A DNA stretch of 44,251 bases from Candidatus Poribacteria bacterium (lineage in GTDB: Bacteria; Poribacteria; WGA-4E; WGA-3G): contig JAAXHD010000126.1 of NCBI GenBank assembly GCA_012271015.1, positions 8,922 to 53,172 of the forward strand. The letters run 5' to 3'. This document shows, one piece after another, positions 1 to 44,251 of the stretch. The notes under the pieces were generated by a model. The model saw only the letters and a list, made by a program, of their open reading frames with translations, ran no database searches and was not told the DNA's origin. A program made the translations under genes and the position numbers. Each line of letters opens with the position of its first letter. Position 1 is the first letter of the stretch.

Positions 1-1
1 T

Positions 2-2380
2 ATGGACAAAGCGATGGAACGGATACACAAGGCGATCTCCCGTGGTGAGAAAATCTGTGTCTATGGCGATTATGACACCGATGGCACTACAGCGACCGCA
101 CTGTTGCTCAATACATTCCGCCAGATGGATGTCCCCGTTGACTACTATATCCCGAATCGGTTTGGAGAAGGTTACGGACTGAGTGAGGACACTGTAGAAA
201 AGATCCACCAGAAGAATAAAGCGAAGTTACTTATTACCGTAGACTGTGGTATCACCTCGGTGAAAGAGGTTGCGTTAGCGAATCAACTCGGTATGGATGT
301 TATTGTCACGGATCATCACCAAATAGAAGAGGAGCAGCCACCAGCATACGCCCTGATCTCACCTAAGATTCCGGGGAATGAATATCCTTACACCGAACTT
401 GCAGGTGTCGGTTTAGCCTTCAAATTGGCACAGGGGTTAATAGACGATAAAGCGTTTCTTGAATCACTACTTGACCTGGTGGCGTTGGGTACCGTCGTAG
501 ATATGGCATCGTTAACTGGGGAGAATCGTATTTTGAGCCGCTTGGGGTTAGCAGAACTTGACAAACGCGAACGCCCCGGAATTCATGCCTTGTGCGATGC
601 AGCCGGTCACAAAATTGACACACCCCTTGATGGATACGCTCTCTCTTTCAAGTTGGGACCCCGTATCAACGCCGCCGGACGCATGGATACCGCCCACAAA
701 GTGGTTGACCTTCTCACCACCGATTCCGAGGATGTCGCAACTCGGATTGCCTCTGAACTCAATCAGGAAAATCAGAGACGACAAGAGTTAGAAAGGCAGA
801 TTCAAGACCAAGCATTGGAGATAATTGAAAAAGAGATAGATAATGATACCGTGGGGATTGTCGTTGCCAGCGACAAGTGGAACGAGAAAGCACAAGGTGT
901 CGTCGGTATCGTTGCTTCCCGTTTGAAGGAAACCTTCTACAAGCCTGCCGTTGTCCTTGCAATTGACGGCGATGAGGCCACTGGGTCTGGGCGCTGTATC
1001 GAAGGCATGAACCTTGCTGATAGTTTTGTTGCCTGCACGGACTTGCTGGTGAAACACGGCGGACACAAAGCGGCGGCAGGGTTAACACTAAAAACTAAAA
1101 ATATTCCAAAATTCAGGAAGGCTTTTAACGAATTCGCTCGTGAGAACCTCACAGCGGAAGAATTGCAACCGAAACTCGAGCTTGAGTTTGAAACGCGTCT
1201 TTCACTTTTGACGTTAGAGACGCTAAAGGAACTGGAGCAATTTGAACCCTTCGGAAAGGATAATCCAAAACCCCATTTCGGTACGCGACGCGTCAAAGTT
1301 AATGGTGTGCCTACCCAAATGGGAAAAGAGAAAAACCATCTACGAATGTTTGTGAGCGATGGCACAGTGAAACGTCGCGCGATCGACTGGGGAGCAGGCG
1401 ACAAACTTATCACCTTCAAACGTCCCAATATGTCACTCGACATCGCCTTTTCACCCCAAATCAATGAGTGGCAAGGGACTCGTTCCGTACAACTGATACT
1501 TGAAAATTGGGAGGCACACTCCGAAGGCAGAGACATGAACTGGGATGTATTTCCTAAACTCAGTGATGAATCCCCTGTAAAGCTTGTTGACAAACGGAAC
1601 GTTAATAAAAAGAATTATCTTTTAAACTTGCTCGCGCGAGAGGAATCTTGTATAATTTATGTACGTGACGAAGAGATGTTGGATCTCCTGCTCACAAAAC
1701 TTTTACCGGAAAGCATTGAGGGAGTCGCGCGGCACAATGAGGCAACACCACAGGCAGAAGAAACAGCACTATTGAAACAGTTGGAAACCGGCGAACTGCG
1801 AACCATCGCGTCAAGTAGCACTTTTTCTCGTTCGGAAGTGTTTCCTTTCGTTAAACACGTTGTTCTCTGTCATCTTGCACCGAGCCAAGATATCTTTTTT
1901 AAACGGTGTAAACCCGCTTTTGTAACTGCCGAAACCTCCTATCTGCATCTCATCTACAACAATACAGATGAATCGGAGATGCACAATTGGATTTCTGAAA
2001 AATATCCTGCGGGTGACGAATTGCGGCGACTGTACGGAAGCATACGAGCGGTTATACAATCCAATGGCACAGAGGGCTACCCTGAGGCAGAGATACTAAA
2101 GGGCGGATTTGGATCCCTGTCAGCACTTCAAACTGGGCTCACTATTTTTGAGGAATTGCAGTTTATCGAGCGGCATGGACAATCCGATAGCAGACTTGTA
2201 AAACTGCTTTCGGGTCAGAAAAGTGACTTATCTCGTTCACCGACCTACTTGAGAGGGGAATGGATTAAGCAGACGAGTCCTTTCTTTATAGAGTTCCAAT
2301 TAAAGGAAAACATCGCATCTATGTGGGAGCGCATCGCAGATGAGTATCAAATCCTTAGTGAACCAAATTCAAGCATATAA
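2..2380 (+). CDS. recJ: Single-stranded-DNA exonuclease RecJ (5' end outside window)
   Basis: RecJ degrades single-stranded DNA 5' to 3' in recombination and repair in the cytoplasm. The frame opens at the window edge with a stretch (MDKAMERIHKAI) that lies some 60-70 residues into known RecJ proteins, so the true start is upstream. Motif I is GDYDTDG near residues 22-28, the DHH motif is V-T-D-H-H near 101-105, and the DHHA1 motif is GGHKAAAG near 352. An OB-like region and a long C-terminal extension follow, giving the longer Bacillus-type layout (about 790 residues seen) rather than the roughly 577 residues of E. coli. The stop overlaps the next gene by 41 bases, so the two are probably translated from one message. 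Confidence 0.95.
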   Translation: MDKAMERIHKAISRGEKICVYGDYDTDGTTATALLLNTFRQMDVPVDYYIPNRFGEGYGLSEDTVEKIHQKNKAKLLITVDCGITSVKEVALANQLGMDVIVTDHHQIEEEQPPAYALISPKIPGNEYPYTELAGVGLAFKLAQGLIDDKAFLESLLDLVALGTVVDMASLTGENRILSRLGLAELDKRERPGIHALCDAAGHKIDTPLDGYALSFKLGPRINAAGRMDTAHKVVDLLTTDSEDVATRIASELNQENQRRQELERQIQDQALEIIEKEIDNDTVGIVVASDKWNEKAQGVVGIVASRLKETFYKPAVVLAIDGDEATGSGRCIEGMNLADSFVACTDLLVKHGGHKAAAGLTLKTKNIPKFRKAFNEFARENLTAEELQPKLELEFETRLSLLTLETLKELEQFEPFGKDNPKPHFGTRRVKVNGVPTQMGKEKNHLRMFVSDGTVKRRAIDWGAGDKLITFKRPNMSLDIAFSPQINEWQGTRSVQLILENWEAHSEGRDMNWDVFPKLSDESPVKLVDKRNVNKKNYLLNLLAREESCIIYVRDEEMLDLLLTKLLPESIEGVARHNEATPQAEETALLKQLETGELRTIASSSTFSRSEVFPFVKHVVLCHLAPSQDIFFKRCKPAFVTAETSYLHLIYNNTDESEMHNWISEKYPAGDELRRLYGSIRAVIQSNGTEGYPEAEILKGGFGSLSALQTGLTIFEELQFIERHGQSDSRLVKLLSGQKSDLSRSPTYLRGEWIKQTSPFFIEFQLKENIASMWERIADEYQILSEPNSSI

Positions 2381-4547
2381 TCCCGACGCAGAGGTTGAAC
2401 TGCTGGAGCGGTGCTATCGTTTTGCGCAAGAGGCGCATGAGGGACAACAGCGAAAATCCGGGGAACCTTACTTTACACACTGCCTCAAAACCGCTGAGAT
2501 ACTCGCTGAGCTCCGACTGGATACACATACGATCTGCGCCGGACTCATGCACGATGTCCTTGAAGATACAGGGATCACGCGTCAAGAGATGCAGGTTCGA
2601 TTCGGTACAAATATCGCCAATCTCGTCGAGGGTGTTACAAAGATTGGTCAGTACAAACTCAGTATTGCCTCCCAAACCCCAGATCCTAAAAGCACAGTTG
2701 AACAGCGAGTCCATCGGAAACGCCAAGCCGAGACCTATCGGAAACTCCTGTTAGCGACAGCGGAAGACATGCGGGTCATCCTGATTAAACTCGCGGATCG
2801 GCTTCATAACATGGAAACGCTGGAGTTTCTCTCCAGCGAGAAGTGTCAACGTGTCGCAAAGGAAACATTGGAGATTTATGCCCCGATCGCACACCGATTG
2901 GGGCTTTGGCGTATTATGGGACGCCTTGAAGACCTGGCGTTCAAGCATCTCTATCCAATCGAATATCGAAAAATTGCCGACCTTCTGAACGAGAAACTCA
3001 CTGAGCGAGAAGCGTACTGTGACAAGATGGTTAAACAGATTCGCGGAGAACTCGAAAAACGGAATGTTTTCGCCGATGTCCACGGTAGAACGAAGCATAT
3101 CTATAGCATCTACCAGAAAATACAACAGAAAGGGACACCCTTCAGTGAAATCCGGGATTTGGTCGGTCTTCGAATCCTTGTCAAAACCGAAGCGGACTGC
3201 TATATCGCGCTCGGTGCCCTCCATCACAAATGGAATTATCATCCTGACCGACTTCGGGATTGGATTGGACAGCCTAAGAAAAACGGATACCAATCACTTC
3301 ACACTACGATTCTGGATGATGGCAGACCTGTTGAAATCCAGATTCGCACATACCAGATGCATAAGATTGCGGAAGATGGCATTGCGGCACATTGGAGTTA
3401 TAAGGAAGGGTTACCGATGAGCCAACAGGGACGTTCCATTTTCGCGAGTTATAAGCAGATACTTGAGGATATACAAGAGGCACAAGATAGTCCCCATCAT
3501 TTCGTGGAATCCATGAAACTGGAACTCTTCCAAGATGAAGTTTATGTGTTTTCGCCGAAAGGGGATCTTTTTAAGTTACCTGCTGGCGCGACAGCGATCG
3601 ATTTTGCCTATAAAATTCATACGGATGTTGGGCACACATGTGTCGGAGCGGAAGTCAACAGTGCCGTTGCACCAATTCGACGTGTACTTCAGAACGGTGA
3701 TCAAGTCAACATTCGGACACAGCCAAACGGTAAGCCGAGCCGAAGCTGGTTGTCGTATGTGAAAACCGCCACCGCGCGAAGTAAAATCAATCACTGGTTT
3801 CGTGAAAAGGATAGGGCTGAGGCATTGGAGTTGGGTAAGAAATTTCTCGCAGCGGAGTTACGTGTTTCCTATCTTAATTCGCGTGATTATCTTAATTCCC
3901 CGAAACTACTTGAGATTGCTCAGCAACTCAAACTCAAAAATATTGAGGAACTTTTCGTCCGGATTGGTAATGGAGATGAATCTGCAACACAGGTCGTTAA
4001 TTTATTGAAACCTGAGGTGCCGAAATCAGAGACCGAACCCTCCGAAGATATTAACCGAAAGCGAAAACCCGAATCACCGCCGGCTGTCCAACTTGAAAAC
4101 GATATAGACTTAGGTATGATACGGGTTATGAAGTGCTGTAACCCAATTCCGGGGGATCAGGTCGTCGGTTATCTTACACGAGGACGCGGCGTGTCCGTTC
4201 ATAGATCGGGTTGTATCCGCATCCTTGACGAGCCTGAACGACTTTTAGATGTAAAATGGAGCGAAAAGCCTACCTCCGAAAACGGGAACCACCCACCTGC
4301 TGTCTATCCCGTTAAAATCCTCGTTGAATGCAGTGATCGACCCGGAATGCTCGGTGAAATCACGACCGCTATCGCACAATCCAAAGTGAATATCCGCAGC
4401 GGAAACTTCCAACCCTCCGCCGTTCACCATGATGCCGAAGCCTCTGATAATCTGACTATAGACGTGACAGGTGCTGAACAACTCGATGCAGTCATGCAAG
4501 CGATTCGGGGCTTAAAAGGCGTGCAACGTGTTACCCGTGAGTCCTAA
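2340..4547 (+). CDS. relA: (p)ppGpp synthetase/hydrolase, RelA/SpoT family
   Basis: This long RSH enzyme (735 residues, normal length) makes and probably degrades the stringent-response alarmone (p)ppGpp. Visible domains in order: an HD hydrolase domain with FTHCLKTAE near 43 and G-L-M-H-D-V near 70; the synthetase domain from about 235 (K-H-I-Y-S-I-Y-x-K, then EIRDLVGLRI and EIQIRTYQMH); a TGS domain near 398-460 beginning D-E-V-Y-V-F-S-P-K-G-D; a zinc-finger-like segment with MKCCNPIPGD near 596; and a C-terminal ACT domain from about 655. The HD residues are intact, so I expect hydrolase activity too. It overlaps the 3' end of recJ. relA is used loosely; rel would serve equally well. Confidence 0.95.
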   Translation: MSIKSLVNQIQAYNPDAEVELLERCYRFAQEAHEGQQRKSGEPYFTHCLKTAEILAELRLDTHTICAGLMHDVLEDTGITRQEMQVRFGTNIANLVEGVTKIGQYKLSIASQTPDPKSTVEQRVHRKRQAETYRKLLLATAEDMRVILIKLADRLHNMETLEFLSSEKCQRVAKETLEIYAPIAHRLGLWRIMGRLEDLAFKHLYPIEYRKIADLLNEKLTEREAYCDKMVKQIRGELEKRNVFADVHGRTKHIYSIYQKIQQKGTPFSEIRDLVGLRILVKTEADCYIALGALHHKWNYHPDRLRDWIGQPKKNGYQSLHTTILDDGRPVEIQIRTYQMHKIAEDGIAAHWSYKEGLPMSQQGRSIFASYKQILEDIQEAQDSPHHFVESMKLELFQDEVYVFSPKGDLFKLPAGATAIDFAYKIHTDVGHTCVGAEVNSAVAPIRRVLQNGDQVNIRTQPNGKPSRSWLSYVKTATARSKINHWFREKDRAEALELGKKFLAAELRVSYLNSRDYLNSPKLLEIAQQLKLKNIEELFVRIGNGDESATQVVNLLKPEVPKSETEPSEDINRKRKPESPPAVQLENDIDLGMIRVMKCCNPIPGDQVVGYLTRGRGVSVHRSGCIRILDEPERLLDVKWSEKPTSENGNHPPAVYPVKILVECSDRPGMLGEITTAIAQSKVNIRSGNFQPSAVHHDAEASDNLTIDVTGAEQLDAVMQAIRGLKGVQRVTRES

Positions 4548-4560
4548 ATTCTATTCCTTT

Positions 4561-4773
4561 CTATACGGGTACTGGCATCCTTGAAATAACTTTAGCGATT
4601 TTCCCACTCCGTAGACATTTTGTGCAAACGCGAATCCGTCTCGGTCCTTCCGCAGTTTGAACCCGGACCCGTTGAAGATTTGGCAACCAACGCCGCTTTG
4701 TATGCCGCCGTGATTTGCTAATCTGGTTACCTGTTATTGGACGTTTGCTACAGATAGTACAAACTCGTGACAT
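4561..4773 (-). CDS. rpmB: Large-subunit ribosomal protein bL28
   Basis: A 70-residue basic ribosomal protein of the usual bL28 size. It starts MSRVCTICSKRP, has the typical G-N-x-I-S-x-S-x-x-x-T-K-R-R-W-L-P-N-L block and a second C-x-x-C pair (VCTKCLRSGK), so it is a zinc-ribbon-retaining form. On the minus strand a GGAG Shine-Dalgarno sequence sits just upstream of the ATG. It converges on relA with only 13 bases between the two stops. Confidence 0.95.
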   Translation of the reverse strand: MSRVCTICSKRPITGNQISKSRRHTKRRWLPNLQRVRVQTAEGPRRIRVCTKCLRSGKIAKVISRMPVPV

Positions 4774-5111
4774 TATGTCTATCTCCTTCCTTCGTTTTCT
4801 CTAAAAGTGTTGGTAAAACCTAAACATTAATAATACCACAATTACAGCGGAAATGCAAATTTCTTTACGCTTTGGTGTAGGAGCGAACTGTGCTCGCGAT
4901 CCTTACTGATGGCTGACTACTGACCGCTGATGGCTAAAAAATAGACATGATTTTTTTTCCAGTCTCTGGTATACTATATTCAAGATTTCGACCTCTATGT
5001 TCCCGTTCCGTCCTTCGGTATACACAAGTCTTGTAAACAGCGTATCACAAACCACCGCAAACAAAGGAAGCACCATTTTTTTCCTAACCATTTTGCGTTA
5101 AAATAGAAAAC
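4774..5111. other. Non-coding stretch between divergent rpmB and glycosyltransferase genes
   Basis: No convincing gene. It must hold the promoters for rpmB (leftward) and the glycosyltransferase at 5112 (rightward). The centre carries a dispersed repeat, annotated separately at 4874-4945. A TATACT box near 4969 could be a -10 element, but no good -35 partner is visible. Confidence 0.5.
4874..4945 (+). repeat. Dispersed intergenic repeat (GTAGGAGCGA ... CTGACCGCTGATGG type)
   Basis: The element begins GTAGGAGCGA, has a GCGA/TCGC inverted pair, and ends with stuttering CTGA(C)(C/T) units followed by GCTAAAAA. The same two blocks recur at 22272-22395. The second block alone recurs near 12080-12112 and, in reverse, at 29664-29702. 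Confidence 0.6.
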
Positions 5112-6401
5112 ATGAAAGTTGCTTATATTACCGCAGGTGCTGCTGGAATGTACTGCGGAACTTGTATCCACGACAACATGGTAGCCACGGTCCTGAAAAA
5201 ACGAGGACATAACGTTTCCCTGATCCCAACGTATACCCCTACCCGAACAGATGAAGCAAACGTGAGCTTGAACCGCGTCTTTTTCGGTGGGATTAACGTC
5301 TATCTACAACAGAAACTCTCCTTTTTTCGGCATACGCCGTGGACCTTAGACAAACTCCTTGATAATCCGACACTCCTGAACGGATTGGCGCGATTTAGTA
5401 GTTCGACAGATGCTCGAGATCTTGGGCAACTCACAGTCTCTATGCTCAGTGCCGAACAGGGACATCAAAGCAAGGAATTGGCGAAGTTGGTCAAATGGCT
5501 CGTCGAAGAGAATAAACCGGATATTGTCTATCTTACTAATTCCATGCTTGTCGGTTTCACAAGAGAAATTAAGAAGGCATTAGACATCCCGGTTATCTGC
5601 GCCCTTCAAGGTGAAGATATTTTTCTCCAGGATCTTATTGAGCCGTACAAATCAGAAGCATTAACCCTCCTCCGGGAACGTGCCGCAGATCCAGATGGCT
5701 TTGTGGCACCTTGTCGCTACTACGCGCAGTTTATGGCGGATACCTATCTTAACGTCCCTATCAATAAGATTGACGTGGTCCCGCTCGGACTCAACATGGA
5801 TGGCCACGGCTTGCCTGTCGAAAAACCGGATCCACCGCCCTTTGTTATTGGTTATTTAGCGCGAATCTGTCCTGAAAAGGGGTTACACATCTTAGTGGAC
5901 GCTTTTCGTCTGGTAGCGGAAACGTTAGGAGCAGATAATGTGCAATTGCATGTTGCCGGTTACCTCGGCAAGAAAGATGAACCCTATCTTGAGGAACTCG
6001 TGAACCAGATTCATGCATGGAATCTGTCAGACAGTTTTGTGCATCACGGTGAGGTGACACGCACCCAAAAGATTGAGTTCCTCAACCGCTTACATGTTTT
6101 CTCGGTCCCCACTGTTTATCGTGAATCCAAAGGACTCTCTATTATAGAATCGCTCGCCAACGGTGTGCCGGTCGTCCAACCTCGGCATGGTACGTTTCCA
6201 GAGATGATTGAGGCTACCGACGGCGGGATCCTCGTTGAACCGGAATCCCCTGAATCAGTAGCGGCAGGTCTCATCGAACTCCTTGGCGATACCAATCGGC
6301 GTGAATACCTCGGGGAAACTGGAAAAATCAACGTGCACCAGAAGTTTAGCGATGCAATCATTGCAGAACAACTTTTGAAAGTGTTTGAAAAGCACACCTA
6401 A
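5112..6401 (+). CDS. Glycosyltransferase, GT4-like (GT-B fold)
   Basis: This 429-residue protein should transfer a sugar from a nucleotide-sugar donor. The N-terminal Rossmann half begins MKVAYITAGAAGMYCGTC. The C-terminal donor-binding half begins near 242 (PPFVIGYLARICPEKGLHIL, with the conserved K-G) and has the retaining-enzyme E-x7-E motif as ESKGLSIIE near 337-345, followed by ANGVPVV. No signal peptide or RRE-like N-terminal domain is seen, unlike the two glycosyltransferases at 30.4-33.8 kb. Acceptor and donor cannot be told from sequence. Confidence 0.88.
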   Translation: MKVAYITAGAAGMYCGTCIHDNMVATVLKKRGHNVSLIPTYTPTRTDEANVSLNRVFFGGINVYLQQKLSFFRHTPWTLDKLLDNPTLLNGLARFSSSTDARDLGQLTVSMLSAEQGHQSKELAKLVKWLVEENKPDIVYLTNSMLVGFTREIKKALDIPVICALQGEDIFLQDLIEPYKSEALTLLRERAADPDGFVAPCRYYAQFMADTYLNVPINKIDVVPLGLNMDGHGLPVEKPDPPPFVIGYLARICPEKGLHILVDAFRLVAETLGADNVQLHVAGYLGKKDEPYLEELVNQIHAWNLSDSFVHHGEVTRTQKIEFLNRLHVFSVPTVYRESKGLSIIESLANGVPVVQPRHGTFPEMIEATDGGILVEPESPESVAAGLIELLGDTNRREYLGETGKINVHQKFSDAIIAEQLLKVFEKHT

Positions 6402-6464
6402 TGTTTCAACTGCTGGCGAGCTCTGGAAGTGCTCCTGCCACAACAATCAAGAAGGAAATAAATA

Positions 6465-6941
6465 ATGGCTAAAACATGGCTTATTTTTGTTTTTATGACC
6501 GTTTCATCATGGGGACTTTACGGTGTCTTTCTACATCAAGGACAAGTCGCTATGGCGGATCCCGTGCATGGACGTTACAAAGCGTTCCTCTTTGTAGGAC
6601 TCGCTTACCTTTTGGCAGCTGTGATCGGTTCTGCCCTGATGCTCATCCTTAACGGATCGAATTGGCAATTCACAGGTTCGGGTGTCTCTTGGTCATTCAT
6701 CGCTGGACTTGTCGGTGCGATTGGAGCATTTGGCGTGCTACTCGCCTTCGGCGCGGGGGGTCGACCTGCCGTCGTAATGTCCATTGTCTTTGCAGGTGCT
6801 CCGATCGTAAACGCCATCGTCGCCACGCTGTCGCATCTACCGGCGGGTGGCTGGGGAGCAGTTCGATGGCAGTTTGTCGCAGGTATCCTGCTCGCCGCAC
6901 TCGGTGGTTGTTTGGTAATGCTCTATAGACCCACCTCATAA
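6465..6941 (+). CDS. Small membrane protein, EamA/DMT-like half transporter
   Basis: A 158-residue hydrophobic protein with about four to five membrane segments, near residues 4-22, 44-63, 77-97, 104-122 and 136-153. Its Gly/Ala-rich helices and short loops resemble one half of an EamA-type drug/metabolite transporter, which usually has two such halves, so it may act as a dimer. It follows the glycosyltransferase on the same strand after 63 bases. Family assignment is tentative. Confidence 0.6.
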   Translation: MAKTWLIFVFMTVSSWGLYGVFLHQGQVAMADPVHGRYKAFLFVGLAYLLAAVIGSALMLILNGSNWQFTGSGVSWSFIAGLVGAIGAFGVLLAFGAGGRPAVVMSIVFAGAPIVNAIVATLSHLPAGGWGAVRWQFVAGILLAALGGCLVMLYRPTS

Positions 6942-7100
6942 CGTCCAGAAACGGAACCGCTGGACCTCTGACCTTGCTACGTCTTGGAAAGGCGGTTAAA
7001 CCACTACTTCTCTGCCTCACTCATCCTTTAACGAAAAAACGCACTTTTCACTATCCCTTTTCTGTGGCATGTCTCTAATAGGCAAAGAGGGAGAGTTTTC

Positions 7101-7715
7101 ATGCCTATAGGCGAAGCTTGCGTGCCAATGTCACATAATCAAGAGTTAACCGATGCAAATGATGCCGAGTTAGTCGTCGCTGCACTTGCGGGCAATACGC
7201 AGGCGTTCGATGTTTTGGTCACTCGTTACCGGCGAGCGATGCTGACAGTCGCGCAACAGATTGTGCGAAATCCGACCGATGCCGAAGATGTCGTGCAAGA
7301 CGCGTTTTTACGGGCTTTTGAGGCACTCCCACAACTCTCGGATCTGAACCGTTTTGGGGCGTGGCTTCATTCAATCACACGCAACCGAGCCTTGCGCTAC
7401 TATAAAAGTGCAGGTCGTTACCAACCGCAGGAAGATATGGAACCCTATTTAAACAGGGGCGCAGATACATCGGCGGCAGATCCCGCTCGCATTGTGGAAC
7501 GCGAGTTGACGCAGCACGCGATCAGAGACGCAATTCAGGAACTACCAGCCGACTTCCGAGCAGTTATTGAACTCTATTATTGGGCAGAGATGCCACAAAA
7601 ACGGATGGCTGAATTCCTATCTCTCCCGCTGACAACCGTGAAGTGGCGACTCCATAAAGCGAAAGAATTGCTCAAAATGACTTTGGAGAGACGCGGCTAC
7701 CGTGAGGATATGTGA
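7101..7715 (+). CDS. ECF-type RNA polymerase sigma factor
   Basis: A 204-residue sigma-70-family factor. Region 2 runs about residues 27-95 (AFDVLVTRYRRAML, then DAEDVVQDAFLRAFEALPQL). Region 4 runs about 140-200 (LPADFRAVIELYYWAEMPQK, then SLPLTTVKWRLHKAKELL, the helix-turn-helix). A purine-rich GAGGGAGAG precedes the chosen ATG; a second in-frame ATG ten codons on is possible. The next gene downstream is a DUF4097-like protein, a common neighbour of ECF factors. No separate anti-sigma gene is recognised. Confidence 0.93.
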   Translation: MPIGEACVPMSHNQELTDANDAELVVAALAGNTQAFDVLVTRYRRAMLTVAQQIVRNPTDAEDVVQDAFLRAFEALPQLSDLNRFGAWLHSITRNRALRYYKSAGRYQPQEDMEPYLNRGADTSAADPARIVERELTQHAIRDAIQELPADFRAVIELYYWAEMPQKRMAEFLSLPLTTVKWRLHKAKELLKMTLERRGYREDM

Positions 7716-7818
7716 TAATCCTTTCCATCCATCATTTTAGGGTGGATATAACAGTAAACTCGTCCGTCTGCGTCATAACTGGAGACGATAATTAAAAAAA
7801 ACGATTAGAATTCACCGG

Positions 7819-7869
7819 AAACCACAGCGTAATGTAATGGAGCGGTGCCCAGGAGGCCATAGTTAAAAT
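7819..7869 (+). repeat. Dispersed intergenic repeat carrying an AGGAGG box
   Basis: About 50 bases here match the reverse complement of 25141-25190 with few differences (shared core GCGTAATGTAATGGAGCGG, then TGCCCAGG). In this orientation it contains AGGAGG at 7851-7856, 14 bases before the ATG of the next gene, so the repeat may provide that gene's ribosome-binding site. Confidence 0.7.
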
Positions 7870-7870
7870 T

Positions 7871-9280
7871 ATGGAACAGCAAAGACAACAGGAACTCAGA
7901 GGACTTTTTCACATGTTGGAGCACACTGCAAAAATCGCAGAGGACGCCGCGCTCACAGGAGCGTTCAGTAGTGGCGAAGCACAGTGCATTTCCCAATTCA
8001 ATAACGTCCTCAGACGTCTCAGCGACATCAACGCAATACCTGATGGACTTTTTGACGAACTGCAATCAGACGCGTCCTTCAGCCAGATTGGCATCGCTTG
8101 CCACCAACTCGCCGCCTACCTTAACGAAGGATTGGACACGACTACGGATTTCAAAGGATGGTTCTCCAGTTTTTTCGGAGAACGTTTCATGGAAAATCTA
8201 ACAGAGGAGTTGTCAGACAAACCATTCGGCGACCTAATCCGTAAAGCTGTTCCAGACTTCTTAACTGAGACAACATTGGAAGACATTGTCGAAGTGTTTC
8301 CTGTCGCGTCCGGTGGAAAGTTAACGATCGATGCCGATTTCGGGGCAATTGATGTGCAGAGCGCAGAGGGTGATAACCTCTCTGTCCGCGTCCGACGTGC
8401 CGCACAATTGAAGGAAGACCGACGGGCAGGGGAAATCCTCAAGAATTTTGATATACAGATGACACACGAAGCTGTAGATGTCAACATTGAGGCAAAATTC
8501 AGAGGTCCCGTAAAACAGTGGAAAAAAGCGAAAAAACGCTTGGATGTCCAATTTGAGATCGTCGTTCCAAGAAACTACGCGCTTGATTTGAAGACCGCAG
8601 ATGAGGAAATCTCCGTCGTGGATATAGTCGGAGACGTGAATGTTCACACCGCCGGTGCGGGACTCCGTTTACAAAATATAACCGGACGTATTGATGGAAC
8701 TACGTCGGGAGGAAACATAGATCTCAAGGCATTTGAGGGCGACGCGGCACTCCGTACGAGTGGTGGGACTATTACACTTGAGAGAGGCACTGGCGATGTC
8801 AAAGCCAAAACATCAGGCGGAAACATCAAGGTTACGGATGTCATGGGTGCTGTTAACGGGGAAACCTCCGGTGGTAATGTTACCCTGCGCGGAGGCAAAG
8901 GCGGAGCAGATGTGAAAACTGCTGGCGGAAGTATAGAAGTAGAGAACGACGGACCCGTCCTCGCGAGAACGAGTGGGGGTTCTATCCGCTGTCAACTCCA
9001 AGAAGCCGTTTCCAGTCAAAACTTACTACTGGATCTGGAGACAATGGGGGGCAGTATCAATGTTTCACTCGTCCCGGATATTGCCGCGACAGTCGAGGCA
9101 AGAGTGCTTGGAGGTTCCGTAACGACAGAATTTCCGGTAGTAACAGAAACAGGGGGTGCCGTCAAACCCGATCAGTTGCAAGGAACTATTAATGGCGGCG
9201 GTTCACTCCTGCGACTCTTTTCTGTCGGGGGAAACGTCATACTCAGGAAGACAGAGGAACACACGCCAACAGAGGTGTAA
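7871..9280 (+). CDS. DUF4097-type putative adhesin/beta-helix protein
   Basis: A 469-residue protein. Residues 1 to about 135 are helical and of unknown function. From about 138 the protein becomes a repeated beta structure with recurring T-S-G-G-N-I and T-A-G-G-S-I units spaced about 20-22 residues apart, typical of DUF4097/DUF4098 families whose genes often follow ECF sigma factors. No signal peptide or clear membrane helix is seen, so location is uncertain. The only Shine-Dalgarno candidate (AGGAGG) is 14 bases upstream and lies inside a dispersed repeat. The helical N-terminus could hold an anti-sigma function, but I see no zinc-finger motif. Confidence 0.75.
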   Translation: MEQQRQQELRGLFHMLEHTAKIAEDAALTGAFSSGEAQCISQFNNVLRRLSDINAIPDGLFDELQSDASFSQIGIACHQLAAYLNEGLDTTTDFKGWFSSFFGERFMENLTEELSDKPFGDLIRKAVPDFLTETTLEDIVEVFPVASGGKLTIDADFGAIDVQSAEGDNLSVRVRRAAQLKEDRRAGEILKNFDIQMTHEAVDVNIEAKFRGPVKQWKKAKKRLDVQFEIVVPRNYALDLKTADEEISVVDIVGDVNVHTAGAGLRLQNITGRIDGTTSGGNIDLKAFEGDAALRTSGGTITLERGTGDVKAKTSGGNIKVTDVMGAVNGETSGGNVTLRGGKGGADVKTAGGSIEVENDGPVLARTSGGSIRCQLQEAVSSQNLLLDLETMGGSINVSLVPDIAATVEARVLGGSVTTEFPVVTETGGAVKPDQLQGTINGGGSLLRLFSVGGNVILRKTEEHTPTEV

Positions 9281-9345
9281 CGTGTTAGAAATTTGAAAGC
9301 GACACTTCGCTACTGTAACACTCAGTCATAGGATGGAAATAAATC

Positions 9346-9597
9346 ATGGGATTACTGTCGATTCTTAGTTTAATATGGGGCATGTTGGCGATTATCGGGA
9401 TGGCAGTTGCCATTATCCCGTTTCTTGGGGCACTCAATTACCTCAATATTCCGTTTGCCGTCTTTGGCTTGCTTTTCACCGTCCTTGTTCTGATCGTGTC
9501 ATCAAAGAAAGAATTCGCTGTTGCTGGTTGTATTCTTTGTGGTGTAGCGATTTTCTTGGGAGCCATCCGACTTGTTTTAGGCTTCGGAATTTTTTAA
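9346..9597 (+). CDS. Small membrane protein (83 residues)
   Basis: Starts MGLLSILSLIWG and is hydrophobic almost throughout, with about three membrane segments (near 5-25, 33-52 and 60-82). It starts 65 bases after the DUF4097 gene on the same strand and could be co-transcribed. Similar small two- or three-helix proteins accompany DUF4097/DUF4190-type genes, but I do not recognise a specific family. Confidence 0.6.
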   Translation: MGLLSILSLIWGMLAIIGMAVAIIPFLGALNYLNIPFAVFGLLFTVLVLIVSSKKEFAVAGCILCGVAIFLGAIRLVLGFGIF

Positions 9598-9751
9598 TCT
9601 ATTTGTATCAATTCAATAAGACTTCTGCAATGTGCAAGAAAAAAAGAAAGGAATCCTGGGATAGATGAAACAAGAGATTCCGATTGACAGGTGAATATCG
9701 TTAGAATAAAATGGGTTTCATGAATCTCACATCACACCGAAAGGAAAACCA

Positions 9752-10474
9752 ATGGATTGTCTTGATTATGGACTCTCTTTTATCAACTCTGTTGGCAACG
9801 GGAATGCCCCCCGCTTTTGGGTTGAATCTCGATGCCGCATCATAGATGACACAGATGGAAGTTTCAGCGATTATTACCAATGTGGTTCGTGTAAGAGTGA
9901 ACACACCTTTGCGGAGAAAAATCTCTTCATAAATCCGAACTATGACTTCCTCCCTGTTTTTGGTAAAGAACATATAGCGGTATTCAGAAGGCATGCTTAC
10001 TGCAACGATAACTACGTCGAGTATAGACCGGCGCAGGATTATTGGGGAGGTGCCCTGTTTGATGTTCAAGAGGCATCGCCGGTGCGGGTACTTGATAGCA
10101 ACACAGCCATTTTTGAGGCGACACAAAAATGTCTACCCATCGTAACACACACAGAAATATGGGATACCCATACCCATCAGCGGGCAATTATCGAGTGTCC
10201 GGTTAAAACGATGAACATAGACGAAAACGCGGGCATCTACCAAGTCGATACAGGAATTGTTCTATTTCCAGATATGTCAAAGCGATACGATCGGCAGATT
10301 GAGGCGTTCAGCCTCGCTTATGTTGCTTTCAACGCACAGCACTTCGCTGACTTCGTTATCGAACGCCCCACTGCCATCATTGAAAATGGAGTGGAAGTTA
10401 CCCAAGTTTATCACTACTCCGACATTCGGAGTTTAGAAGCAAAGAATACCGTGTACTGCATCGGTGAGCTTTGA
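9752..10474 (+). CDS. Hypothetical protein (240 residues)
   Basis: I do not recognise this protein. It is soluble, with no signal peptide, and rich in Tyr, Asp and Cys. A C-G-S-C pair sits near residue 44 in a Tyr-rich stretch, and aromatic residues are frequent around 55-100 (for example YRPAQDYWGG). It has a good AAAGGA Shine-Dalgarno sequence and stands alone between the sigma/adhesin block and the ABC importer, whose promoter lies directly downstream. Confidence 0.55.
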   Translation: MDCLDYGLSFINSVGNGNAPRFWVESRCRIIDDTDGSFSDYYQCGSCKSEHTFAEKNLFINPNYDFLPVFGKEHIAVFRRHAYCNDNYVEYRPAQDYWGGALFDVQEASPVRVLDSNTAIFEATQKCLPIVTHTEIWDTHTHQRAIIECPVKTMNIDENAGIYQVDTGIVLFPDMSKRYDRQIEAFSLAYVAFNAQHFADFVIERPTAIIENGVEVTQVYHYSDIRSLEAKNTVYCIGEL

Positions 10475-10503
10475 CAGACACTCCCAACCGCAAACAATTT
10501 TCC

Positions 10504-10532
10504 TTGCAAAAATTTTGGACCCCGTTTATAAT
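10504..10532 (+). promoter_or_regulatory. Sigma-70-like promoter of the ABC importer genes
   Basis: TTGCAA at 10504-10509 and a perfect TATAAT at 10527-10532 are separated by exactly 17 bases. Transcription would start near 10540, about 77 bases before the binding-protein ATG. Confidence 0.7.
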
Positions 10533-10616
10533 GTGGGATTATAGTACCGACCCCTGTATCAATTTCAATCGGTGCTGATAACAACTTGCATGATCTTTAT
10601 ACGGAGGAAAAAAAAC

Positions 10617-11942
10617 ATGAAAAGCGTTCGCATAAGTTTTGTCTTAGTGCTAATACTCGCACTTGTGTTCGTGAGTGCCCCGAAAGCGGATAACCATCAA
10701 TCTCAATCCTTAACCATTGTCTGGGCAGAATGGGATCCAGCTAACTACTTGCAGGAACTCTCAAAAGACTTTACCGCCGAAACTGGCATTGCTGTCGATG
10801 TGATCCAGATTCCGTGGCCCAATTTCCAAGATAAAGTCTTCACGGCTTTTGTCGGAAAAAGCGATCTCTACGACATCGTGATTGGCGATAGCCAATGGCT
10901 CGGTAGGAACTCTCAAGGTAAAAACTATATCAATCTAACGGATTGGATTAATGAGAATATAGATGTCGATTCTATCTATGGACCCGCGATGACAGCATTT
11001 GCTGAGTATCCAAAGGACAGTGGAACATACTGGGCATTACCCGCAGAGGTGGATGCGGCTGGGTACGTCTACCGGAAGGACCTGTTTGAAGACCCGAATG
11101 AAATGAAAGCATTCCAAGCAAAGTATGGCTACGCACTCGCCCCCCCAAAAACGTATGACCAACTCCGTGATATTGCCGAATTCTTCACGCGCCCGGAGCA
11201 AGACCTCTATGGTATTGCAACGTGGTATAGTAAAGAATACGACGGGATTACAATGGGTTTCCAGCAGGTAATGTGGAGTTTTGGTGGCACCTATGGCGAT
11301 GCAGAGAATTACAAGGTTGACGGATATATCAACACGGAAGATGCTGCCAAAGCGCTCGACTTTTACACCGGCTTGCTCAAGTTCTCACCTCCAGATGCAC
11401 CGAACTACTATTGGGCGGAGACGCTCAACGCCTATACCTCAGGTAAAGTTGCTATGGCGATGAATTATTTTGCTTTTTTCCCGGGTGTGGTTACCGCTAA
11501 AACGAATCCGATCTCCCACGATAAGAGCGGTTTCTTTATAGCACCTGCCGGTCCAAAAGGGCACTATATTAGCATCGGTGGACAGGGTATGTCCATTTCT
11601 TCCTATTCTAAAAACAAGGATCTTGCCAAGCAGTACATGAAATGGTTTATGCAGAAACCTGTTCAAGAAAAATGGGCGGCACTCGGTGGTTTCACACCAC
11701 ACAAAGAGGTGTTGCAGTCGGATACCTTTAAAACAGCAACGCCCTTTAACGAGGCTTTCGCCGCGAGTTTCCCATACCTACGCGATTTCTGGGCAGTCCC
11801 GGAATATGCAGAACTCTTAGAGACCTGCCAGACGAATTGGAGTGAAGCGATCTCTGGGATCAAGTCCGCGAAGGATGCCCTAAATGCCATTGCCCGGAAA
11901 CATGAGGAAATCTTTGAGGACGCAGGCTACTACGACGAGTAA
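10617..11942 (+). CDS. Sugar ABC transporter substrate-binding protein (family 1)
   Basis: A periplasmic binding protein that captures a sugar or related solute for the two permeases downstream. I place the start at 10617 because the ATG follows ACGGAGG and is followed by a good signal peptide (MKSVRISFVLVLILALVFVS); an in-frame GTG at 10572 has neither. The mature part shows family features such as LTIVWAEWDPANYLQELSKD near the start, a Trp/Tyr-rich ligand region (ATWYSKEYDGITMGFQQVMW) and a C-terminal NAIARKHEEIFEDAGY. About 441 residues, normal for the family. The ligand is unknown. Confidence 0.92.
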   Translation: MKSVRISFVLVLILALVFVSAPKADNHQSQSLTIVWAEWDPANYLQELSKDFTAETGIAVDVIQIPWPNFQDKVFTAFVGKSDLYDIVIGDSQWLGRNSQGKNYINLTDWINENIDVDSIYGPAMTAFAEYPKDSGTYWALPAEVDAAGYVYRKDLFEDPNEMKAFQAKYGYALAPPKTYDQLRDIAEFFTRPEQDLYGIATWYSKEYDGITMGFQQVMWSFGGTYGDAENYKVDGYINTEDAAKALDFYTGLLKFSPPDAPNYYWAETLNAYTSGKVAMAMNYFAFFPGVVTAKTNPISHDKSGFFIAPAGPKGHYISIGGQGMSISSYSKNKDLAKQYMKWFMQKPVQEKWAALGGFTPHKEVLQSDTFKTATPFNEAFAASFPYLRDFWAVPEYAELLETCQTNWSEAISGIKSAKDALNAIARKHEEIFEDAGYYDE

Positions 11943-11945
11943 AAA

Positions 11946-12112
11946 GGGTGTCGGCTCTCGGGGCGTTCGCGCCGCTCACTTTCGGCAGTCGGTAAAGAGG
12001 AGGGTTTGTAACAATCGTCCCCAGTTTGGAATATTCCAGGGCACGGCGGATTGTTACCGAAAACCCTCTTTGCTGACCGCTGACCGCTACTCCTCCGACA
12101 GCCGATAGCCAA
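11946..12112. repeat. Imperfect palindrome of about 165 bp, MITE/REP-like
   Basis: The two halves are imperfect inverted copies around a perfect GGAATATTCC centre at 12028-12037. Matching arms include AACAATC with GATTGTT, GGGTTT with AAACCC, AAGAGG with CCTCTT, and the outer TCGGCTCTCGG with the complement of CCGACAGCCGA. It lies inside the ABC operon between the binding-protein and permease genes. The right end carries the CTGACCG stutter seen in other intergenic repeats. Confidence 0.7.
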
Positions 12113-12118
12113 AAAAAC

Positions 12119-13039
12119 ATGCAAATCCACCCTCCACATCGAATGTCGCGTGGGATGAGCGATTACCAGTTGAAGATGGCATTTATCATGCCCACCATGA
12201 TTTTGCTCATCTTAATGAACATTTTTCCACTGCTGTGGTCCCTGTATCTGAGCTTCCATCGCTACAAAGCCTCAATGCCCGCAGCTCCCAGATTTATCGG
12301 TGTTCGCAATTATTCACGTCTTCTTGCCGATCCAGAGATCTGGGGTTATTTTCAAACCACTGCTTATTTTGTGATCCTGGCGGTAGCCGTGCAATTCTTT
12401 ATCGGATTCGGGTTGGCACTGCTCCTGAATCGGGACTTCCGGTATAAAGGCTTCGTCACAACGCTGCTCCTGCTCCCGATGATGTTATCCCCTGTGGTAG
12501 TTGGACTCTTTTGGCGTTTTATTCTCTCTTCAGACAACGCCGGTTTACTGAATTTTTTCCTCAGCCCTTTTTTAAAGTCGCCTATCGGTTGGACCACCAA
12601 TCCGAAGGTCGCGATGTTAGCTGTTGTTATTGTGGATACATGGATGTGGTCGCCATTCATGATGCTGATTGCCTTGGCAGGATTGAGCGCAGTCCCGAAA
12701 TTTCTTTACGAAGCGGCTGATGTCGATAGAGCCTCCGCTTGGTTCAAGTTTCGATGGATTACCCTCCCATTGGTGTCTCCGCTTTTACTTATTGCCCTTC
12801 TGTTCAGAACGATGGATGCGTTTAAGATGTTTGACATCGTCTATGTGCTCACCCGTGAGGGTGGGCCCGGTACCGCCACAGAGACTGTGTCAATGAACCT
12901 TTATAAACTCGCTTTTCGGAACTACAATACCGGTAAAGCCTGCGCGATGGCGTATATCCTGCTCATTATTATTGTTGCTCTGAGCAATATCTACGTAAAG
13001 TACCTTAATCGCGTTAAAGGAGATACGCAGGAGACCTAA
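12119..13039 (+). CDS. Sugar ABC transporter permease, MalF/UgpA type
   Basis: An inner-membrane permease of 306 residues with six predicted membrane helices, the first near residues 22-42. The cytoplasmic EAA loop that contacts the ATPase is E-A-A-D-V-D-R-A-S-A-W-x-x-F near 200-215. The far C-terminal region shows VLTREGGPGTATETVSMNLY, typical of MalF-like subunits. No strong Shine-Dalgarno sequence precedes 12119; ATGs at 12143 and 12155 are alternative starts. The gene overlaps the next permease by one base. Confidence 0.9.
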   Translation: MQIHPPHRMSRGMSDYQLKMAFIMPTMILLILMNIFPLLWSLYLSFHRYKASMPAAPRFIGVRNYSRLLADPEIWGYFQTTAYFVILAVAVQFFIGFGLALLLNRDFRYKGFVTTLLLLPMMLSPVVVGLFWRFILSSDNAGLLNFFLSPFLKSPIGWTTNPKVAMLAVVIVDTWMWSPFMMLIALAGLSAVPKFLYEAADVDRASAWFKFRWITLPLVSPLLLIALLFRTMDAFKMFDIVYVLTREGGPGTATETVSMNLYKLAFRNYNTGKACAMAYILLIIIVALSNIYVKYLNRVKGDTQET

Positions 13040-14259
13040 TGGGAAGTCGGAAAAACTTTGTCCACTACCTTCTATTGGCGTTTATTGCTGTAGCTGTGAT
13101 TATTTATATCACCCCAATTTACTGGATTTTGGCGACATCTCTAAAGACACTACCTGATATTACGACAAAACTTCCAAAGTTTGTTTTCGACATATCGTTA
13201 GAGAACTATCAGAAGTTGATGCCTTCAGAAGGTGTGCCAGATGTAACATACCTATTTTTAGGAGAAGTGTTTGTCGGATTATTGCTGTTCGGTTTCTTCT
13301 CCCTATTTAATGTGAGGTGGTTGCCCCGTGCTTTGTCGCTCCGAAATCTCGGCTTAATCTGGAACAGTGTTTTCATTCTAACGTGTCTCTATAGTTTCCT
13401 GACGCTGCAACCGCTGCAGAGCCGTCTCCAAACGGATGCCCGTTTCAACTTTCTGTTCCTCATGGTCTGCACGATTATAGCCTATCTCTTGATTGTTCCG
13501 TGGAGACGGACTGGAGGACTCACATCGCAAACAACCAAAAAACAGCGTCTCACCTTTGTGTTGCCGAGTGTTTTCGGGACGATAGCGATTTGCGTTGTCC
13601 TGGCAAACGGTGGATCCAAGTATTTTTACCAGTTGCTCAATAGCATCATCATCGGCGGTGGCAGCACGATTCTTGCCGTAGGGCTTGGCACACTCGCGGC
13701 TTACGCTTTCTCTCGATTCGACATCGCTGGAAAGGACGATCTGCTCTTCTTCATTCTTAGTACACGGATGCTCCCACCTGTCGTCGTCGTGATTCCAATC
13801 TATCTGATGTACAGCGCACTCGGGTTGCGGGATACACACTTCGGACTGATTTTACTCTATACCACCTTTAATGTCTCATTTGCGGTATGGCTCATGAAAG
13901 GATTCATTGACGAAATTCCAAAGGAATATGAGGATGCCGCACTCGTTGACGGCTACTCGCGGTTTCAAACCTTTCTGAAAGTCATTTTACCGCAATCCGT
14001 CACAGGCATTGCTGCGACCGCTGTGTTCTGTCTTATTACAGCGTGGAACGAGTTCGCATTTGCTTTGGTGCTTACAGAAGTCGGAGGCAGAGCCGTGACC
14101 GCCCCTCCTTCGATCACGAGCGCGACGGGTTCCAGTGGTATGGATTGGGGCAAAATCGCCGCAGGGACCTTCGTTTTCCTCCTACCCGTTGCCATTTTTA
14201 CCTTCCTAATGCGGAGTCACCTCCTGCGCGGCGTTACGTTTGGGGCAGTAAAGAAGTGA
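13039..14259 (+). CDS. Sugar ABC transporter permease, MalG type, with extra membrane segments
   Basis: The N-terminal helix and P-x-Y-W-I-L-x-T-S-L-K segment, then NSIIIGGGSTILAVGLGTLA, and the EAA loop (EYEDAALVDG) mark this as the MalG/UgpE partner. It is 406 residues long where the family is usually about 270-290. The excess lies between about residues 65 and 195, just after S-L-E-N-Y-Q-K-L, and contains about four additional hydrophobic segments (near 72-91, 107-125, 137-156 and 173-193). The start overlaps the stop of the preceding permease. No ATPase gene follows; it must be supplied from elsewhere. Confidence 0.9.
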   Translation: MGSRKNFVHYLLLAFIAVAVIIYITPIYWILATSLKTLPDITTKLPKFVFDISLENYQKLMPSEGVPDVTYLFLGEVFVGLLLFGFFSLFNVRWLPRALSLRNLGLIWNSVFILTCLYSFLTLQPLQSRLQTDARFNFLFLMVCTIIAYLLIVPWRRTGGLTSQTTKKQRLTFVLPSVFGTIAICVVLANGGSKYFYQLLNSIIIGGGSTILAVGLGTLAAYAFSRFDIAGKDDLLFFILSTRMLPPVVVVIPIYLMYSALGLRDTHFGLILLYTTFNVSFAVWLMKGFIDEIPKEYEDAALVDGYSRFQTFLKVILPQSVTGIAATAVFCLITAWNEFAFALVLTEVGGRAVTAPPSITSATGSSGMDWGKIAAGTFVFLLPVAIFTFLMRSHLLRGVTFGAVKK

Positions 14260-14312
14260 AATTTTTCTGAACCAAAGGGACTTCCAAATCCCGTATTGTA
14301 TTGAATCCATTC

Positions 14313-15443
14313 CTACTTTCGTATCAGCATTTTCCGGGTGGCAGTGAAATCACCTACTGTAAGTGTATAAAAATAGACACCATTCGCCACGGACTCACCT
14401 ACCTCATTTTTGCCATTCCAATAGATTGCGCGGCTCCGACTCTGATAGATACCTGCAGGCATCAACCCCAACGCCAACGTCCGAACCAGCGTCCCGTTTA
14501 CAGCATAGATTTTTAGAGTGACCTCCGCCGGTTCGGAAAGTTGATACGGTATCCATGTCTCCGGGTTGAACGGATTTGGATAGTTCGGAAGCAGTGCTGT
14601 GTCTTCGGGAATCAACACTGCTAAGAGGCTTTGAAGGTAAGCGATACCCTCTAGAAAGGCAACAGAGCGATCATCTTCAACTTGCGCTTGTTCGATCCAC
14701 GTTTGTATCATCGTAGGATCTAACCCCTTTACGCCGTCCATAGCAAGCATAGATGGCGCAGCTGCGGCTATTGACTCGCCGAGATGCTGTGCCACAAGAA
14801 CGAGATCCAAGATGCTGATAATCCCATCGCCGTTTGCATCCGTTCGCGAATTAGAGGATGCTGCCTTTCCGAGATCTTGTGCGATGAGAATCAAATCTAA
14901 AATGTTTACGTGTCCATCCGTATTCACATCCCAACTCAGCTGCTCCTCTACTACGATGGTAACCGTACGTGGTCCAGCAGGGATTGCTTGATGCCTGCTA
15001 TCACTGAACTGAAAGTTATCGAGTGTCAATTGTGTCCCGCCGCCCGTCTTTGCTGAAAAAGTTATCGACAGCAGCAAACCTGATCCACTGACACTGTTTC
15101 CAGTGCCTTGCGCTTCACTGAGACCTATAATTTTACCCGACCGATTATTAATTCTCCCTTTCTGGAAGCGGGTTGTCCCACCCACCGAAGTCAGAAAATA
15201 GCCTTTGCGGACCTCAATCGCTTCAAGGCGTGCGGGATCAAAAGCAATGTTAAACTGCCATCTTGCTAAATCGGGCACATCCTCAGCGTAAATGTCAAGC
15301 GTAAACGTATCACCTATATAGATATCAACATTAGGGAGGACATACCCAACACCAGTAAAAGGGGACACCGTATATTCGGCATCCCCTTGAAAGCCAAAAA
15401 ATCCACTCCAACCGCCTGTCCGGTTTTCAACAGCGACTAACAA
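14313..15443 (-). CDS. C-terminal part of split secreted protein: cohesin-like, dockerin and FlgD-like sorting domains
   Basis: Only part of a protein. The first residues (LVAVENRTGGWSGFFGFQ) complete a sugar-binding-like domain begun in the upstream reading frame. A cohesin-like domain follows (about residues 35-165, IYIGDTFTLDIYAEDV). Next come two dockerin repeats with calcium-loop Asp residues (WDVNTDGHVNILDLILIAQ and ANGDGIISILDLVLVAQHLG). The end is a FlgD/Por-secretion-like tail (YPNPFNPETWIPYQLSE, then NGVYFYTLTVGDFTATRKML). It lies in the same frame as the upstream gene, separated only by a TAG and four sense codons (G-R-N-T). A TTG is the only nearby start and there is no Shine-Dalgarno sequence, so independent translation is doubtful. 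Confidence 0.7.
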   Translation of the reverse strand: MLVAVENRTGGWSGFFGFQGDAEYTVSPFTGVGYVLPNVDIYIGDTFTLDIYAEDVPDLARWQFNIAFDPARLEAIEVRKGYFLTSVGGTTRFQKGRINNRSGKIIGLSEAQGTGNSVSGSGLLLSITFSAKTGGGTQLTLDNFQFSDSRHQAIPAGPRTVTIVVEEQLSWDVNTDGHVNILDLILIAQDLGKAASSNSRTDANGDGIISILDLVLVAQHLGESIAAAAPSMLAMDGVKGLDPTMIQTWIEQAQVEDDRSVAFLEGIAYLQSLLAVLIPEDTALLPNYPNPFNPETWIPYQLSEPAEVTLKIYAVNGTLVRTLALGLMPAGIYQSRSRAIYWNGKNEVGESVANGVYFYTLTVGDFTATRKMLIRK

Positions 15444-15455
15444 TGTATTTCTCCC

Positions 15456-17498
15456 CTATTTTAGGATGACTGGGAAAGAACCTTTGTAATCGGAGGCACC
15501 CCGCCCAACGATCTCCTCACGAACCAGTTCACTATTGAGCCAAACCTTAACACTGTCATCACTTCCAACAAACATCCTTGTGTTCTGTGCCTGCGGGGAA
15601 TTTAAAGTGATGAAACCGTAAATGACACGGTTGTTTCCGTTCCAGCCGAGGCTCCTCGTCATATCCGTGATGTTATTTCCACCAGTGGCGGAAATTACGA
15701 GAGGAGTCCATACAGCGTCCCCAATTTTGTCTCCCGGTGCTACCCCGTTCGTTGCGATGTGTTGCTCTGTAACACTGCCGCCACTCGCCTTTGCCAGCGG
15801 GTCCGTAGTTTTGTTAAGACGTTCACCCGGCACCAGCACCCATAACCAGGGTCCCTCAATTTTCGGACCGCCAGCCTCTGGATCAACAGAGGGTGTGTTG
15901 GTTGGCTCGGTCTTCGCTAAAGCAGGGTGCGTGCGTTCAAAAAACATCTTATACTCGTCTTTGGCAGCGTCTATCCAGGCGGGAAGTACCCTTAATCGTT
16001 GCCGTAGTTGCGCTTCGTAAAGTGAATCCGGAGAGACGCGGGTGCCGAATCCCTCGACATAAGCATCGCGGGGGAGAGAACCTCCCAGTGTTTTGTAGCC
16101 GATCAGATTGGCTTGAGTAACGACTACTCTTTGCCCAGCTTCGTCCCATGTCCATAAATCATAAGTTCTGCTCGAATTAACAGTGTTATTCCAGCGAACA
16201 TATCCATCAAGGTGGTGAGGCAGCCTTCTAAACGTCCCACTGCTACGATCATGGTCAACACTCCTATAATTATCAAATAATGTATAACGGGGTTGTTCAC
16301 CATGTCCATCCGGACCTCTCATCGACGTTCCACCAATTCTCCAAAAGACACTGCCTTCCGAAAAACTTGCCACACTCGCCCCATGAAACATACCATTGTT
16401 TGTATAATCTTCTAATAAGCCTACAAAACCGTATGTAACTCTAACAAAAACTGCTGGATAGTGTGCAGCATTGCCATCAACTACATTTGAAATGGCAGAG
16501 TTGCAGTAATTATTTGCAAACATAATTGCGGTGGTGGTATTTGAAAATCGACACCGTACGATCCATGAATGAGCAGTATACCAAAGTTGGATACCTCCTC
16601 GACTATTTTGGACGTTATGCCTGTAAGGTTCTTTCATATTACCGTCTATATGCAGATCTTCAAACCCGATCCCTGTATTCAACTTTCTCGAATTTATCTT
16701 AAAACTTGAATTTAGGTGAGTTAATATAGGTGTTTTTACATAAATTCGATTGCCCTCAATACGATCTACTTCATGGTATTCTTCTATGCGAACACCATCC
16801 TCCTTAATTGAAAAAACCCCCGGCATATCATCTTCAGATACGGAAGAATGCTGGTCCCAGTCGTCTCCAAATAATCCATCTGCGAAGATTTCGATAAATT
16901 TAGGATTGTTAAGACCACTCGCATTCTCTACATCAAAATACTTCGTTCCTTTTGGGAAGGAACCTTTAATAAAGGTTGGTGAACGACCGCGACCTAACCA
17001 TTGCGTTCTAAATAGTGTTACTTCCCATCCTCGATCATTTGATATATCGTTATGCATCTTAATGGTTGTCCCACCTTTAATCGCACCTTCAGCACCGCTA
17101 CCCCGCAGGATAATATTGCTTCCTGGTATTGTAATACGCTCAAAGTTGCTGTCAGTAGAAGTTAATACATCGTATTGTCCAGGCGGAAAAAATACGATAC
17201 CCCCTTTCTTAGCTGCATCAATCGTATTTCTAATCGCCTGAGTGTCCGACCTGCCGTCATTCGGGATGGCTCCATAATCCATCACATCAAAGACTGACCA
17301 CGCAAAGTCATCGGGAATTGCCTTCTCGCCTTGTTTGTAGCCTGCATAGGAGTAGTCGATCAGATCAGGTGTCCCTACAGGTACCGGTTCACCGATGAAT
17401 TTCTTCCAGATGTTTGGCGTGATTTGTGCCAACGCCATCGGCAATAGGAACAGAAACGACAATATGACGGCTGTCCAGTTTCTCCTTTTGTTGATCAT
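15456..17498 (-). CDS. Secreted pectate-lyase-like beta-helix protein, ended by a premature TAG
   Basis: A signal peptide (MINKRRNWTAVILSFLFLLP) is followed by a Pectate_lyase_3-type parallel beta-helix beginning near residue 72 (DYGAIPNDGRSDTQAIRNTI, then GGIVFFPPGQYDV). The C-terminal part, about 560-680, resembles a domain seen in poribacterial secreted proteins (VGSDDSVKVWLNSELV). It probably cleaves or binds an acidic polysaccharide outside the cell. The stop is TAG at 15456-15458, and the frame continues past it with G-R-N-T-L-L-V-A-V, so the natural protein was probably about 1060 residues with cohesin and dockerin domains. By eye the segment around 16.2-17.2 kb is more AT-rich than its neighbours, possibly transferred. 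Confidence 0.8.
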   Translation of the reverse strand: MINKRRNWTAVILSFLFLLPMALAQITPNIWKKFIGEPVPVGTPDLIDYSYAGYKQGEKAIPDDFAWSVFDVMDYGAIPNDGRSDTQAIRNTIDAAKKGGIVFFPPGQYDVLTSTDSNFERITIPGSNIILRGSGAEGAIKGGTTIKMHNDISNDRGWEVTLFRTQWLGRGRSPTFIKGSFPKGTKYFDVENASGLNNPKFIEIFADGLFGDDWDQHSSVSEDDMPGVFSIKEDGVRIEEYHEVDRIEGNRIYVKTPILTHLNSSFKINSRKLNTGIGFEDLHIDGNMKEPYRHNVQNSRGGIQLWYTAHSWIVRCRFSNTTTAIMFANNYCNSAISNVVDGNAAHYPAVFVRVTYGFVGLLEDYTNNGMFHGASVASFSEGSVFWRIGGTSMRGPDGHGEQPRYTLFDNYRSVDHDRSSGTFRRLPHHLDGYVRWNNTVNSSRTYDLWTWDEAGQRVVVTQANLIGYKTLGGSLPRDAYVEGFGTRVSPDSLYEAQLRQRLRVLPAWIDAAKDEYKMFFERTHPALAKTEPTNTPSVDPEAGGPKIEGPWLWVLVPGERLNKTTDPLAKASGGSVTEQHIATNGVAPGDKIGDAVWTPLVISATGGNNITDMTRSLGWNGNNRVIYGFITLNSPQAQNTRMFVGSDDSVKVWLNSELVREEIVGRGASDYKGSFPVILK

Positions 17499-17622
17499 GG
17501 TTCGTTTGTCCGCCTTTCGTCAAATCTTATTTAACGTGGATTCGATAATAAAATAGAAGCATTATACAGAGAACCCTCTGGTATAATGAGGTTATACGAA
17601 TCTATACCCAAAGGAGTTCTCC

Positions 17623-17700
17623 GTGAACGTTATACCACTCTTTTGCGATATTGACAACGTTCTTCTCACACATGATCATCTCTGGAACTTGACTTTCTGA
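17623..17700 (+). pseudogene. Possible remnant of an IS982/IS4-like transposase start
   Basis: A 25-codon frame begins GTG after AAAGGAG and reads M-N-V-I-P-L-F-C-D-I-D-N-V-L-L, then ends. The L-F-C-x-I-D pattern resembles the start of IS982-type transposases, after which the frame is lost. It is too short to be sure. Confidence 0.25.
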
Positions 17701-17717
17701 TCGATTTCTGTTATACT
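17689..17717 (+). promoter_or_regulatory. Sigma-70-like promoter of the PhyH-HEAT genes
   Basis: TTGACT at 17689-17694 and TATACT at 17712-17717 are 17 bases apart. A start near 17724 would leave a short leader with the GGAGGA ribosome-binding site 10 bases before the ATG at 17748. Confidence 0.7.
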
Positions 17718-17747
17718 TATGACAAGAAATAGCGGAGGACAGATAAA

Positions 17748-19154
17748 ATGAGCAAGCACGCACTAAAACTCACCGATGCAGAGATGCAGGATTTCATCAT
17801 CAACGGATACGTCAAGGTAAAAGTCGATTTCCCGCCGAGTTTTCACGAGAACGTTTACCAACAACTCGACGAAATGTTTGAAGAGACGGGGAATTTGGGA
17901 AACAATGTCCTACCCCTTATCCCTGAAATTCAGGAGGTTTTTGATCATCCTGTCGTTCATGGCGCGATGCAAAGCGTGCTCGGTGAAGATTACGCGATGC
18001 ACTCACACCGATACTGCCATTTCAACCAACAGGGCAGCGAAGGTCAGAATTTCCATAAGGATAGTTACGAAGGGGACGAGCAGATCCGACGCCACCGATG
18101 CCGTTGGACGATGGCGTTCTACTATCCGCAGGACGTCACCGAAGATATGGGATCCACTGCTGTGTTACCAGGTTCCCAATATTACGAGACAGGCGAAAGC
18201 GCACACCAACAGCCCGATCTCGCACTCACTGGCGAAGCAGGGACGGTAACCATTGTCCACTACGATTTATGGCATCGGGCAATGCCGAATCAGAGTGACA
18301 AGAAACGCTACATGTTGAAGTTTCTCTTTATCCGACTCGACGAACCACAAACACCCGCATGGAAAAACAATACCGCTGACTGGCACGCTCTCGGCAACGG
18401 AGAAACATCCGAACATCCGGAATTGTGGGCATCGCTATGGGACTGGTATAGCGGAAAACAGAATGGGGTTGCCAACGGTGTTTCACGGACTGAGGTCGAT
18501 ACCCTCATCGGAATCTTAAATAGTGATAATGAGAGAGATCGGTTAAATGCTGCGTACCGCTTGGGACGGATTGGTGCCACTGCTGTGCCAGTCTTGAAGC
18601 AAGCGTTGTATAGTCGATCTGACGCTATCCGTGAATATGCTGGATACGCTTTAAGCCTCACTGGCGCGTCCGCTGTTCCAACGCTCATTGACGCATTGCA
18701 AGCGACAGATGATTCGGTGCGGGCAAGTGCGGCGTTTGCCTTGGCAGATATGGGGAAAACCGCACAGGAAGCGATACCTACGTTGACGCGTGCCGCACAA
18801 GATCCTGATGAACGGGTCCGACGAAACGCCACAGAAGGGTTGGGACTCATCGGACAACAGGTTTCTGAAAACATGGATTTATCTGAGACGGTCGAGGTGT
18901 TAACAACCCGATTGCGGGATGACCATTATGCGGTTCGTGATAACGCCGCTCGATCTTTAGCAAAATTGGGCACGCTTGCTGAACCCGCAATTCCTACGCT
19001 TGTCGCGCAACTCGAAGATGAGAACCGATATGTCCGTTTTCATGCCGCTTTGGCACTGAAGCAGATTAAGACCCCTGAAGCACAGAACGCACTCTTTAAT
19101 CATCTGTTCGCTTCGCGTTGGTGCGCACTAACAACACGCGGAACACCGTATTAG
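17748..19154 (+). CDS. Phytanoyl-CoA dioxygenase-like protein with C-terminal HEAT repeats (copy 1)
   Basis: A 468-residue fusion. Residues 1-230 are a PhyH-type Fe(II)/2-oxoglutarate dioxygenase fold with the iron-binding H-x-D (FHKDSYEGDE near 101-110) and the distal His in DLWHRAMPN near 172-180. Residues about 248-465 are HEAT/PBS-lyase-like repeats of about 31-37 residues (RLNAAYRLGRIGATAVPVLK, then IREYAGYALSLTGASAVPTL). It probably hydroxylates a small molecule, with the repeats serving for protein contact; the substrate is unknown. It follows a strong promoter and a GGAGGA site. A close paralogue lies directly downstream. Confidence 0.9.
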   Translation: MSKHALKLTDAEMQDFIINGYVKVKVDFPPSFHENVYQQLDEMFEETGNLGNNVLPLIPEIQEVFDHPVVHGAMQSVLGEDYAMHSHRYCHFNQQGSEGQNFHKDSYEGDEQIRRHRCRWTMAFYYPQDVTEDMGSTAVLPGSQYYETGESAHQQPDLALTGEAGTVTIVHYDLWHRAMPNQSDKKRYMLKFLFIRLDEPQTPAWKNNTADWHALGNGETSEHPELWASLWDWYSGKQNGVANGVSRTEVDTLIGILNSDNERDRLNAAYRLGRIGATAVPVLKQALYSRSDAIREYAGYALSLTGASAVPTLIDALQATDDSVRASAAFALADMGKTAQEAIPTLTRAAQDPDERVRRNATEGLGLIGQQVSENMDLSETVEVLTTRLRDDHYAVRDNAARSLAKLGTLAEPAIPTLVAQLEDENRYVRFHAALALKQIKTPEAQNALFNHLFASRWCALTTRGTPY

Positions 19155-19258
19155 AGAGCATCTTTATTCTAAGCGCACTCGGTACAAAGCACTGAAGCTG
19201 ACTATCAGTAGAATAGAATTTGATTTTCTGTCTCAAGAAATACAGGAGAACGCGCGAA

Positions 19259-20665
19259 ATGAACAGATCAGCACTGCAACTCACCGATAAAGCGATGCGG
19301 GATTTCATCATCAACGGATACGTCAAGGTGAAAACTGATTTCTCACCGAGTTTCCATGAGAAAATTTGTCAACAATTGGACACAATGTTTGAGGAAACCG
19401 GGAATTTGGGGAATAATCTACTACCAGCCATCCCTGAAATTCAAGAAGTCTTTGACCATCCGATCGTTCACGGCGCGATGCAAGGGGTCCTCGGTTCAGA
19501 CTACGTCATGCATCCACACCGATACTGCCATTTTAACCAACAGGGCAGCGAAGGTCAGAATTTTCATAAAGATAGCTACGCAGGAGATGAACAGATCCGA
19601 CGCCACCGTTGCCGCTGGACGATGGCGTTCTATTATCCACAGGATGTTACGGAAGATATGGGGCCCACCGCCGTTCTGCCGGGGTCCCAATATTACGAGA
19701 CGGGTGAGAGTGCACACGAACAACCTGAAGTCGCACTCACCGGCGAAGCAGGGACAGTGACCATTGTCCACTACGACTTATGGCATCGGGCAATGCCGAA
19801 TCGGAGTGACAAGAAACGCTACATGTTGAAGTTTCTCTTTATCCGACTCGATGAACCACAAACGCCTGCATGGAAAAGCGATACCGCTGACTGGCACACT
19901 CTCGGCAACGGAGAAACATCCGAACATTCGGAATTGTGGGAATCGATGTGGGACTGGTATAACGGGAAACAAAATGGGACAAGCAATGGCGTTTCTCGCA
20001 CACAGGTGGATACCCTCATTGAAACCTTGGATAGCGATAACGAAAAAGAGAGGCTAAATGCCGCATATCGTTTAGGGAGAGTCGGTGCCGCCGCTGTGCC
20101 TGCTCTGAATCAAGCGTTGTACAGCCGATCTGATGCTATCCGAAACTACGCAGGATATGCGTTGAGTCTCACCGGTGCCCCCGCGGTTCCAACACTCATT
20201 GACGCATTGCAAGCAACAGACGATGCTGTTCGGGTAAGCGCAGCATTTGCCTTAGCTGATATGGGGAAGGTCGCCCAGGAAGCACTCCCTGCTTTAACGC
20301 GTGCCACACAGGATCCTGACGAACAAGTCCGACGAAATGCGACAGAAGGGTTGGGACTCATCGGACAACAGGTTTCTGAAAACATGGATTTATCCGAGAC
20401 GATCCAAGTATTAACAACCCGATTGCGGGATGACCATTATGCGGTTCGTGATAACGCCGCTCGATCTTTAGCGAAATTGGGTGCACTCGCTGAACCGGCA
20501 GTTTCTACGCTTATCACACAATTGGAAGATGAGGACAGGTATGTCCGCTTCCACGCCGCTTTGGCACTGAAGCAGATTCAAACTCCAGCGGCACAGGACG
20601 CGCTCTTCAATTACCTCTTCACTTCGCGTTGGTGTGCTCTGACAACAAGCGACACGCCTTTTTAG
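19259..20665 (+). CDS. Phytanoyl-CoA dioxygenase-like protein with C-terminal HEAT repeats (copy 2)
   Basis: A near copy of the preceding gene: same domain order, same H-x-D (FHKDSYAGDE) and distal His (DLWHRAMPN), and most residues shared along the whole length. I start it at 19259, where ATG follows an AGGAGAA box, giving 468 residues, the same as copy 1. Differences are scattered, mostly in the repeats and linker (for example WYNGKQNGTSNG against WYSGKQNGVANG), as expected of an older tandem duplication rather than an assembly error. Long identical stretches at the DNA level make gene conversion possible. Confidence 0.9.
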   Translation: MNRSALQLTDKAMRDFIINGYVKVKTDFSPSFHEKICQQLDTMFEETGNLGNNLLPAIPEIQEVFDHPIVHGAMQGVLGSDYVMHPHRYCHFNQQGSEGQNFHKDSYAGDEQIRRHRCRWTMAFYYPQDVTEDMGPTAVLPGSQYYETGESAHEQPEVALTGEAGTVTIVHYDLWHRAMPNRSDKKRYMLKFLFIRLDEPQTPAWKSDTADWHTLGNGETSEHSELWESMWDWYNGKQNGTSNGVSRTQVDTLIETLDSDNEKERLNAAYRLGRVGAAAVPALNQALYSRSDAIRNYAGYALSLTGAPAVPTLIDALQATDDAVRVSAAFALADMGKVAQEALPALTRATQDPDEQVRRNATEGLGLIGQQVSENMDLSETIQVLTTRLRDDHYAVRDNAARSLAKLGALAEPAVSTLITQLEDEDRYVRFHAALALKQIQTPAAQDALFNYLFTSRWCALTTSDTPF

Positions 20666-20736
20666 GCATATCGGTTATCAGTCATAAATATCCTCTGCAT
20701 TCCACAAAGGGAATCTGCCTACAACATACTTTCCGT

Positions 20737-21270
20737 CTACATCATAAAAGACATACCCATTCGCCCTGCGAATATCCCAAGGAGCGCCCCGGCGAACACA
20801 TCCGTCGGATAGTGGACACCGAGATATACGCGCGACACACCGACCATAGTGCCCCAGCAAAGCGTCGGAATTTGTAAAGTTGGGAGCGTGCTCGACAACA
20901 GCGTCATCATCACAAACGCAGAGGCAGTGTGTCCTGAGGGAAAACTAAAACGATCCGGTGGACGCACCCGAAACTGAACGTCAACAATCCGCTCATAGGG
21001 TCTATCGCGTTTCATTGACTGTTTGAGGAAATGGTATAGAAGTCTTTCAAGCGGAAATGCGAGTATCGCTGATAGAAGGAGTGGCTTGCTGGTAGCTGAG
21101 CCGAACGTCAAGTGCACGTATAGTACCAGAAATGGATATAGACACCCATTAGCACTCCAAGAGATGACGCGAAATGAGCAATTCAGAATTCTTCTATCGC
21201 CCCAACCAAAGATACGGTTAAACAGTAACGTATCCCACCGAGTTAGACTATTTGTAAATTCTCTAAGCAT
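20737..21270 (-). CDS. PAP2-family membrane phosphatase
   Basis: A 177-residue membrane protein with the three phosphatase motifs of the PAP2 superfamily: KQSMKRDRP near 84-92, FPSGHTASAF near 109-118 and SRVYLGVHYPTD near 146-157. It has about five membrane segments. Members dephosphorylate lipid phosphates such as undecaprenyl pyrophosphate or phosphatidate; which one cannot be told here. It is divergent from its left neighbour and has no visible operon partner. Confidence 0.9.
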   Translation of the reverse strand: MLREFTNSLTRWDTLLFNRIFGWGDRRILNCSFRVISWSANGCLYPFLVLYVHLTFGSATSKPLLLSAILAFPLERLLYHFLKQSMKRDRPYERIVDVQFRVRPPDRFSFPSGHTASAFVMMTLLSSTLPTLQIPTLCWGTMVGVSRVYLGVHYPTDVFAGALLGIFAGRMGMSFMM

Positions 21271-21420
21271 ATTTTATCAAGTGAGCAGGCACTCTTACAA
21301 CACACGCCTGCTGTATCTTTTTTCTCCATCTGTGTTAATTTCAATATATTTGACTCGCACCCTAACACTGTTGCGACCGCACCCAGCAAGTCCGCCTGTA
21401 CCTATCAATTGCGTCAACCC

Positions 21421-22158
21421 TCACAGAGAGTGCGGGTTCACATAATCTGTGAGGTCTCGGAGCGCGATGACTTTGTAATCGTTTTCGTAGAGATACGCCA
21501 TATATCCTTCAAATTGCTCCGACTCTACGTGAACCCATGGATGCTCAATATCAGGCACACCGTGGAACGTAAGGATCGTGATATTTCCATCTGTTGCTTG
21601 AGTGAGTGCCCATGTAAAGTCGTCAAAACTCCAATTGGGACCGGCGGCACCAGTTGTCGGAATCAGGAGGGGATGGTGCCGCGTTGGATCGTAAGCAGGT
21701 CCACGGTCTCCTTCTCCACTGTAAGGGAACTCTGGAGCAACGCCGCGTCTGGCAAAATGAAAGCCGTGTTCAGCAAGGACTTCGACTGCCGCCTCTCCAT
21801 GGCTATAACCCGGGTAACAAAACGTTGTCGGCTTTGAAATGCCGTACGTCTCGCAACATGCGTCAATATGCGCCAAATCCGCACTGAGTTCCTCGGCGGG
21901 TTGCTGTGTAACGTTTCGGTGCTGGCGAGTGTGATTGCCAATCTCGAAACCATCATCGTGGAGTCCTCGTACTTCCTCCCAGGTCATATAGGCATCTTTA
22001 TTCGTTAGGAAGTTGAGTCCTTCCGTGATATAGAAGGTGGCACCGAAACCGTATGCCTTGAGAATCGGAGCGGCGATAGTCGCCTGCGATTTGCACCCAT
22101 CGTCGAAGGTTAGCACAACGAGTTTATCGGGGATTGTCTTTTGCAAAACGTTTTTCAT
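21421..22158 (-). CDS. Polysaccharide deacetylase (NodB-like)
   Basis: A 245-residue carbohydrate-esterase-4-type protein. Motif 1 is LTFDDG near 17-22, with the catalytic and metal-binding Asp pair. Motif 2 is the metal-binding H-T-R-Q-H near 76-80. A further motif is FCYPGYSHGE near 113. The late motif is LTFHGV near 196. No signal peptide is visible, so it may act in the cytoplasm or be exported by another route. It would remove N- or O-acetyl groups from a glycan; the substrate is unknown. Confidence 0.92.
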   Translation of the reverse strand: MKNVLQKTIPDKLVVLTFDDGCKSQATIAAPILKAYGFGATFYITEGLNFLTNKDAYMTWEEVRGLHDDGFEIGNHTRQHRNVTQQPAEELSADLAHIDACCETYGISKPTTFCYPGYSHGEAAVEVLAEHGFHFARRGVAPEFPYSGEGDRGPAYDPTRHHPLLIPTTGAAGPNWSFDDFTWALTQATDGNITILTFHGVPDIEHPWVHVESEQFEGYMAYLYENDYKVIALRDLTDYVNPHSL

Positions 22159-22271
22159 GCCTCAACTTTGGTCTCTATACGAAACATTAATTAAATTGAT
22201 ACCGCACTGAACTTTTAATTATAAACGCACAACGCTATTTAAATCAAGAAAAAAATCTGGCATTAACTTCT

Positions 22272-22395
22272 TCTGTAGGAGCGAGCGTTTTCGCTTGGGG
22301 TTTTTGCTGGGGTGTTTCCTCAATTTCCTCAATTTCTTCAGGCTCGCGAGGCTTGCTGACCGCCGACCACTGATGGAAACCGACTGCTAAAAATA
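22272..22395 (+). repeat. Dispersed intergenic repeat (same family as 4874-4945)
   Basis: It begins GTAGGAGCGAGCG, holds a short direct repeat (CCTCAATTTCCTCAATTT at about 22318-22335), and ends with GCTGACCGCCGACCACTGAT and GACTGCTAAAAA. The ends match 4874-4945; the middle is longer here. It precedes the aldo/keto reductase gene. Confidence 0.6.
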
Positions 22396-22460
22396 AAACC
22401 GTTGACAAAAATTCAGAACTGATTTAAAATGTGTACAAGAAACTAATGGAGGTAAGAACC

Positions 22461-23453
22461 ATGATTGACCGACGTGCATTTCTAAAATCAATGGCAAGTT
22501 TGACGACAGGGATTCTCTTGTCATCTGCGTGTGCAGAGGGTGGTGAAGAAGAGAGCGCGAGTGATCGCTTGGGTACCCTCCTGCCGACACGGAAGTTTGG
22601 ACGCACCGGTGAGGCTGTAACGATGCTCGGTGTAGGTGGATGGCATATCGGGGAGATGAGCGAAGCGGAAGCTCAGAAAACGATTGAGACCTCACTTGAG
22701 GGCGGTGTACGCTTCTTTGATAGTGCTGAATCCTATCAATCCGGTGGGAGTGAGAGCCGTCTCGGAAAACTGCTTGTTCCAAAATATCGCGATGATGTGT
22801 TCCTTATGACCAAAACAACAGCACGGAACGCGACGGACGCATGGAAACATCTTGAAGGCTCGCTGACACGCTTGAATACCGATCAACTCGATCTCTGGCA
22901 GATGCACTCTGTCCGGAATCCTGCAGATGTTGACGAACGGATTGATAACGGTATTCTTGACGTTATGCTGGAAGCAAAGGCGATGGGTAAAACTCGCTAT
23001 ATCGGGTTCACTGGACATGCAAGTCCAGCTGCGCATGAACGCGTCCTTGAACGTACCGATATTTTTGACACATGTCAATTGTCGATGAATCTCGTTGATG
23101 TCAGTTACGAGAGTTTCATCGAGAGAGTCGTGCCGACGCTCGTTGAGCGAAACATCGGCGTGATTGGAATGAAAGCGTTAGCAAATGGTGGTTTCTTCGG
23201 TGGCTCGCAGCATGGCAAACACGGCCCGAATCCGAAAGTTGTCCCAAATCGTGTCAGTGTCTCCGAAGCGATACGGTTCGTTTGGTCATTGCCAGTGAGT
23301 ACACTCGTTACCGGTCCAGACGATGCAAAGCAGATGCAAGAGAAAATTGATATTGCCAAGACCTTTACAGGCATGAACGACGACGAACGAAACGAATTAA
23401 TAGAGAAAGTCGAGGATATGGCAGGGACAACCGTTGAATTTTACAAAGCTTGA
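22461..23453 (+). CDS. Aldo/keto reductase with Tat-type signal
   Basis: An NAD(P)H-dependent oxidoreductase, exported by the Tat route if the signal is functional: the N-terminus is MIDRRAFLKSMASL followed by a hydrophobic stretch and SSACAEGG, which could also be a lipobox. The start at 22461 follows TGGAGGTAAG; a frame-extending ATG at 22431 lacks the signal layout. The AKR barrel is seen in RFFDSAESYQSGGSESRLGK (Asp and Tyr of the tetrad), then Lys in MTKTTA and the His of LWQMHSV. The NADP-binding end is SEAIRFVWSLPVSTLVTGP. The substrate is unknown. Confidence 0.9.
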   Translation: MIDRRAFLKSMASLTTGILLSSACAEGGEEESASDRLGTLLPTRKFGRTGEAVTMLGVGGWHIGEMSEAEAQKTIETSLEGGVRFFDSAESYQSGGSESRLGKLLVPKYRDDVFLMTKTTARNATDAWKHLEGSLTRLNTDQLDLWQMHSVRNPADVDERIDNGILDVMLEAKAMGKTRYIGFTGHASPAAHERVLERTDIFDTCQLSMNLVDVSYESFIERVVPTLVERNIGVIGMKALANGGFFGGSQHGKHGPNPKVVPNRVSVSEAIRFVWSLPVSTLVTGPDDAKQMQEKIDIAKTFTGMNDDERNELIEKVEDMAGTTVEFYKA

Positions 23454-23490
23454 TGTTCACCTGTCAGAGCGACGTTTATAGAAACATGTC

Positions 23491-25143
23491 ATGCGGACTA
23501 TTGTGCTCTTGTGTGTCCTTATTTCTCTATGTATTCGTGCCGGAGCGGATGTTAAATTTACGGATGTCACTGATGCCTCCGGCATCGAATTTCGACATTT
23601 CACGGGCGCAACCGGTGAACGTTATATGCCTGAAACGATGGGGGCAGGCTGCGCTTTTTTGGACTACGATGCAGACGGTCGTTTGGACATTCTGCTCGCG
23701 AACGGAACCAGTTTTATACCTACGGGTCCAGCGGGTACCCCGAAACTCTACCGAAACGTCGGGAACGGACAGTTTGTTGACGTTACCGAGGCATCAGGAC
23801 TCGACGTGCCGATGTACGGTATGGGCATAACCGCTGCCGATTACGATAACGATGCCGATCTCGATATCTACTTTACCAACGTAGGTAAGAACCGGCTCTT
23901 CCGCAACAACGGCGACAACACTTTCACAGATGTCACCGACTTTGCAGAGGTAGGGGATTCCGATTGGTCAACAAGCGCAGTCTTCTTCGACGCCGACAAG
24001 GACGGTTGGTTGGACCTGTTTGTTTGCAACTATGTTGAATGGACTCCTGAAACAGACCTTCCGTGTACGGTAAATCCGGCTGCCGAGAAACAATACCGGA
24101 CCTATTGCACCCCAACTGTCTATCCTGGACAATCCTGTCGTTTCTATCGCAATCAAGGCAATGGTACGCTTGCAGATATGACCTCACAAGCGGGATTGTA
24201 TAATCCAATAGGGAAGTCGCTCGGTGTAACCCTTTTGGATTACAACCATGACGGATGGCTCGATCTTGCGGTGGCGAACGATACCGAGCCTAATTTTTTA
24301 TATCGCAATAACGGGGACGGCACATTTACCGACGAAGCCGTGCTGATGGGGGTTGCTTTCAGTGAGACAGGGAAAGCGCGCGGCAGTATGGGAATTGACA
24401 CCGCCGATGTCTATAACAATCGCGGCATAGCAATCGCAATCGGTAATTTTAGCAACGAAAAAACCGGGTTTTTCTATGCAGAACCGGGTGCCGTTTACTT
24501 CACCGACAGAACCGATAGAACAAGGATAGGTCAGGTAAGTTACCGTTCCTTGACGTTTGGGATCCTGTTTTTCGATTGCGATTTGGATGGAGCACTCGAC
24601 CTGTTTTGCGTTAATGGACATATTGAACCGGAGGTACTTCGTTATCAACAGAATATCCCTTACGCCCAACCCCCCTCACTCTTCCGGAACCAGAGAGATG
24701 GGACGTTTCGAGACATCGCCAAGACTGTTGGGCTTGATCGCATAGGTGTCGGGCGCGGGTGTGCCTACGGGGATTACGATAATGATGGTGATTTAGACCT
24801 GCTTGTAAGCAATAACGGTGTTAAAGACGAATACAGCAGCGCGTGGCTTCTGCGAAATGATACCGAACCGTCGTCTAATTATATCCGGGTGAAAACCATT
24901 GGGGTCCACAGCAATCGAGATGGAATCGGGGCGAGTGTTCGGTTAACTTTGGGAGATAGCATGCAACAGCAAATCGTCCGCACCGGTGGCAGCTACTGTT
25001 CCCAAAGCGAAACAACATTGACCTTCGGATTGGGGAACAGCGAAACAGTCAGGCAACTTGAAATCCTATGGCCCTCTGGTGAGATAGACCAGTACGTAGA
25101 ACTTGAGGCGAATCAACTGATAGAGGCAGTCGAAGGTTTTTAA
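23491..25143 (+). CDS. Secreted FG-GAP/ASPIC-UnbV repeat protein (CRTAC1-like)
   Basis: A 550-residue secreted protein with an N-terminal signal (MRTIVLLCVLISLCIRAGA). Repeated calcium-binding FG-GAP/VCBS units contain D-x-D-x-D-G-x-x-D (FLDYDADGRLDILLANG, AADYDNDADLDIYFTN, FDADKDGWLDLFVCN, GDYDNDGDLDLLVSNNG). The C-terminal ASPIC/UnbV domain runs about 465-548 (GIGASVRLTLG, then ILWPSGEIDQYVELEANQ). Such proteins form propellers on the cell surface and bind partners or calcium; the exact role is unknown. It is followed directly by a TPR lipoprotein, a frequent pairing for this family. Confidence 0.92.
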   Translation: MRTIVLLCVLISLCIRAGADVKFTDVTDASGIEFRHFTGATGERYMPETMGAGCAFLDYDADGRLDILLANGTSFIPTGPAGTPKLYRNVGNGQFVDVTEASGLDVPMYGMGITAADYDNDADLDIYFTNVGKNRLFRNNGDNTFTDVTDFAEVGDSDWSTSAVFFDADKDGWLDLFVCNYVEWTPETDLPCTVNPAAEKQYRTYCTPTVYPGQSCRFYRNQGNGTLADMTSQAGLYNPIGKSLGVTLLDYNHDGWLDLAVANDTEPNFLYRNNGDGTFTDEAVLMGVAFSETGKARGSMGIDTADVYNNRGIAIAIGNFSNEKTGFFYAEPGAVYFTDRTDRTRIGQVSYRSLTFGILFFDCDLDGALDLFCVNGHIEPEVLRYQQNIPYAQPPSLFRNQRDGTFRDIAKTVGLDRIGVGRGCAYGDYDNDGDLDLLVSNNGVKDEYSSAWLLRNDTEPSSNYIRVKTIGVHSNRDGIGASVRLTLGDSMQQQIVRTGGSYCSQSETTLTFGLGNSETVRQLEILWPSGEIDQYVELEANQLIEAVEGF

Positions 25144-25190
25144 TTTATGGTCCCCTGGGCACCGCTCCATTACATTACGCGGTGGTTTTT
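25141..25190 (-). repeat. Dispersed intergenic repeat (reverse copy of 7819-7869)
   Basis: The reverse complement matches 7819-7869 through the core GCGTAATGTAATGGAGCGG. It overlaps the stop of the UnbV gene and fills the space before the TPR gene, so the apparent long N-terminus of the latter from 25147 is repeat sequence. Confidence 0.7.
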
Positions 25191-25284
25191 AACTATTCTG
25201 AATATCCTTCTTAAAATCGAACCGCAAGACCGCAACGAAGGCGCGGGCGACTCGAAGACGCAAACCGTTAAATTCACGGATCCT

Positions 25285-26109
25285 ATGGCTTATCCGCAAG
25301 GAAAATTAAAAATATGGGTGTATGGATGCCTCTTTCTGGTAATCTCAGGGTTAATTATCGGATGCCAAGACAACGGACGGATTTCCACTGAAAAAAAGTC
25401 TGCATCCACGACATCTACGAAAGTATCGTCCCCTCCTTCTGCACAGGACTACAATAACAGTGGGACTGCTTACCAACGTGCTGGGAGACTGCAAGAAGCA
25501 GCGGCGGCTTATCGGCGCGCCATTGAGATAAGACCGACGCTGATTGAAGCGCATCATAACTTAGGCACAGTGTATGTGATGCAGGGGAAGCTTGCGGAGG
25601 CGATTGTTGCGTATAAGCGCGTCATTCAGTTACGACCCGACATCGCGGATGCTTATGTTGATTTAGGTAGAGCCTATGGATTCACAGGACAACTTGATGA
25701 AGCGATTGCCGAGTACCAGAAGGCCCTGACCCGCGACGCTACCCTCGTCTACGCCCACTATGGAATAGGTGTCGCTTACAGACATAAGGGCATGTTCCCT
25801 GAAGCCATTGCGGCACTGGAAAGGGCAATAACCCAGCGACCTGATTTCGTTGAGGCACTCATGCAGCTCGGTTATATCTACCGAGAAACAGAACGATTCA
25901 CCCGCGCCGTGGAAGCCTTCACCACGGTTACTCGAATCTATCCAAAAAATGCCACAGCGTACCATGAACTCGGTGTCTGCTATACAAAAACAGACGCGTA
26001 TCCAGAAGCCATTAAGGCTTTTGAAAGAACCTTACAACTAAATCCAGATGCCGTTGAGACGCAAAATCTCTTGCGAGTTGCCCAAGCGCGTGTCGCGCGT
26101 CAAAAGTAA
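25285..26109 (+). CDS. TPR-repeat lipoprotein
   Basis: I choose the ATG at 25285 because it is followed by a lipoprotein signal ending in a lipobox (CLFLVISGLIIGCQDNG); the in-frame ATG at 25147 would add 46 residues encoded mostly by a dispersed repeat. The mature protein carries about six TPR units of 34 residues (for example NNSGTAYQRAGRLQEAAAAY, then AHHNLGTVYVMQGKLAEAIV and YHELGVCYTKTDAYPEAIKA). It should be a membrane-anchored protein-interaction scaffold. It probably shares a transcript with the upstream UnbV gene. Confidence 0.88.
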   Translation: MAYPQGKLKIWVYGCLFLVISGLIIGCQDNGRISTEKKSASTTSTKVSSPPSAQDYNNSGTAYQRAGRLQEAAAAYRRAIEIRPTLIEAHHNLGTVYVMQGKLAEAIVAYKRVIQLRPDIADAYVDLGRAYGFTGQLDEAIAEYQKALTRDATLVYAHYGIGVAYRHKGMFPEAIAALERAITQRPDFVEALMQLGYIYRETERFTRAVEAFTTVTRIYPKNATAYHELGVCYTKTDAYPEAIKAFERTLQLNPDAVETQNLLRVAQARVARQK

Positions 26110-26507
26110 TTCACAAACGATTTTGCAAGAACACCATTCAACTGGTCTCCTTCGGGGTTTTGGATCCAACGCACAGGATTCGAAAACTTTCCGTAGAAAA
26201 TCCTAACATTTTTATTACCAGTCTGTCTAATTTAAGAGTTAAATGTGTTTTACTGGCACCATTTGTACCGCTATTGTCAGGGCGAATGTGCCACAATTTC
26301 CTGCATCCCTGCTTGAAAAGATGAAGATTAAGAATTTAATCGGGTCAATTCTCAACGGGCGATAAATCGCCCTACTACGAGCCAACCCGTTTGTAGTAGG
26401 GCAATTCATCGCCCGTCACTTACCTAATTTATTTATTAAACCTCATGGTTTTCAAGTGGAGAGCAAGGGTGTCTGTGGAGTTCCTATGAATTCCAAAGGA
26501 GGAAAAA
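26110..26507. other. Non-coding stretch with a long inverted repeat
   Basis: No gene is seen. It contains the long hairpin at 26355-26416 and an AGGAGGAAAAA ribosome-binding site just before the LamG gene at 26508. Confidence 0.5.
26355..26416. repeat. Long near-perfect inverted repeat
   Basis: The arms ACGGGCGATAAATCGCCCTA and its near complement (ending ATCGCCCGT at 26416) pair over about 24 bases, including CTACTAC with GTAGTAG, around a 14-base loop. There is no T-tract, so it is more likely a mobile REP-type palindrome than a simple terminator. Confidence 0.75.
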
Positions 26508-27332
26508 ATGCGTCGGGTTATATTTTTTACGATATTGATAGCACTACTTACTGTGCCAACTCTTCTTGTGAATGCTGCGGACATTGAGGATGGGCTTTGG
26601 CTGTATCTACCGCTGAACGAAGGGACAGGTGAATCCGTCGTCGACCACGGACCCCACGCCTTCGATACAGAACTCAGTAAAGCCGCACCAAAATCGGTTG
26701 ATGCCAAGCACGACGATCTGGGAAAAGCGTTGGAATTTGATGGCAAGTCGACCTACGTCAAAATTGACATGGAAGCTCAGAAGAAAGACATCGATTCTCA
26801 CTTTGGTAAGACAGGCATCACGATCTGTTCATGGGTAAAACCCTTAAAAGTTGGGACCGATGGACACGGACAAACTCGTCAGCCTATTGTCATGAAAGGT
26901 GCCGGTGGACAGTGGGAGTTCGCGCTTTATGTCTACGATGACTTCGGTGCAGGCATGTCTGTCTGGACGTGTCCGGGTTCAGGGGTTTCAGAGCCACACA
27001 CTGCTGGCACCGCGCCACAAGGCAAGTGGATTCACCAATGTGGCACATTTTTGTTGAAGGAAGGGGTACGCGTTTACGTGGACGGTGACAAAAATCCAGT
27101 CGCGGAAGCAGCGGATGGGGGCAACGGTCCCTGTGAGACAGGCACGCGTCCCGTATTCATCGCACACCGTGAAGATGGACAGTGGTTAAATGCCGTTATC
27201 GCTGAGGTCTTTATATGGGATCGGGTGATTAGTGTTGACGAGATGAATCTTGCTATGAACACGATTGGAGGCTTGGCAGTTCAACCCGGAGGGAAACTGT
27301 CAACCACCTGGGGCAATATAAAACGTCGATGA
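26508..27332 (+). CDS. Secreted LamG/concanavalin-like lectin domain protein with W-G-x-I-K-R tail
   Basis: Signal peptide MRRVIFFTILIALLTVPTLL to about residue 23, then a LamG (concanavalin A-like) jelly-roll: LYLPLNEGTGESVVDHGPHA near 33, LEFDGKSTYVKI near 77, ITICSWVKP near 105, VRVYVDGDKNPVAEA near 184 and AVIAEVFIWDRVISVDEM near 229. Such domains bind carbohydrate or protein outside the cell. The last residues read GGKLSTTWGNIKRR, matching the ends of the two propeller proteins at 34.4 and 37.2 kb. It is monocistronic and closes with a strong terminator. Confidence 0.88.
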   Translation: MRRVIFFTILIALLTVPTLLVNAADIEDGLWLYLPLNEGTGESVVDHGPHAFDTELSKAAPKSVDAKHDDLGKALEFDGKSTYVKIDMEAQKKDIDSHFGKTGITICSWVKPLKVGTDGHGQTRQPIVMKGAGGQWEFALYVYDDFGAGMSVWTCPGSGVSEPHTAGTAPQGKWIHQCGTFLLKEGVRVYVDGDKNPVAEAADGGNGPCETGTRPVFIAHREDGQWLNAVIAEVFIWDRVISVDEMNLAMNTIGGLAVQPGGKLSTTWGNIKRR

Positions 27333-27341
27333 CGATTTTGA

Positions 27342-27375
27342 AAGGGGCGGTTGAAAAACCGCCCCTTCTGTTTTC
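27342..27375. terminator. Strong bidirectional terminator
   Basis: AAGGGGCGGTT at 27342-27352 pairs perfectly with AACCGCCCCTT at 27357-27367 and is followed by a T-rich run. It separates convergent genes. Confidence 0.85.
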
Positions 27376-27380
27376 TCTTT

Positions 27381-28640
27381 TCAGGGTTCCTCGGAGTACT
27401 CACCGAGATGACTCGCAACCAGCGTCAAATCCAAGATATTTACCGTGTTATCCCCGTTAACATCAGTTGGTACGGGTCCCTCCTGTCCGAAACTCGATGA
27501 CACCAACACCAAATCTAAAATGTTAACGAAACGGTCTTCGTTGACATCCCACGCCGGGGTCGAGCGTTCAACTGTCTCAGTATCTTCAGTCCCCTCAGGT
27601 GTCGGTTCAACAGCCCCACCGTCTTCGGTCTTCTCAGGCGTAGATTCAACAGTCCCACCATTCCCGGTATCCGCAGGTGTCGGTTCAACTACCTCAGTAT
27701 CTTCGGTTTCTTCAGGCATAGATTCAACTGTTTCAGTATCCTCAGTTTCCACGGGCTCCGGTTCAACCATCTCACCTTCTTCGATCTCCACAACTATAGG
27801 TTCAATTATCTCATCCTCTTCGATCTCCACAACTATAGGTTCGACTATCTGACTATCTTCAGTCTTCACAGGTAGTCCTATCCCGTCCCCACTCACAAGT
27901 ATCACATCATTTAGTGACAATATCGACGCTTTTTCGGCAACCACTTCAAACGTCATCGTCAGGAGAACTCCGTGTGTGCTCTCCGTTTTTACAGGGGCAG
28001 TAGCGACGAAGGATACCTGATCTGCCGTAACAGTTGTGGGAGCGGCAAAGACATCACCGGAGAGATAAGTCCCCTGTTGCCAAGAAACATAGCGAAGTGC
28101 CTCCGGGTCAAATTGGACTGATAACCGATAAGCCCGGACGTTTTGCGCGTTCGTAGTAACAACGGCGATAGCAAACTGTTCCCCGACATTAGGGGACTCG
28201 ATTGATGCAGGTACGATCCCCACAATTGCGACAGTCTCGAGGTCCAGCAACACAGCGAGTTCAGTAATTTCAGCAGGATTCTGGAGTAGGACGTGTAGAT
28301 CTGGGTCGTTAATAAGGGTGTTAACCTCAGGATCCTCCTTGAGAAGTTTTATGAATCTATCATCAATCTCTGGGACAATTATTCTAAGCAGGTCTGGATT
28401 TTCAGCTATCAGTTTTATCATAGAGGGTCGTAAGAGTGCTTGTGTGTCCGGTTGCTTGAGTGCTACAAGGACATCAGGGAGCAATTCTCGGATGTCATGG
28501 CGTTGAAAGAGAAGTTCATACCTGTCAAAGATTAGTGTTGCAAGAGAAGGTATTTGCGCAGGGGTCCTCATTGCGAAGATTGCACACATACCTATGATGA
28601 AAATAGATAAAAGGTGTTTTGAGAAAATACGAGAAATCAT
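27381..28640 (-). CDS. Secreted cohesin-like and dockerin protein with repetitive Glu/Thr/Pro linker
   Basis: The start at 28640 gives a signal peptide (MISRIFSKHLLSIFIIGMCA); a longer frame from 28751 would read through a perfect hairpin repeat and is rejected. After a helical region (about 30-130), a cohesin-like domain runs about 135-270 (NVGEQFAIAVVTTNAQNVRA). A linker of about 110 residues of degenerate repeats follows (units like E-T-E-D-T-E-x-V-E-P-x-P). Two dockerin repeats end the protein (WDVNEDRFVNILDLVLVSSS and DVNGDNTVNILDLTLVASHL). It may assemble on the surface with other cohesin/dockerin proteins such as that at 14.3 kb. Confidence 0.85.
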   Translation of the reverse strand: MISRIFSKHLLSIFIIGMCAIFAMRTPAQIPSLATLIFDRYELLFQRHDIRELLPDVLVALKQPDTQALLRPSMIKLIAENPDLLRIIVPEIDDRFIKLLKEDPEVNTLINDPDLHVLLQNPAEITELAVLLDLETVAIVGIVPASIESPNVGEQFAIAVVTTNAQNVRAYRLSVQFDPEALRYVSWQQGTYLSGDVFAAPTTVTADQVSFVATAPVKTESTHGVLLTMTFEVVAEKASILSLNDVILVSGDGIGLPVKTEDSQIVEPIVVEIEEDEIIEPIVVEIEEGEMVEPEPVETEDTETVESMPEETEDTEVVEPTPADTGNGGTVESTPEKTEDGGAVEPTPEGTEDTETVERSTPAWDVNEDRFVNILDLVLVSSSFGQEGPVPTDVNGDNTVNILDLTLVASHLGEYSEEP

Positions 28641-28702
28641 CTGAAAAAAATAATAAAAGTTGGTTGCTTTAAAGCGATATTTAGAACAAAGTTTTTGGGC
28701 AT

Positions 28703-28731
28703 CGCGGCTTACTGGAAATCCGTAAGCCGCG
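28703..28731. repeat. Perfect 10-bp inverted repeat hairpin
   Basis: CGCGGCTTAC at 28703-28712 and GTAAGCCGCG at 28722-28731 form a perfect stem with a nine-base loop. It sits between two minus-strand genes and may be a terminator of the PhyH gene or a REP-type element; there is no T-run. Confidence 0.7.
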
Positions 28732-28775
28732 ACGAATAGACTCGCAAACATTCAAAGACAGACGACCTGTTCCGG

Positions 28776-29558
28776 CTAAGCCATTATCTCTTCCGAAGTC
28801 GGATTCAACTTGAACCCACCCGCCATAATGTTGTTATAAGGCTCTTGCGGATCGCGTCCGACGGGACGCATATCAGGCTTGTGGTATCCGAACCGAACGG
28901 CTTTCCGCCACTCCTCTGTCCGATTGACTTCAGACCAGTGGATAAGGCAATAACTGAAGAAAATGACATCTCCTGCCACCGCCGGAATCGGGATGGAGTC
29001 AATGAAATCCGGGTGGAATTTATCAGTCGGCAGATGCGGTGCTGTCCCTTCACCTGTGATGTGTTCCCGTGGTCCCTCCTTATGGCTGCCGGGGACAACC
29101 CGCAGCGCACCACTTTCAAAGGGGGCATCGTCAAGATGGACGAGACAATCAACGAAATCAAGTCCATCGTGTGGATAGAAGGGATAGTCCTGGTGCATTG
29201 GGAAGGGTGTTCCTTTTTCCGGTGGTTTTGCGTGTAACACAGTATGGTGCCATTGAATGGTATCACCGATAAGTGATTGCACCGCGCCCGTCAGCCGCTC
29301 ATGGAAAATCACTCTACCCCATGCGGCGGAGTAGAAATGGGGATTGTGCATAAAGACAGCCTTCGTCGTCTGCTGGTCTTCCTCTTCGAGGTAGCGTGTG
29401 CGCCAAGGACCAGGCCACCCAATTGTTTCCTGTCCCCAATTATTGATAATCCGCACCATCTCAGATGCCAGTTCTTTCGTTTCCGCTGGTGTGAAGAGTT
29501 GGTCTACCTTGAGATACCCGTTCTCATGGTAAAATTCGACCTGTTCTTGCGTTAGCAT
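28776..29558 (-). CDS. Phytanoyl-CoA dioxygenase-family protein
   Basis: A 260-residue PhyH-type Fe(II)/2-oxoglutarate oxygenase without HEAT repeats. It starts MLTQEQVEFYHENGYLKVDQ, typical of the family, after an AAGGAG site. Iron ligands are H-Q-D in PMHQDYPFYPHD near 121-131 and the distal His in YCLIHWSEVNRT near 200-211. GALRVVPGSHKEGPREH near 148-164 is the usual family block. The substrate is unknown. Confidence 0.92.
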   Translation of the reverse strand: MLTQEQVEFYHENGYLKVDQLFTPAETKELASEMVRIINNWGQETIGWPGPWRTRYLEEEDQQTTKAVFMHNPHFYSAAWGRVIFHERLTGAVQSLIGDTIQWHHTVLHAKPPEKGTPFPMHQDYPFYPHDGLDFVDCLVHLDDAPFESGALRVVPGSHKEGPREHITGEGTAPHLPTDKFHPDFIDSIPIPAVAGDVIFFSYCLIHWSEVNRTEEWRKAVRFGYHKPDMRPVGRDPQEPYNNIMAGGFKLNPTSEEIMA

Positions 29559-30066
29559 TGTTAAGCTCCTTATCGCTATTGAATGTTTCCCGTGCCAAAA
29601 ACTGTTAGTTGTTCTAAATTTTACTTCAAAACCGTATATTTTGTCAACTTGCTTTTAGAAGCAATCGGCAATCAACTATCGGTTTCCATCAGCGACTGAT
29701 AAGGTCACAAGTATGTGGAGCGTTTCAGAGTATTCAGGGCAAATGTGAAAAAGGGTGTAAACATAGATATTGACTGGGTTTTGAACAGTTTTGATAGGCG
29801 AATTTTGAAATACTTACCCTGAAACTTCAGCGTGAGCGGAGGAATATTGAGGTATACCGAGAAACATTAACTTTCACGGAGGCTTCACGGAGGTTTTCAC
29901 GAACGTAGGCGTGACGTGGCTCCCCAAAACGCTCTATACCCTTTCTCCGAAAAAAAAACAGATATGAAATTATATTTAACTTATAGTATCTGTTTTCTCC
30001 GCTTCTGTGCCACTCAGAAATTGAACCGATCTTATCGTATTCGCGAGACAAGATCCGATCTTGCTC

Positions 30067-30117
30067 TTAAAAACTCTCTTTTCAAGAAAAAGCCGTGTAT
30101 AATTGGTAAAAAACTGA
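30067..30117 (-). repeat. 48-bp AT-rich repeat, copy 1
   Basis: On the plus strand it reads TTAAAAACTCTC, then GCCGTGTATAATTGG, then AAAAAA; it is the reverse orientation of the copies at 30328 and 40604. The TATAAT inside is a perfect -10 hexamer on the plus strand. Confidence 0.6.
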
Positions 30118-30126
30118 ACTCTATCT

Positions 30127-30174
30127 TTAAAGGCTCCCTTTTTACCCGAAAAACGTGCATAATCTGGAAAAAAT
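30127..30174 (-). repeat. 48-bp AT-rich repeat, copy 2
   Basis: The plus strand reads TTAAAGGCTCCC, then AAAAACGTGCATAATCTGG, then AAAAAA. It is closely matched by the reverse complement of 40604-40652. Confidence 0.7.
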
Positions 30175-30327
30175 GTCAAATTCGCGTTTTAAAGAAAAAA
30201 TTATTTTTCACACTTTGAGCGAATTTCGGCACATAAGTGCCTCTGATCCCTGATACCACACGGGTTCTCGCGGTATATAGACTGCAATTCCCCATCCCGA
30301 TAAATGAATAAAAAAATAAATTTTTCA

Positions 30328-30375
30328 TTTTTTTTCAAATTATGCACGAAATCGACGCAAAAGTGCAGTCTTTAA
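30328..30375 (+). repeat. 48-bp AT-rich repeat, copy 3
   Basis: It reads TTTTTTTTCAAATTATGCAC, then GTGCAGTCTTTAA. The TGCAC and GTGCA arms form an inverted pair. It ends 50 bases before the TTG start of the first RRE-fused glycosyltransferase. Confidence 0.7.
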
Positions 30376-30424
30376 GAACAGACACGTAAAAATTTATAAA
30401 AAAACCGAAAGGAACACGCAAAAA

Positions 30425-32134
30425 TTGCTCGATTTCCCAAGAATGTTGCACCCACTTTACCTCTTTGAGGAGGCAGGTGTGTCGTACGCCGCAGACCTTG
30501 AGAAAGCACGGGTCGTCGAACTTTCTCCCGTGATGAGAGACATCCTCAAACTCGCCGAAACACAGACAAACGCTGCGATCGTCGAAACGCTGCGGACTTC
30601 TTATGAAGCCGACGACATCTCCGAAGCGTTTGAGAGATTCGCGGAACTTGAGAGAGAGGGTTTGCTGTTCAATCGCGGGGAAGACTTGCAGGAGCAACTC
30701 ACGACAGAAAGTAAATGGCGGAAACTGCTTGTGGTGCTCCCCGGCATCACTGCGGATTCACTCTTTGATATTGAAATGTTGTCGGCTGGCACCAACATGG
30801 CACTCTCCTATATGGTTCAGCATCTCACGAGGTATGCGGATTTGCATTTTGCGAGGTCTCGGAACCGGAAGATCACAGATAGCGTGTATGAAATCGACAT
30901 CGGTATTGAGGACCTGATACGGCTGCGGTCAAAAATCGGCGAAACGTATTACGGCATCCTGACCTTACACTTGGAGCAGGAGCGGTGGTTGCTTCCGCTT
31001 TACCGATACCCAGAGTTCCCACCGATCCTCGTTCAGAGTCATGCGCCCCGCGGACACGGCGGGCAAGCAATGAATTCCATTCTGCGCCATTACGCTGCCA
31101 TGCGGAAGTGTGATGGGTTCACGGCACCCTCAGATTACGTCCGTGAGTTCTATACCGACTACGTCTGGGATCCGAGTTTCTTTAATACATTGCCCAACGG
31201 TGTAGATTCGGCGTTATTTCGACCGATGGATAAAGCGGCGAAACGTGAAATTGCGAAAAGGGTCGGCGATGATCGGATTGAGGGAGTGCCGACCGTTGGG
31301 TATCTCTCGCGTGTGCAATCTGAGAAAGGCGCATCCGTTTATGTGAAGTTAGCCGAACTGAATCCGCATCTGATTTTTTTGATAGCGGGTCCGAACATGG
31401 GACGGTATGCGTCCCGGAAACTCCCGGACAACCTCGTCTATGTCGGCTTCCATCCGCGCGAGAAACTCCCGCTCATCTATAATGCCTTCGATGTGTACTG
31501 TTTCCTCTCAATGTCGGGTGAAGAGACGTTCGGGTTGACGGTGCTTGAGGCAATGGCGTGCGGGGTGCCGCCGGTCGTCCCGAATTTCGATGGTGTTCCA
31601 TCGGTTGTCGGGGATGCTGGGTTGATTGCGGATGCCGAGAATTTCGACCAAGACATCGCAACACTCGTGAGTTATCCATCCCCGATAGACTTTTCCCGGA
31701 AGATCAACCTGCTATTGAACAACGATGAATTGCGGGAAACGCTTTCCGAGAAAGCGAGGGAACGGGCGGTCTCCTTCACGTGGGATAAGACAGCGTACCG
31801 CATCGTCCAGTTGTTTGAGGAACTTCACCGGAAAAAGAAACTGATTAATCCGAATAGACTCTTAAACGTGTTCGTCCCGGCACAACCCTTAGAAGAAAGC
31901 CCACAAGAACCGACGTACAAATCGTTTGTGCTGAGTATGAACGAACATTACGAGCGGTGTCTCATACGAGATGCGGTGTATCCACTGCGCATTGAGAACG
32001 GATTGGCACTCAGCATCTTAAAAGAGCATACACCCAGAGAAGCGGAAGCGATTCTTGCCGAATGGGTGCCTGATGAGACGGAAGCAAGAGCAATTCTCAA
32101 AAGGGTTCGCGGTCTTATTGATGGAACTGCTTGA
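30425..32134 (+). CDS. Glycosyltransferase with N-terminal PqqD/RRE-like domain (GT1)
   Basis: Residues about 7-85 (HPLYLFEEAGVSYAADLEKA, then E-L-S-P-V-M-R-D-I-L-K-L and ERFAELEREGLLF) have the strand and winged-helix pattern of PqqD-like RiPP recognition elements, as at the N-termini of SPASM peptide maturases. A GT-B, GT4-like catalytic region follows, with the donor-site VGYLSRVQSEKG (K301) and an intact E-x7-E (EETFGLTVLE, E367 and E375). The C-terminal 70 residues form a small helical tail (LKEHTPREAEAILAEW) shared with the next protein. I infer leader-peptide-guided glycosylation of the peptides downstream. The TTG start is supported by AAAGGAA 11 bases upstream; an ATG at 30443 is an alternative. 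569 residues. Confidence 0.82.
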   Translation: MLDFPRMLHPLYLFEEAGVSYAADLEKARVVELSPVMRDILKLAETQTNAAIVETLRTSYEADDISEAFERFAELEREGLLFNRGEDLQEQLTTESKWRKLLVVLPGITADSLFDIEMLSAGTNMALSYMVQHLTRYADLHFARSRNRKITDSVYEIDIGIEDLIRLRSKIGETYYGILTLHLEQERWLLPLYRYPEFPPILVQSHAPRGHGGQAMNSILRHYAAMRKCDGFTAPSDYVREFYTDYVWDPSFFNTLPNGVDSALFRPMDKAAKREIAKRVGDDRIEGVPTVGYLSRVQSEKGASVYVKLAELNPHLIFLIAGPNMGRYASRKLPDNLVYVGFHPREKLPLIYNAFDVYCFLSMSGEETFGLTVLEAMACGVPPVVPNFDGVPSVVGDAGLIADAENFDQDIATLVSYPSPIDFSRKINLLLNNDELRETLSEKARERAVSFTWDKTAYRIVQLFEELHRKKKLINPNRLLNVFVPAQPLEESPQEPTYKSFVLSMNEHYERCLIRDAVYPLRIENGLALSILKEHTPREAEAILAEWVPDETEARAILKRVRGLIDGTA

Positions 32135-32149
32135 AAGAAGGAGAAAACG

Positions 32150-33787
32150 ATGGTAACTCACACGCGTTACCGCTTAAAACAGCACCATAAATTTGAGCAG
32201 GACGATCGGAAATATGTCGCAGACCTCGAAACCGGCGACATCGTTCAGGTAAACGACGTGGAATGGGAAATTCTGTCGTGTTATGCGTCGCAGACGCGGT
32301 ACCAGATCGTAGAGGCACTCAAAAAAACATACAAATTGACTGTTATCTTTGACGGGATCGAGCGTTTGGAACAACTTGGAAGACAAGGAACCCTTCTGCA
32401 CCGAGTCGTTGAGGCAGTGGAACCAACGGCTGTGCATGGGCAGCAACGCGATCAGAAACCCAAAATATTGGTCCCGTTCCATTTTACGGGAGAGAAGTCG
32501 TCGTTGGATTACCTCACGAACCTCAACCGCTATCAGTTTTTGACTCACCTTGCGGCGTTCGCCGAGTTGGAAACGCTGTCGTTTCCTGAAGAAAAGAAGG
32601 AAGCCTTCCAGGATCTTGATGCGGTTCGGGTTCGGAACATAGACGTAGCGGCAGGGAATGCCTTGATGCCGCCGTGGTATGCGATAGATAACTATGAGGG
32701 TATCCTGCTGCTCTCGCAATTCTTGACGGACGATCTGTTATACTATCGAGTCCCCGATGTGCCGATTGTTCACTGCGTAGAGGCTATCCAGCAGATACCC
32801 CAACACGTTTTGCTGAAAACGCTTCTGACGCTCAGTGCGTTCCAAAGTCCAAAAGATACGCTGGTCGTCAAAGCCTCATGGATGAAGGAATGGCTTGCTG
32901 AATTAGGGATAATAGAAGACAACGTGCGCGTGATCCCGGATGGGATAGACGTTGTTGCGCCGATCGGTGATAAGGCATTGGCAAAACAGCACACCGCCGC
33001 TATCTTTGAGAAACCGATGTTTGCGAAGCAACCGGTTGTCGGGCTGATCTCTGGATTTGAACCCAATCGCGGTGCAGCATGGATTTCTGCGTTCGCCAGA
33101 GAGAACCCACATCTCGCTATTTTTGTCTACGACACAATGTTAGAGCAGCATTACCGATATCCGCCAGAGAATGTCGTCATTTTCAGTGCCGATGACGAAG
33201 AGACGCGATCGGTGCTGCCGATATTCTTCCAAGCGTTGGATCTCGTCTGTTTCCCTGCGATGCCGGGCACTCCGCTGTCGGTTGTCTTAGAGGCGATGAC
33301 GTATGGCGCGCCGTGTGTTGCGATAACGAAGTATGGGATGCCTCCGGAAGTTGCGGGGGCCGGTGCTGTTGTGGAGTCGGAAGGGAGTGATTTCGGTAAT
33401 TTCCGTGTCCCGATATCTGAGGTGTCGAACACGGTAAATCAGTGGTTGACCCCCTCTCATACACGCACCAAATGCGAGGACGTGGCAAAGCGTTTAGCGC
33501 AAAAATTCACTTGGGAAAAAGTAGCACAAGAAATCGTTCAGTGCCTTGAAGAAGGGCATCAGCAAAGCGTGAATGCTTTCAGAAATGAAATATATTTGTC
33601 TCCGTCGGTTTTTTGTCGTCGGTATGACGTGGAGACTGGAACCACCGGGTCCAGTGTGTATCGCCTGGGGACCAATAGATATGACTGCCTTAAAACCGCT
33701 TTGATAGAAATGTTAGCGGAACAGCATACACCTGCTGAACTCGAGGCAGTTTTCAAGCATTTCCAAGGGAAGGCTTCGCTTCCGTAA
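32150..33787 (+). CDS. Glycosyltransferase-like protein with N-terminal PqqD/RRE-like domain (GT2)
   Basis: 545 residues, 15 bases after GT1 with an AAGGAG site, so clearly one operon. Residues about 12-85 repeat the PqqD/RRE pattern (KFEQDDRKYVADLETGDIVQ, then V-E-W-E-I-L-S-C-Y). The GT-B body is recognisable (VVGLISGFEPNRGAAW, then LEAMTYGAPCVAIT), but two donor-site residues differ: the first Glu of E-x7-E is Gly373 (GTPLSVVLE) and the usual K-G Lys is Arg307. It may be a non-catalytic partner of GT1 or use another donor. The C-terminal tail (AEQHTPAELEAVFKHF) matches that of GT1. The last codons overlap the first arm of the structured leader of the peptide gene downstream. Confidence 0.8.
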   Translation: MVTHTRYRLKQHHKFEQDDRKYVADLETGDIVQVNDVEWEILSCYASQTRYQIVEALKKTYKLTVIFDGIERLEQLGRQGTLLHRVVEAVEPTAVHGQQRDQKPKILVPFHFTGEKSSLDYLTNLNRYQFLTHLAAFAELETLSFPEEKKEAFQDLDAVRVRNIDVAAGNALMPPWYAIDNYEGILLLSQFLTDDLLYYRVPDVPIVHCVEAIQQIPQHVLLKTLLTLSAFQSPKDTLVVKASWMKEWLAELGIIEDNVRVIPDGIDVVAPIGDKALAKQHTAAIFEKPMFAKQPVVGLISGFEPNRGAAWISAFARENPHLAIFVYDTMLEQHYRYPPENVVIFSADDEETRSVLPIFFQALDLVCFPAMPGTPLSVVLEAMTYGAPCVAITKYGMPPEVAGAGAVVESEGSDFGNFRVPISEVSNTVNQWLTPSHTRTKCEDVAKRLAQKFTWEKVAQEIVQCLEEGHQQSVNAFRNEIYLSPSVFCRRYDVETGTTGSSVYRLGTNRYDCLKTALIEMLAEQHTPAELEAVFKHFQGKASLP

Positions 33788-33880
33788 CGAATGAATTCGT
33801 CTTGGAATGGATTTCCCACCCACGGTTGGGAAGTCAATCTCGCCGGAACAGAAGCACCGGCAGAAAGGAGAAAAACCGAG
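33761..33880 (+). promoter_or_regulatory. Structured 5' leader of peptide 1 (copy L1)
   Basis: Stems seen: TTCCAAG (33761-33767) with CTTGGAA (33801-33807), enclosing hairpins GGAAG/CTTCC (33768-33783) and ACGAA/TTCGT (33787-33800), an ideal three-way junction. Then TTTCCC (33812-33817) with GGGAAG (33828-33833), and GCCGG (33842-33846) with CCGGC (33857-33861). An AAAGGAG ribosome-binding site follows immediately. The first arm lies in the end of the upstream coding region. Copies L2 and L3 keep the outer and downstream stems with different bases. Confidence 0.72.
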
Positions 33881-34123
33881 ATGAAAAAGAATCTCCGCGG
33901 TAAAATCCGCGAATTCGTCCAGTCTGAAGAAGGCAAAGTGGGTATCAAATCCCCACTGACACTCGGTGTCGCAACTGGTAGCGTCCTATTGGCACAAATG
34001 GTTGTGGGAACTCCACAGACAGTGGCATTTAAGGAGTGTTTGGGTCATGGTGATTGCATGTTTCCCGAACGTTGCCATAATGCTAATCCAGATTTAGGTA
34101 TCAAAGGCACTTGCCACGAATAG
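33881..34123 (+). CDS. Small cysteine-rich peptide 1, candidate RiPP precursor
   Basis: 80 residues. A basic helical start (MKKNLRGKIREFVQ) is followed by the conserved SEEGKVGIKSPLTLGVATGS and a hydrophobic stretch that could act as a signal peptide (VLLAQMVVGTPQTVAF). The tail after about residue 50 is different from its two relatives except for cysteines: C-x5-C-x5-C-x12-C. Start chosen at 33881, ten bases after AAAGGAG; an upstream in-frame ATG at 33791 lies within the structured leader. I infer a leader/core precursor acted on by the RRE-fused glycosyltransferases; a secreted disulfide-rich peptide without sugar is the alternative. Confidence 0.72.
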   Translation: MKKNLRGKIREFVQSEEGKVGIKSPLTLGVATGSVLLAQMVVGTPQTVAFKECLGHGDCMFPERCHNANPDLGIKGTCHE

Positions 34124-34133
34124 CACAATGCTT

Positions 34134-34168
34134 CGATGAGATTTCTTCAGTTTGAAGAAATTTCATCG
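34134..34168 (+). terminator. Hairpin after peptide 1
   Basis: CGATGAGATTTCTTC pairs along its whole 15 bases (one G-U) with GAAGAAATTTCATCG around a five-base loop, 10 bases after the peptide stop. There is no T-run, so it may stabilise or end the short transcript. Confidence 0.65.
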
Positions 34169-34409
34169 ACTCTCAAGTTAGGATGTGCTTGATAGTAGGT
34201 ATCCAATATCGGATGAGATTATTTTAAAAAATCGAGGTCTACCCCCATCTTTCAAAACAAGAAATAATAAAAATAAGGTGAACTTGGTATAGACGGATGG
34301 ACAAACTCATATTAGAAAGATTCAGAAAGGCTGAGGAAGTAAATTCGATAGTGAAACAGGTTTTGAAGTTATCGTTCAAATCGCAAGATGCTTTTAGGAG
34401 GTAAGTCGT

Positions 34410-35420
34410 ATGAGAATGATGAGAGTGTTAGTCTTTTTCTTACTTAAGGTGTTAGTTCTGAATACTAACGTTTACTCAGTTTTCGCTAAAGCACCTAACA
34501 CGCCGAAAATTCTGTTTACTTCTGTCCAAGATGTACAAGATAATAGGAATTACGGGGTCTACCTCATGAACCCAGATGGGTCCGAACAAGTAAACCTTAC
34601 ACATCATCACTCAAATGATCTGAGGGCCATCTGGTCACCGACAGGCGAGGAGATTCTTTTCGTTTCCGATCGCGATGGTGTTCGAGATCTCTACCTGATG
34701 GACGCAGATGGAAACAACGTCCGGCGCGTCTTCAAGAAAAAGATACATAGAGCATATCCGAGTTGGTCTCCCGACGGCAAACAGATTGCTTACACACAGG
34801 TGCGCTGGGACAATGACAGGTATCCTCTCTATATCGCATCGATTGGAGGACAGGAAGAGGAGGACCTTGGTGTGGATGGACTTTTTCCAGCATGGTCTCC
34901 TGATGGTAAGGAGATCGCTTGCTCTGTAAGGGGTCGCATTACATTTATCAACGTCCGAACAAGGAAACAAAAACGACTTCTACCTCGAAATGTAGCAGGT
35001 CATCAATTAAGAGCGTCTTGGTCAGCTATAGGCGACAAACTCGCCTTTTCTTGGAATAAGAATCCGCTACCGCCAGACCGTAAACCCCGTGATCCGTTTC
35101 CGCCCGGATGGGCTGATAAGGAGACAATCTACATTGTCAACCGTGATGGTACTGAGCTTCAGCAACTGGTGGATGAAGCGGGCCCCGAGGCATGGTTTCC
35201 TGAGTTATCGCCAAATGGCGATACAGTCCTTTATACGCAGGAAATTAAGGGTTTTATGCAGATCTTCAAAGTTGATGTGAATAACGGTATTCGGACACAG
35301 TTGACGCATATTGGTGTCCGAAATCTTGGAGGGGACTGGTTTGATCCGGCGTATGCGTTACCGGTTTCACTACAATCCCAGCTGCTCACGACAACATGGG
35401 GAGAACTAAAACGGGAGTAG
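34410..35420 (+). CDS. Secreted TolB/PD40-type beta-propeller protein 1
   Basis: 336 residues. An N-terminal hydrophobic signal (MRVLVFFLLKVLVLNTNVYS) is followed by PD40/TolB-like blades: YLMNPDGSEQVNLTH, then IWSPTGEEILFVSDRDG, LYLMDADGNNV, SWSPDGKQIAYTQ, AWSPDGKEIACS and ELSPNGDTVLYTQ. Such propellers bind peptides or proteins in the periplasm or outside. The end is GGDWFDPAYALPVSLQSQLL followed by TTTWGELKRE. AGGAGG eight bases before the ATG supports the start. A paralogue at 37198 also follows a small peptide gene, so peptide plus propeller looks like a repeated unit. Confidence 0.88.
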   Translation: MRMMRVLVFFLLKVLVLNTNVYSVFAKAPNTPKILFTSVQDVQDNRNYGVYLMNPDGSEQVNLTHHHSNDLRAIWSPTGEEILFVSDRDGVRDLYLMDADGNNVRRVFKKKIHRAYPSWSPDGKQIAYTQVRWDNDRYPLYIASIGGQEEEDLGVDGLFPAWSPDGKEIACSVRGRITFINVRTRKQKRLLPRNVAGHQLRASWSAIGDKLAFSWNKNPLPPDRKPRDPFPPGWADKETIYIVNRDGTELQQLVDEAGPEAWFPELSPNGDTVLYTQEIKGFMQIFKVDVNNGIRTQLTHIGVRNLGGDWFDPAYALPVSLQSQLLTTTWGELKRE

Positions 35421-35560
35421 GATCTATCGGAAACAGAGTCTTTCTCTATCTTGTGGATAAATTATTGTGAACGTAACATCAACCAACTCCGAGTCCAATA
35501 TGAAAAAAGGCAATTGATGAATGCACTACCCTAACAGGCGATGTAGAGGAGTCCGAATCC

Positions 35561-36570
35561 ATGCGTCAACTACTCACTGACTTTTATCAAGAGGCCGCCC
35601 ATTCCTCTGACCTTACACCTCTCTTTGCGGACCAATACTTAGAGCAAGATCATCAGGGTATGTCTCAGCGACGGCGTGTCAGCGGTGTCATCAGCAAGAA
35701 TACCTCCAGTGGTCAGCAACGCGGCACGCTTTTGCCTTTGAAACCCTTCTGAAAAAGGAACGCTACTTTGATGCTGGATGTGTCTCCTGCCATACCACTG
35801 GACTCGGTTATCCAACGGGGTTTCAGATAGGTGATCAGGATTCAACGCTCAAAGGCGTGCAGTGTGAAACGTGCCACGGTCCCGGCAAGCAGCACGTCGG
35901 CAACCCCAAAAAGAGCAACATCCGCAGTGCTGCGGATACATCGCTGTGTTTGGAATGCCACGACACGAAACACTCTCCCGGATTCAAAGATGTGGTCGCA
36001 CTGCATACCAAGGATGTTGATCACAGCCGATCACCGATGAACTTGGAGGAACTCTTGACCTCCCGCATCGCACGTGTTGGGAAGCCGACCTTGGAATTGT
36101 TTGTGATGAGCTATTGTCCTTTCGGTGTTCAGGCGGAAGAGAAGATTATTCCGATCGTGAAGGAGTTTGGTAACAAAATTGACTTCAAACTCCAATTCAT
36201 TGCAAAGGAAAAAGAAGCACCTTCACCACAGGATATAACGCCGTTTACGAGCCTGCACGGTTACCCCGAAGTGGCGGAAAACATCCGGCAGCTGTTAATA
36301 GCACGAGAATACCCTGATAAGTATCTGGACTATATTCTATGTCGGGGCAAGAAATTGGACAAGAGTTGGGAAAACTGTGCGGAGAAACTCGGTATTGATG
36401 TGGCGAAGATTCAGGAATTATTTGACAGTCCGGCAGCCGAGCAACTTTTCCGGGAAAACATTCAGCACGCCGCAGCACTAGGCATTCGAGCCTCCCCGAC
36501 AATTTTAGTCGATGGACATCAATTTCGGGCCAATCAACTCCTGCGTGCAAGTGGAACACCGTGCCAGTAA
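35561..36570 (+). pseudogene. Multiheme cytochrome c fused to thioredoxin-fold (DsbA-like) domain, frameshifted and 5'-truncated
   Basis: The frame from 35561 (and in-frame from 35504) reads M-R-Q-L-L-T-D-F-Y-Q-E-A-A then D-H-Q-G. Near 35655-35660 one base is missing and the sequence continues in another frame: Y-V-S-A-T-A-C-Q-R-C-H. Four CxxCH heme motifs follow (CQRCH 35677, CVSCH 35779, CETCH 35863, CLECH 35947), as in cytochrome c554-like proteins. A thioredoxin-fold domain comes next, with LELFVMSYCPFGVQAEEK and the cis-Pro segment RASPTILVDG. No export signal is left. From GTG at 35857 an open 237-codon frame remains, enough for the thioredoxin part. An intact form would handle electrons or thiols outside the cytoplasm, which would fit cysteine-rich peptides. 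Confidence 0.72.
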
Positions 36571-36654
36571 TTACAGTTCACAAATTGGATAAACACCGTT
36601 CAAACAACCAACAAGGATGATGAACCTTTTTTTAAAAAGCCATTAGAAAGCATG

Positions 36655-36775
36655 TCCAGGGGAAGGGCTTCACTCCCGTAGCGATAGTATTCGTCCTGGA
36701 GATGGGTCTCCCAACTGGAGTTGGAAATTCAATTTTGCTGGAACAGAAGCACCGGCAGAAAGGAGAAAAACCGAT
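36655..36775 (+). promoter_or_regulatory. Structured 5' leader of peptide 2 (copy L2)
   Basis: TCCAGG (36655-36660) pairs with CCTGGA (36695-36700); inside it GCGA (36681-36684) pairs with TCGT (36691-36694). The other inner hairpin is weaker here (GGG 36665-36667 with CCC 36675-36677). Downstream stems are CCAAC (36711-36715) with GTTGG (36720-36724) and GCTGG (36737-36741) with CCGGC (36752-36756). AAAGGAG follows. Overall DNA similarity to L1 is high, but the paired arms differ in a matched way. Confidence 0.68.
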
Positions 36776-37006
36776 AGGAAAAGCAACCTTCGCGATAAAA
36801 TCCGTGAATTCATTGCATCTGAGGAAGGCAAGGTAGGAGTCAAAGCACCACTGACGCTTGGTGTCGCCACGGGTAGTGTTTTGTTAGCAAACGCAATCGT
36901 TGGGGCAACACCTGCTGAGGCAGGATCACCATGCATGAGGGATAGAGATTGTGAATACGCACCCTTTAGGTGCTTAATAGAGCACGGCAGTTGTGAAACT
37001 AATTAA
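36776..37006 (+). pseudogene. Small cysteine-rich peptide 2, candidate RiPP precursor with lost start codon
   Basis: The frame is clearly homologous to peptide 1: R-K-S-N-L-R-D-K-I-R-E-F-I-A, then SEEGKVGVKAPLTLGVATGS and a hydrophobic stretch to A-E-A-G. The tail keeps four cysteines, C-x5-C-x6-C-x6-C, ending S-C-E-T-N. At the position of the ATG in peptide 1 the codon is AGG (36776-36778), and I find no ATG, GTG or TTG in frame between the previous stop and there. The rest of the frame is undamaged, so start loss is recent, or a rare start codon is used. Confidence 0.65.
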
Positions 37007-37067
37007 CATTGGAGTACGAATCTGAGTAAGTACTTTAATGTTCTAAAGAAAATCTCAGGAGCAGCAA

Positions 37068-37102
37068 CTGGGTGTGACTTGTTTTGCGACACGCACACCC
37101 AG
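37068..37102 (+). terminator. Hairpin after peptide 2
   Basis: CTGGGTGTG (37068-37076) and CACACCCAG (37094-37102) form a perfect nine-base stem 62 bases after the peptide stop. No T-run follows. Confidence 0.55.
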
Positions 37103-37197
37103 TCCGTTCAAGAGTAGACTTCTTCTAACATATCAGTGTTACACCTTCAAACCTCTCAAGATATTAGCACCTTTATCCAGGTAAGGAGGAGTTATGA

Positions 37198-38169
37198 ATG
37201 AGACGTTCAACATTAGTTATCCTGTGCCTTTTCAGTTTGGGACTGTTAGAAATGAACGTGTGTGTCGTTTTTCCCAAGGCACCCAGCACAGCAAAAATTA
37301 TGTTTGGAACCTACCGTGGTGAAAATCGAGAACTTTATCTCATGAATCCAGATGGCAGTGAGCAAGTCAATATTACCAATAACCGCGCAGACGATATCAG
37401 TGGTAGGTGGTCCCCGACGGGAGAACAGATTCTTTTCGCTTCTGACCGCGACCGGGGGGAGGGTTGGGATCTGTATCTGATGGATACCGATGGTAAAAAT
37501 GTCCAACCCGTCTTTGAGAAATCAGAAGATAGGCGACATCCTGAGTGGTCGCCCGATGGAAAACAGATCGCTTACATGCGCACCGTAGGGGGTGTGGGAT
37601 ACGTCTACATCGCCACAAGTGATGGAAAAAATGAAGAACGATTCGCGATTGGTGGTTCTCCTGCTTGGTCCCCAGAAGGCAACGAACTCGCTTTTGTCGT
37701 TAGAGTCGCACCCGACCGCCTGAACATCTATCTTCTCAACGTCCGCACACGAAAACAGAAACATTTTTTCCCACCCGATGACATCAGCACAGCGAGAGAG
37801 CCTGCTTGGTCCCCTAATGGAACCAAACTTGCGTTTATGTGGCATCAAAAACGACCGCAAGATGAAGGGGAAATCTATACATTGAATCGCGATGGAACGG
37901 GGCTCCAAGAATTTGTAAATCATCCTGAAGAAGGGGTTACAGCACCAGTGTGGGATCCGGACGGAAAGGCACTAATTTATTCACAAGAGGTCGGAAAGTG
38001 GGAAATACACGTTTTCAAAATTATGTTGGCGGATGGTCCTTCGGAACGACTGACAGATGTTGGTCTCTGGAATAATCCTGGTGATTGGTTTGATCCGGCG
38101 TATGCTTTGCCCGTGTCTCCACAACTGCAGTTGCTCCCTACGGTGTGGGGTGAACTGAAACGGAAGTAG
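37198..38169 (+). CDS. Secreted TolB/PD40-type beta-propeller protein 2
   Basis: 323 residues and paralogous to the protein at 34410 along its whole length. Signal peptide MRRSTLVILCLFSLGLLEMN, then blades LYLMNPDGSEQVNITN, RWSPTGEQILFASDRDR, EWSPDGKQIAYMR, AWSPEGNELAFVV, AWSPNGTKLAFMW and VWDPDGKALIYSQE. It shares LLNVRTRKQK and the ending GDWFDPAYALPVSPQLQLL with PTVWGELKRK. The ATG follows AAGGAGGA. Periplasmic or extracellular peptide binding is the most I would infer. Confidence 0.88.
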   Translation: MRRSTLVILCLFSLGLLEMNVCVVFPKAPSTAKIMFGTYRGENRELYLMNPDGSEQVNITNNRADDISGRWSPTGEQILFASDRDRGEGWDLYLMDTDGKNVQPVFEKSEDRRHPEWSPDGKQIAYMRTVGGVGYVYIATSDGKNEERFAIGGSPAWSPEGNELAFVVRVAPDRLNIYLLNVRTRKQKHFFPPDDISTAREPAWSPNGTKLAFMWHQKRPQDEGEIYTLNRDGTGLQEFVNHPEEGVTAPVWDPDGKALIYSQEVGKWEIHVFKIMLADGPSERLTDVGLWNNPGDWFDPAYALPVSPQLQLLPTVWGELKRK

Positions 38170-38230
38170 TATTCATAAAAATAATTTTATTTATCCTTGT
38201 GTAATAGCTTATTGAATCAGTTTTTAAACA

Positions 38231-38353
38231 TTTTCAGCGGGATAGTTCCACCCCATACGCGATACGGTTCGTGCTGAAAATGGGTTTCCTGACAATGCTG
38301 AGGAAACGAATCCCGCTGGCGTGGAGCACCGGCAGAAAGGAGAAACTCTATAA
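38231..38353 (+). promoter_or_regulatory. Structured 5' leader of peptide 3 (copy L3)
   Basis: TTTTCAGC (38231-38238) pairs perfectly with GCTGAAAA (38273-38280) around GGG/CCC (38239-38241 with 38251-38253) and GCGA (38259-38262) with T-C-G-T (38269-38272). GTTTCCT (38284-38290) pairs perfectly with AGGAAAC (38301-38307), and GCTGG (38315-38319) with CCGGC (38329-38333). AAAGGAG follows. A competing perfect pairing exists in this copy only: AGCGGGAT (38236-38243) with ATCCCGCT (38310-38317), which would break both the first and the last stem. Confidence 0.72.
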
Positions 38354-38617
38354 ATGAAAAATAACTCGGTTCGCAGGAGAATTCGTCATTTCCTCAAATC
38401 CGAAGAAGGCCGCGTCGGCATTAAATCCCCGTTGACTTTGGGTGTAGCAAGCGCAAGTGTGTTGCCCGCTCAGGCAATCGTCACGCCTCCCGTTCAGGCA
38501 CATTTAACGTGTATTCCTGGGACGGATGACTGTGCAGAAGATGAGTATTGCTCAGTTTGGTGTGACGAGTGGAGTGGATCAACCTGTATAGGGGAATGGC
38601 ACAGTCAATGCGAATGA
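38354..38617 (+). CDS. Small cysteine-rich peptide 3, candidate RiPP precursor
   Basis: 87 residues. The leader M-K-N-N-S-V-R-R-R-I-R-H-F-L-K is followed by SEEGRVGIKSPLTLGVASAS and a hydrophobic stretch to P-P-V-Q-A-H. The tail has six cysteines (C-x6-C-x5-C-x3-C-x7-C-x7-C) and is rich in Asp, Glu and Trp, with a Dickkopf-like D-D-C-x5-C spacing; Ser and Thr occur near the cysteines. Start chosen at 38354, 11 bases after AAAGGAG. Same inference as peptide 1: leader plus variable core. No propeller gene follows this copy. Confidence 0.72.
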   Translation: MKNNSVRRRIRHFLKSEEGRVGIKSPLTLGVASASVLPAQAIVTPPVQAHLTCIPGTDDCAEDEYCSVWCDEWSGSTCIGEWHSQCE

Positions 38618-38666
38618 TTTTGATTCTTAATCAGGTTATCTAACGAATTATTAATGTATTAACAAT

Positions 38667-38679
38667 CCGCTTTTGGCGG
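38667..38679 (+). terminator. Short hairpin after peptide 3
   Basis: CCGC (38667-38670) pairs with GCGG (38676-38679) followed by TTTC. It is weak, but placed as expected for the end of the peptide transcript. Confidence 0.35.
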
Positions 38680-38695
38680 TTTCACTGTCTATAGG

Positions 38696-38757
38696 CATGG
38701 CGCTCCGGTGGAGAACTTCAAAGGAATTCCTATCAAGGACTCCAATGGGGTGCCATG
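38696..38757. repeat. Imperfect inverted repeat, MITE/REP-like
   Basis: CATGGCGCTCCGGTGGAG (38696-38713) and CTCCAATGGGGTGCCATG (38740-38757) are inverted copies with four mismatches, each flanked by TCTATA on the outside (38688, 38758). It lies directly before the damaged nucleotidyltransferase gene. Confidence 0.65.
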
Positions 38758-38793
38758 TCTATAAGATTTCAGAGGACCCACAAAAAAGGTTTT

Positions 38794-39111
38794 ATGCAAG
38801 CAATTATTCTATGCGGTGGGTTGCGGACGCGGTTGGGTGAAACTACGAAAATGCTCCCCGAGGATCCGAACCTTTTGTGAGAAATAATCAACCCGTTCTG
38901 CAGAGTATATCAATGTTGGAATGTATCTCTTCAATCAAAGGATTTCCGACGCATTTCCTACACAACAGGAGAGTTTCTCAATTGAGCGGACGTTTTCCCA
39001 AATGTCTATGATCTTTATACATTACAAGTCGATGCGGATTGGATTGACATTGGCGTTCCAGAGCCGCTGGCATATGCCCGAAAACACTTCCAAAATGGAG
39101 AATTTCAATGA
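38794..39111 (+). pseudogene. Sugar-1-phosphate nucleotidyltransferase remnant, internally deleted and frameshifted
   Basis: The 5' end is intact: an ATG then MQAIILCGGLRTRLGETTKM, the nucleotide-binding G-G-x-x-T-R-L motif of NTP-transferase enzymes such as mannose-1-phosphate guanylyltransferase. It stops at 38880. After a gap with F-V-R-N-N-Q-P-V, C-terminal pieces follow: N-V-G-M-Y-L-F-N-Q-R-I near 38913-38945, then in another frame N-V-Y-D-L-Y-T-L-Q-V-D-A-D-W-I-D-I-G, ending at 39111 and overlapping the mutase start. Only about 106 codons remain of a usual 230 or more. Originally it probably worked with the mutase to make an NDP-sugar. Confidence 0.75.
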
Positions 39112-40586
39112 ATCGGGATATCTTTAAGGCGTATGATATTCGTGGCATTTTCGGAGTTGACTTTCAACCGACAGATTTTTACGAAATTGCCCGCGCTTTT
39201 GCCGATCATTTCCAACCCAAAATCGTTGCTCTCGGACACGATGTCCGCGAAAGTTCACCGCGACTGTGGCGGCAAGTTGCCCAAGGACTTGTAGACTCGG
39301 GGGTTGAAGTCCTCAACCTTGGTGAGATTTCGACCGATATGCTCTATTTCGCTGTTGTGCACTACCAGACAGATGGCGGCATTATCATCTCGGCATCTCA
39401 CAATCCGGCTGAATATAACGGTATGAAACTCGTCCGCCGGCATGCCGCACCGATATCCGCCGATACCGGTCTCTTTGATATCCGAGATACCCTCAAAACC
39501 GACACCCTATCTCGGGAGCAAAAAACATACTGTCGTGCAATCCCTGAACCTCTTCCATTCTTGAATGTCTATCTGAAGCACCTTCGCTCATTTACAAACT
39601 TGCAGCAGCTCTCCAGTAAGCGGATTGTCATTAATGCCAACAGTGGACTTGCTGGACAGATTGCCGAACATCTGTTAGCAGGAACACCCATCGAGATATG
39701 CGAGCGGTTGTTTACCCAACCCGATGGCACCTTCTCCAAGATCCCCGCCAGCAGACCTGATCCGCTCAGACCCGAGAATCGGGAATTAACCACACAGGCA
39801 GTGAAACGGACAAAAGCGGATTTGGCAGTCGCATGGGACGCAGACGCCGACAGATGTTTCTTCTTTGATGAAAATGGGGTATTTGTCGAAGGCTGCTACA
39901 TTACAGCATTGCTTGCCGAAAAACTCCTGCAGGAGAGAGGGAGACAAACTGTTATCTTTGATCCGAGAGCCGTCTGGGCAGTTGAGAACGCTGTGGTTTC
40001 TGCCAATGGCACACCGCTTCTCAACCGATGCGGACACTCATGCATCAAAACCTGCATGCGAGAAACCGACGCACTCTTCGCAGGAGAGGCGAGTGGACAC
40101 TACTACTTCAAAGACAACTTCTATACCGATAATGGAATGATTCCCTTATTACTCATCCTTGAATACCTGATCGCAAACCAGACATCACTCGCCGAATCTG
40201 TTGATAGCCTCCGATCCACATATCCAGTTTCAGGTGAAATCAACTTCTCCTTTGAAACCCAGCGTCATAAGCGAGAGGCTATAAAGATCATCCAACAAGA
40301 AATATACGCTTTGGGGAACCAGCCCTGTATTGAAATGCCCGTTGACGGTTTGTCGGTCAGATTTCATACAGGTTTCCGTTCACTTGCTGCGAATGGTTAT
40401 GGACAAGGTAATTGGCGGTTCAATCTCCGGGAATCGAACACTGAACCCTTGTTGCGACTCAACGTTGAAACGATTAGCGACGAGGATCTTCTCATTGAAA
40501 AGACAATGAGAATCAGCAAAAAACTTGAGAGCGTTGGCGGTAAACGCCAAACAAAATTCCGCTGGGAATCTGAAAAATCTGCATGA
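39108..40586 (+). CDS. Phosphohexomutase (phosphomannomutase/phosphoglucomutase family)
   Basis: 492 residues, normal for the alpha-D-phosphohexomutase family, which interconverts hexose 6-phosphate and 1-phosphate for NDP-sugar synthesis. Start IFKAYDIRGIFG; catalytic phosphoserine loop IISASHNPAEYNGMK near 96-110; magnesium loop WDADADRCFFF near 243-253; sugar-binding GEASGHYYF near 326-334; phosphate-binding RESNTEPLLRL near 443-453. The start overlaps the end of the ruined nucleotidyltransferase, consistent with a former operon. Mannose or glucose specificity cannot be decided here. Confidence 0.92.
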   Translation: MNRDIFKAYDIRGIFGVDFQPTDFYEIARAFADHFQPKIVALGHDVRESSPRLWRQVAQGLVDSGVEVLNLGEISTDMLYFAVVHYQTDGGIIISASHNPAEYNGMKLVRRHAAPISADTGLFDIRDTLKTDTLSREQKTYCRAIPEPLPFLNVYLKHLRSFTNLQQLSSKRIVINANSGLAGQIAEHLLAGTPIEICERLFTQPDGTFSKIPASRPDPLRPENRELTTQAVKRTKADLAVAWDADADRCFFFDENGVFVEGCYITALLAEKLLQERGRQTVIFDPRAVWAVENAVVSANGTPLLNRCGHSCIKTCMRETDALFAGEASGHYYFKDNFYTDNGMIPLLLILEYLIANQTSLAESVDSLRSTYPVSGEINFSFETQRHKREAIKIIQQEIYALGNQPCIEMPVDGLSVRFHTGFRSLAANGYGQGNWRFNLRESNTEPLLRLNVETISDEDLLIEKTMRISKKLESVGGKRQTKFRWESEKSA

Positions 40587-40603
40587 TATGTGAATTTGAA
40601 CTA

Positions 40604-40652
40604 TTTTTTTTCAGATTATGCACGTTTTTTGCCGAAACAGGGAGTCTTTAAT
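40604..40652 (+). repeat. 48-bp AT-rich repeat, copy 4
   Basis: Reads TTTTTTTCAGATTATGCACG, then AGGGAGTCTTTAA. It starts 18 bases after the mutase stop and matches the reverse complement of copy 2 best. Confidence 0.7.
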
Positions 40653-40827
40653 AAAAACAATCAAACAGTCTAAATTTACGGGTTTCGGTTTGCAATTGTG
40701 TCTGGTATACTCTTAACGAGACGCGCAAAACTCCGTCTTATACCGACACGCGGAAACCTGTTGCAAGCGCGAAATTCAAGAAGATGTTAACATAATCAGA
40801 TATATTCATTCACGATGGAGAATTCTC

Positions 40828-43758
40828 ATGGTAGAAGATGATGTTCAACTCATCGATAAGATTTTGGCGGGCGACGATGAAGCCTTCACAGCATTAGTCC
40901 GAAAACATCAGAAGAGTGTTCACGCGCTGGCTTGGCGGAAGATAGGTGATTTTCATTCTGCTGAAGAGATTACGCAGGATGTCTTTCTTCGCGTCTACAA
41001 GCACCTCCCAAAACTAAAGGATCCCCGTCAGTTTTCTGGGTGGCTTTACGTCATTACAAATCGGTTGTGTAAGACCTGGCTCCGAAAGAACAAATCCTTG
41101 ATGGAATCGCTGGAGGATGTCCCCATGGCAGAAATAGAGAAAACGTTCTATGAGCACTATGTATCGGTAGAACAGGAACAGGACGCTCAGACATATCGTT
41201 TTGAGCTCGTCAGGAAACTTTTGGAAAAACTACCTGAGAGTGAACGCACCGTCATAACGCTCTACTATCTCGGCGAAATGACAGCAAAGGAGATCGGCAA
41301 GTTTTTGGGTGTGTCAGTGAACACGGTTACGAGTCGACTACAGCGGGCGCGAGAGCGTTTAAAACAGGACGAGGAACTCTTAGTGCGAGAGTTGCTCGGG
41401 AGTGTCCAGTTATCTGAGAGTCTAACACAAAATATCGTGCGGAGAGTTGCGGATATGAAACCCCTGTCTCCTTCAACGGGGAAGCCGTTACTACCGTGGG
41501 CAGCCTTCGGTGCGGCTGCTGTTTTGGTGGCACTGTTCCTGTTAGGTGTGAGCAACCAATACCTTGTACGGTTTCAAAAACCCTATAGTTTCAAGGCACA
41601 GTCCGAACCGACGGTTGAAATTATTGACGCGCCTGTTGTTCTCAATATTGATGCAAAACCGGCTGTGCGAAATCAGGCAGGACGTGCTGCCACGACCAGT
41701 AGCAACACGGGTGCTGGTGCACAGGTCTCCGAATCGGATGTAGCGTCCCACGCACAGGATGGGGCAATCAGACTTTCAGCGTCGCAGTGGGCACAGACAG
41801 CAGGACCGCAAGGCGGTGCTGTTTTTGATATATTCGCGACAGCTGAAGGGACGATTTACACGCTTTCACCGACAGGTATCTACAGGCTGAGACCGGATGC
41901 CTCGGCATGGACGCTCATAAACAGCAGCGTACCCATTGAAGGTTCCTGGATGCCCATGGCGGCACATGAGGAGATGCTCTATATCGTCTCCAAAGATATG
42001 GTATTTGCCTCAACCGACGATGGTGAGACATGGGAAGCCCTCTGCCCCCGTCCAGAGGGGCATGCCATTGAGTTAGTAATCGTAAATGAAGCACAAGGGA
42101 GCGATTCCCGCGAGCATCCTACGATGTATCTTGCCCTCCGAGATAAAGGCGTATTCCGCTCTACGGATGTGTATGGTCAGTGGGCTCTCCTTGACGATGG
42201 ATGGATGGGGGGAACGATTTCTGCGGTGGCTGTGGTCGGAGACACGGTGTTTGCTGGCACGGACAATGGTCTCTACCGATTGAATTCAGGCACGTGGGAA
42301 CGCTTACTTGCGGATGTGTCCGGATCCATCTATTCCTTAGCCGTTGATGAAGGGAGTCTCTATGTTGGAACCGGTCCTGATTTTCTTGCCCTACAACAGA
42401 TTGGATCAGAGCCAAAGGAGGTCATGCAGATGATGTATGACGACGATTTAAGTTCAAACAAGGCGTTTCACTCAAGGGACTTGGGAGCGTCATGGACTGA
42501 AATAACGCCGACAAGTGGATCGCGTCCTGTAATAGCACCGTCCGGCATGGATTTGTTGGTTGCCGGTAAAACGATCTTAGCACAAGCCTTCACCCGATTC
42601 CAGTCAAAAAACGGTGGACAGACCTGGACCGACCTTGGGTTTGACAGGGATTCGTTCGTACTCAGTGGTTTTGCATCTGTAGCAGGGAATGAAAATACAT
42701 TTTACAAAGCAGGGAAATTGGGCGTTTATCGAACAACCGACGGAGGTGAATCGTGGCATCTGTTCATGGATGGAATGGTGGGAACCCGGGTACTGGATTT
42801 GGTCACGTTCAATAACAGACTCTACGCACATACCGGTGATGCCCTTGTCCAATCAAGAGACGATGGTGGGTCGTGGAAAACCGTTCGGATTGACCTTGTT
42901 TTTTCGCATTCACGGTTAACGGTTGCCGGAAATATTCTTTATGCAATTTCACCTGAAATCGGTATTTCGGGTATTTTCCGTTTATCCGCTGATGGCGATG
43001 AATTCGTCCCGGTTCAAGGGGTGCCAATGTTTGAAATGGATTTCCCATCTATTAAGCTATTGGCGGATAGTGAAGACACTGGACAGGCACATTCACCTCA
43101 AGGGCATGAAAGCGACGATAACTTGGTAGAGACATTGCGTCATAGAGAACATATGAAAACTGGGGCATTTGCAGTCAGTGATGAAACGTTTTACGCCGAA
43201 TATAAGCGGCAACTTTTCAAATGGCAACCCGGTGATGCAGCGTGGACAGGCACGGGATTGGTAGACACCGACACGCACCCTGATGAAACATTGGATAAAA
43301 CGTTTAAGTTAGCGGTTTCAGGGGACACCGTCTACGTCGGGAAGCGGGATGGCAAGTTGTTCCAATCACTGGATGGAGGGAACAGCTGGAAGGACATCAC
43401 GTCGTCCCTTCCGTTCCCGTTTACTGCTTTCACGGAGATCGTCTTTGCAGGATCAATGGTTTACGTCGCGACAGACGCAGGGGTCTTAGCCTCACAGACG
43501 GGTTCACACTGGCGCGTGATCACCGACGAAGTGACTATAGACAGATTCGCTGTGGACGGTGCCACGCTTTATGGTGCGGGGGATATGGGGGTCTATTTCC
43601 TGGATGCGCATGGCGAATGGAAGCAAATTTCTCCAAGTGTTCCCGGTGAGGTGCTCTCACTTGTCGTTCACCGCGACAGACTGTATGTGGCAACCGAGCG
43701 GCGCGGGATGTTCCACATCTCACTTCGGGAAGAGGGGGATACCGTGTCTCGTAAATAG
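40828..43758 (+). CDS. ECF sigma factor fused to a membrane-anchored beta-propeller
   Basis: 976 residues in one frame. Sigma region 2 is about 18-90 (DEAFTALVRKHQKSVHALAW, then EEITQDVFLRVYKHLPKL). Region 4 is about 130-185 (LPESERTVITLYYLGEMTAK, then SVNTVTSRLQRARERL). After a linker resembling the cytoplasmic part of anti-sigma proteins comes one membrane helix near 222-243 (WAAFGAAAVLVALFLLGV). From about 320 to the end runs a beta-propeller of BNR/Ycf48-like blades with S-x-D-x-G-x-x-W (TDDGETWEAL, KNGGQTWTDL, TDGGESWHLF, RDDGGSWKTV, LDGGNSWKDI). I infer that the propeller senses something outside and controls the sigma part, by proteolysis or conformation. ATGGAGAATTCTC precedes the ATG. 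Confidence 0.9.
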   Translation: MVEDDVQLIDKILAGDDEAFTALVRKHQKSVHALAWRKIGDFHSAEEITQDVFLRVYKHLPKLKDPRQFSGWLYVITNRLCKTWLRKNKSLMESLEDVPMAEIEKTFYEHYVSVEQEQDAQTYRFELVRKLLEKLPESERTVITLYYLGEMTAKEIGKFLGVSVNTVTSRLQRARERLKQDEELLVRELLGSVQLSESLTQNIVRRVADMKPLSPSTGKPLLPWAAFGAAAVLVALFLLGVSNQYLVRFQKPYSFKAQSEPTVEIIDAPVVLNIDAKPAVRNQAGRAATTSSNTGAGAQVSESDVASHAQDGAIRLSASQWAQTAGPQGGAVFDIFATAEGTIYTLSPTGIYRLRPDASAWTLINSSVPIEGSWMPMAAHEEMLYIVSKDMVFASTDDGETWEALCPRPEGHAIELVIVNEAQGSDSREHPTMYLALRDKGVFRSTDVYGQWALLDDGWMGGTISAVAVVGDTVFAGTDNGLYRLNSGTWERLLADVSGSIYSLAVDEGSLYVGTGPDFLALQQIGSEPKEVMQMMYDDDLSSNKAFHSRDLGASWTEITPTSGSRPVIAPSGMDLLVAGKTILAQAFTRFQSKNGGQTWTDLGFDRDSFVLSGFASVAGNENTFYKAGKLGVYRTTDGGESWHLFMDGMVGTRVLDLVTFNNRLYAHTGDALVQSRDDGGSWKTVRIDLVFSHSRLTVAGNILYAISPEIGISGIFRLSADGDEFVPVQGVPMFEMDFPSIKLLADSEDTGQAHSPQGHESDDNLVETLRHREHMKTGAFAVSDETFYAEYKRQLFKWQPGDAAWTGTGLVDTDTHPDETLDKTFKLAVSGDTVYVGKRDGKLFQSLDGGNSWKDITSSLPFPFTAFTEIVFAGSMVYVATDAGVLASQTGSHWRVITDEVTIDRFAVDGATLYGAGDMGVYFLDAHGEWKQISPSVPGEVLSLVVHRDRLYVATERRGMFHISLREEGDTVSRK

Positions 43759-43781
43759 GAGGACGTGCTTCAGTGAGAAAA

Positions 43782-43827
43782 GTTTTTCAGATTTTGCACG
43801 AAATCCACGTAAAACTGCAGTCTTTAT
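43782..43827 (+). repeat. 48-bp AT-rich repeat, copy 5
   Basis: Reads TTTTTCAGATTTTGCACG, then CTGCAGTCTTTAT; closest to copy 3 (shared GCACGAAATC and TGCAGTCTTTA). Confidence 0.65.
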
Positions 43828-43927
43828 AACTAAGTGGCGACTTTCAAATCCAGGACTTACGGAAATTAAACAGAGAGACGGTATATTTCGCTGAAAAGGC
43901 GTTATTTTGTCGTATTTAACCCCCTAA

Positions 43928-44140
43928 ATCCCCCTTATCAGGGGGACTTTAAGAGGGAATGCGTTCGTCCTAAATCAAAATTGGAATCGTTTCATCAAAG
44001 GCAAAGAGGTCATACTCGTGAGGCTTGATGCCCCGCCTTTAGAACTCGGACACCGATATTCTGTGTTCGGTCGCGCCATAGACAAGTTTGGGAATGAGCG
44101 GGCGATTCTCATCCCATTTGTATCGCAGGCAAAGGAGTAA
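43928..44140 (+). pseudogene. Startless 70-codon frame, probable gene remnant
   Basis: Open from the TAA at 43925 to TAA at 44138-44140, reading among others N-W-N-R-F-I-K-G-K-E-V-I-L-V-R-L-D and Y-S-V-F-G-R-A-I-D-K-F-G-N-E-R. It has protein-like composition but no ATG, and its 5' part runs through the hairpin at 43930-43945. I do not recognise the family. It may be the end of a gene cut by a repeat insertion. Confidence 0.35.
43930..43945. repeat. G/C hairpin (CCCCC-loop-GGGGG)
   Basis: CCCCC at 43930-43934 pairs with GGGGG at 43941-43945 around TTATCA. The flanking CCCCTAAAT and GACTTTAAGAGGG are typical of a widespread bacterial REP-type hairpin. Confidence 0.6.
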
Positions 44141-44141
44141 G

Positions 44142-44251
44142 TTGACAAAGGAAAAAGCAACGCTCTTTCGACTTGCCACGCTCCTTACACTCACACCGCT
44201 GGCGATACTCTCAACTCTAATAAACCTTAACGTGAGTTTGATAATTAAACG
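44142..44251 (+). CDS. Start of a membrane-anchored protein, cut by the window end
   Basis: A TTG start four bases after AAAGGAG opens a frame reading M-T-K-E-K-A-T-L-F-R-L-A-T-L-L-T-L-T-P-L-A-I-L-S, a charged N-terminus followed by a hydrophobic segment that would serve as a signal anchor. 36 codons are visible with no stop. Function unknown. Confidence 0.4.
   Translation, partial: MTKEKATLFRLATLLTLTPLAILSTLINLNVSLIIK

What the first reader, a model, noticed from the sequence alone, without database searches (positions are those of the whole stretch)
30425..38617. Candidate new RiPP system: RRE-fused glycosyltransferases with three cysteine-rich precursor-like peptides
Seen: two adjacent GT-B proteins (30425-32134, 32150-33787) both carry an N-terminal region of about 80 residues with the PqqD/RRE pattern and share a C-terminal helical tail. 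Just downstream are three small proteins with one conserved leader and divergent 4-6 Cys tails. Established: PqqD-like RREs bind leader peptides in RiPP pathways, and glycocins are RiPPs glycosylated on Cys or Ser. Inference: the peptides are substrates and are glycosylated, with disulfides possibly formed by a thioredoxin-fold partner. There is no radical SAM, LanM or YcaO gene here, and I know of no described class with RRE fused to a GT4-like enzyme plus this leader.
Basis: partly seen in the sequence, partly recalled or inferred. Interest (0 to 1): 0.9.

Follow-up and report, generated by a model that had tools for sequence, protein, structure and literature searches.

The report
Leader-guided glycosyltransferase pair with peptide substrates
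Sponge-associated Poribacteria carry repeated gene cassettes in which one intact-looking and one apparently dead sugar-transferring enzyme, each with a peptide-grabbing domain, sit next to small, mostly cysteine-rich peptides with a shared leader, which looks like an undescribed way of making modified peptides.

Summary
The finding is real and wider than described. The window is from a Candidatus Poribacteria MAG. Both glycosyltransferases carry a true RRE: profile match to the SCIFF maturase CteB (E 1.1e-12), AF2 βββααα fold, Foldseek ranks 1-8 all known RREs. New here: (1) GT1 and GT2 are not two enzymes; 41 of 41 GT1 keep donor-binding R/K and EX7E, 42 of 42 GT2 lost R, K and the first E: an enzyme/pseudoenzyme pair like GtfA-GtfB. 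(2) 39 of 41 GT1 genes have a leader peptide within 8 kb. (3) The leader occurs in 40 of 84 Poribacteria genomes, including all 33 with GT1, but 7 have it without a GT1 match. (4) Leaders also track an archaeal-type A24 peptidase and a cytochrome-DsbA fusion, even in four GT-less loci. (5) A covarying RNA element without Rfam match precedes most type-A precursors. (6) Six of 88 cores lack Cys. One of the window's three peptides lacks a start codon. Best reading: leader-guided glycosylation by an RRE-GT/pseudo-GT pair, then export and disulfides. Glycosylation is not shown. New variant of a known kind; interest 0.74.

The parts
30425..32134 (+). GT1: RRE (about residues 9-82) plus GT4 glycosyltransferase with intact motifs
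   Evidence: PF00534 1.8e-25; R, K and EX7E kept as in 41 of 41 GT1; AF2 of residues 1-105 pLDDT 87.3, strands then helices as in RREs
32150..33787 (+). GT2: RRE plus GT4-like pseudo-glycosyltransferase
   Evidence: N-terminus hits NF040492 at 2.1e-05; R, K and first E of EX7E lost in 42 of 42 GT2; AF2 GT-B with RRE, pLDDT 77.6
33746..33889 (+). structured RNA element upstream of peptide 1 (overlaps its first codons)
   Evidence: model R1 hit G000:C129:42667-42810, E 2.9e-25
33881..34123 (+). precursor peptide 1 (80 aa, 4 Cys in the core)
34410..35420 (+). TolB-like beta-propeller, probably secreted, with C-terminal TTWGELK tag
   Evidence: PD40 1e-18; tag
35531..36570 (+). truncated C-terminal part of UshA-like/multihaem cytochrome/DsbA fusion, pieces in two frames
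   Evidence: tblastn pieces
36639..36784 (+). structured RNA element upstream of peptide 2
   Evidence: R1 hit G000:C129:45560-45705, E 9.4e-24
36785..37006 (+). precursor peptide 2 (4 Cys in the core), no standard in-frame start codon
37198..38169 (+). second TolB-like beta-propeller with the WGELK tag
38217..38362 (+). structured RNA element upstream of peptide 3 (overlaps its first codons)
   Evidence: R1 hit G000:C129:47138-47283, E 1.3e-24
38354..38617 (+). precursor peptide 3 (87 aa, 6 Cys in the core)
38794..39108 (+). remnant of a sugar-1-phosphate nucleotidyltransferase (pieces in two frames)
   Evidence: tblastn with NTase of L121 and L145
39108..40586 (+). phosphomannomutase/phosphoglucomutase, probable sugar-donor supply
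   Evidence: NF011943 CpsG 3.1e-107, under its curated cut-off; gene family in 19 of 44 stretches
40828..43758 (+). sigma-factor-like protein with a long C-terminal part, candidate cassette regulator
   Evidence: gene family in 24 of 44 stretches; sigma-like N-terminus read by eye, not searched

Best explanation
A RiPP-type peptide glycosylation cassette. Steps: (a) precursors are made with a shared leader of about 50 residues and a variable core. (b) The SCIFF-type RREs of GT1 and GT2 bind the N-terminal half of the leader. (c) GT1, a GT4 enzyme, transfers a sugar, perhaps from GDP-mannose or a GDP-heptose, to the core in the cytoplasm, while GT2, a pseudo-glycosyltransferase, holds or presents the acceptor as GtfB does for GtfA. 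(d) The hydrophobic second half of the leader sends the product through the membrane by a Sec-type route and is cut at the conserved AxA. The A24 peptidase, where present, cuts after the conserved Gly of the leader. (e) The DsbA-like cytochrome fusion forms disulfides in the Cys-rich cores. Shown by computation: RRE identity, intact/pseudo pair, leader family and its linkage to these genes, AxA, RNA element. Inferred: binding, glycosylation, sugar, site, order of cleavages, disulfides, product function.
For: RRE. Intact versus pseudo GT: 41 of 41 keep R, K and both E; 42 of 42 lack R, K and the first E. GT2 still models as GT-B. GT1 with leader within 8 kb: 39 of 41; GT2 directly after it: 37 of 41. 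All 33 GT1 genomes have the leader, 44 of 84 have neither. One leader with very variable cores. 20 of 35 leaders weakly match the N-terminal half of another precursor family, HxsA3, though the window's own peptides do not. AxA 71 of 90 against a mean of 35.6 in shuffles. A24 in 38 of 44 stretches, DsbA fusion in 30, both A24 aspartates in 33 of 33 of 340 aa or more. Sugar-supply genes.
Against: Seven of 40 leader-bearing genomes lack a GT1 match, four with GT-less loci that keep A24 and DsbA fusion, so the peptide can exist without the GTs. Leader and RRE divergence are mostly not separable from descent of the whole GT, and the leader's N-half follows the GT domain of GT2 (partial r 0.198) rather than its RRE (-0.001). 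No residue type is present in every core, so no glycosylation site can be named. The window's own cassette has no A24 gene and a truncated DsbA fusion. No biochemical data exist.
Confidence: 0.55

Rival explanations
1. The peptides are prepilin-like or secreted disulfide-rich surface proteins whose main partners are the A24 peptidase and the DsbA fusion. The RRE-GT pair is an add-on that glycosylates this surface protein: a pilin-type glycoprotein system, not a RiPP natural product.
For: Archaeal-type A24 with Arc_PepC region (0.00011 and 0.008 in two), catalytic Asp 33 of 33, next to the peptides also in four GT-less loci. Leader: F at -7 in 83 of 89, K/R at +5 in 88 of 90, with E -3 and G -1 (by selection), the same register as the Flp prepilin consensus that I recall (not from a call).
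Against: No leader hits Flp, TadE or class III Pfam models (0 of 35), PF04964 has no match in the window's genome, +5 is K/R and not the pilin E (recalled), and an AxA site follows the hydrophobic stretch. RREs are not known to me from pilin glycosylation.
Confidence: 0.2
2. The RRE-GT pair acts on another acceptor (the tagged propellers, a glycolipid or polysaccharide); the RREs only tether or regulate, and the peptides are neighbours or signals.
For: GT-less peptide loci; propellers are common in the cassettes (72 genes in 27 of 44 stretches); cores share no acceptor residue.
Against: All 33 GT1 genomes have leaders; both proteins of the pair have leader-type RREs; the three type-B cassettes show no propeller of that family but keep leader peptides and a GT pair.
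Confidence: 0.17
3. The leader is an ordinary Sec signal peptide with a conserved front, and the RRE resemblance is a winged-helix domain of other use.
For: Site ends 30 to 32 residues after the Gly in 76 of 90.
Against: The most conserved residues lie in the first 20 positions, before the hydrophobic stretch; the top structure matches of the domain are RREs, several solved with leader peptides.
Confidence: 0.08

Closest known systems
SCIFF peptide maturase CteB RRE (5WGG/5WHY)
   Same: RRE sequence and fold; that these entries are CteB is recalled, the calls name a radical SAM protein of sactipeptide thioether formation
   Different: fused to GT4 domains, not to a radical SAM enzyme; different cores
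GtfA-GtfB of the accessory Sec system (PMC12809243, passages seen)
   Same: GT4 enzyme plus catalytically inactive partner that binds the acceptor; cargo glycosylated for secretion
   Different: here both subunits carry RREs and the candidate substrates are short peptides with a leader; accessory Sec genes were not searched for
Glycocins (recalled: SunS/EntS, GT2-type enzymes)
   Same: small Cys-rich peptides next to glycosyltransferases
   Different: here GT4 fold with RREs, AxA leader rather than double-Gly, and some cores without Cys
Bufferins/MNIO RiPPs (PMC12452194, abstract and passages seen)
   Same: Cys-containing precursors whose leader is also a Sec-type signal
   Different: RRE-bearing modifying proteins are GTs; no MNIO or DUF2063 among the 20 proteins scanned
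RRE-glycosyltransferase fusions listed by RRE-Finder (PMC7470986; PMC12710340; passages seen)
   Same: RRE fused to a glycosyltransferase
   Different: the passages seen describe no GT/pseudo-GT pair, leader or Poribacteria; the 2025 paper names PF00535, here it is PF00534; supplementary Fig. S7 of 2020 was not seen and could hold relatives
His-Xaa-Ser repeat protein HxsA3 (NF038309)
   Same: weak leader similarity in 20 of 35 leaders, over its first half
   Different: far under the cut-off (best shown 22.9 of 65 bits); window peptides 1 and 3 do not match; cores differ

Membership tests
RRE-dependent RiPP system | RRE domain in a modifying protein | tested here: met
RRE-dependent RiPP system | precursor genes with conserved leader and variable core next to the enzyme | tested here: met
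RRE-dependent RiPP system | RRE binds the leader | not testable with these tools
   co-divergence test mixed
RRE-dependent RiPP system | core is modified | not testable with these tools
   no data
Glycocin | Cys (or Ser/Thr) glycosylated by a SunS-type GT2 enzyme, double-Gly leader (recalled) | tested here: not met
   enzyme is GT4; leader ends AxA; six of 88 cores lack Cys
GtfA-GtfB-like pair | GT4 enzyme plus partner without catalytic residues | tested here: met
   41 of 41 against 0 of 42
GtfA-GtfB-like pair | serine-rich repeat substrate | tested here: not met
   cores of 5-65 aa, 30 of 88 without any Ser
GtfA-GtfB-like pair | accessory Sec genes (SecA2, SecY2) | not tested
   no search made
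Flp/type IV prepilin | Pfam pilin signal match and E at +5 (recalled) | tested here: not met
   0 of 35; K/R at +5 in 88 of 90
Flp/type IV prepilin | A24 prepilin peptidase partner | tested here: met
   38 of 44 stretches; but not in the window itself
SCIFF/ranthipeptide | radical SAM SPASM maturase | tested here: not met
   RRE is fused to GT4; no radical SAM in the 20 proteins scanned
Bufferin | MNIO (DUF692) enzyme with DUF2063 partner | tested here: inconclusive
   none in the 20 proteins scanned; whole loci not scanned

The most novel reading that the evidence does not exclude
A new RiPP class found so far only in Poribacteria: an RRE-bearing glycosyltransferase and an RRE-bearing pseudo-glycosyltransferase together glycosylate arrays of diversified mini-protein and short hydrophobic cores. 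One leader serves as RRE handle, prepilin-type A24 substrate and Sec signal, and precursor synthesis is set by its own RNA element.
Probability: 0.4. Interest if true: 0.87.

Novelty: new variant of a known kind. Interest (0 to 1): 0.74.

Why it matters
It would give leader-guided peptide glycosylation by a GT4/pseudo-GT pair, a chemistry that could be aimed at chosen peptides by changing cores behind one leader. It would also explain a family of diversified Cys-rich peptides (up to 21 leader matches in one genome) in uncultured bacteria, and add a candidate RNA element and a candidate leader peptidase to RiPP biology. The pair makes the question 'why keep a dead glycosyltransferase' directly testable.

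Tried and rejected
Rfam search of the window at gathering cut-off, and of 33600-38700 at E<=5: no match. Pilin signal models against leaders: none; Flp_Fap in the own genome: none. I first thought a start codon at 36702 could serve peptide 2; it is in another frame. Mantel-type test on 37 GT1-GT2-leader sets, all six partial tests: leader N-half against RRE given GT domain 0.149 (p 0.047) for GT1 and -0.001 (p 0.506) for GT2; against GT domain given RRE 0.092 (p 0.154) for GT1 and 0.198 (p 0.001) for GT2; hydrophobic half against RRE 0.367 (p 0.001) for GT1 and 0.123 (p 0.069) for GT2: not decisive. Glycosylation site by universal residue: none. DUF4342 hits of 8 of 35 leaders and unc-13 hits of the RRE profile taken as chance. 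Literature: nine searches listed no paper whose title or abstract start describes this cassette; many subscription papers are not held, and supplementary files were not read. PMC10885120 (review of RiPP leader proteases) was queried for prepilin, signal peptidase, aspartic, aspartyl and A24: no occurrence.

Genome tallies of leader against GT1 and A24 were made by hand from the tables.
Full report
Where it is. The window is G000:C129:8922-53172 of a 4.94 Mb MAG, 83.64% complete. A scan of genome contigs with the first 270 residues of GT1 gave 36 loci, every one titled Poribacteria; one peptide pattern was used and the scan reaches only fairly close relatives, so absence elsewhere is not shown. 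Records of the window's own genome may be left out of that list, so the name rests on its relatives.

The RRE is real. hmmscan of 38 N-termini (GT1 and GT2): PqqD in 25 of 38 (E<=1, best 0.00092), NF040492, a radical SAM/SPASM maturase model, in 37 of 38 (E<=0.1, best 1.6e-08); the window's own GT1 scored 0.0042 and 0.0034 there, under both curated cut-offs. A profile of these N-termini against the PDB gave 5wgg/5why (CteB, a SCIFF maturase; name recalled) at E 1.1e-12 over positions 9-94; the next hit was at 0.0021 (unc-13, taken as chance). AlphaFold2 of GT1 residues 1-105: pLDDT 87.3, strands 11-16, 19-24, 29-33 and helices 35-43, 49-56, 62-77. Foldseek ranks 1-8: 5why/5wgg (TM 0.62-0.65 by query length), a lasso B1 protein and TbiB1, each of the latter solved with a leader peptide; ThcOx, McbBCD and PbtF follow. 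Only two of the hits have E<=0.001. GT2 in full: RRE plus GT-B, pLDDT 77.6, first hits MshA. GT1 was not modelled in full.

One enzyme, one pseudoenzyme. Of 83 distinct proteins of 500 aa or more, 41 are GT1-type and 42 GT2-type (sorted by a two-residue gap in EX7E). In GT1, Arg and Lys of the donor-binding motif and both Glu of EX7E are kept in 41 of 41. In GT2 the Arg (Gly 38, Pro 3, Glu 1), the Lys and the first Glu are gone in 42 of 42; the second Glu stays in 36. Motif roles are recalled knowledge of GT4 enzymes. The arrangement recalls GtfA-GtfB (PMC12809243, passages).

The precursors. An iterated leader profile finds 99 ORFs, 94 distinct, in the window and 43 further stretches. These stretches were chosen because they hold or neighbour GT1 or leader hits, and some overlap, so their numbers describe the cassette, not the genome. 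Leaders are alike and cores differ: of 88 cores 30 have 4 Cys, 30 have 6, 9 have 8, and 6 have none. The Cys-free cores (L130, L131, L145) are short and mostly end in VAI, VAT or similar; they sit beside their own GT pair. Relative to Gly (-1): F(-7) 83 of 89, V(+2) 86 of 90, K or R (+5) 88 of 90. AxA occurs in 71 of 90 (small-x-A in 88) against a mean of 35.6 and a maximum of 47 in 200 shuffles; the chosen site ends 30 to 32 residues after the Gly in 76 of 90.

Linkage. Of 41 full-length GT1, 39 have a same-strand leader within 8 kb; the two others, L020 and L135, lie at a contig end and on a 3.3 kb contig; 37 of 41 are followed by GT2. Tallied by hand over 84 genomes of the phylum: leader and GT1 33, leader only 7 (G033, G038, G042, G044, G045, G050, G059), GT1 only 0, neither 44. 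G038 has a GT fragment at a contig end (L149). Leader and A24: both 35, leader only 5, A24 only 3, neither 41. These genomes are related, so the counts are not independent trials. In G033, G042, G044 and G045 the locus is peptide, propeller, A24 (58-65% identical to that of L119), the full-length UshA/cytochrome/DsbA fusion (67-72%) and a sigma-like gene, with no RRE-GT match at 1e-5. In G050 and G059 a peptide lies near propellers with no GT on the stretch read.

Other members of the cassette (44 stretches): GT cluster in 43 (it includes a few GTs without RRE), A24-like in 38, UshA/cytochrome/DsbA fusion in 30, propellers in 27, sigma-like family in 24, methyltransferase in 21, phosphomannomutase in 19, nucleotidyltransferase in 9. 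Two A24 proteins scanned match Peptidase_A24 (9.6e-08 and 0.0015, the second under the cut-off) and Arc_PepC, and both catalytic Asp are present in 33 of 33. The sugar genes resemble mannose-1-phosphate guanylyltransferase or HddC (1.1e-39, 5.3e-38), CpsG (3.1e-107) and HddA (1.4e-37), all under the curated cut-offs; GDP-mannose or a GDP-heptose as donor is inference. The window's own copy is worn: nucleotidyltransferase in fragments, DsbA fusion without its front, no A24 or methyltransferase match between 33701 and 39200, and peptide 2 without a start. A24 genes exist elsewhere in the genome (C427, C63).

RNA element. Forty-seven upstream sequences of type-A precursors share three helices; 97 cells change on both sides with pairing kept, against 34.1 in shuffles and at most 38 with slid partners (I chose the structure on this same alignment). 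Rfam has no match in the window. The model finds 132 hits in 29 of 84 genomes (stricter filters); 124 of 132 lie directly before one of the 136 leader hits compared, and 125 of those 136 have it. Eleven lack it, among them the four GT-less leaders, and also the leader on C427, which has GTs.

Mechanism and limits. The protein pair, the leader family and their linkage are computed facts; binding, sugar transfer, cleavage order and disulfides are inferred. The seven leader-only genomes are the strongest evidence against the GTs being the whole story: the core unit may be leader, A24 and DsbA fusion, with glycosylation added. Leader-RRE co-divergence is mixed.

Known ground. RRE-Finder listed RRE-glycosyltransferase fusions in 2020 without a pathway in the passages I saw (PMC7470986); the 2025 work names PF00535 (PMC12710340). 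Precursors with Sec signals are called rare among bacterial RiPPs (PMC12452194). Nine searches of the held library listed no paper that appears, from title and abstract start, to treat this cassette.

Noticed in passing
window 33746-33889, 36639-36784, 38217-38362; model R1: Covarying RNA element without Rfam match in front of type-A precursor genes; its 5' strand can also pair with the Shine-Dalgarno region, so it may control translation.
   Followed up: partly
window 26508-27332, 34410-35420, 37198-38169; L018 5901-7004: C-terminal tag W-G/A-x-L/I/V/M-K, often TTWGxLK, on propellers, kelch and lectin-like proteins (54 of 65 propellers, 7 of 7 and 5 of 6 of two other families) and on 0 of 96 members of the GT cluster: a possible Poribacteria sorting signal.
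   Followed up: partly
L130 7605-8078, L131 12384-12859, L145 936-1336: Type-B precursors with the same leader but Cys-free short cores, beside a GT pair; L130 also has a transglutaminase-like protein and L145 an ABC-2 membrane protein.
   Followed up: partly
window 40828-43758; gene family in 24 of 44 stretches: Sigma-factor-like protein with a long C-terminal part next to the cassettes, perhaps its regulator (sigma call by eye).
   Followed up: no
L204 (G082:C1:2404000-2423000): Leader peptide with propellers and small remnants of GT1, methyltransferase and nucleotidyltransferase genes: a cassette in decay.
   Followed up: partly
L138, L139, L018: HddA-like GHMP kinase beside one cassette type, hinting at a manno-heptose donor.
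   Followed up: partly

Follow-up and report, generated by a model that had tools for sequence, protein, structure and literature searches.

Cysteine-rich peptides with a constant leader in Candidatus Poribacteria, encoded beside a pair of RRE-bearing glycosyltransferases: candidate precursors of exported glycopeptides

What is made from short genes whose products begin almost alike and end in cysteine-rich tails of different spacing? The window, a stretch of 44,251 nucleotides of Candidatus Poribacteria (contig JAAXHD010000126.1), carries three such copies, in which a preliminary description saw the pattern of multi-precursor RiPPs and of secreted toxin-like peptides, possibly exported by Sec. 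In this study, we show that they belong to a large family of small, putatively exported cysteine-rich peptides of these sponge-associated bacteria, one that had carried no label before. The two earlier options, multi-precursor RiPP and Sec-exported peptide, may both be true. We consider it probable, at about 0.6, that the family consists of RiPP-like precursors, which would undergo leader-guided glycosylation followed by Sec-type export, trimming and disulfide formation.

All three copies were found where the preliminary description had placed them, with exactly the cysteine spacings that it gave (Table 1), and its near-constant leader, free of cysteine in all three, is borne out by pairwise identities of 34/49, 32/48 and 29/48 up to the A-x-A-like site. 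As genes, copies 1 and 3 stand, whereas copy 2 has no ATG, GTG or TTG in frame at the start of its leader; its first in-frame start is a TTG at 36881, within the hydrophobic stretch, and it is probably a dead copy or pseudogene. Searches of Pfam and NCBIfam with the peptides returned no known family. A profile built from the three copies matched those same three at E 1e-36 to 5e-43, values that follow by construction; that the likeness is not due to chance is indicated instead by the further members that this profile found independently, in this genome and also in numerous relatives.

Table 1. Features of the peptide locus, with positions counted from the first letter of the window
Feature	Position	Strand	Description
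RRE-GT_A	30425..32134	+	N-terminal RRE and GT4 with R-x4-K and E-x7-E kept; Pfam Glycos_transf_1 E 2e-25
RRE-GT_B	32150..33787	+	N-terminal RRE and degenerate GT4; NCBIfam not_ScfB at residues 10-83, E 2e-5
RNA leader of peptide 1	33733..33883	+	Covariation; model R1 E 8e-31
Precursor peptide 1	33881..34123	+	80 aa, ATG start; leader, hydrophobic stretch, C-x5-C-x5-C-x12-C core
TolB-like PD40 beta-propeller 1	34410..35420	+	N-terminal signal-like stretch; Pfam PD40 E 1e-18
UshA-like/cytochrome c554/DsbA-like fusion, C-terminal remnant	35647..36570	+	Full protein ~620 aa
RNA leader of peptide 2	36626..36778	+	Model R1 E 4e-27
Peptide 2	~36776..37006	+	C-x5-C-x6-C-x6-C core; AGG at the place of the start codon
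TolB-like PD40 beta-propeller 2	37198..38169	+	Pfam PD40 E 4e-27
RNA leader of peptide 3	38204..38355	+	Model R1 E 1e-27
Precursor peptide 3	38354..38617	+	87 aa, ATG start; C-x6-C-x5-C-x3-C-x7-C-x7-C core
Sugar nucleotidyltransferase remnant	38790..39105	+	47% over 85 aa at 38861
Phosphomannomutase/phosphoglucomutase	39108..40586	+	NCBIfam PRK15414 E 3e-107

Of 85 Poribacteria genomes, 40 contain the family, and a single genome can have as many as 20 copies. Among the 117 members that hold it, the leader motif F-x3-E-[E/D]-G-[K/R]-V-G-x-K is almost invariant (G 117/117, E 116/117, V 113/117, F 111/117). In the main subfamily the leaders of 91 members contain no cysteine, and the tails carry four or six cysteines in 77 of the 90 distinct sequences and five in 11, in 57 different spacings; these counts, like the others given here, are drawn from related genes and genomes, so that nominal p-values would be too small. 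A G-[T/S]-C sub-motif is conserved in the main subfamily, with T or S preceding C4 in 42/46 four-cysteine cores and C5 in 27/31 six-cysteine cores (T and S together make up 9.8% overall). Conserved tails, which according to the preliminary description would mark an ordinary structural protein family, were not seen in the relatives, though this sub-motif is kept in the main subfamily. The dN/dS ratio was about 0.15 in the leader and about 0.24-0.42 in the usable bins of the core, the latter estimate resting on the 29 of 3085 pairs with collinear cores. Positive selection on the cores was considered and rejected, since their ratio exceeds that of the leader but stays below 1, a relaxed regime measured on few comparable pairs. 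By simple rules the peptides have the layout of a Sec signal peptide (positive n-region, hydrophobic h-region and A-x-A c-region), and an A-x-A-like signal-peptidase site lies ahead of the first core cysteine in 119/124 members, consistent with the Sec export that had been proposed as possible.

The reading as a multi-precursor RiPP fits the relatives and draws further weight from RRE-bearing enzymes that adjoin and co-occur with the peptides and would modify them. Directly upstream of the peptide 1 gene lie RRE-GT_A and RRE-GT_B (30425-33787), named for the RiPP recognition element (RRE) at their N-termini. A profile of their two N-terminal domains matched residues 6-83 of CteB, the SCIFF maturase, at E 1.3e-14. 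The full-length profile of RRE-GT_A matched GT4 structures and the CteB RRE in one protein, and that of RRE-GT_B likewise matched GT4 enzymes, its match to the CteB RRE having E 8e-12. Residues 1-80 of the AF2 model of RRE-GT_A have a bbb-aaa fold with 5wgg/5why as top Foldseek matches; the N-termini of both enzymes match CteB and the leader-bound lasso RRE TbiB1, and that of RRE-GT_B also finds other lasso B1 RREs, a further leader-bound one among them, while beyond the RRE the full-length models are poor (mean pLDDT 38-39). Of the marks of an RRE-dependent RiPP, the locus shows a ribosomally made precursor whose leader is conserved and whose core varies, and a PqqD-like RRE encoded with it. 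The catalytic motifs R-x4-K and E-x7-E are kept in 13/14 A proteins and lost in 14/14 B proteins, the catalytic R, K and first E being missing in all 14; from these motifs we predict that RRE-GT_A is the catalytic subunit and RRE-GT_B its non-catalytic partner.

Across 60 genomes, enzymes and peptides occurred together in 28, peptides only in two (fragmented MAGs, 81-86% complete), enzymes only in none and neither in 30; the peptides of G034 and G036 were missed by the three-sequence profile, a limit of its sensitivity, and found by a broader one. Synteny of the cluster holds across the phylum. In relatives the clusters also carry an A24 protease, a methyltransferase, the DsbA fusion, sugar-nucleotide genes and, after most peptides, a beta-propeller gene, which is the next labelled gene after 82/123 distinct peptide ORFs. 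The window cluster has lost some of these partners: the fusion protein is full length in relatives (e.g., L036), and the sugar nucleotidyltransferase is intact there and mannose-1-phosphate guanylyltransferase-like. Sugar-nucleotide genes (NTP transferase, PMM/PGM) stand in many clusters, and the phosphomannomutase/phosphoglucomutase often adjoins them. The A24-like, prepilin-peptidase-like protease (Peptidase_A24 E 4e-5, Arc_PepC E 6e-4) keeps its TD and GD aspartates in each of 11 copies; a sequence search of the PDB with it gave noise only.

A structured RNA is a further feature of the locus. Three hairpins with covariation precede the main-type peptide genes; for peptide 1 the helices are 33759-33768/33800-33808, 33812-33819/33826-33833 and 33842-33846/33857-33861, the first overlapping the 3' end of RRE-GT_B. 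Matches to the RNA model occurred in five peptide-bearing genomes and in none of seven others. In G010, 15/17 matches end at a peptide start; as the sequences used to train the model ran as far as the ATG, only the distribution of the matches is informative. A known riboswitch type was also considered and set aside, the 5' leaders having no Rfam covariance-model match at E<=10.

In the sequence of events that we propose, RRE-GT_A and RRE-GT_B would bind the constant leader motif in the cytosol through their RRE domains, and the catalytic A protein, helped by the non-catalytic B, would move a sugar onto the variable core, perhaps onto the Thr/Ser of G-[T/S]-C. This sub-motif is absent from the distant subfamilies, so the candidate site is not general. 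The hydrophobic stretch would then route the peptide through the Sec pathway, with signal peptidase cleavage at A-x-A; the A24-like membrane protease may trim the leader, the DsbA-like fusion protein would help to form the disulfides, and each product would probably work together with a secreted beta-propeller, the one whose gene directly follows its own. Two points weigh against this reading: the two GT4 genes stand beside those of a phosphomannomutase and a nucleotidyltransferase and could thus act in making surface polysaccharide, and RRE-dependent RiPPs do not usually have a signal peptide of the Sec type.

It is possible, but unlikely, that the peptides are unmodified secreted disulfide-rich products (toxin-like, antimicrobial or aimed at the host) whose signal peptide is long and well conserved, the glycosyltransferase genes being mere neighbours. 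The A-x-A-like sites in 119/124 members, the even cysteine numbers, the DsbA-like gene of the clusters and one weakly Dickkopf_N-like core (E 0.2) would agree with this. However, the charged n-region is conserved far past the needs of Sec, both neighbouring glycosyltransferases bear RRE domains, every enzyme-positive genome has peptides and the synteny is phylum-wide. Still less probable are pilin- or archaellin-like surface subunits, cut by the A24 protease after the invariant Gly of EEG, retaining the hydrophobic segment and glycosylated by the enzyme pair as in pilins. The likeness to type IV prepilin and archaellin processing lies in that protease, found near distant subfamilies too, in the invariant Gly at the charged/hydrophobic boundary, and in F-x3-EEG-x-VG, which we take to resemble class III signal peptides. 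Against it, position +5 is K/R/Q and not E, the A-x-A site past the hydrophobic stretch would serve no purpose, the core is tiny and cysteine-rich, Pfam gave the scanned peptides no match to a pilin or an archaellin at E<=1, and no pilus assembly gene was seen beside the clusters among labelled genes. That the RRE-GT pair serves a purpose other than glycosylation, or that a methyltransferase or another enzyme matures the peptides, is equally improbable: a SAM methyltransferase occurs in many clusters and homology alone cannot tell the function of an RRE-GT fusion, yet the GT4 catalytic motifs are intact and no methyltransferase was detected in L056, L059, L077, L087 and L089, loci with GT_A/B, A24 and peptides.

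Glycosylated, exported peptides of this kind would resemble the glycocins (pallidocin, sublancin), which are likewise short cysteine-rich ribosomal peptides with disulfides and a glycosyltransferase in the cluster. Glycocins have a SunS-type glycosyltransferase, a double-Gly leader and a peptidase-ABC exporter. Here, the glycosyltransferases are GT4 with an RRE, the Sec-type leader ends in A-x-A, and no peptidase-ABC exporter was found among the genes examined. In SCIFF (CteA-CteB) ranthipeptide maturation the core is cysteine-rich too, and the RRE is the nearest one with a solved structure, both in sequence and in fold (5WGG/5WHY); in the peptide clusters two GT4 domains take the place of the radical SAM domain, and no radical SAM protein was found among the genes examined. 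In the accessory Sec system, GtfA and GtfB, a catalytic GT4 and a non-catalytic GT-like partner, glycosylate an export substrate in the cytosol. The pairing is alike and the family match weak (TIGR02918 E 0.006); to our knowledge GtfA/GtfB lack an RRE and act on huge Ser-rich adhesins.

Our literature search found no Poribacteria paper on this peptide family and nothing linking RiPP leader peptides with prepilin peptidase. The RRE-Finder report (PMC7470986) names RRE-glycosyltransferase fusions, flagged in 2020 as outside known RiPP classes, which likewise join an RRE to a glycosyltransferase; in the available part of that text they come with no precursor or mechanism. Relative to that text, such fusions now gain precursors, conserved partners, a catalytic/degenerate two-subunit enzyme whose division of labour can be tested, a protease and a candidate modification site, which reduces the question to a direct co-expression experiment. 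Somewhat short of an even chance, we would tentatively see a new RiPP class of Sec-exported disulfide-rich glycopeptides, with a catalytic/pseudoenzyme RRE-GT pair, trimming by an A24-type membrane protease, paired secreted propellers, control by a family-specific structured mRNA leader and, in sponge-associated bacteria, an expansion to as many as 20 precursors in one genome. A dedicated structured RNA outside Rfam is brought to light, and in the Poribacteria, major uncultured sponge symbionts, a large and diversifying peptide repertoire is exposed, in which a dedicated enzyme pair would grip the constant front end, probably to attach a sugar, and the back end differs between copies.

The peptide system described here is RiPP-like by anatomy, with putative chemistry. 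The preliminary description had placed three peptide genes in the window, with three cysteine patterns (C-x5-C-x5-C-x12-C, C-x5-C-x6-C-x6-C and C-x6-C-x5-C-x3-C-x7-C-x7-C) behind a nearly constant leader; the positions and, exactly, the patterns are borne out, and the leaders are 60-69% identical in pairwise comparison. Peptide 2 is probably dead, since AGG takes the place of its initiator codon and no other in-frame ATG, GTG or TTG comes before the hydrophobic segment; both the RNA leader and the core of this copy are intact.

Features of the window discussed in the text
Position (nt)	Feature	Observation
17748-19154	Phytanoyl-CoA-dioxygenase-like protein	HEAT-like repeats, read from sequence; tandem with next, closely similar
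19220-20665	Phytanoyl-CoA-dioxygenase-like protein	As preceding
26508-27332	Protein with terminal motif	L-T-T-x-W-G-x-[I/L/V]-K-type ending
30425-32134	RRE-GT_A	GT4-type, N-terminal RRE
32150-33787	RRE-GT_B	GT4-type, N-terminal RRE
33881-34123	Peptide 1	
34410-35420	TolB-like propeller	Same type of ending
35857-36570	DsbA-like remnant	C-P-F-G at expected CxxC active site; thiol chemistry may be non-standard
~36776-37006	Peptide 2	
37198-38169	TolB-like propeller	Same type of ending
38354-38617	Peptide 3	
40828-43758	ECF sigma/BNR-like protein	

In the source Candidatus Poribacteria MAG (4.94 Mb, 438 contigs) a three-sequence profile finds five family members, and relatives hold more; a broader profile built on 18 sequences recovers the family from 40 of 85 Poribacteria genomes, one of which has 20 copies. 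Scanning the GTDB genomes with a pattern, which reaches close relatives only, returned Poribacteria only. Among about 135 distinct members inspected, the leader motif F-x3-E-[E/D]-G-[K/R]-V-G-x-[K/R] is near-invariant across subfamilies (117 members where it was found), and in 119/124 no more than 12 residues separate an A-x-A-like site from the first core cysteine. Short ORFs on the minus strand of one locus (L032, near 1132 and 1443) carry a leader-like F-I-x-L-E-T-G-S-V-G-V-K and lack a cysteine tail. In the main subfamily no leader contains cysteine (0 of 91 members), and distinct cores mostly hold four (46/90) or six (31/90). Cores diversify mainly through changes of length and cysteine spacing, since only 29 of 3085 pairs are collinear. 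In those 29 pairs dN/dS is about 0.24-0.42 against about 0.15 for the leader, so that the core is less constrained, with no evidence of positive selection. One element of the otherwise variable core, G-[T/S]-C, is a conserved feature of main-subfamily members: T/S precedes C4 in 42/46 four-cysteine cores (with G ahead of it in 41/46) and C5 in 27/31 six-cysteine cores. The element is absent from distant subfamilies.

Main-subfamily peptide genes are preceded by a conserved region of ~150 nt that folds into three hairpins immediately before the ribosome-binding site. For 46 diverse sequences, pairing holds in 92% of cells and two-sided changes are seen at 13 of the 23 pairs; the signal is destroyed when partners are slid. 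The observed values were reached by 0-6 of 500 shuffles, a statistic that paralogy can inflate; two-sided changes, for instance the occurrence of GC, CG and UG at a single pair, are by contrast direct evidence. Single window elements have only modestly low MFE (z -3.1, -1.4, -1.3), and Rfam holds no match. A model-based search found the leader in five peptide-bearing genomes and in none of seven without a member by the three-sequence profile (one of the seven, G036, proved to hold distant-type peptides when the broader profile was used). The peptide 1 leader in the window has its hairpin 1 overlapping the last RRE-GT_B codons; vestiges of these codons (VFKHFQ), present upstream of other copies, are a hint that the duplicated unit originated at the GT_B-peptide junction.

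Directly upstream of the peptides lie two GT4-type proteins, each beginning with an RRE domain of ~85 residues (the profile matches residues 6-83 of the SCIFF maturase CteB at E 1.3e-14); 13/21 members match PqqD weakly. In this region AF2 models show the b-b-b-a-a-a topology at moderate to good confidence, and outside it they are too poor for use; Foldseek ranks CteB best, then the leader-bound lasso-peptide RRE TbiB1. R-x4-K and E-x7-E are retained in 13/14 RRE-GT_A sequences, the exception (L089) resembling a B protein; R, K and the first E are missing from 14/14 RRE-GT_B sequences. From these residues, the two are a predicted catalytic/pseudoenzyme pair.

Peptides and RRE-GT_B occur together in 28 of 60 genomes and are both absent from 30; peptides alone occur in two fragmented MAGs (G002 and G028, 81-86% completeness) and RRE-GT_B alone in none (nominal Fisher p 4e-15, overstated because the genomes are related). 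The recurrent order is RRE-GT_A, RRE-GT_B, peptide, propeller; for 82 of 123 distinct peptide ORFs, the first labelled gene to follow encodes a propeller. Relatives' clusters add a methyltransferase, an A24-like (prepilin-peptidase-like) protease, a UshA/cytochrome c554/DsbA fusion, a sugar nucleotidyltransferase and PMM/PGM. The protease also lies near distant subfamilies (L071, L072, L075, L077, L082, L086, L087, L089), and both its catalytic-type aspartates are invariant in 11/11 aligned copies. The window has neither methyltransferase nor A24 gene, and its DsbA fusion and nucleotidyltransferase are remnants; the function may be supplied in trans, as the same genome carries A24 and DsbA-type genes in two other clusters (C427, L088; C63, L089). 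On one contig of a relative's assembly set (G018:C2, ~2-22 kb and ~238-258 kb; L063 and L064) much of the cluster occurs twice, nearly identically.

Most likely, the A/B pair would glycosylate the core in the cytosol, guided by the RREs; the product would undergo Sec-type export, trimming by signal peptidase and an A24-type protease and disulfide formation, and would act jointly with the secreted propeller. Mannose is a possible sugar, a guess prompted by the PMM and mannose-1-phosphate guanylyltransferase-like gene beside many clusters and by GDP-mannose GT4s among the structural relatives. Less likely, these are RiPPs with a modification other than glycosylation, plain secreted peptides or pilin-like subunits. 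By the features tested, the system is neither a glycocin nor a SCIFF system. RRE-glycosyltransferase fusions are listed by RRE-Finder as absent from known classes (PMC7470986), and a 2025 study again noted glycosyltransferases that carry RREs, these belonging to a different Pfam family, PF00535 (PMC12710340). Proteusins are among the RiPPs treated in a survey of sponge BGCs, whose consulted passages do not mention the present family (PMC9426513).

The short terminal motif also ends secreted-looking proteins in many relatives (72/107 propellers, LamG-like proteins and others), and it is possible that it is a C-terminal sorting tag of Poribacteria. Often near relatives' peptide clusters, the ECF sigma/BNR-like protein consists of an ECF sigma factor and a long domain of BNR-like repeats, linked by a hydrophobic segment of transmembrane-like character; it would be unusual for a sigma factor to be tethered to the membrane and coupled to a sensor on the outside.
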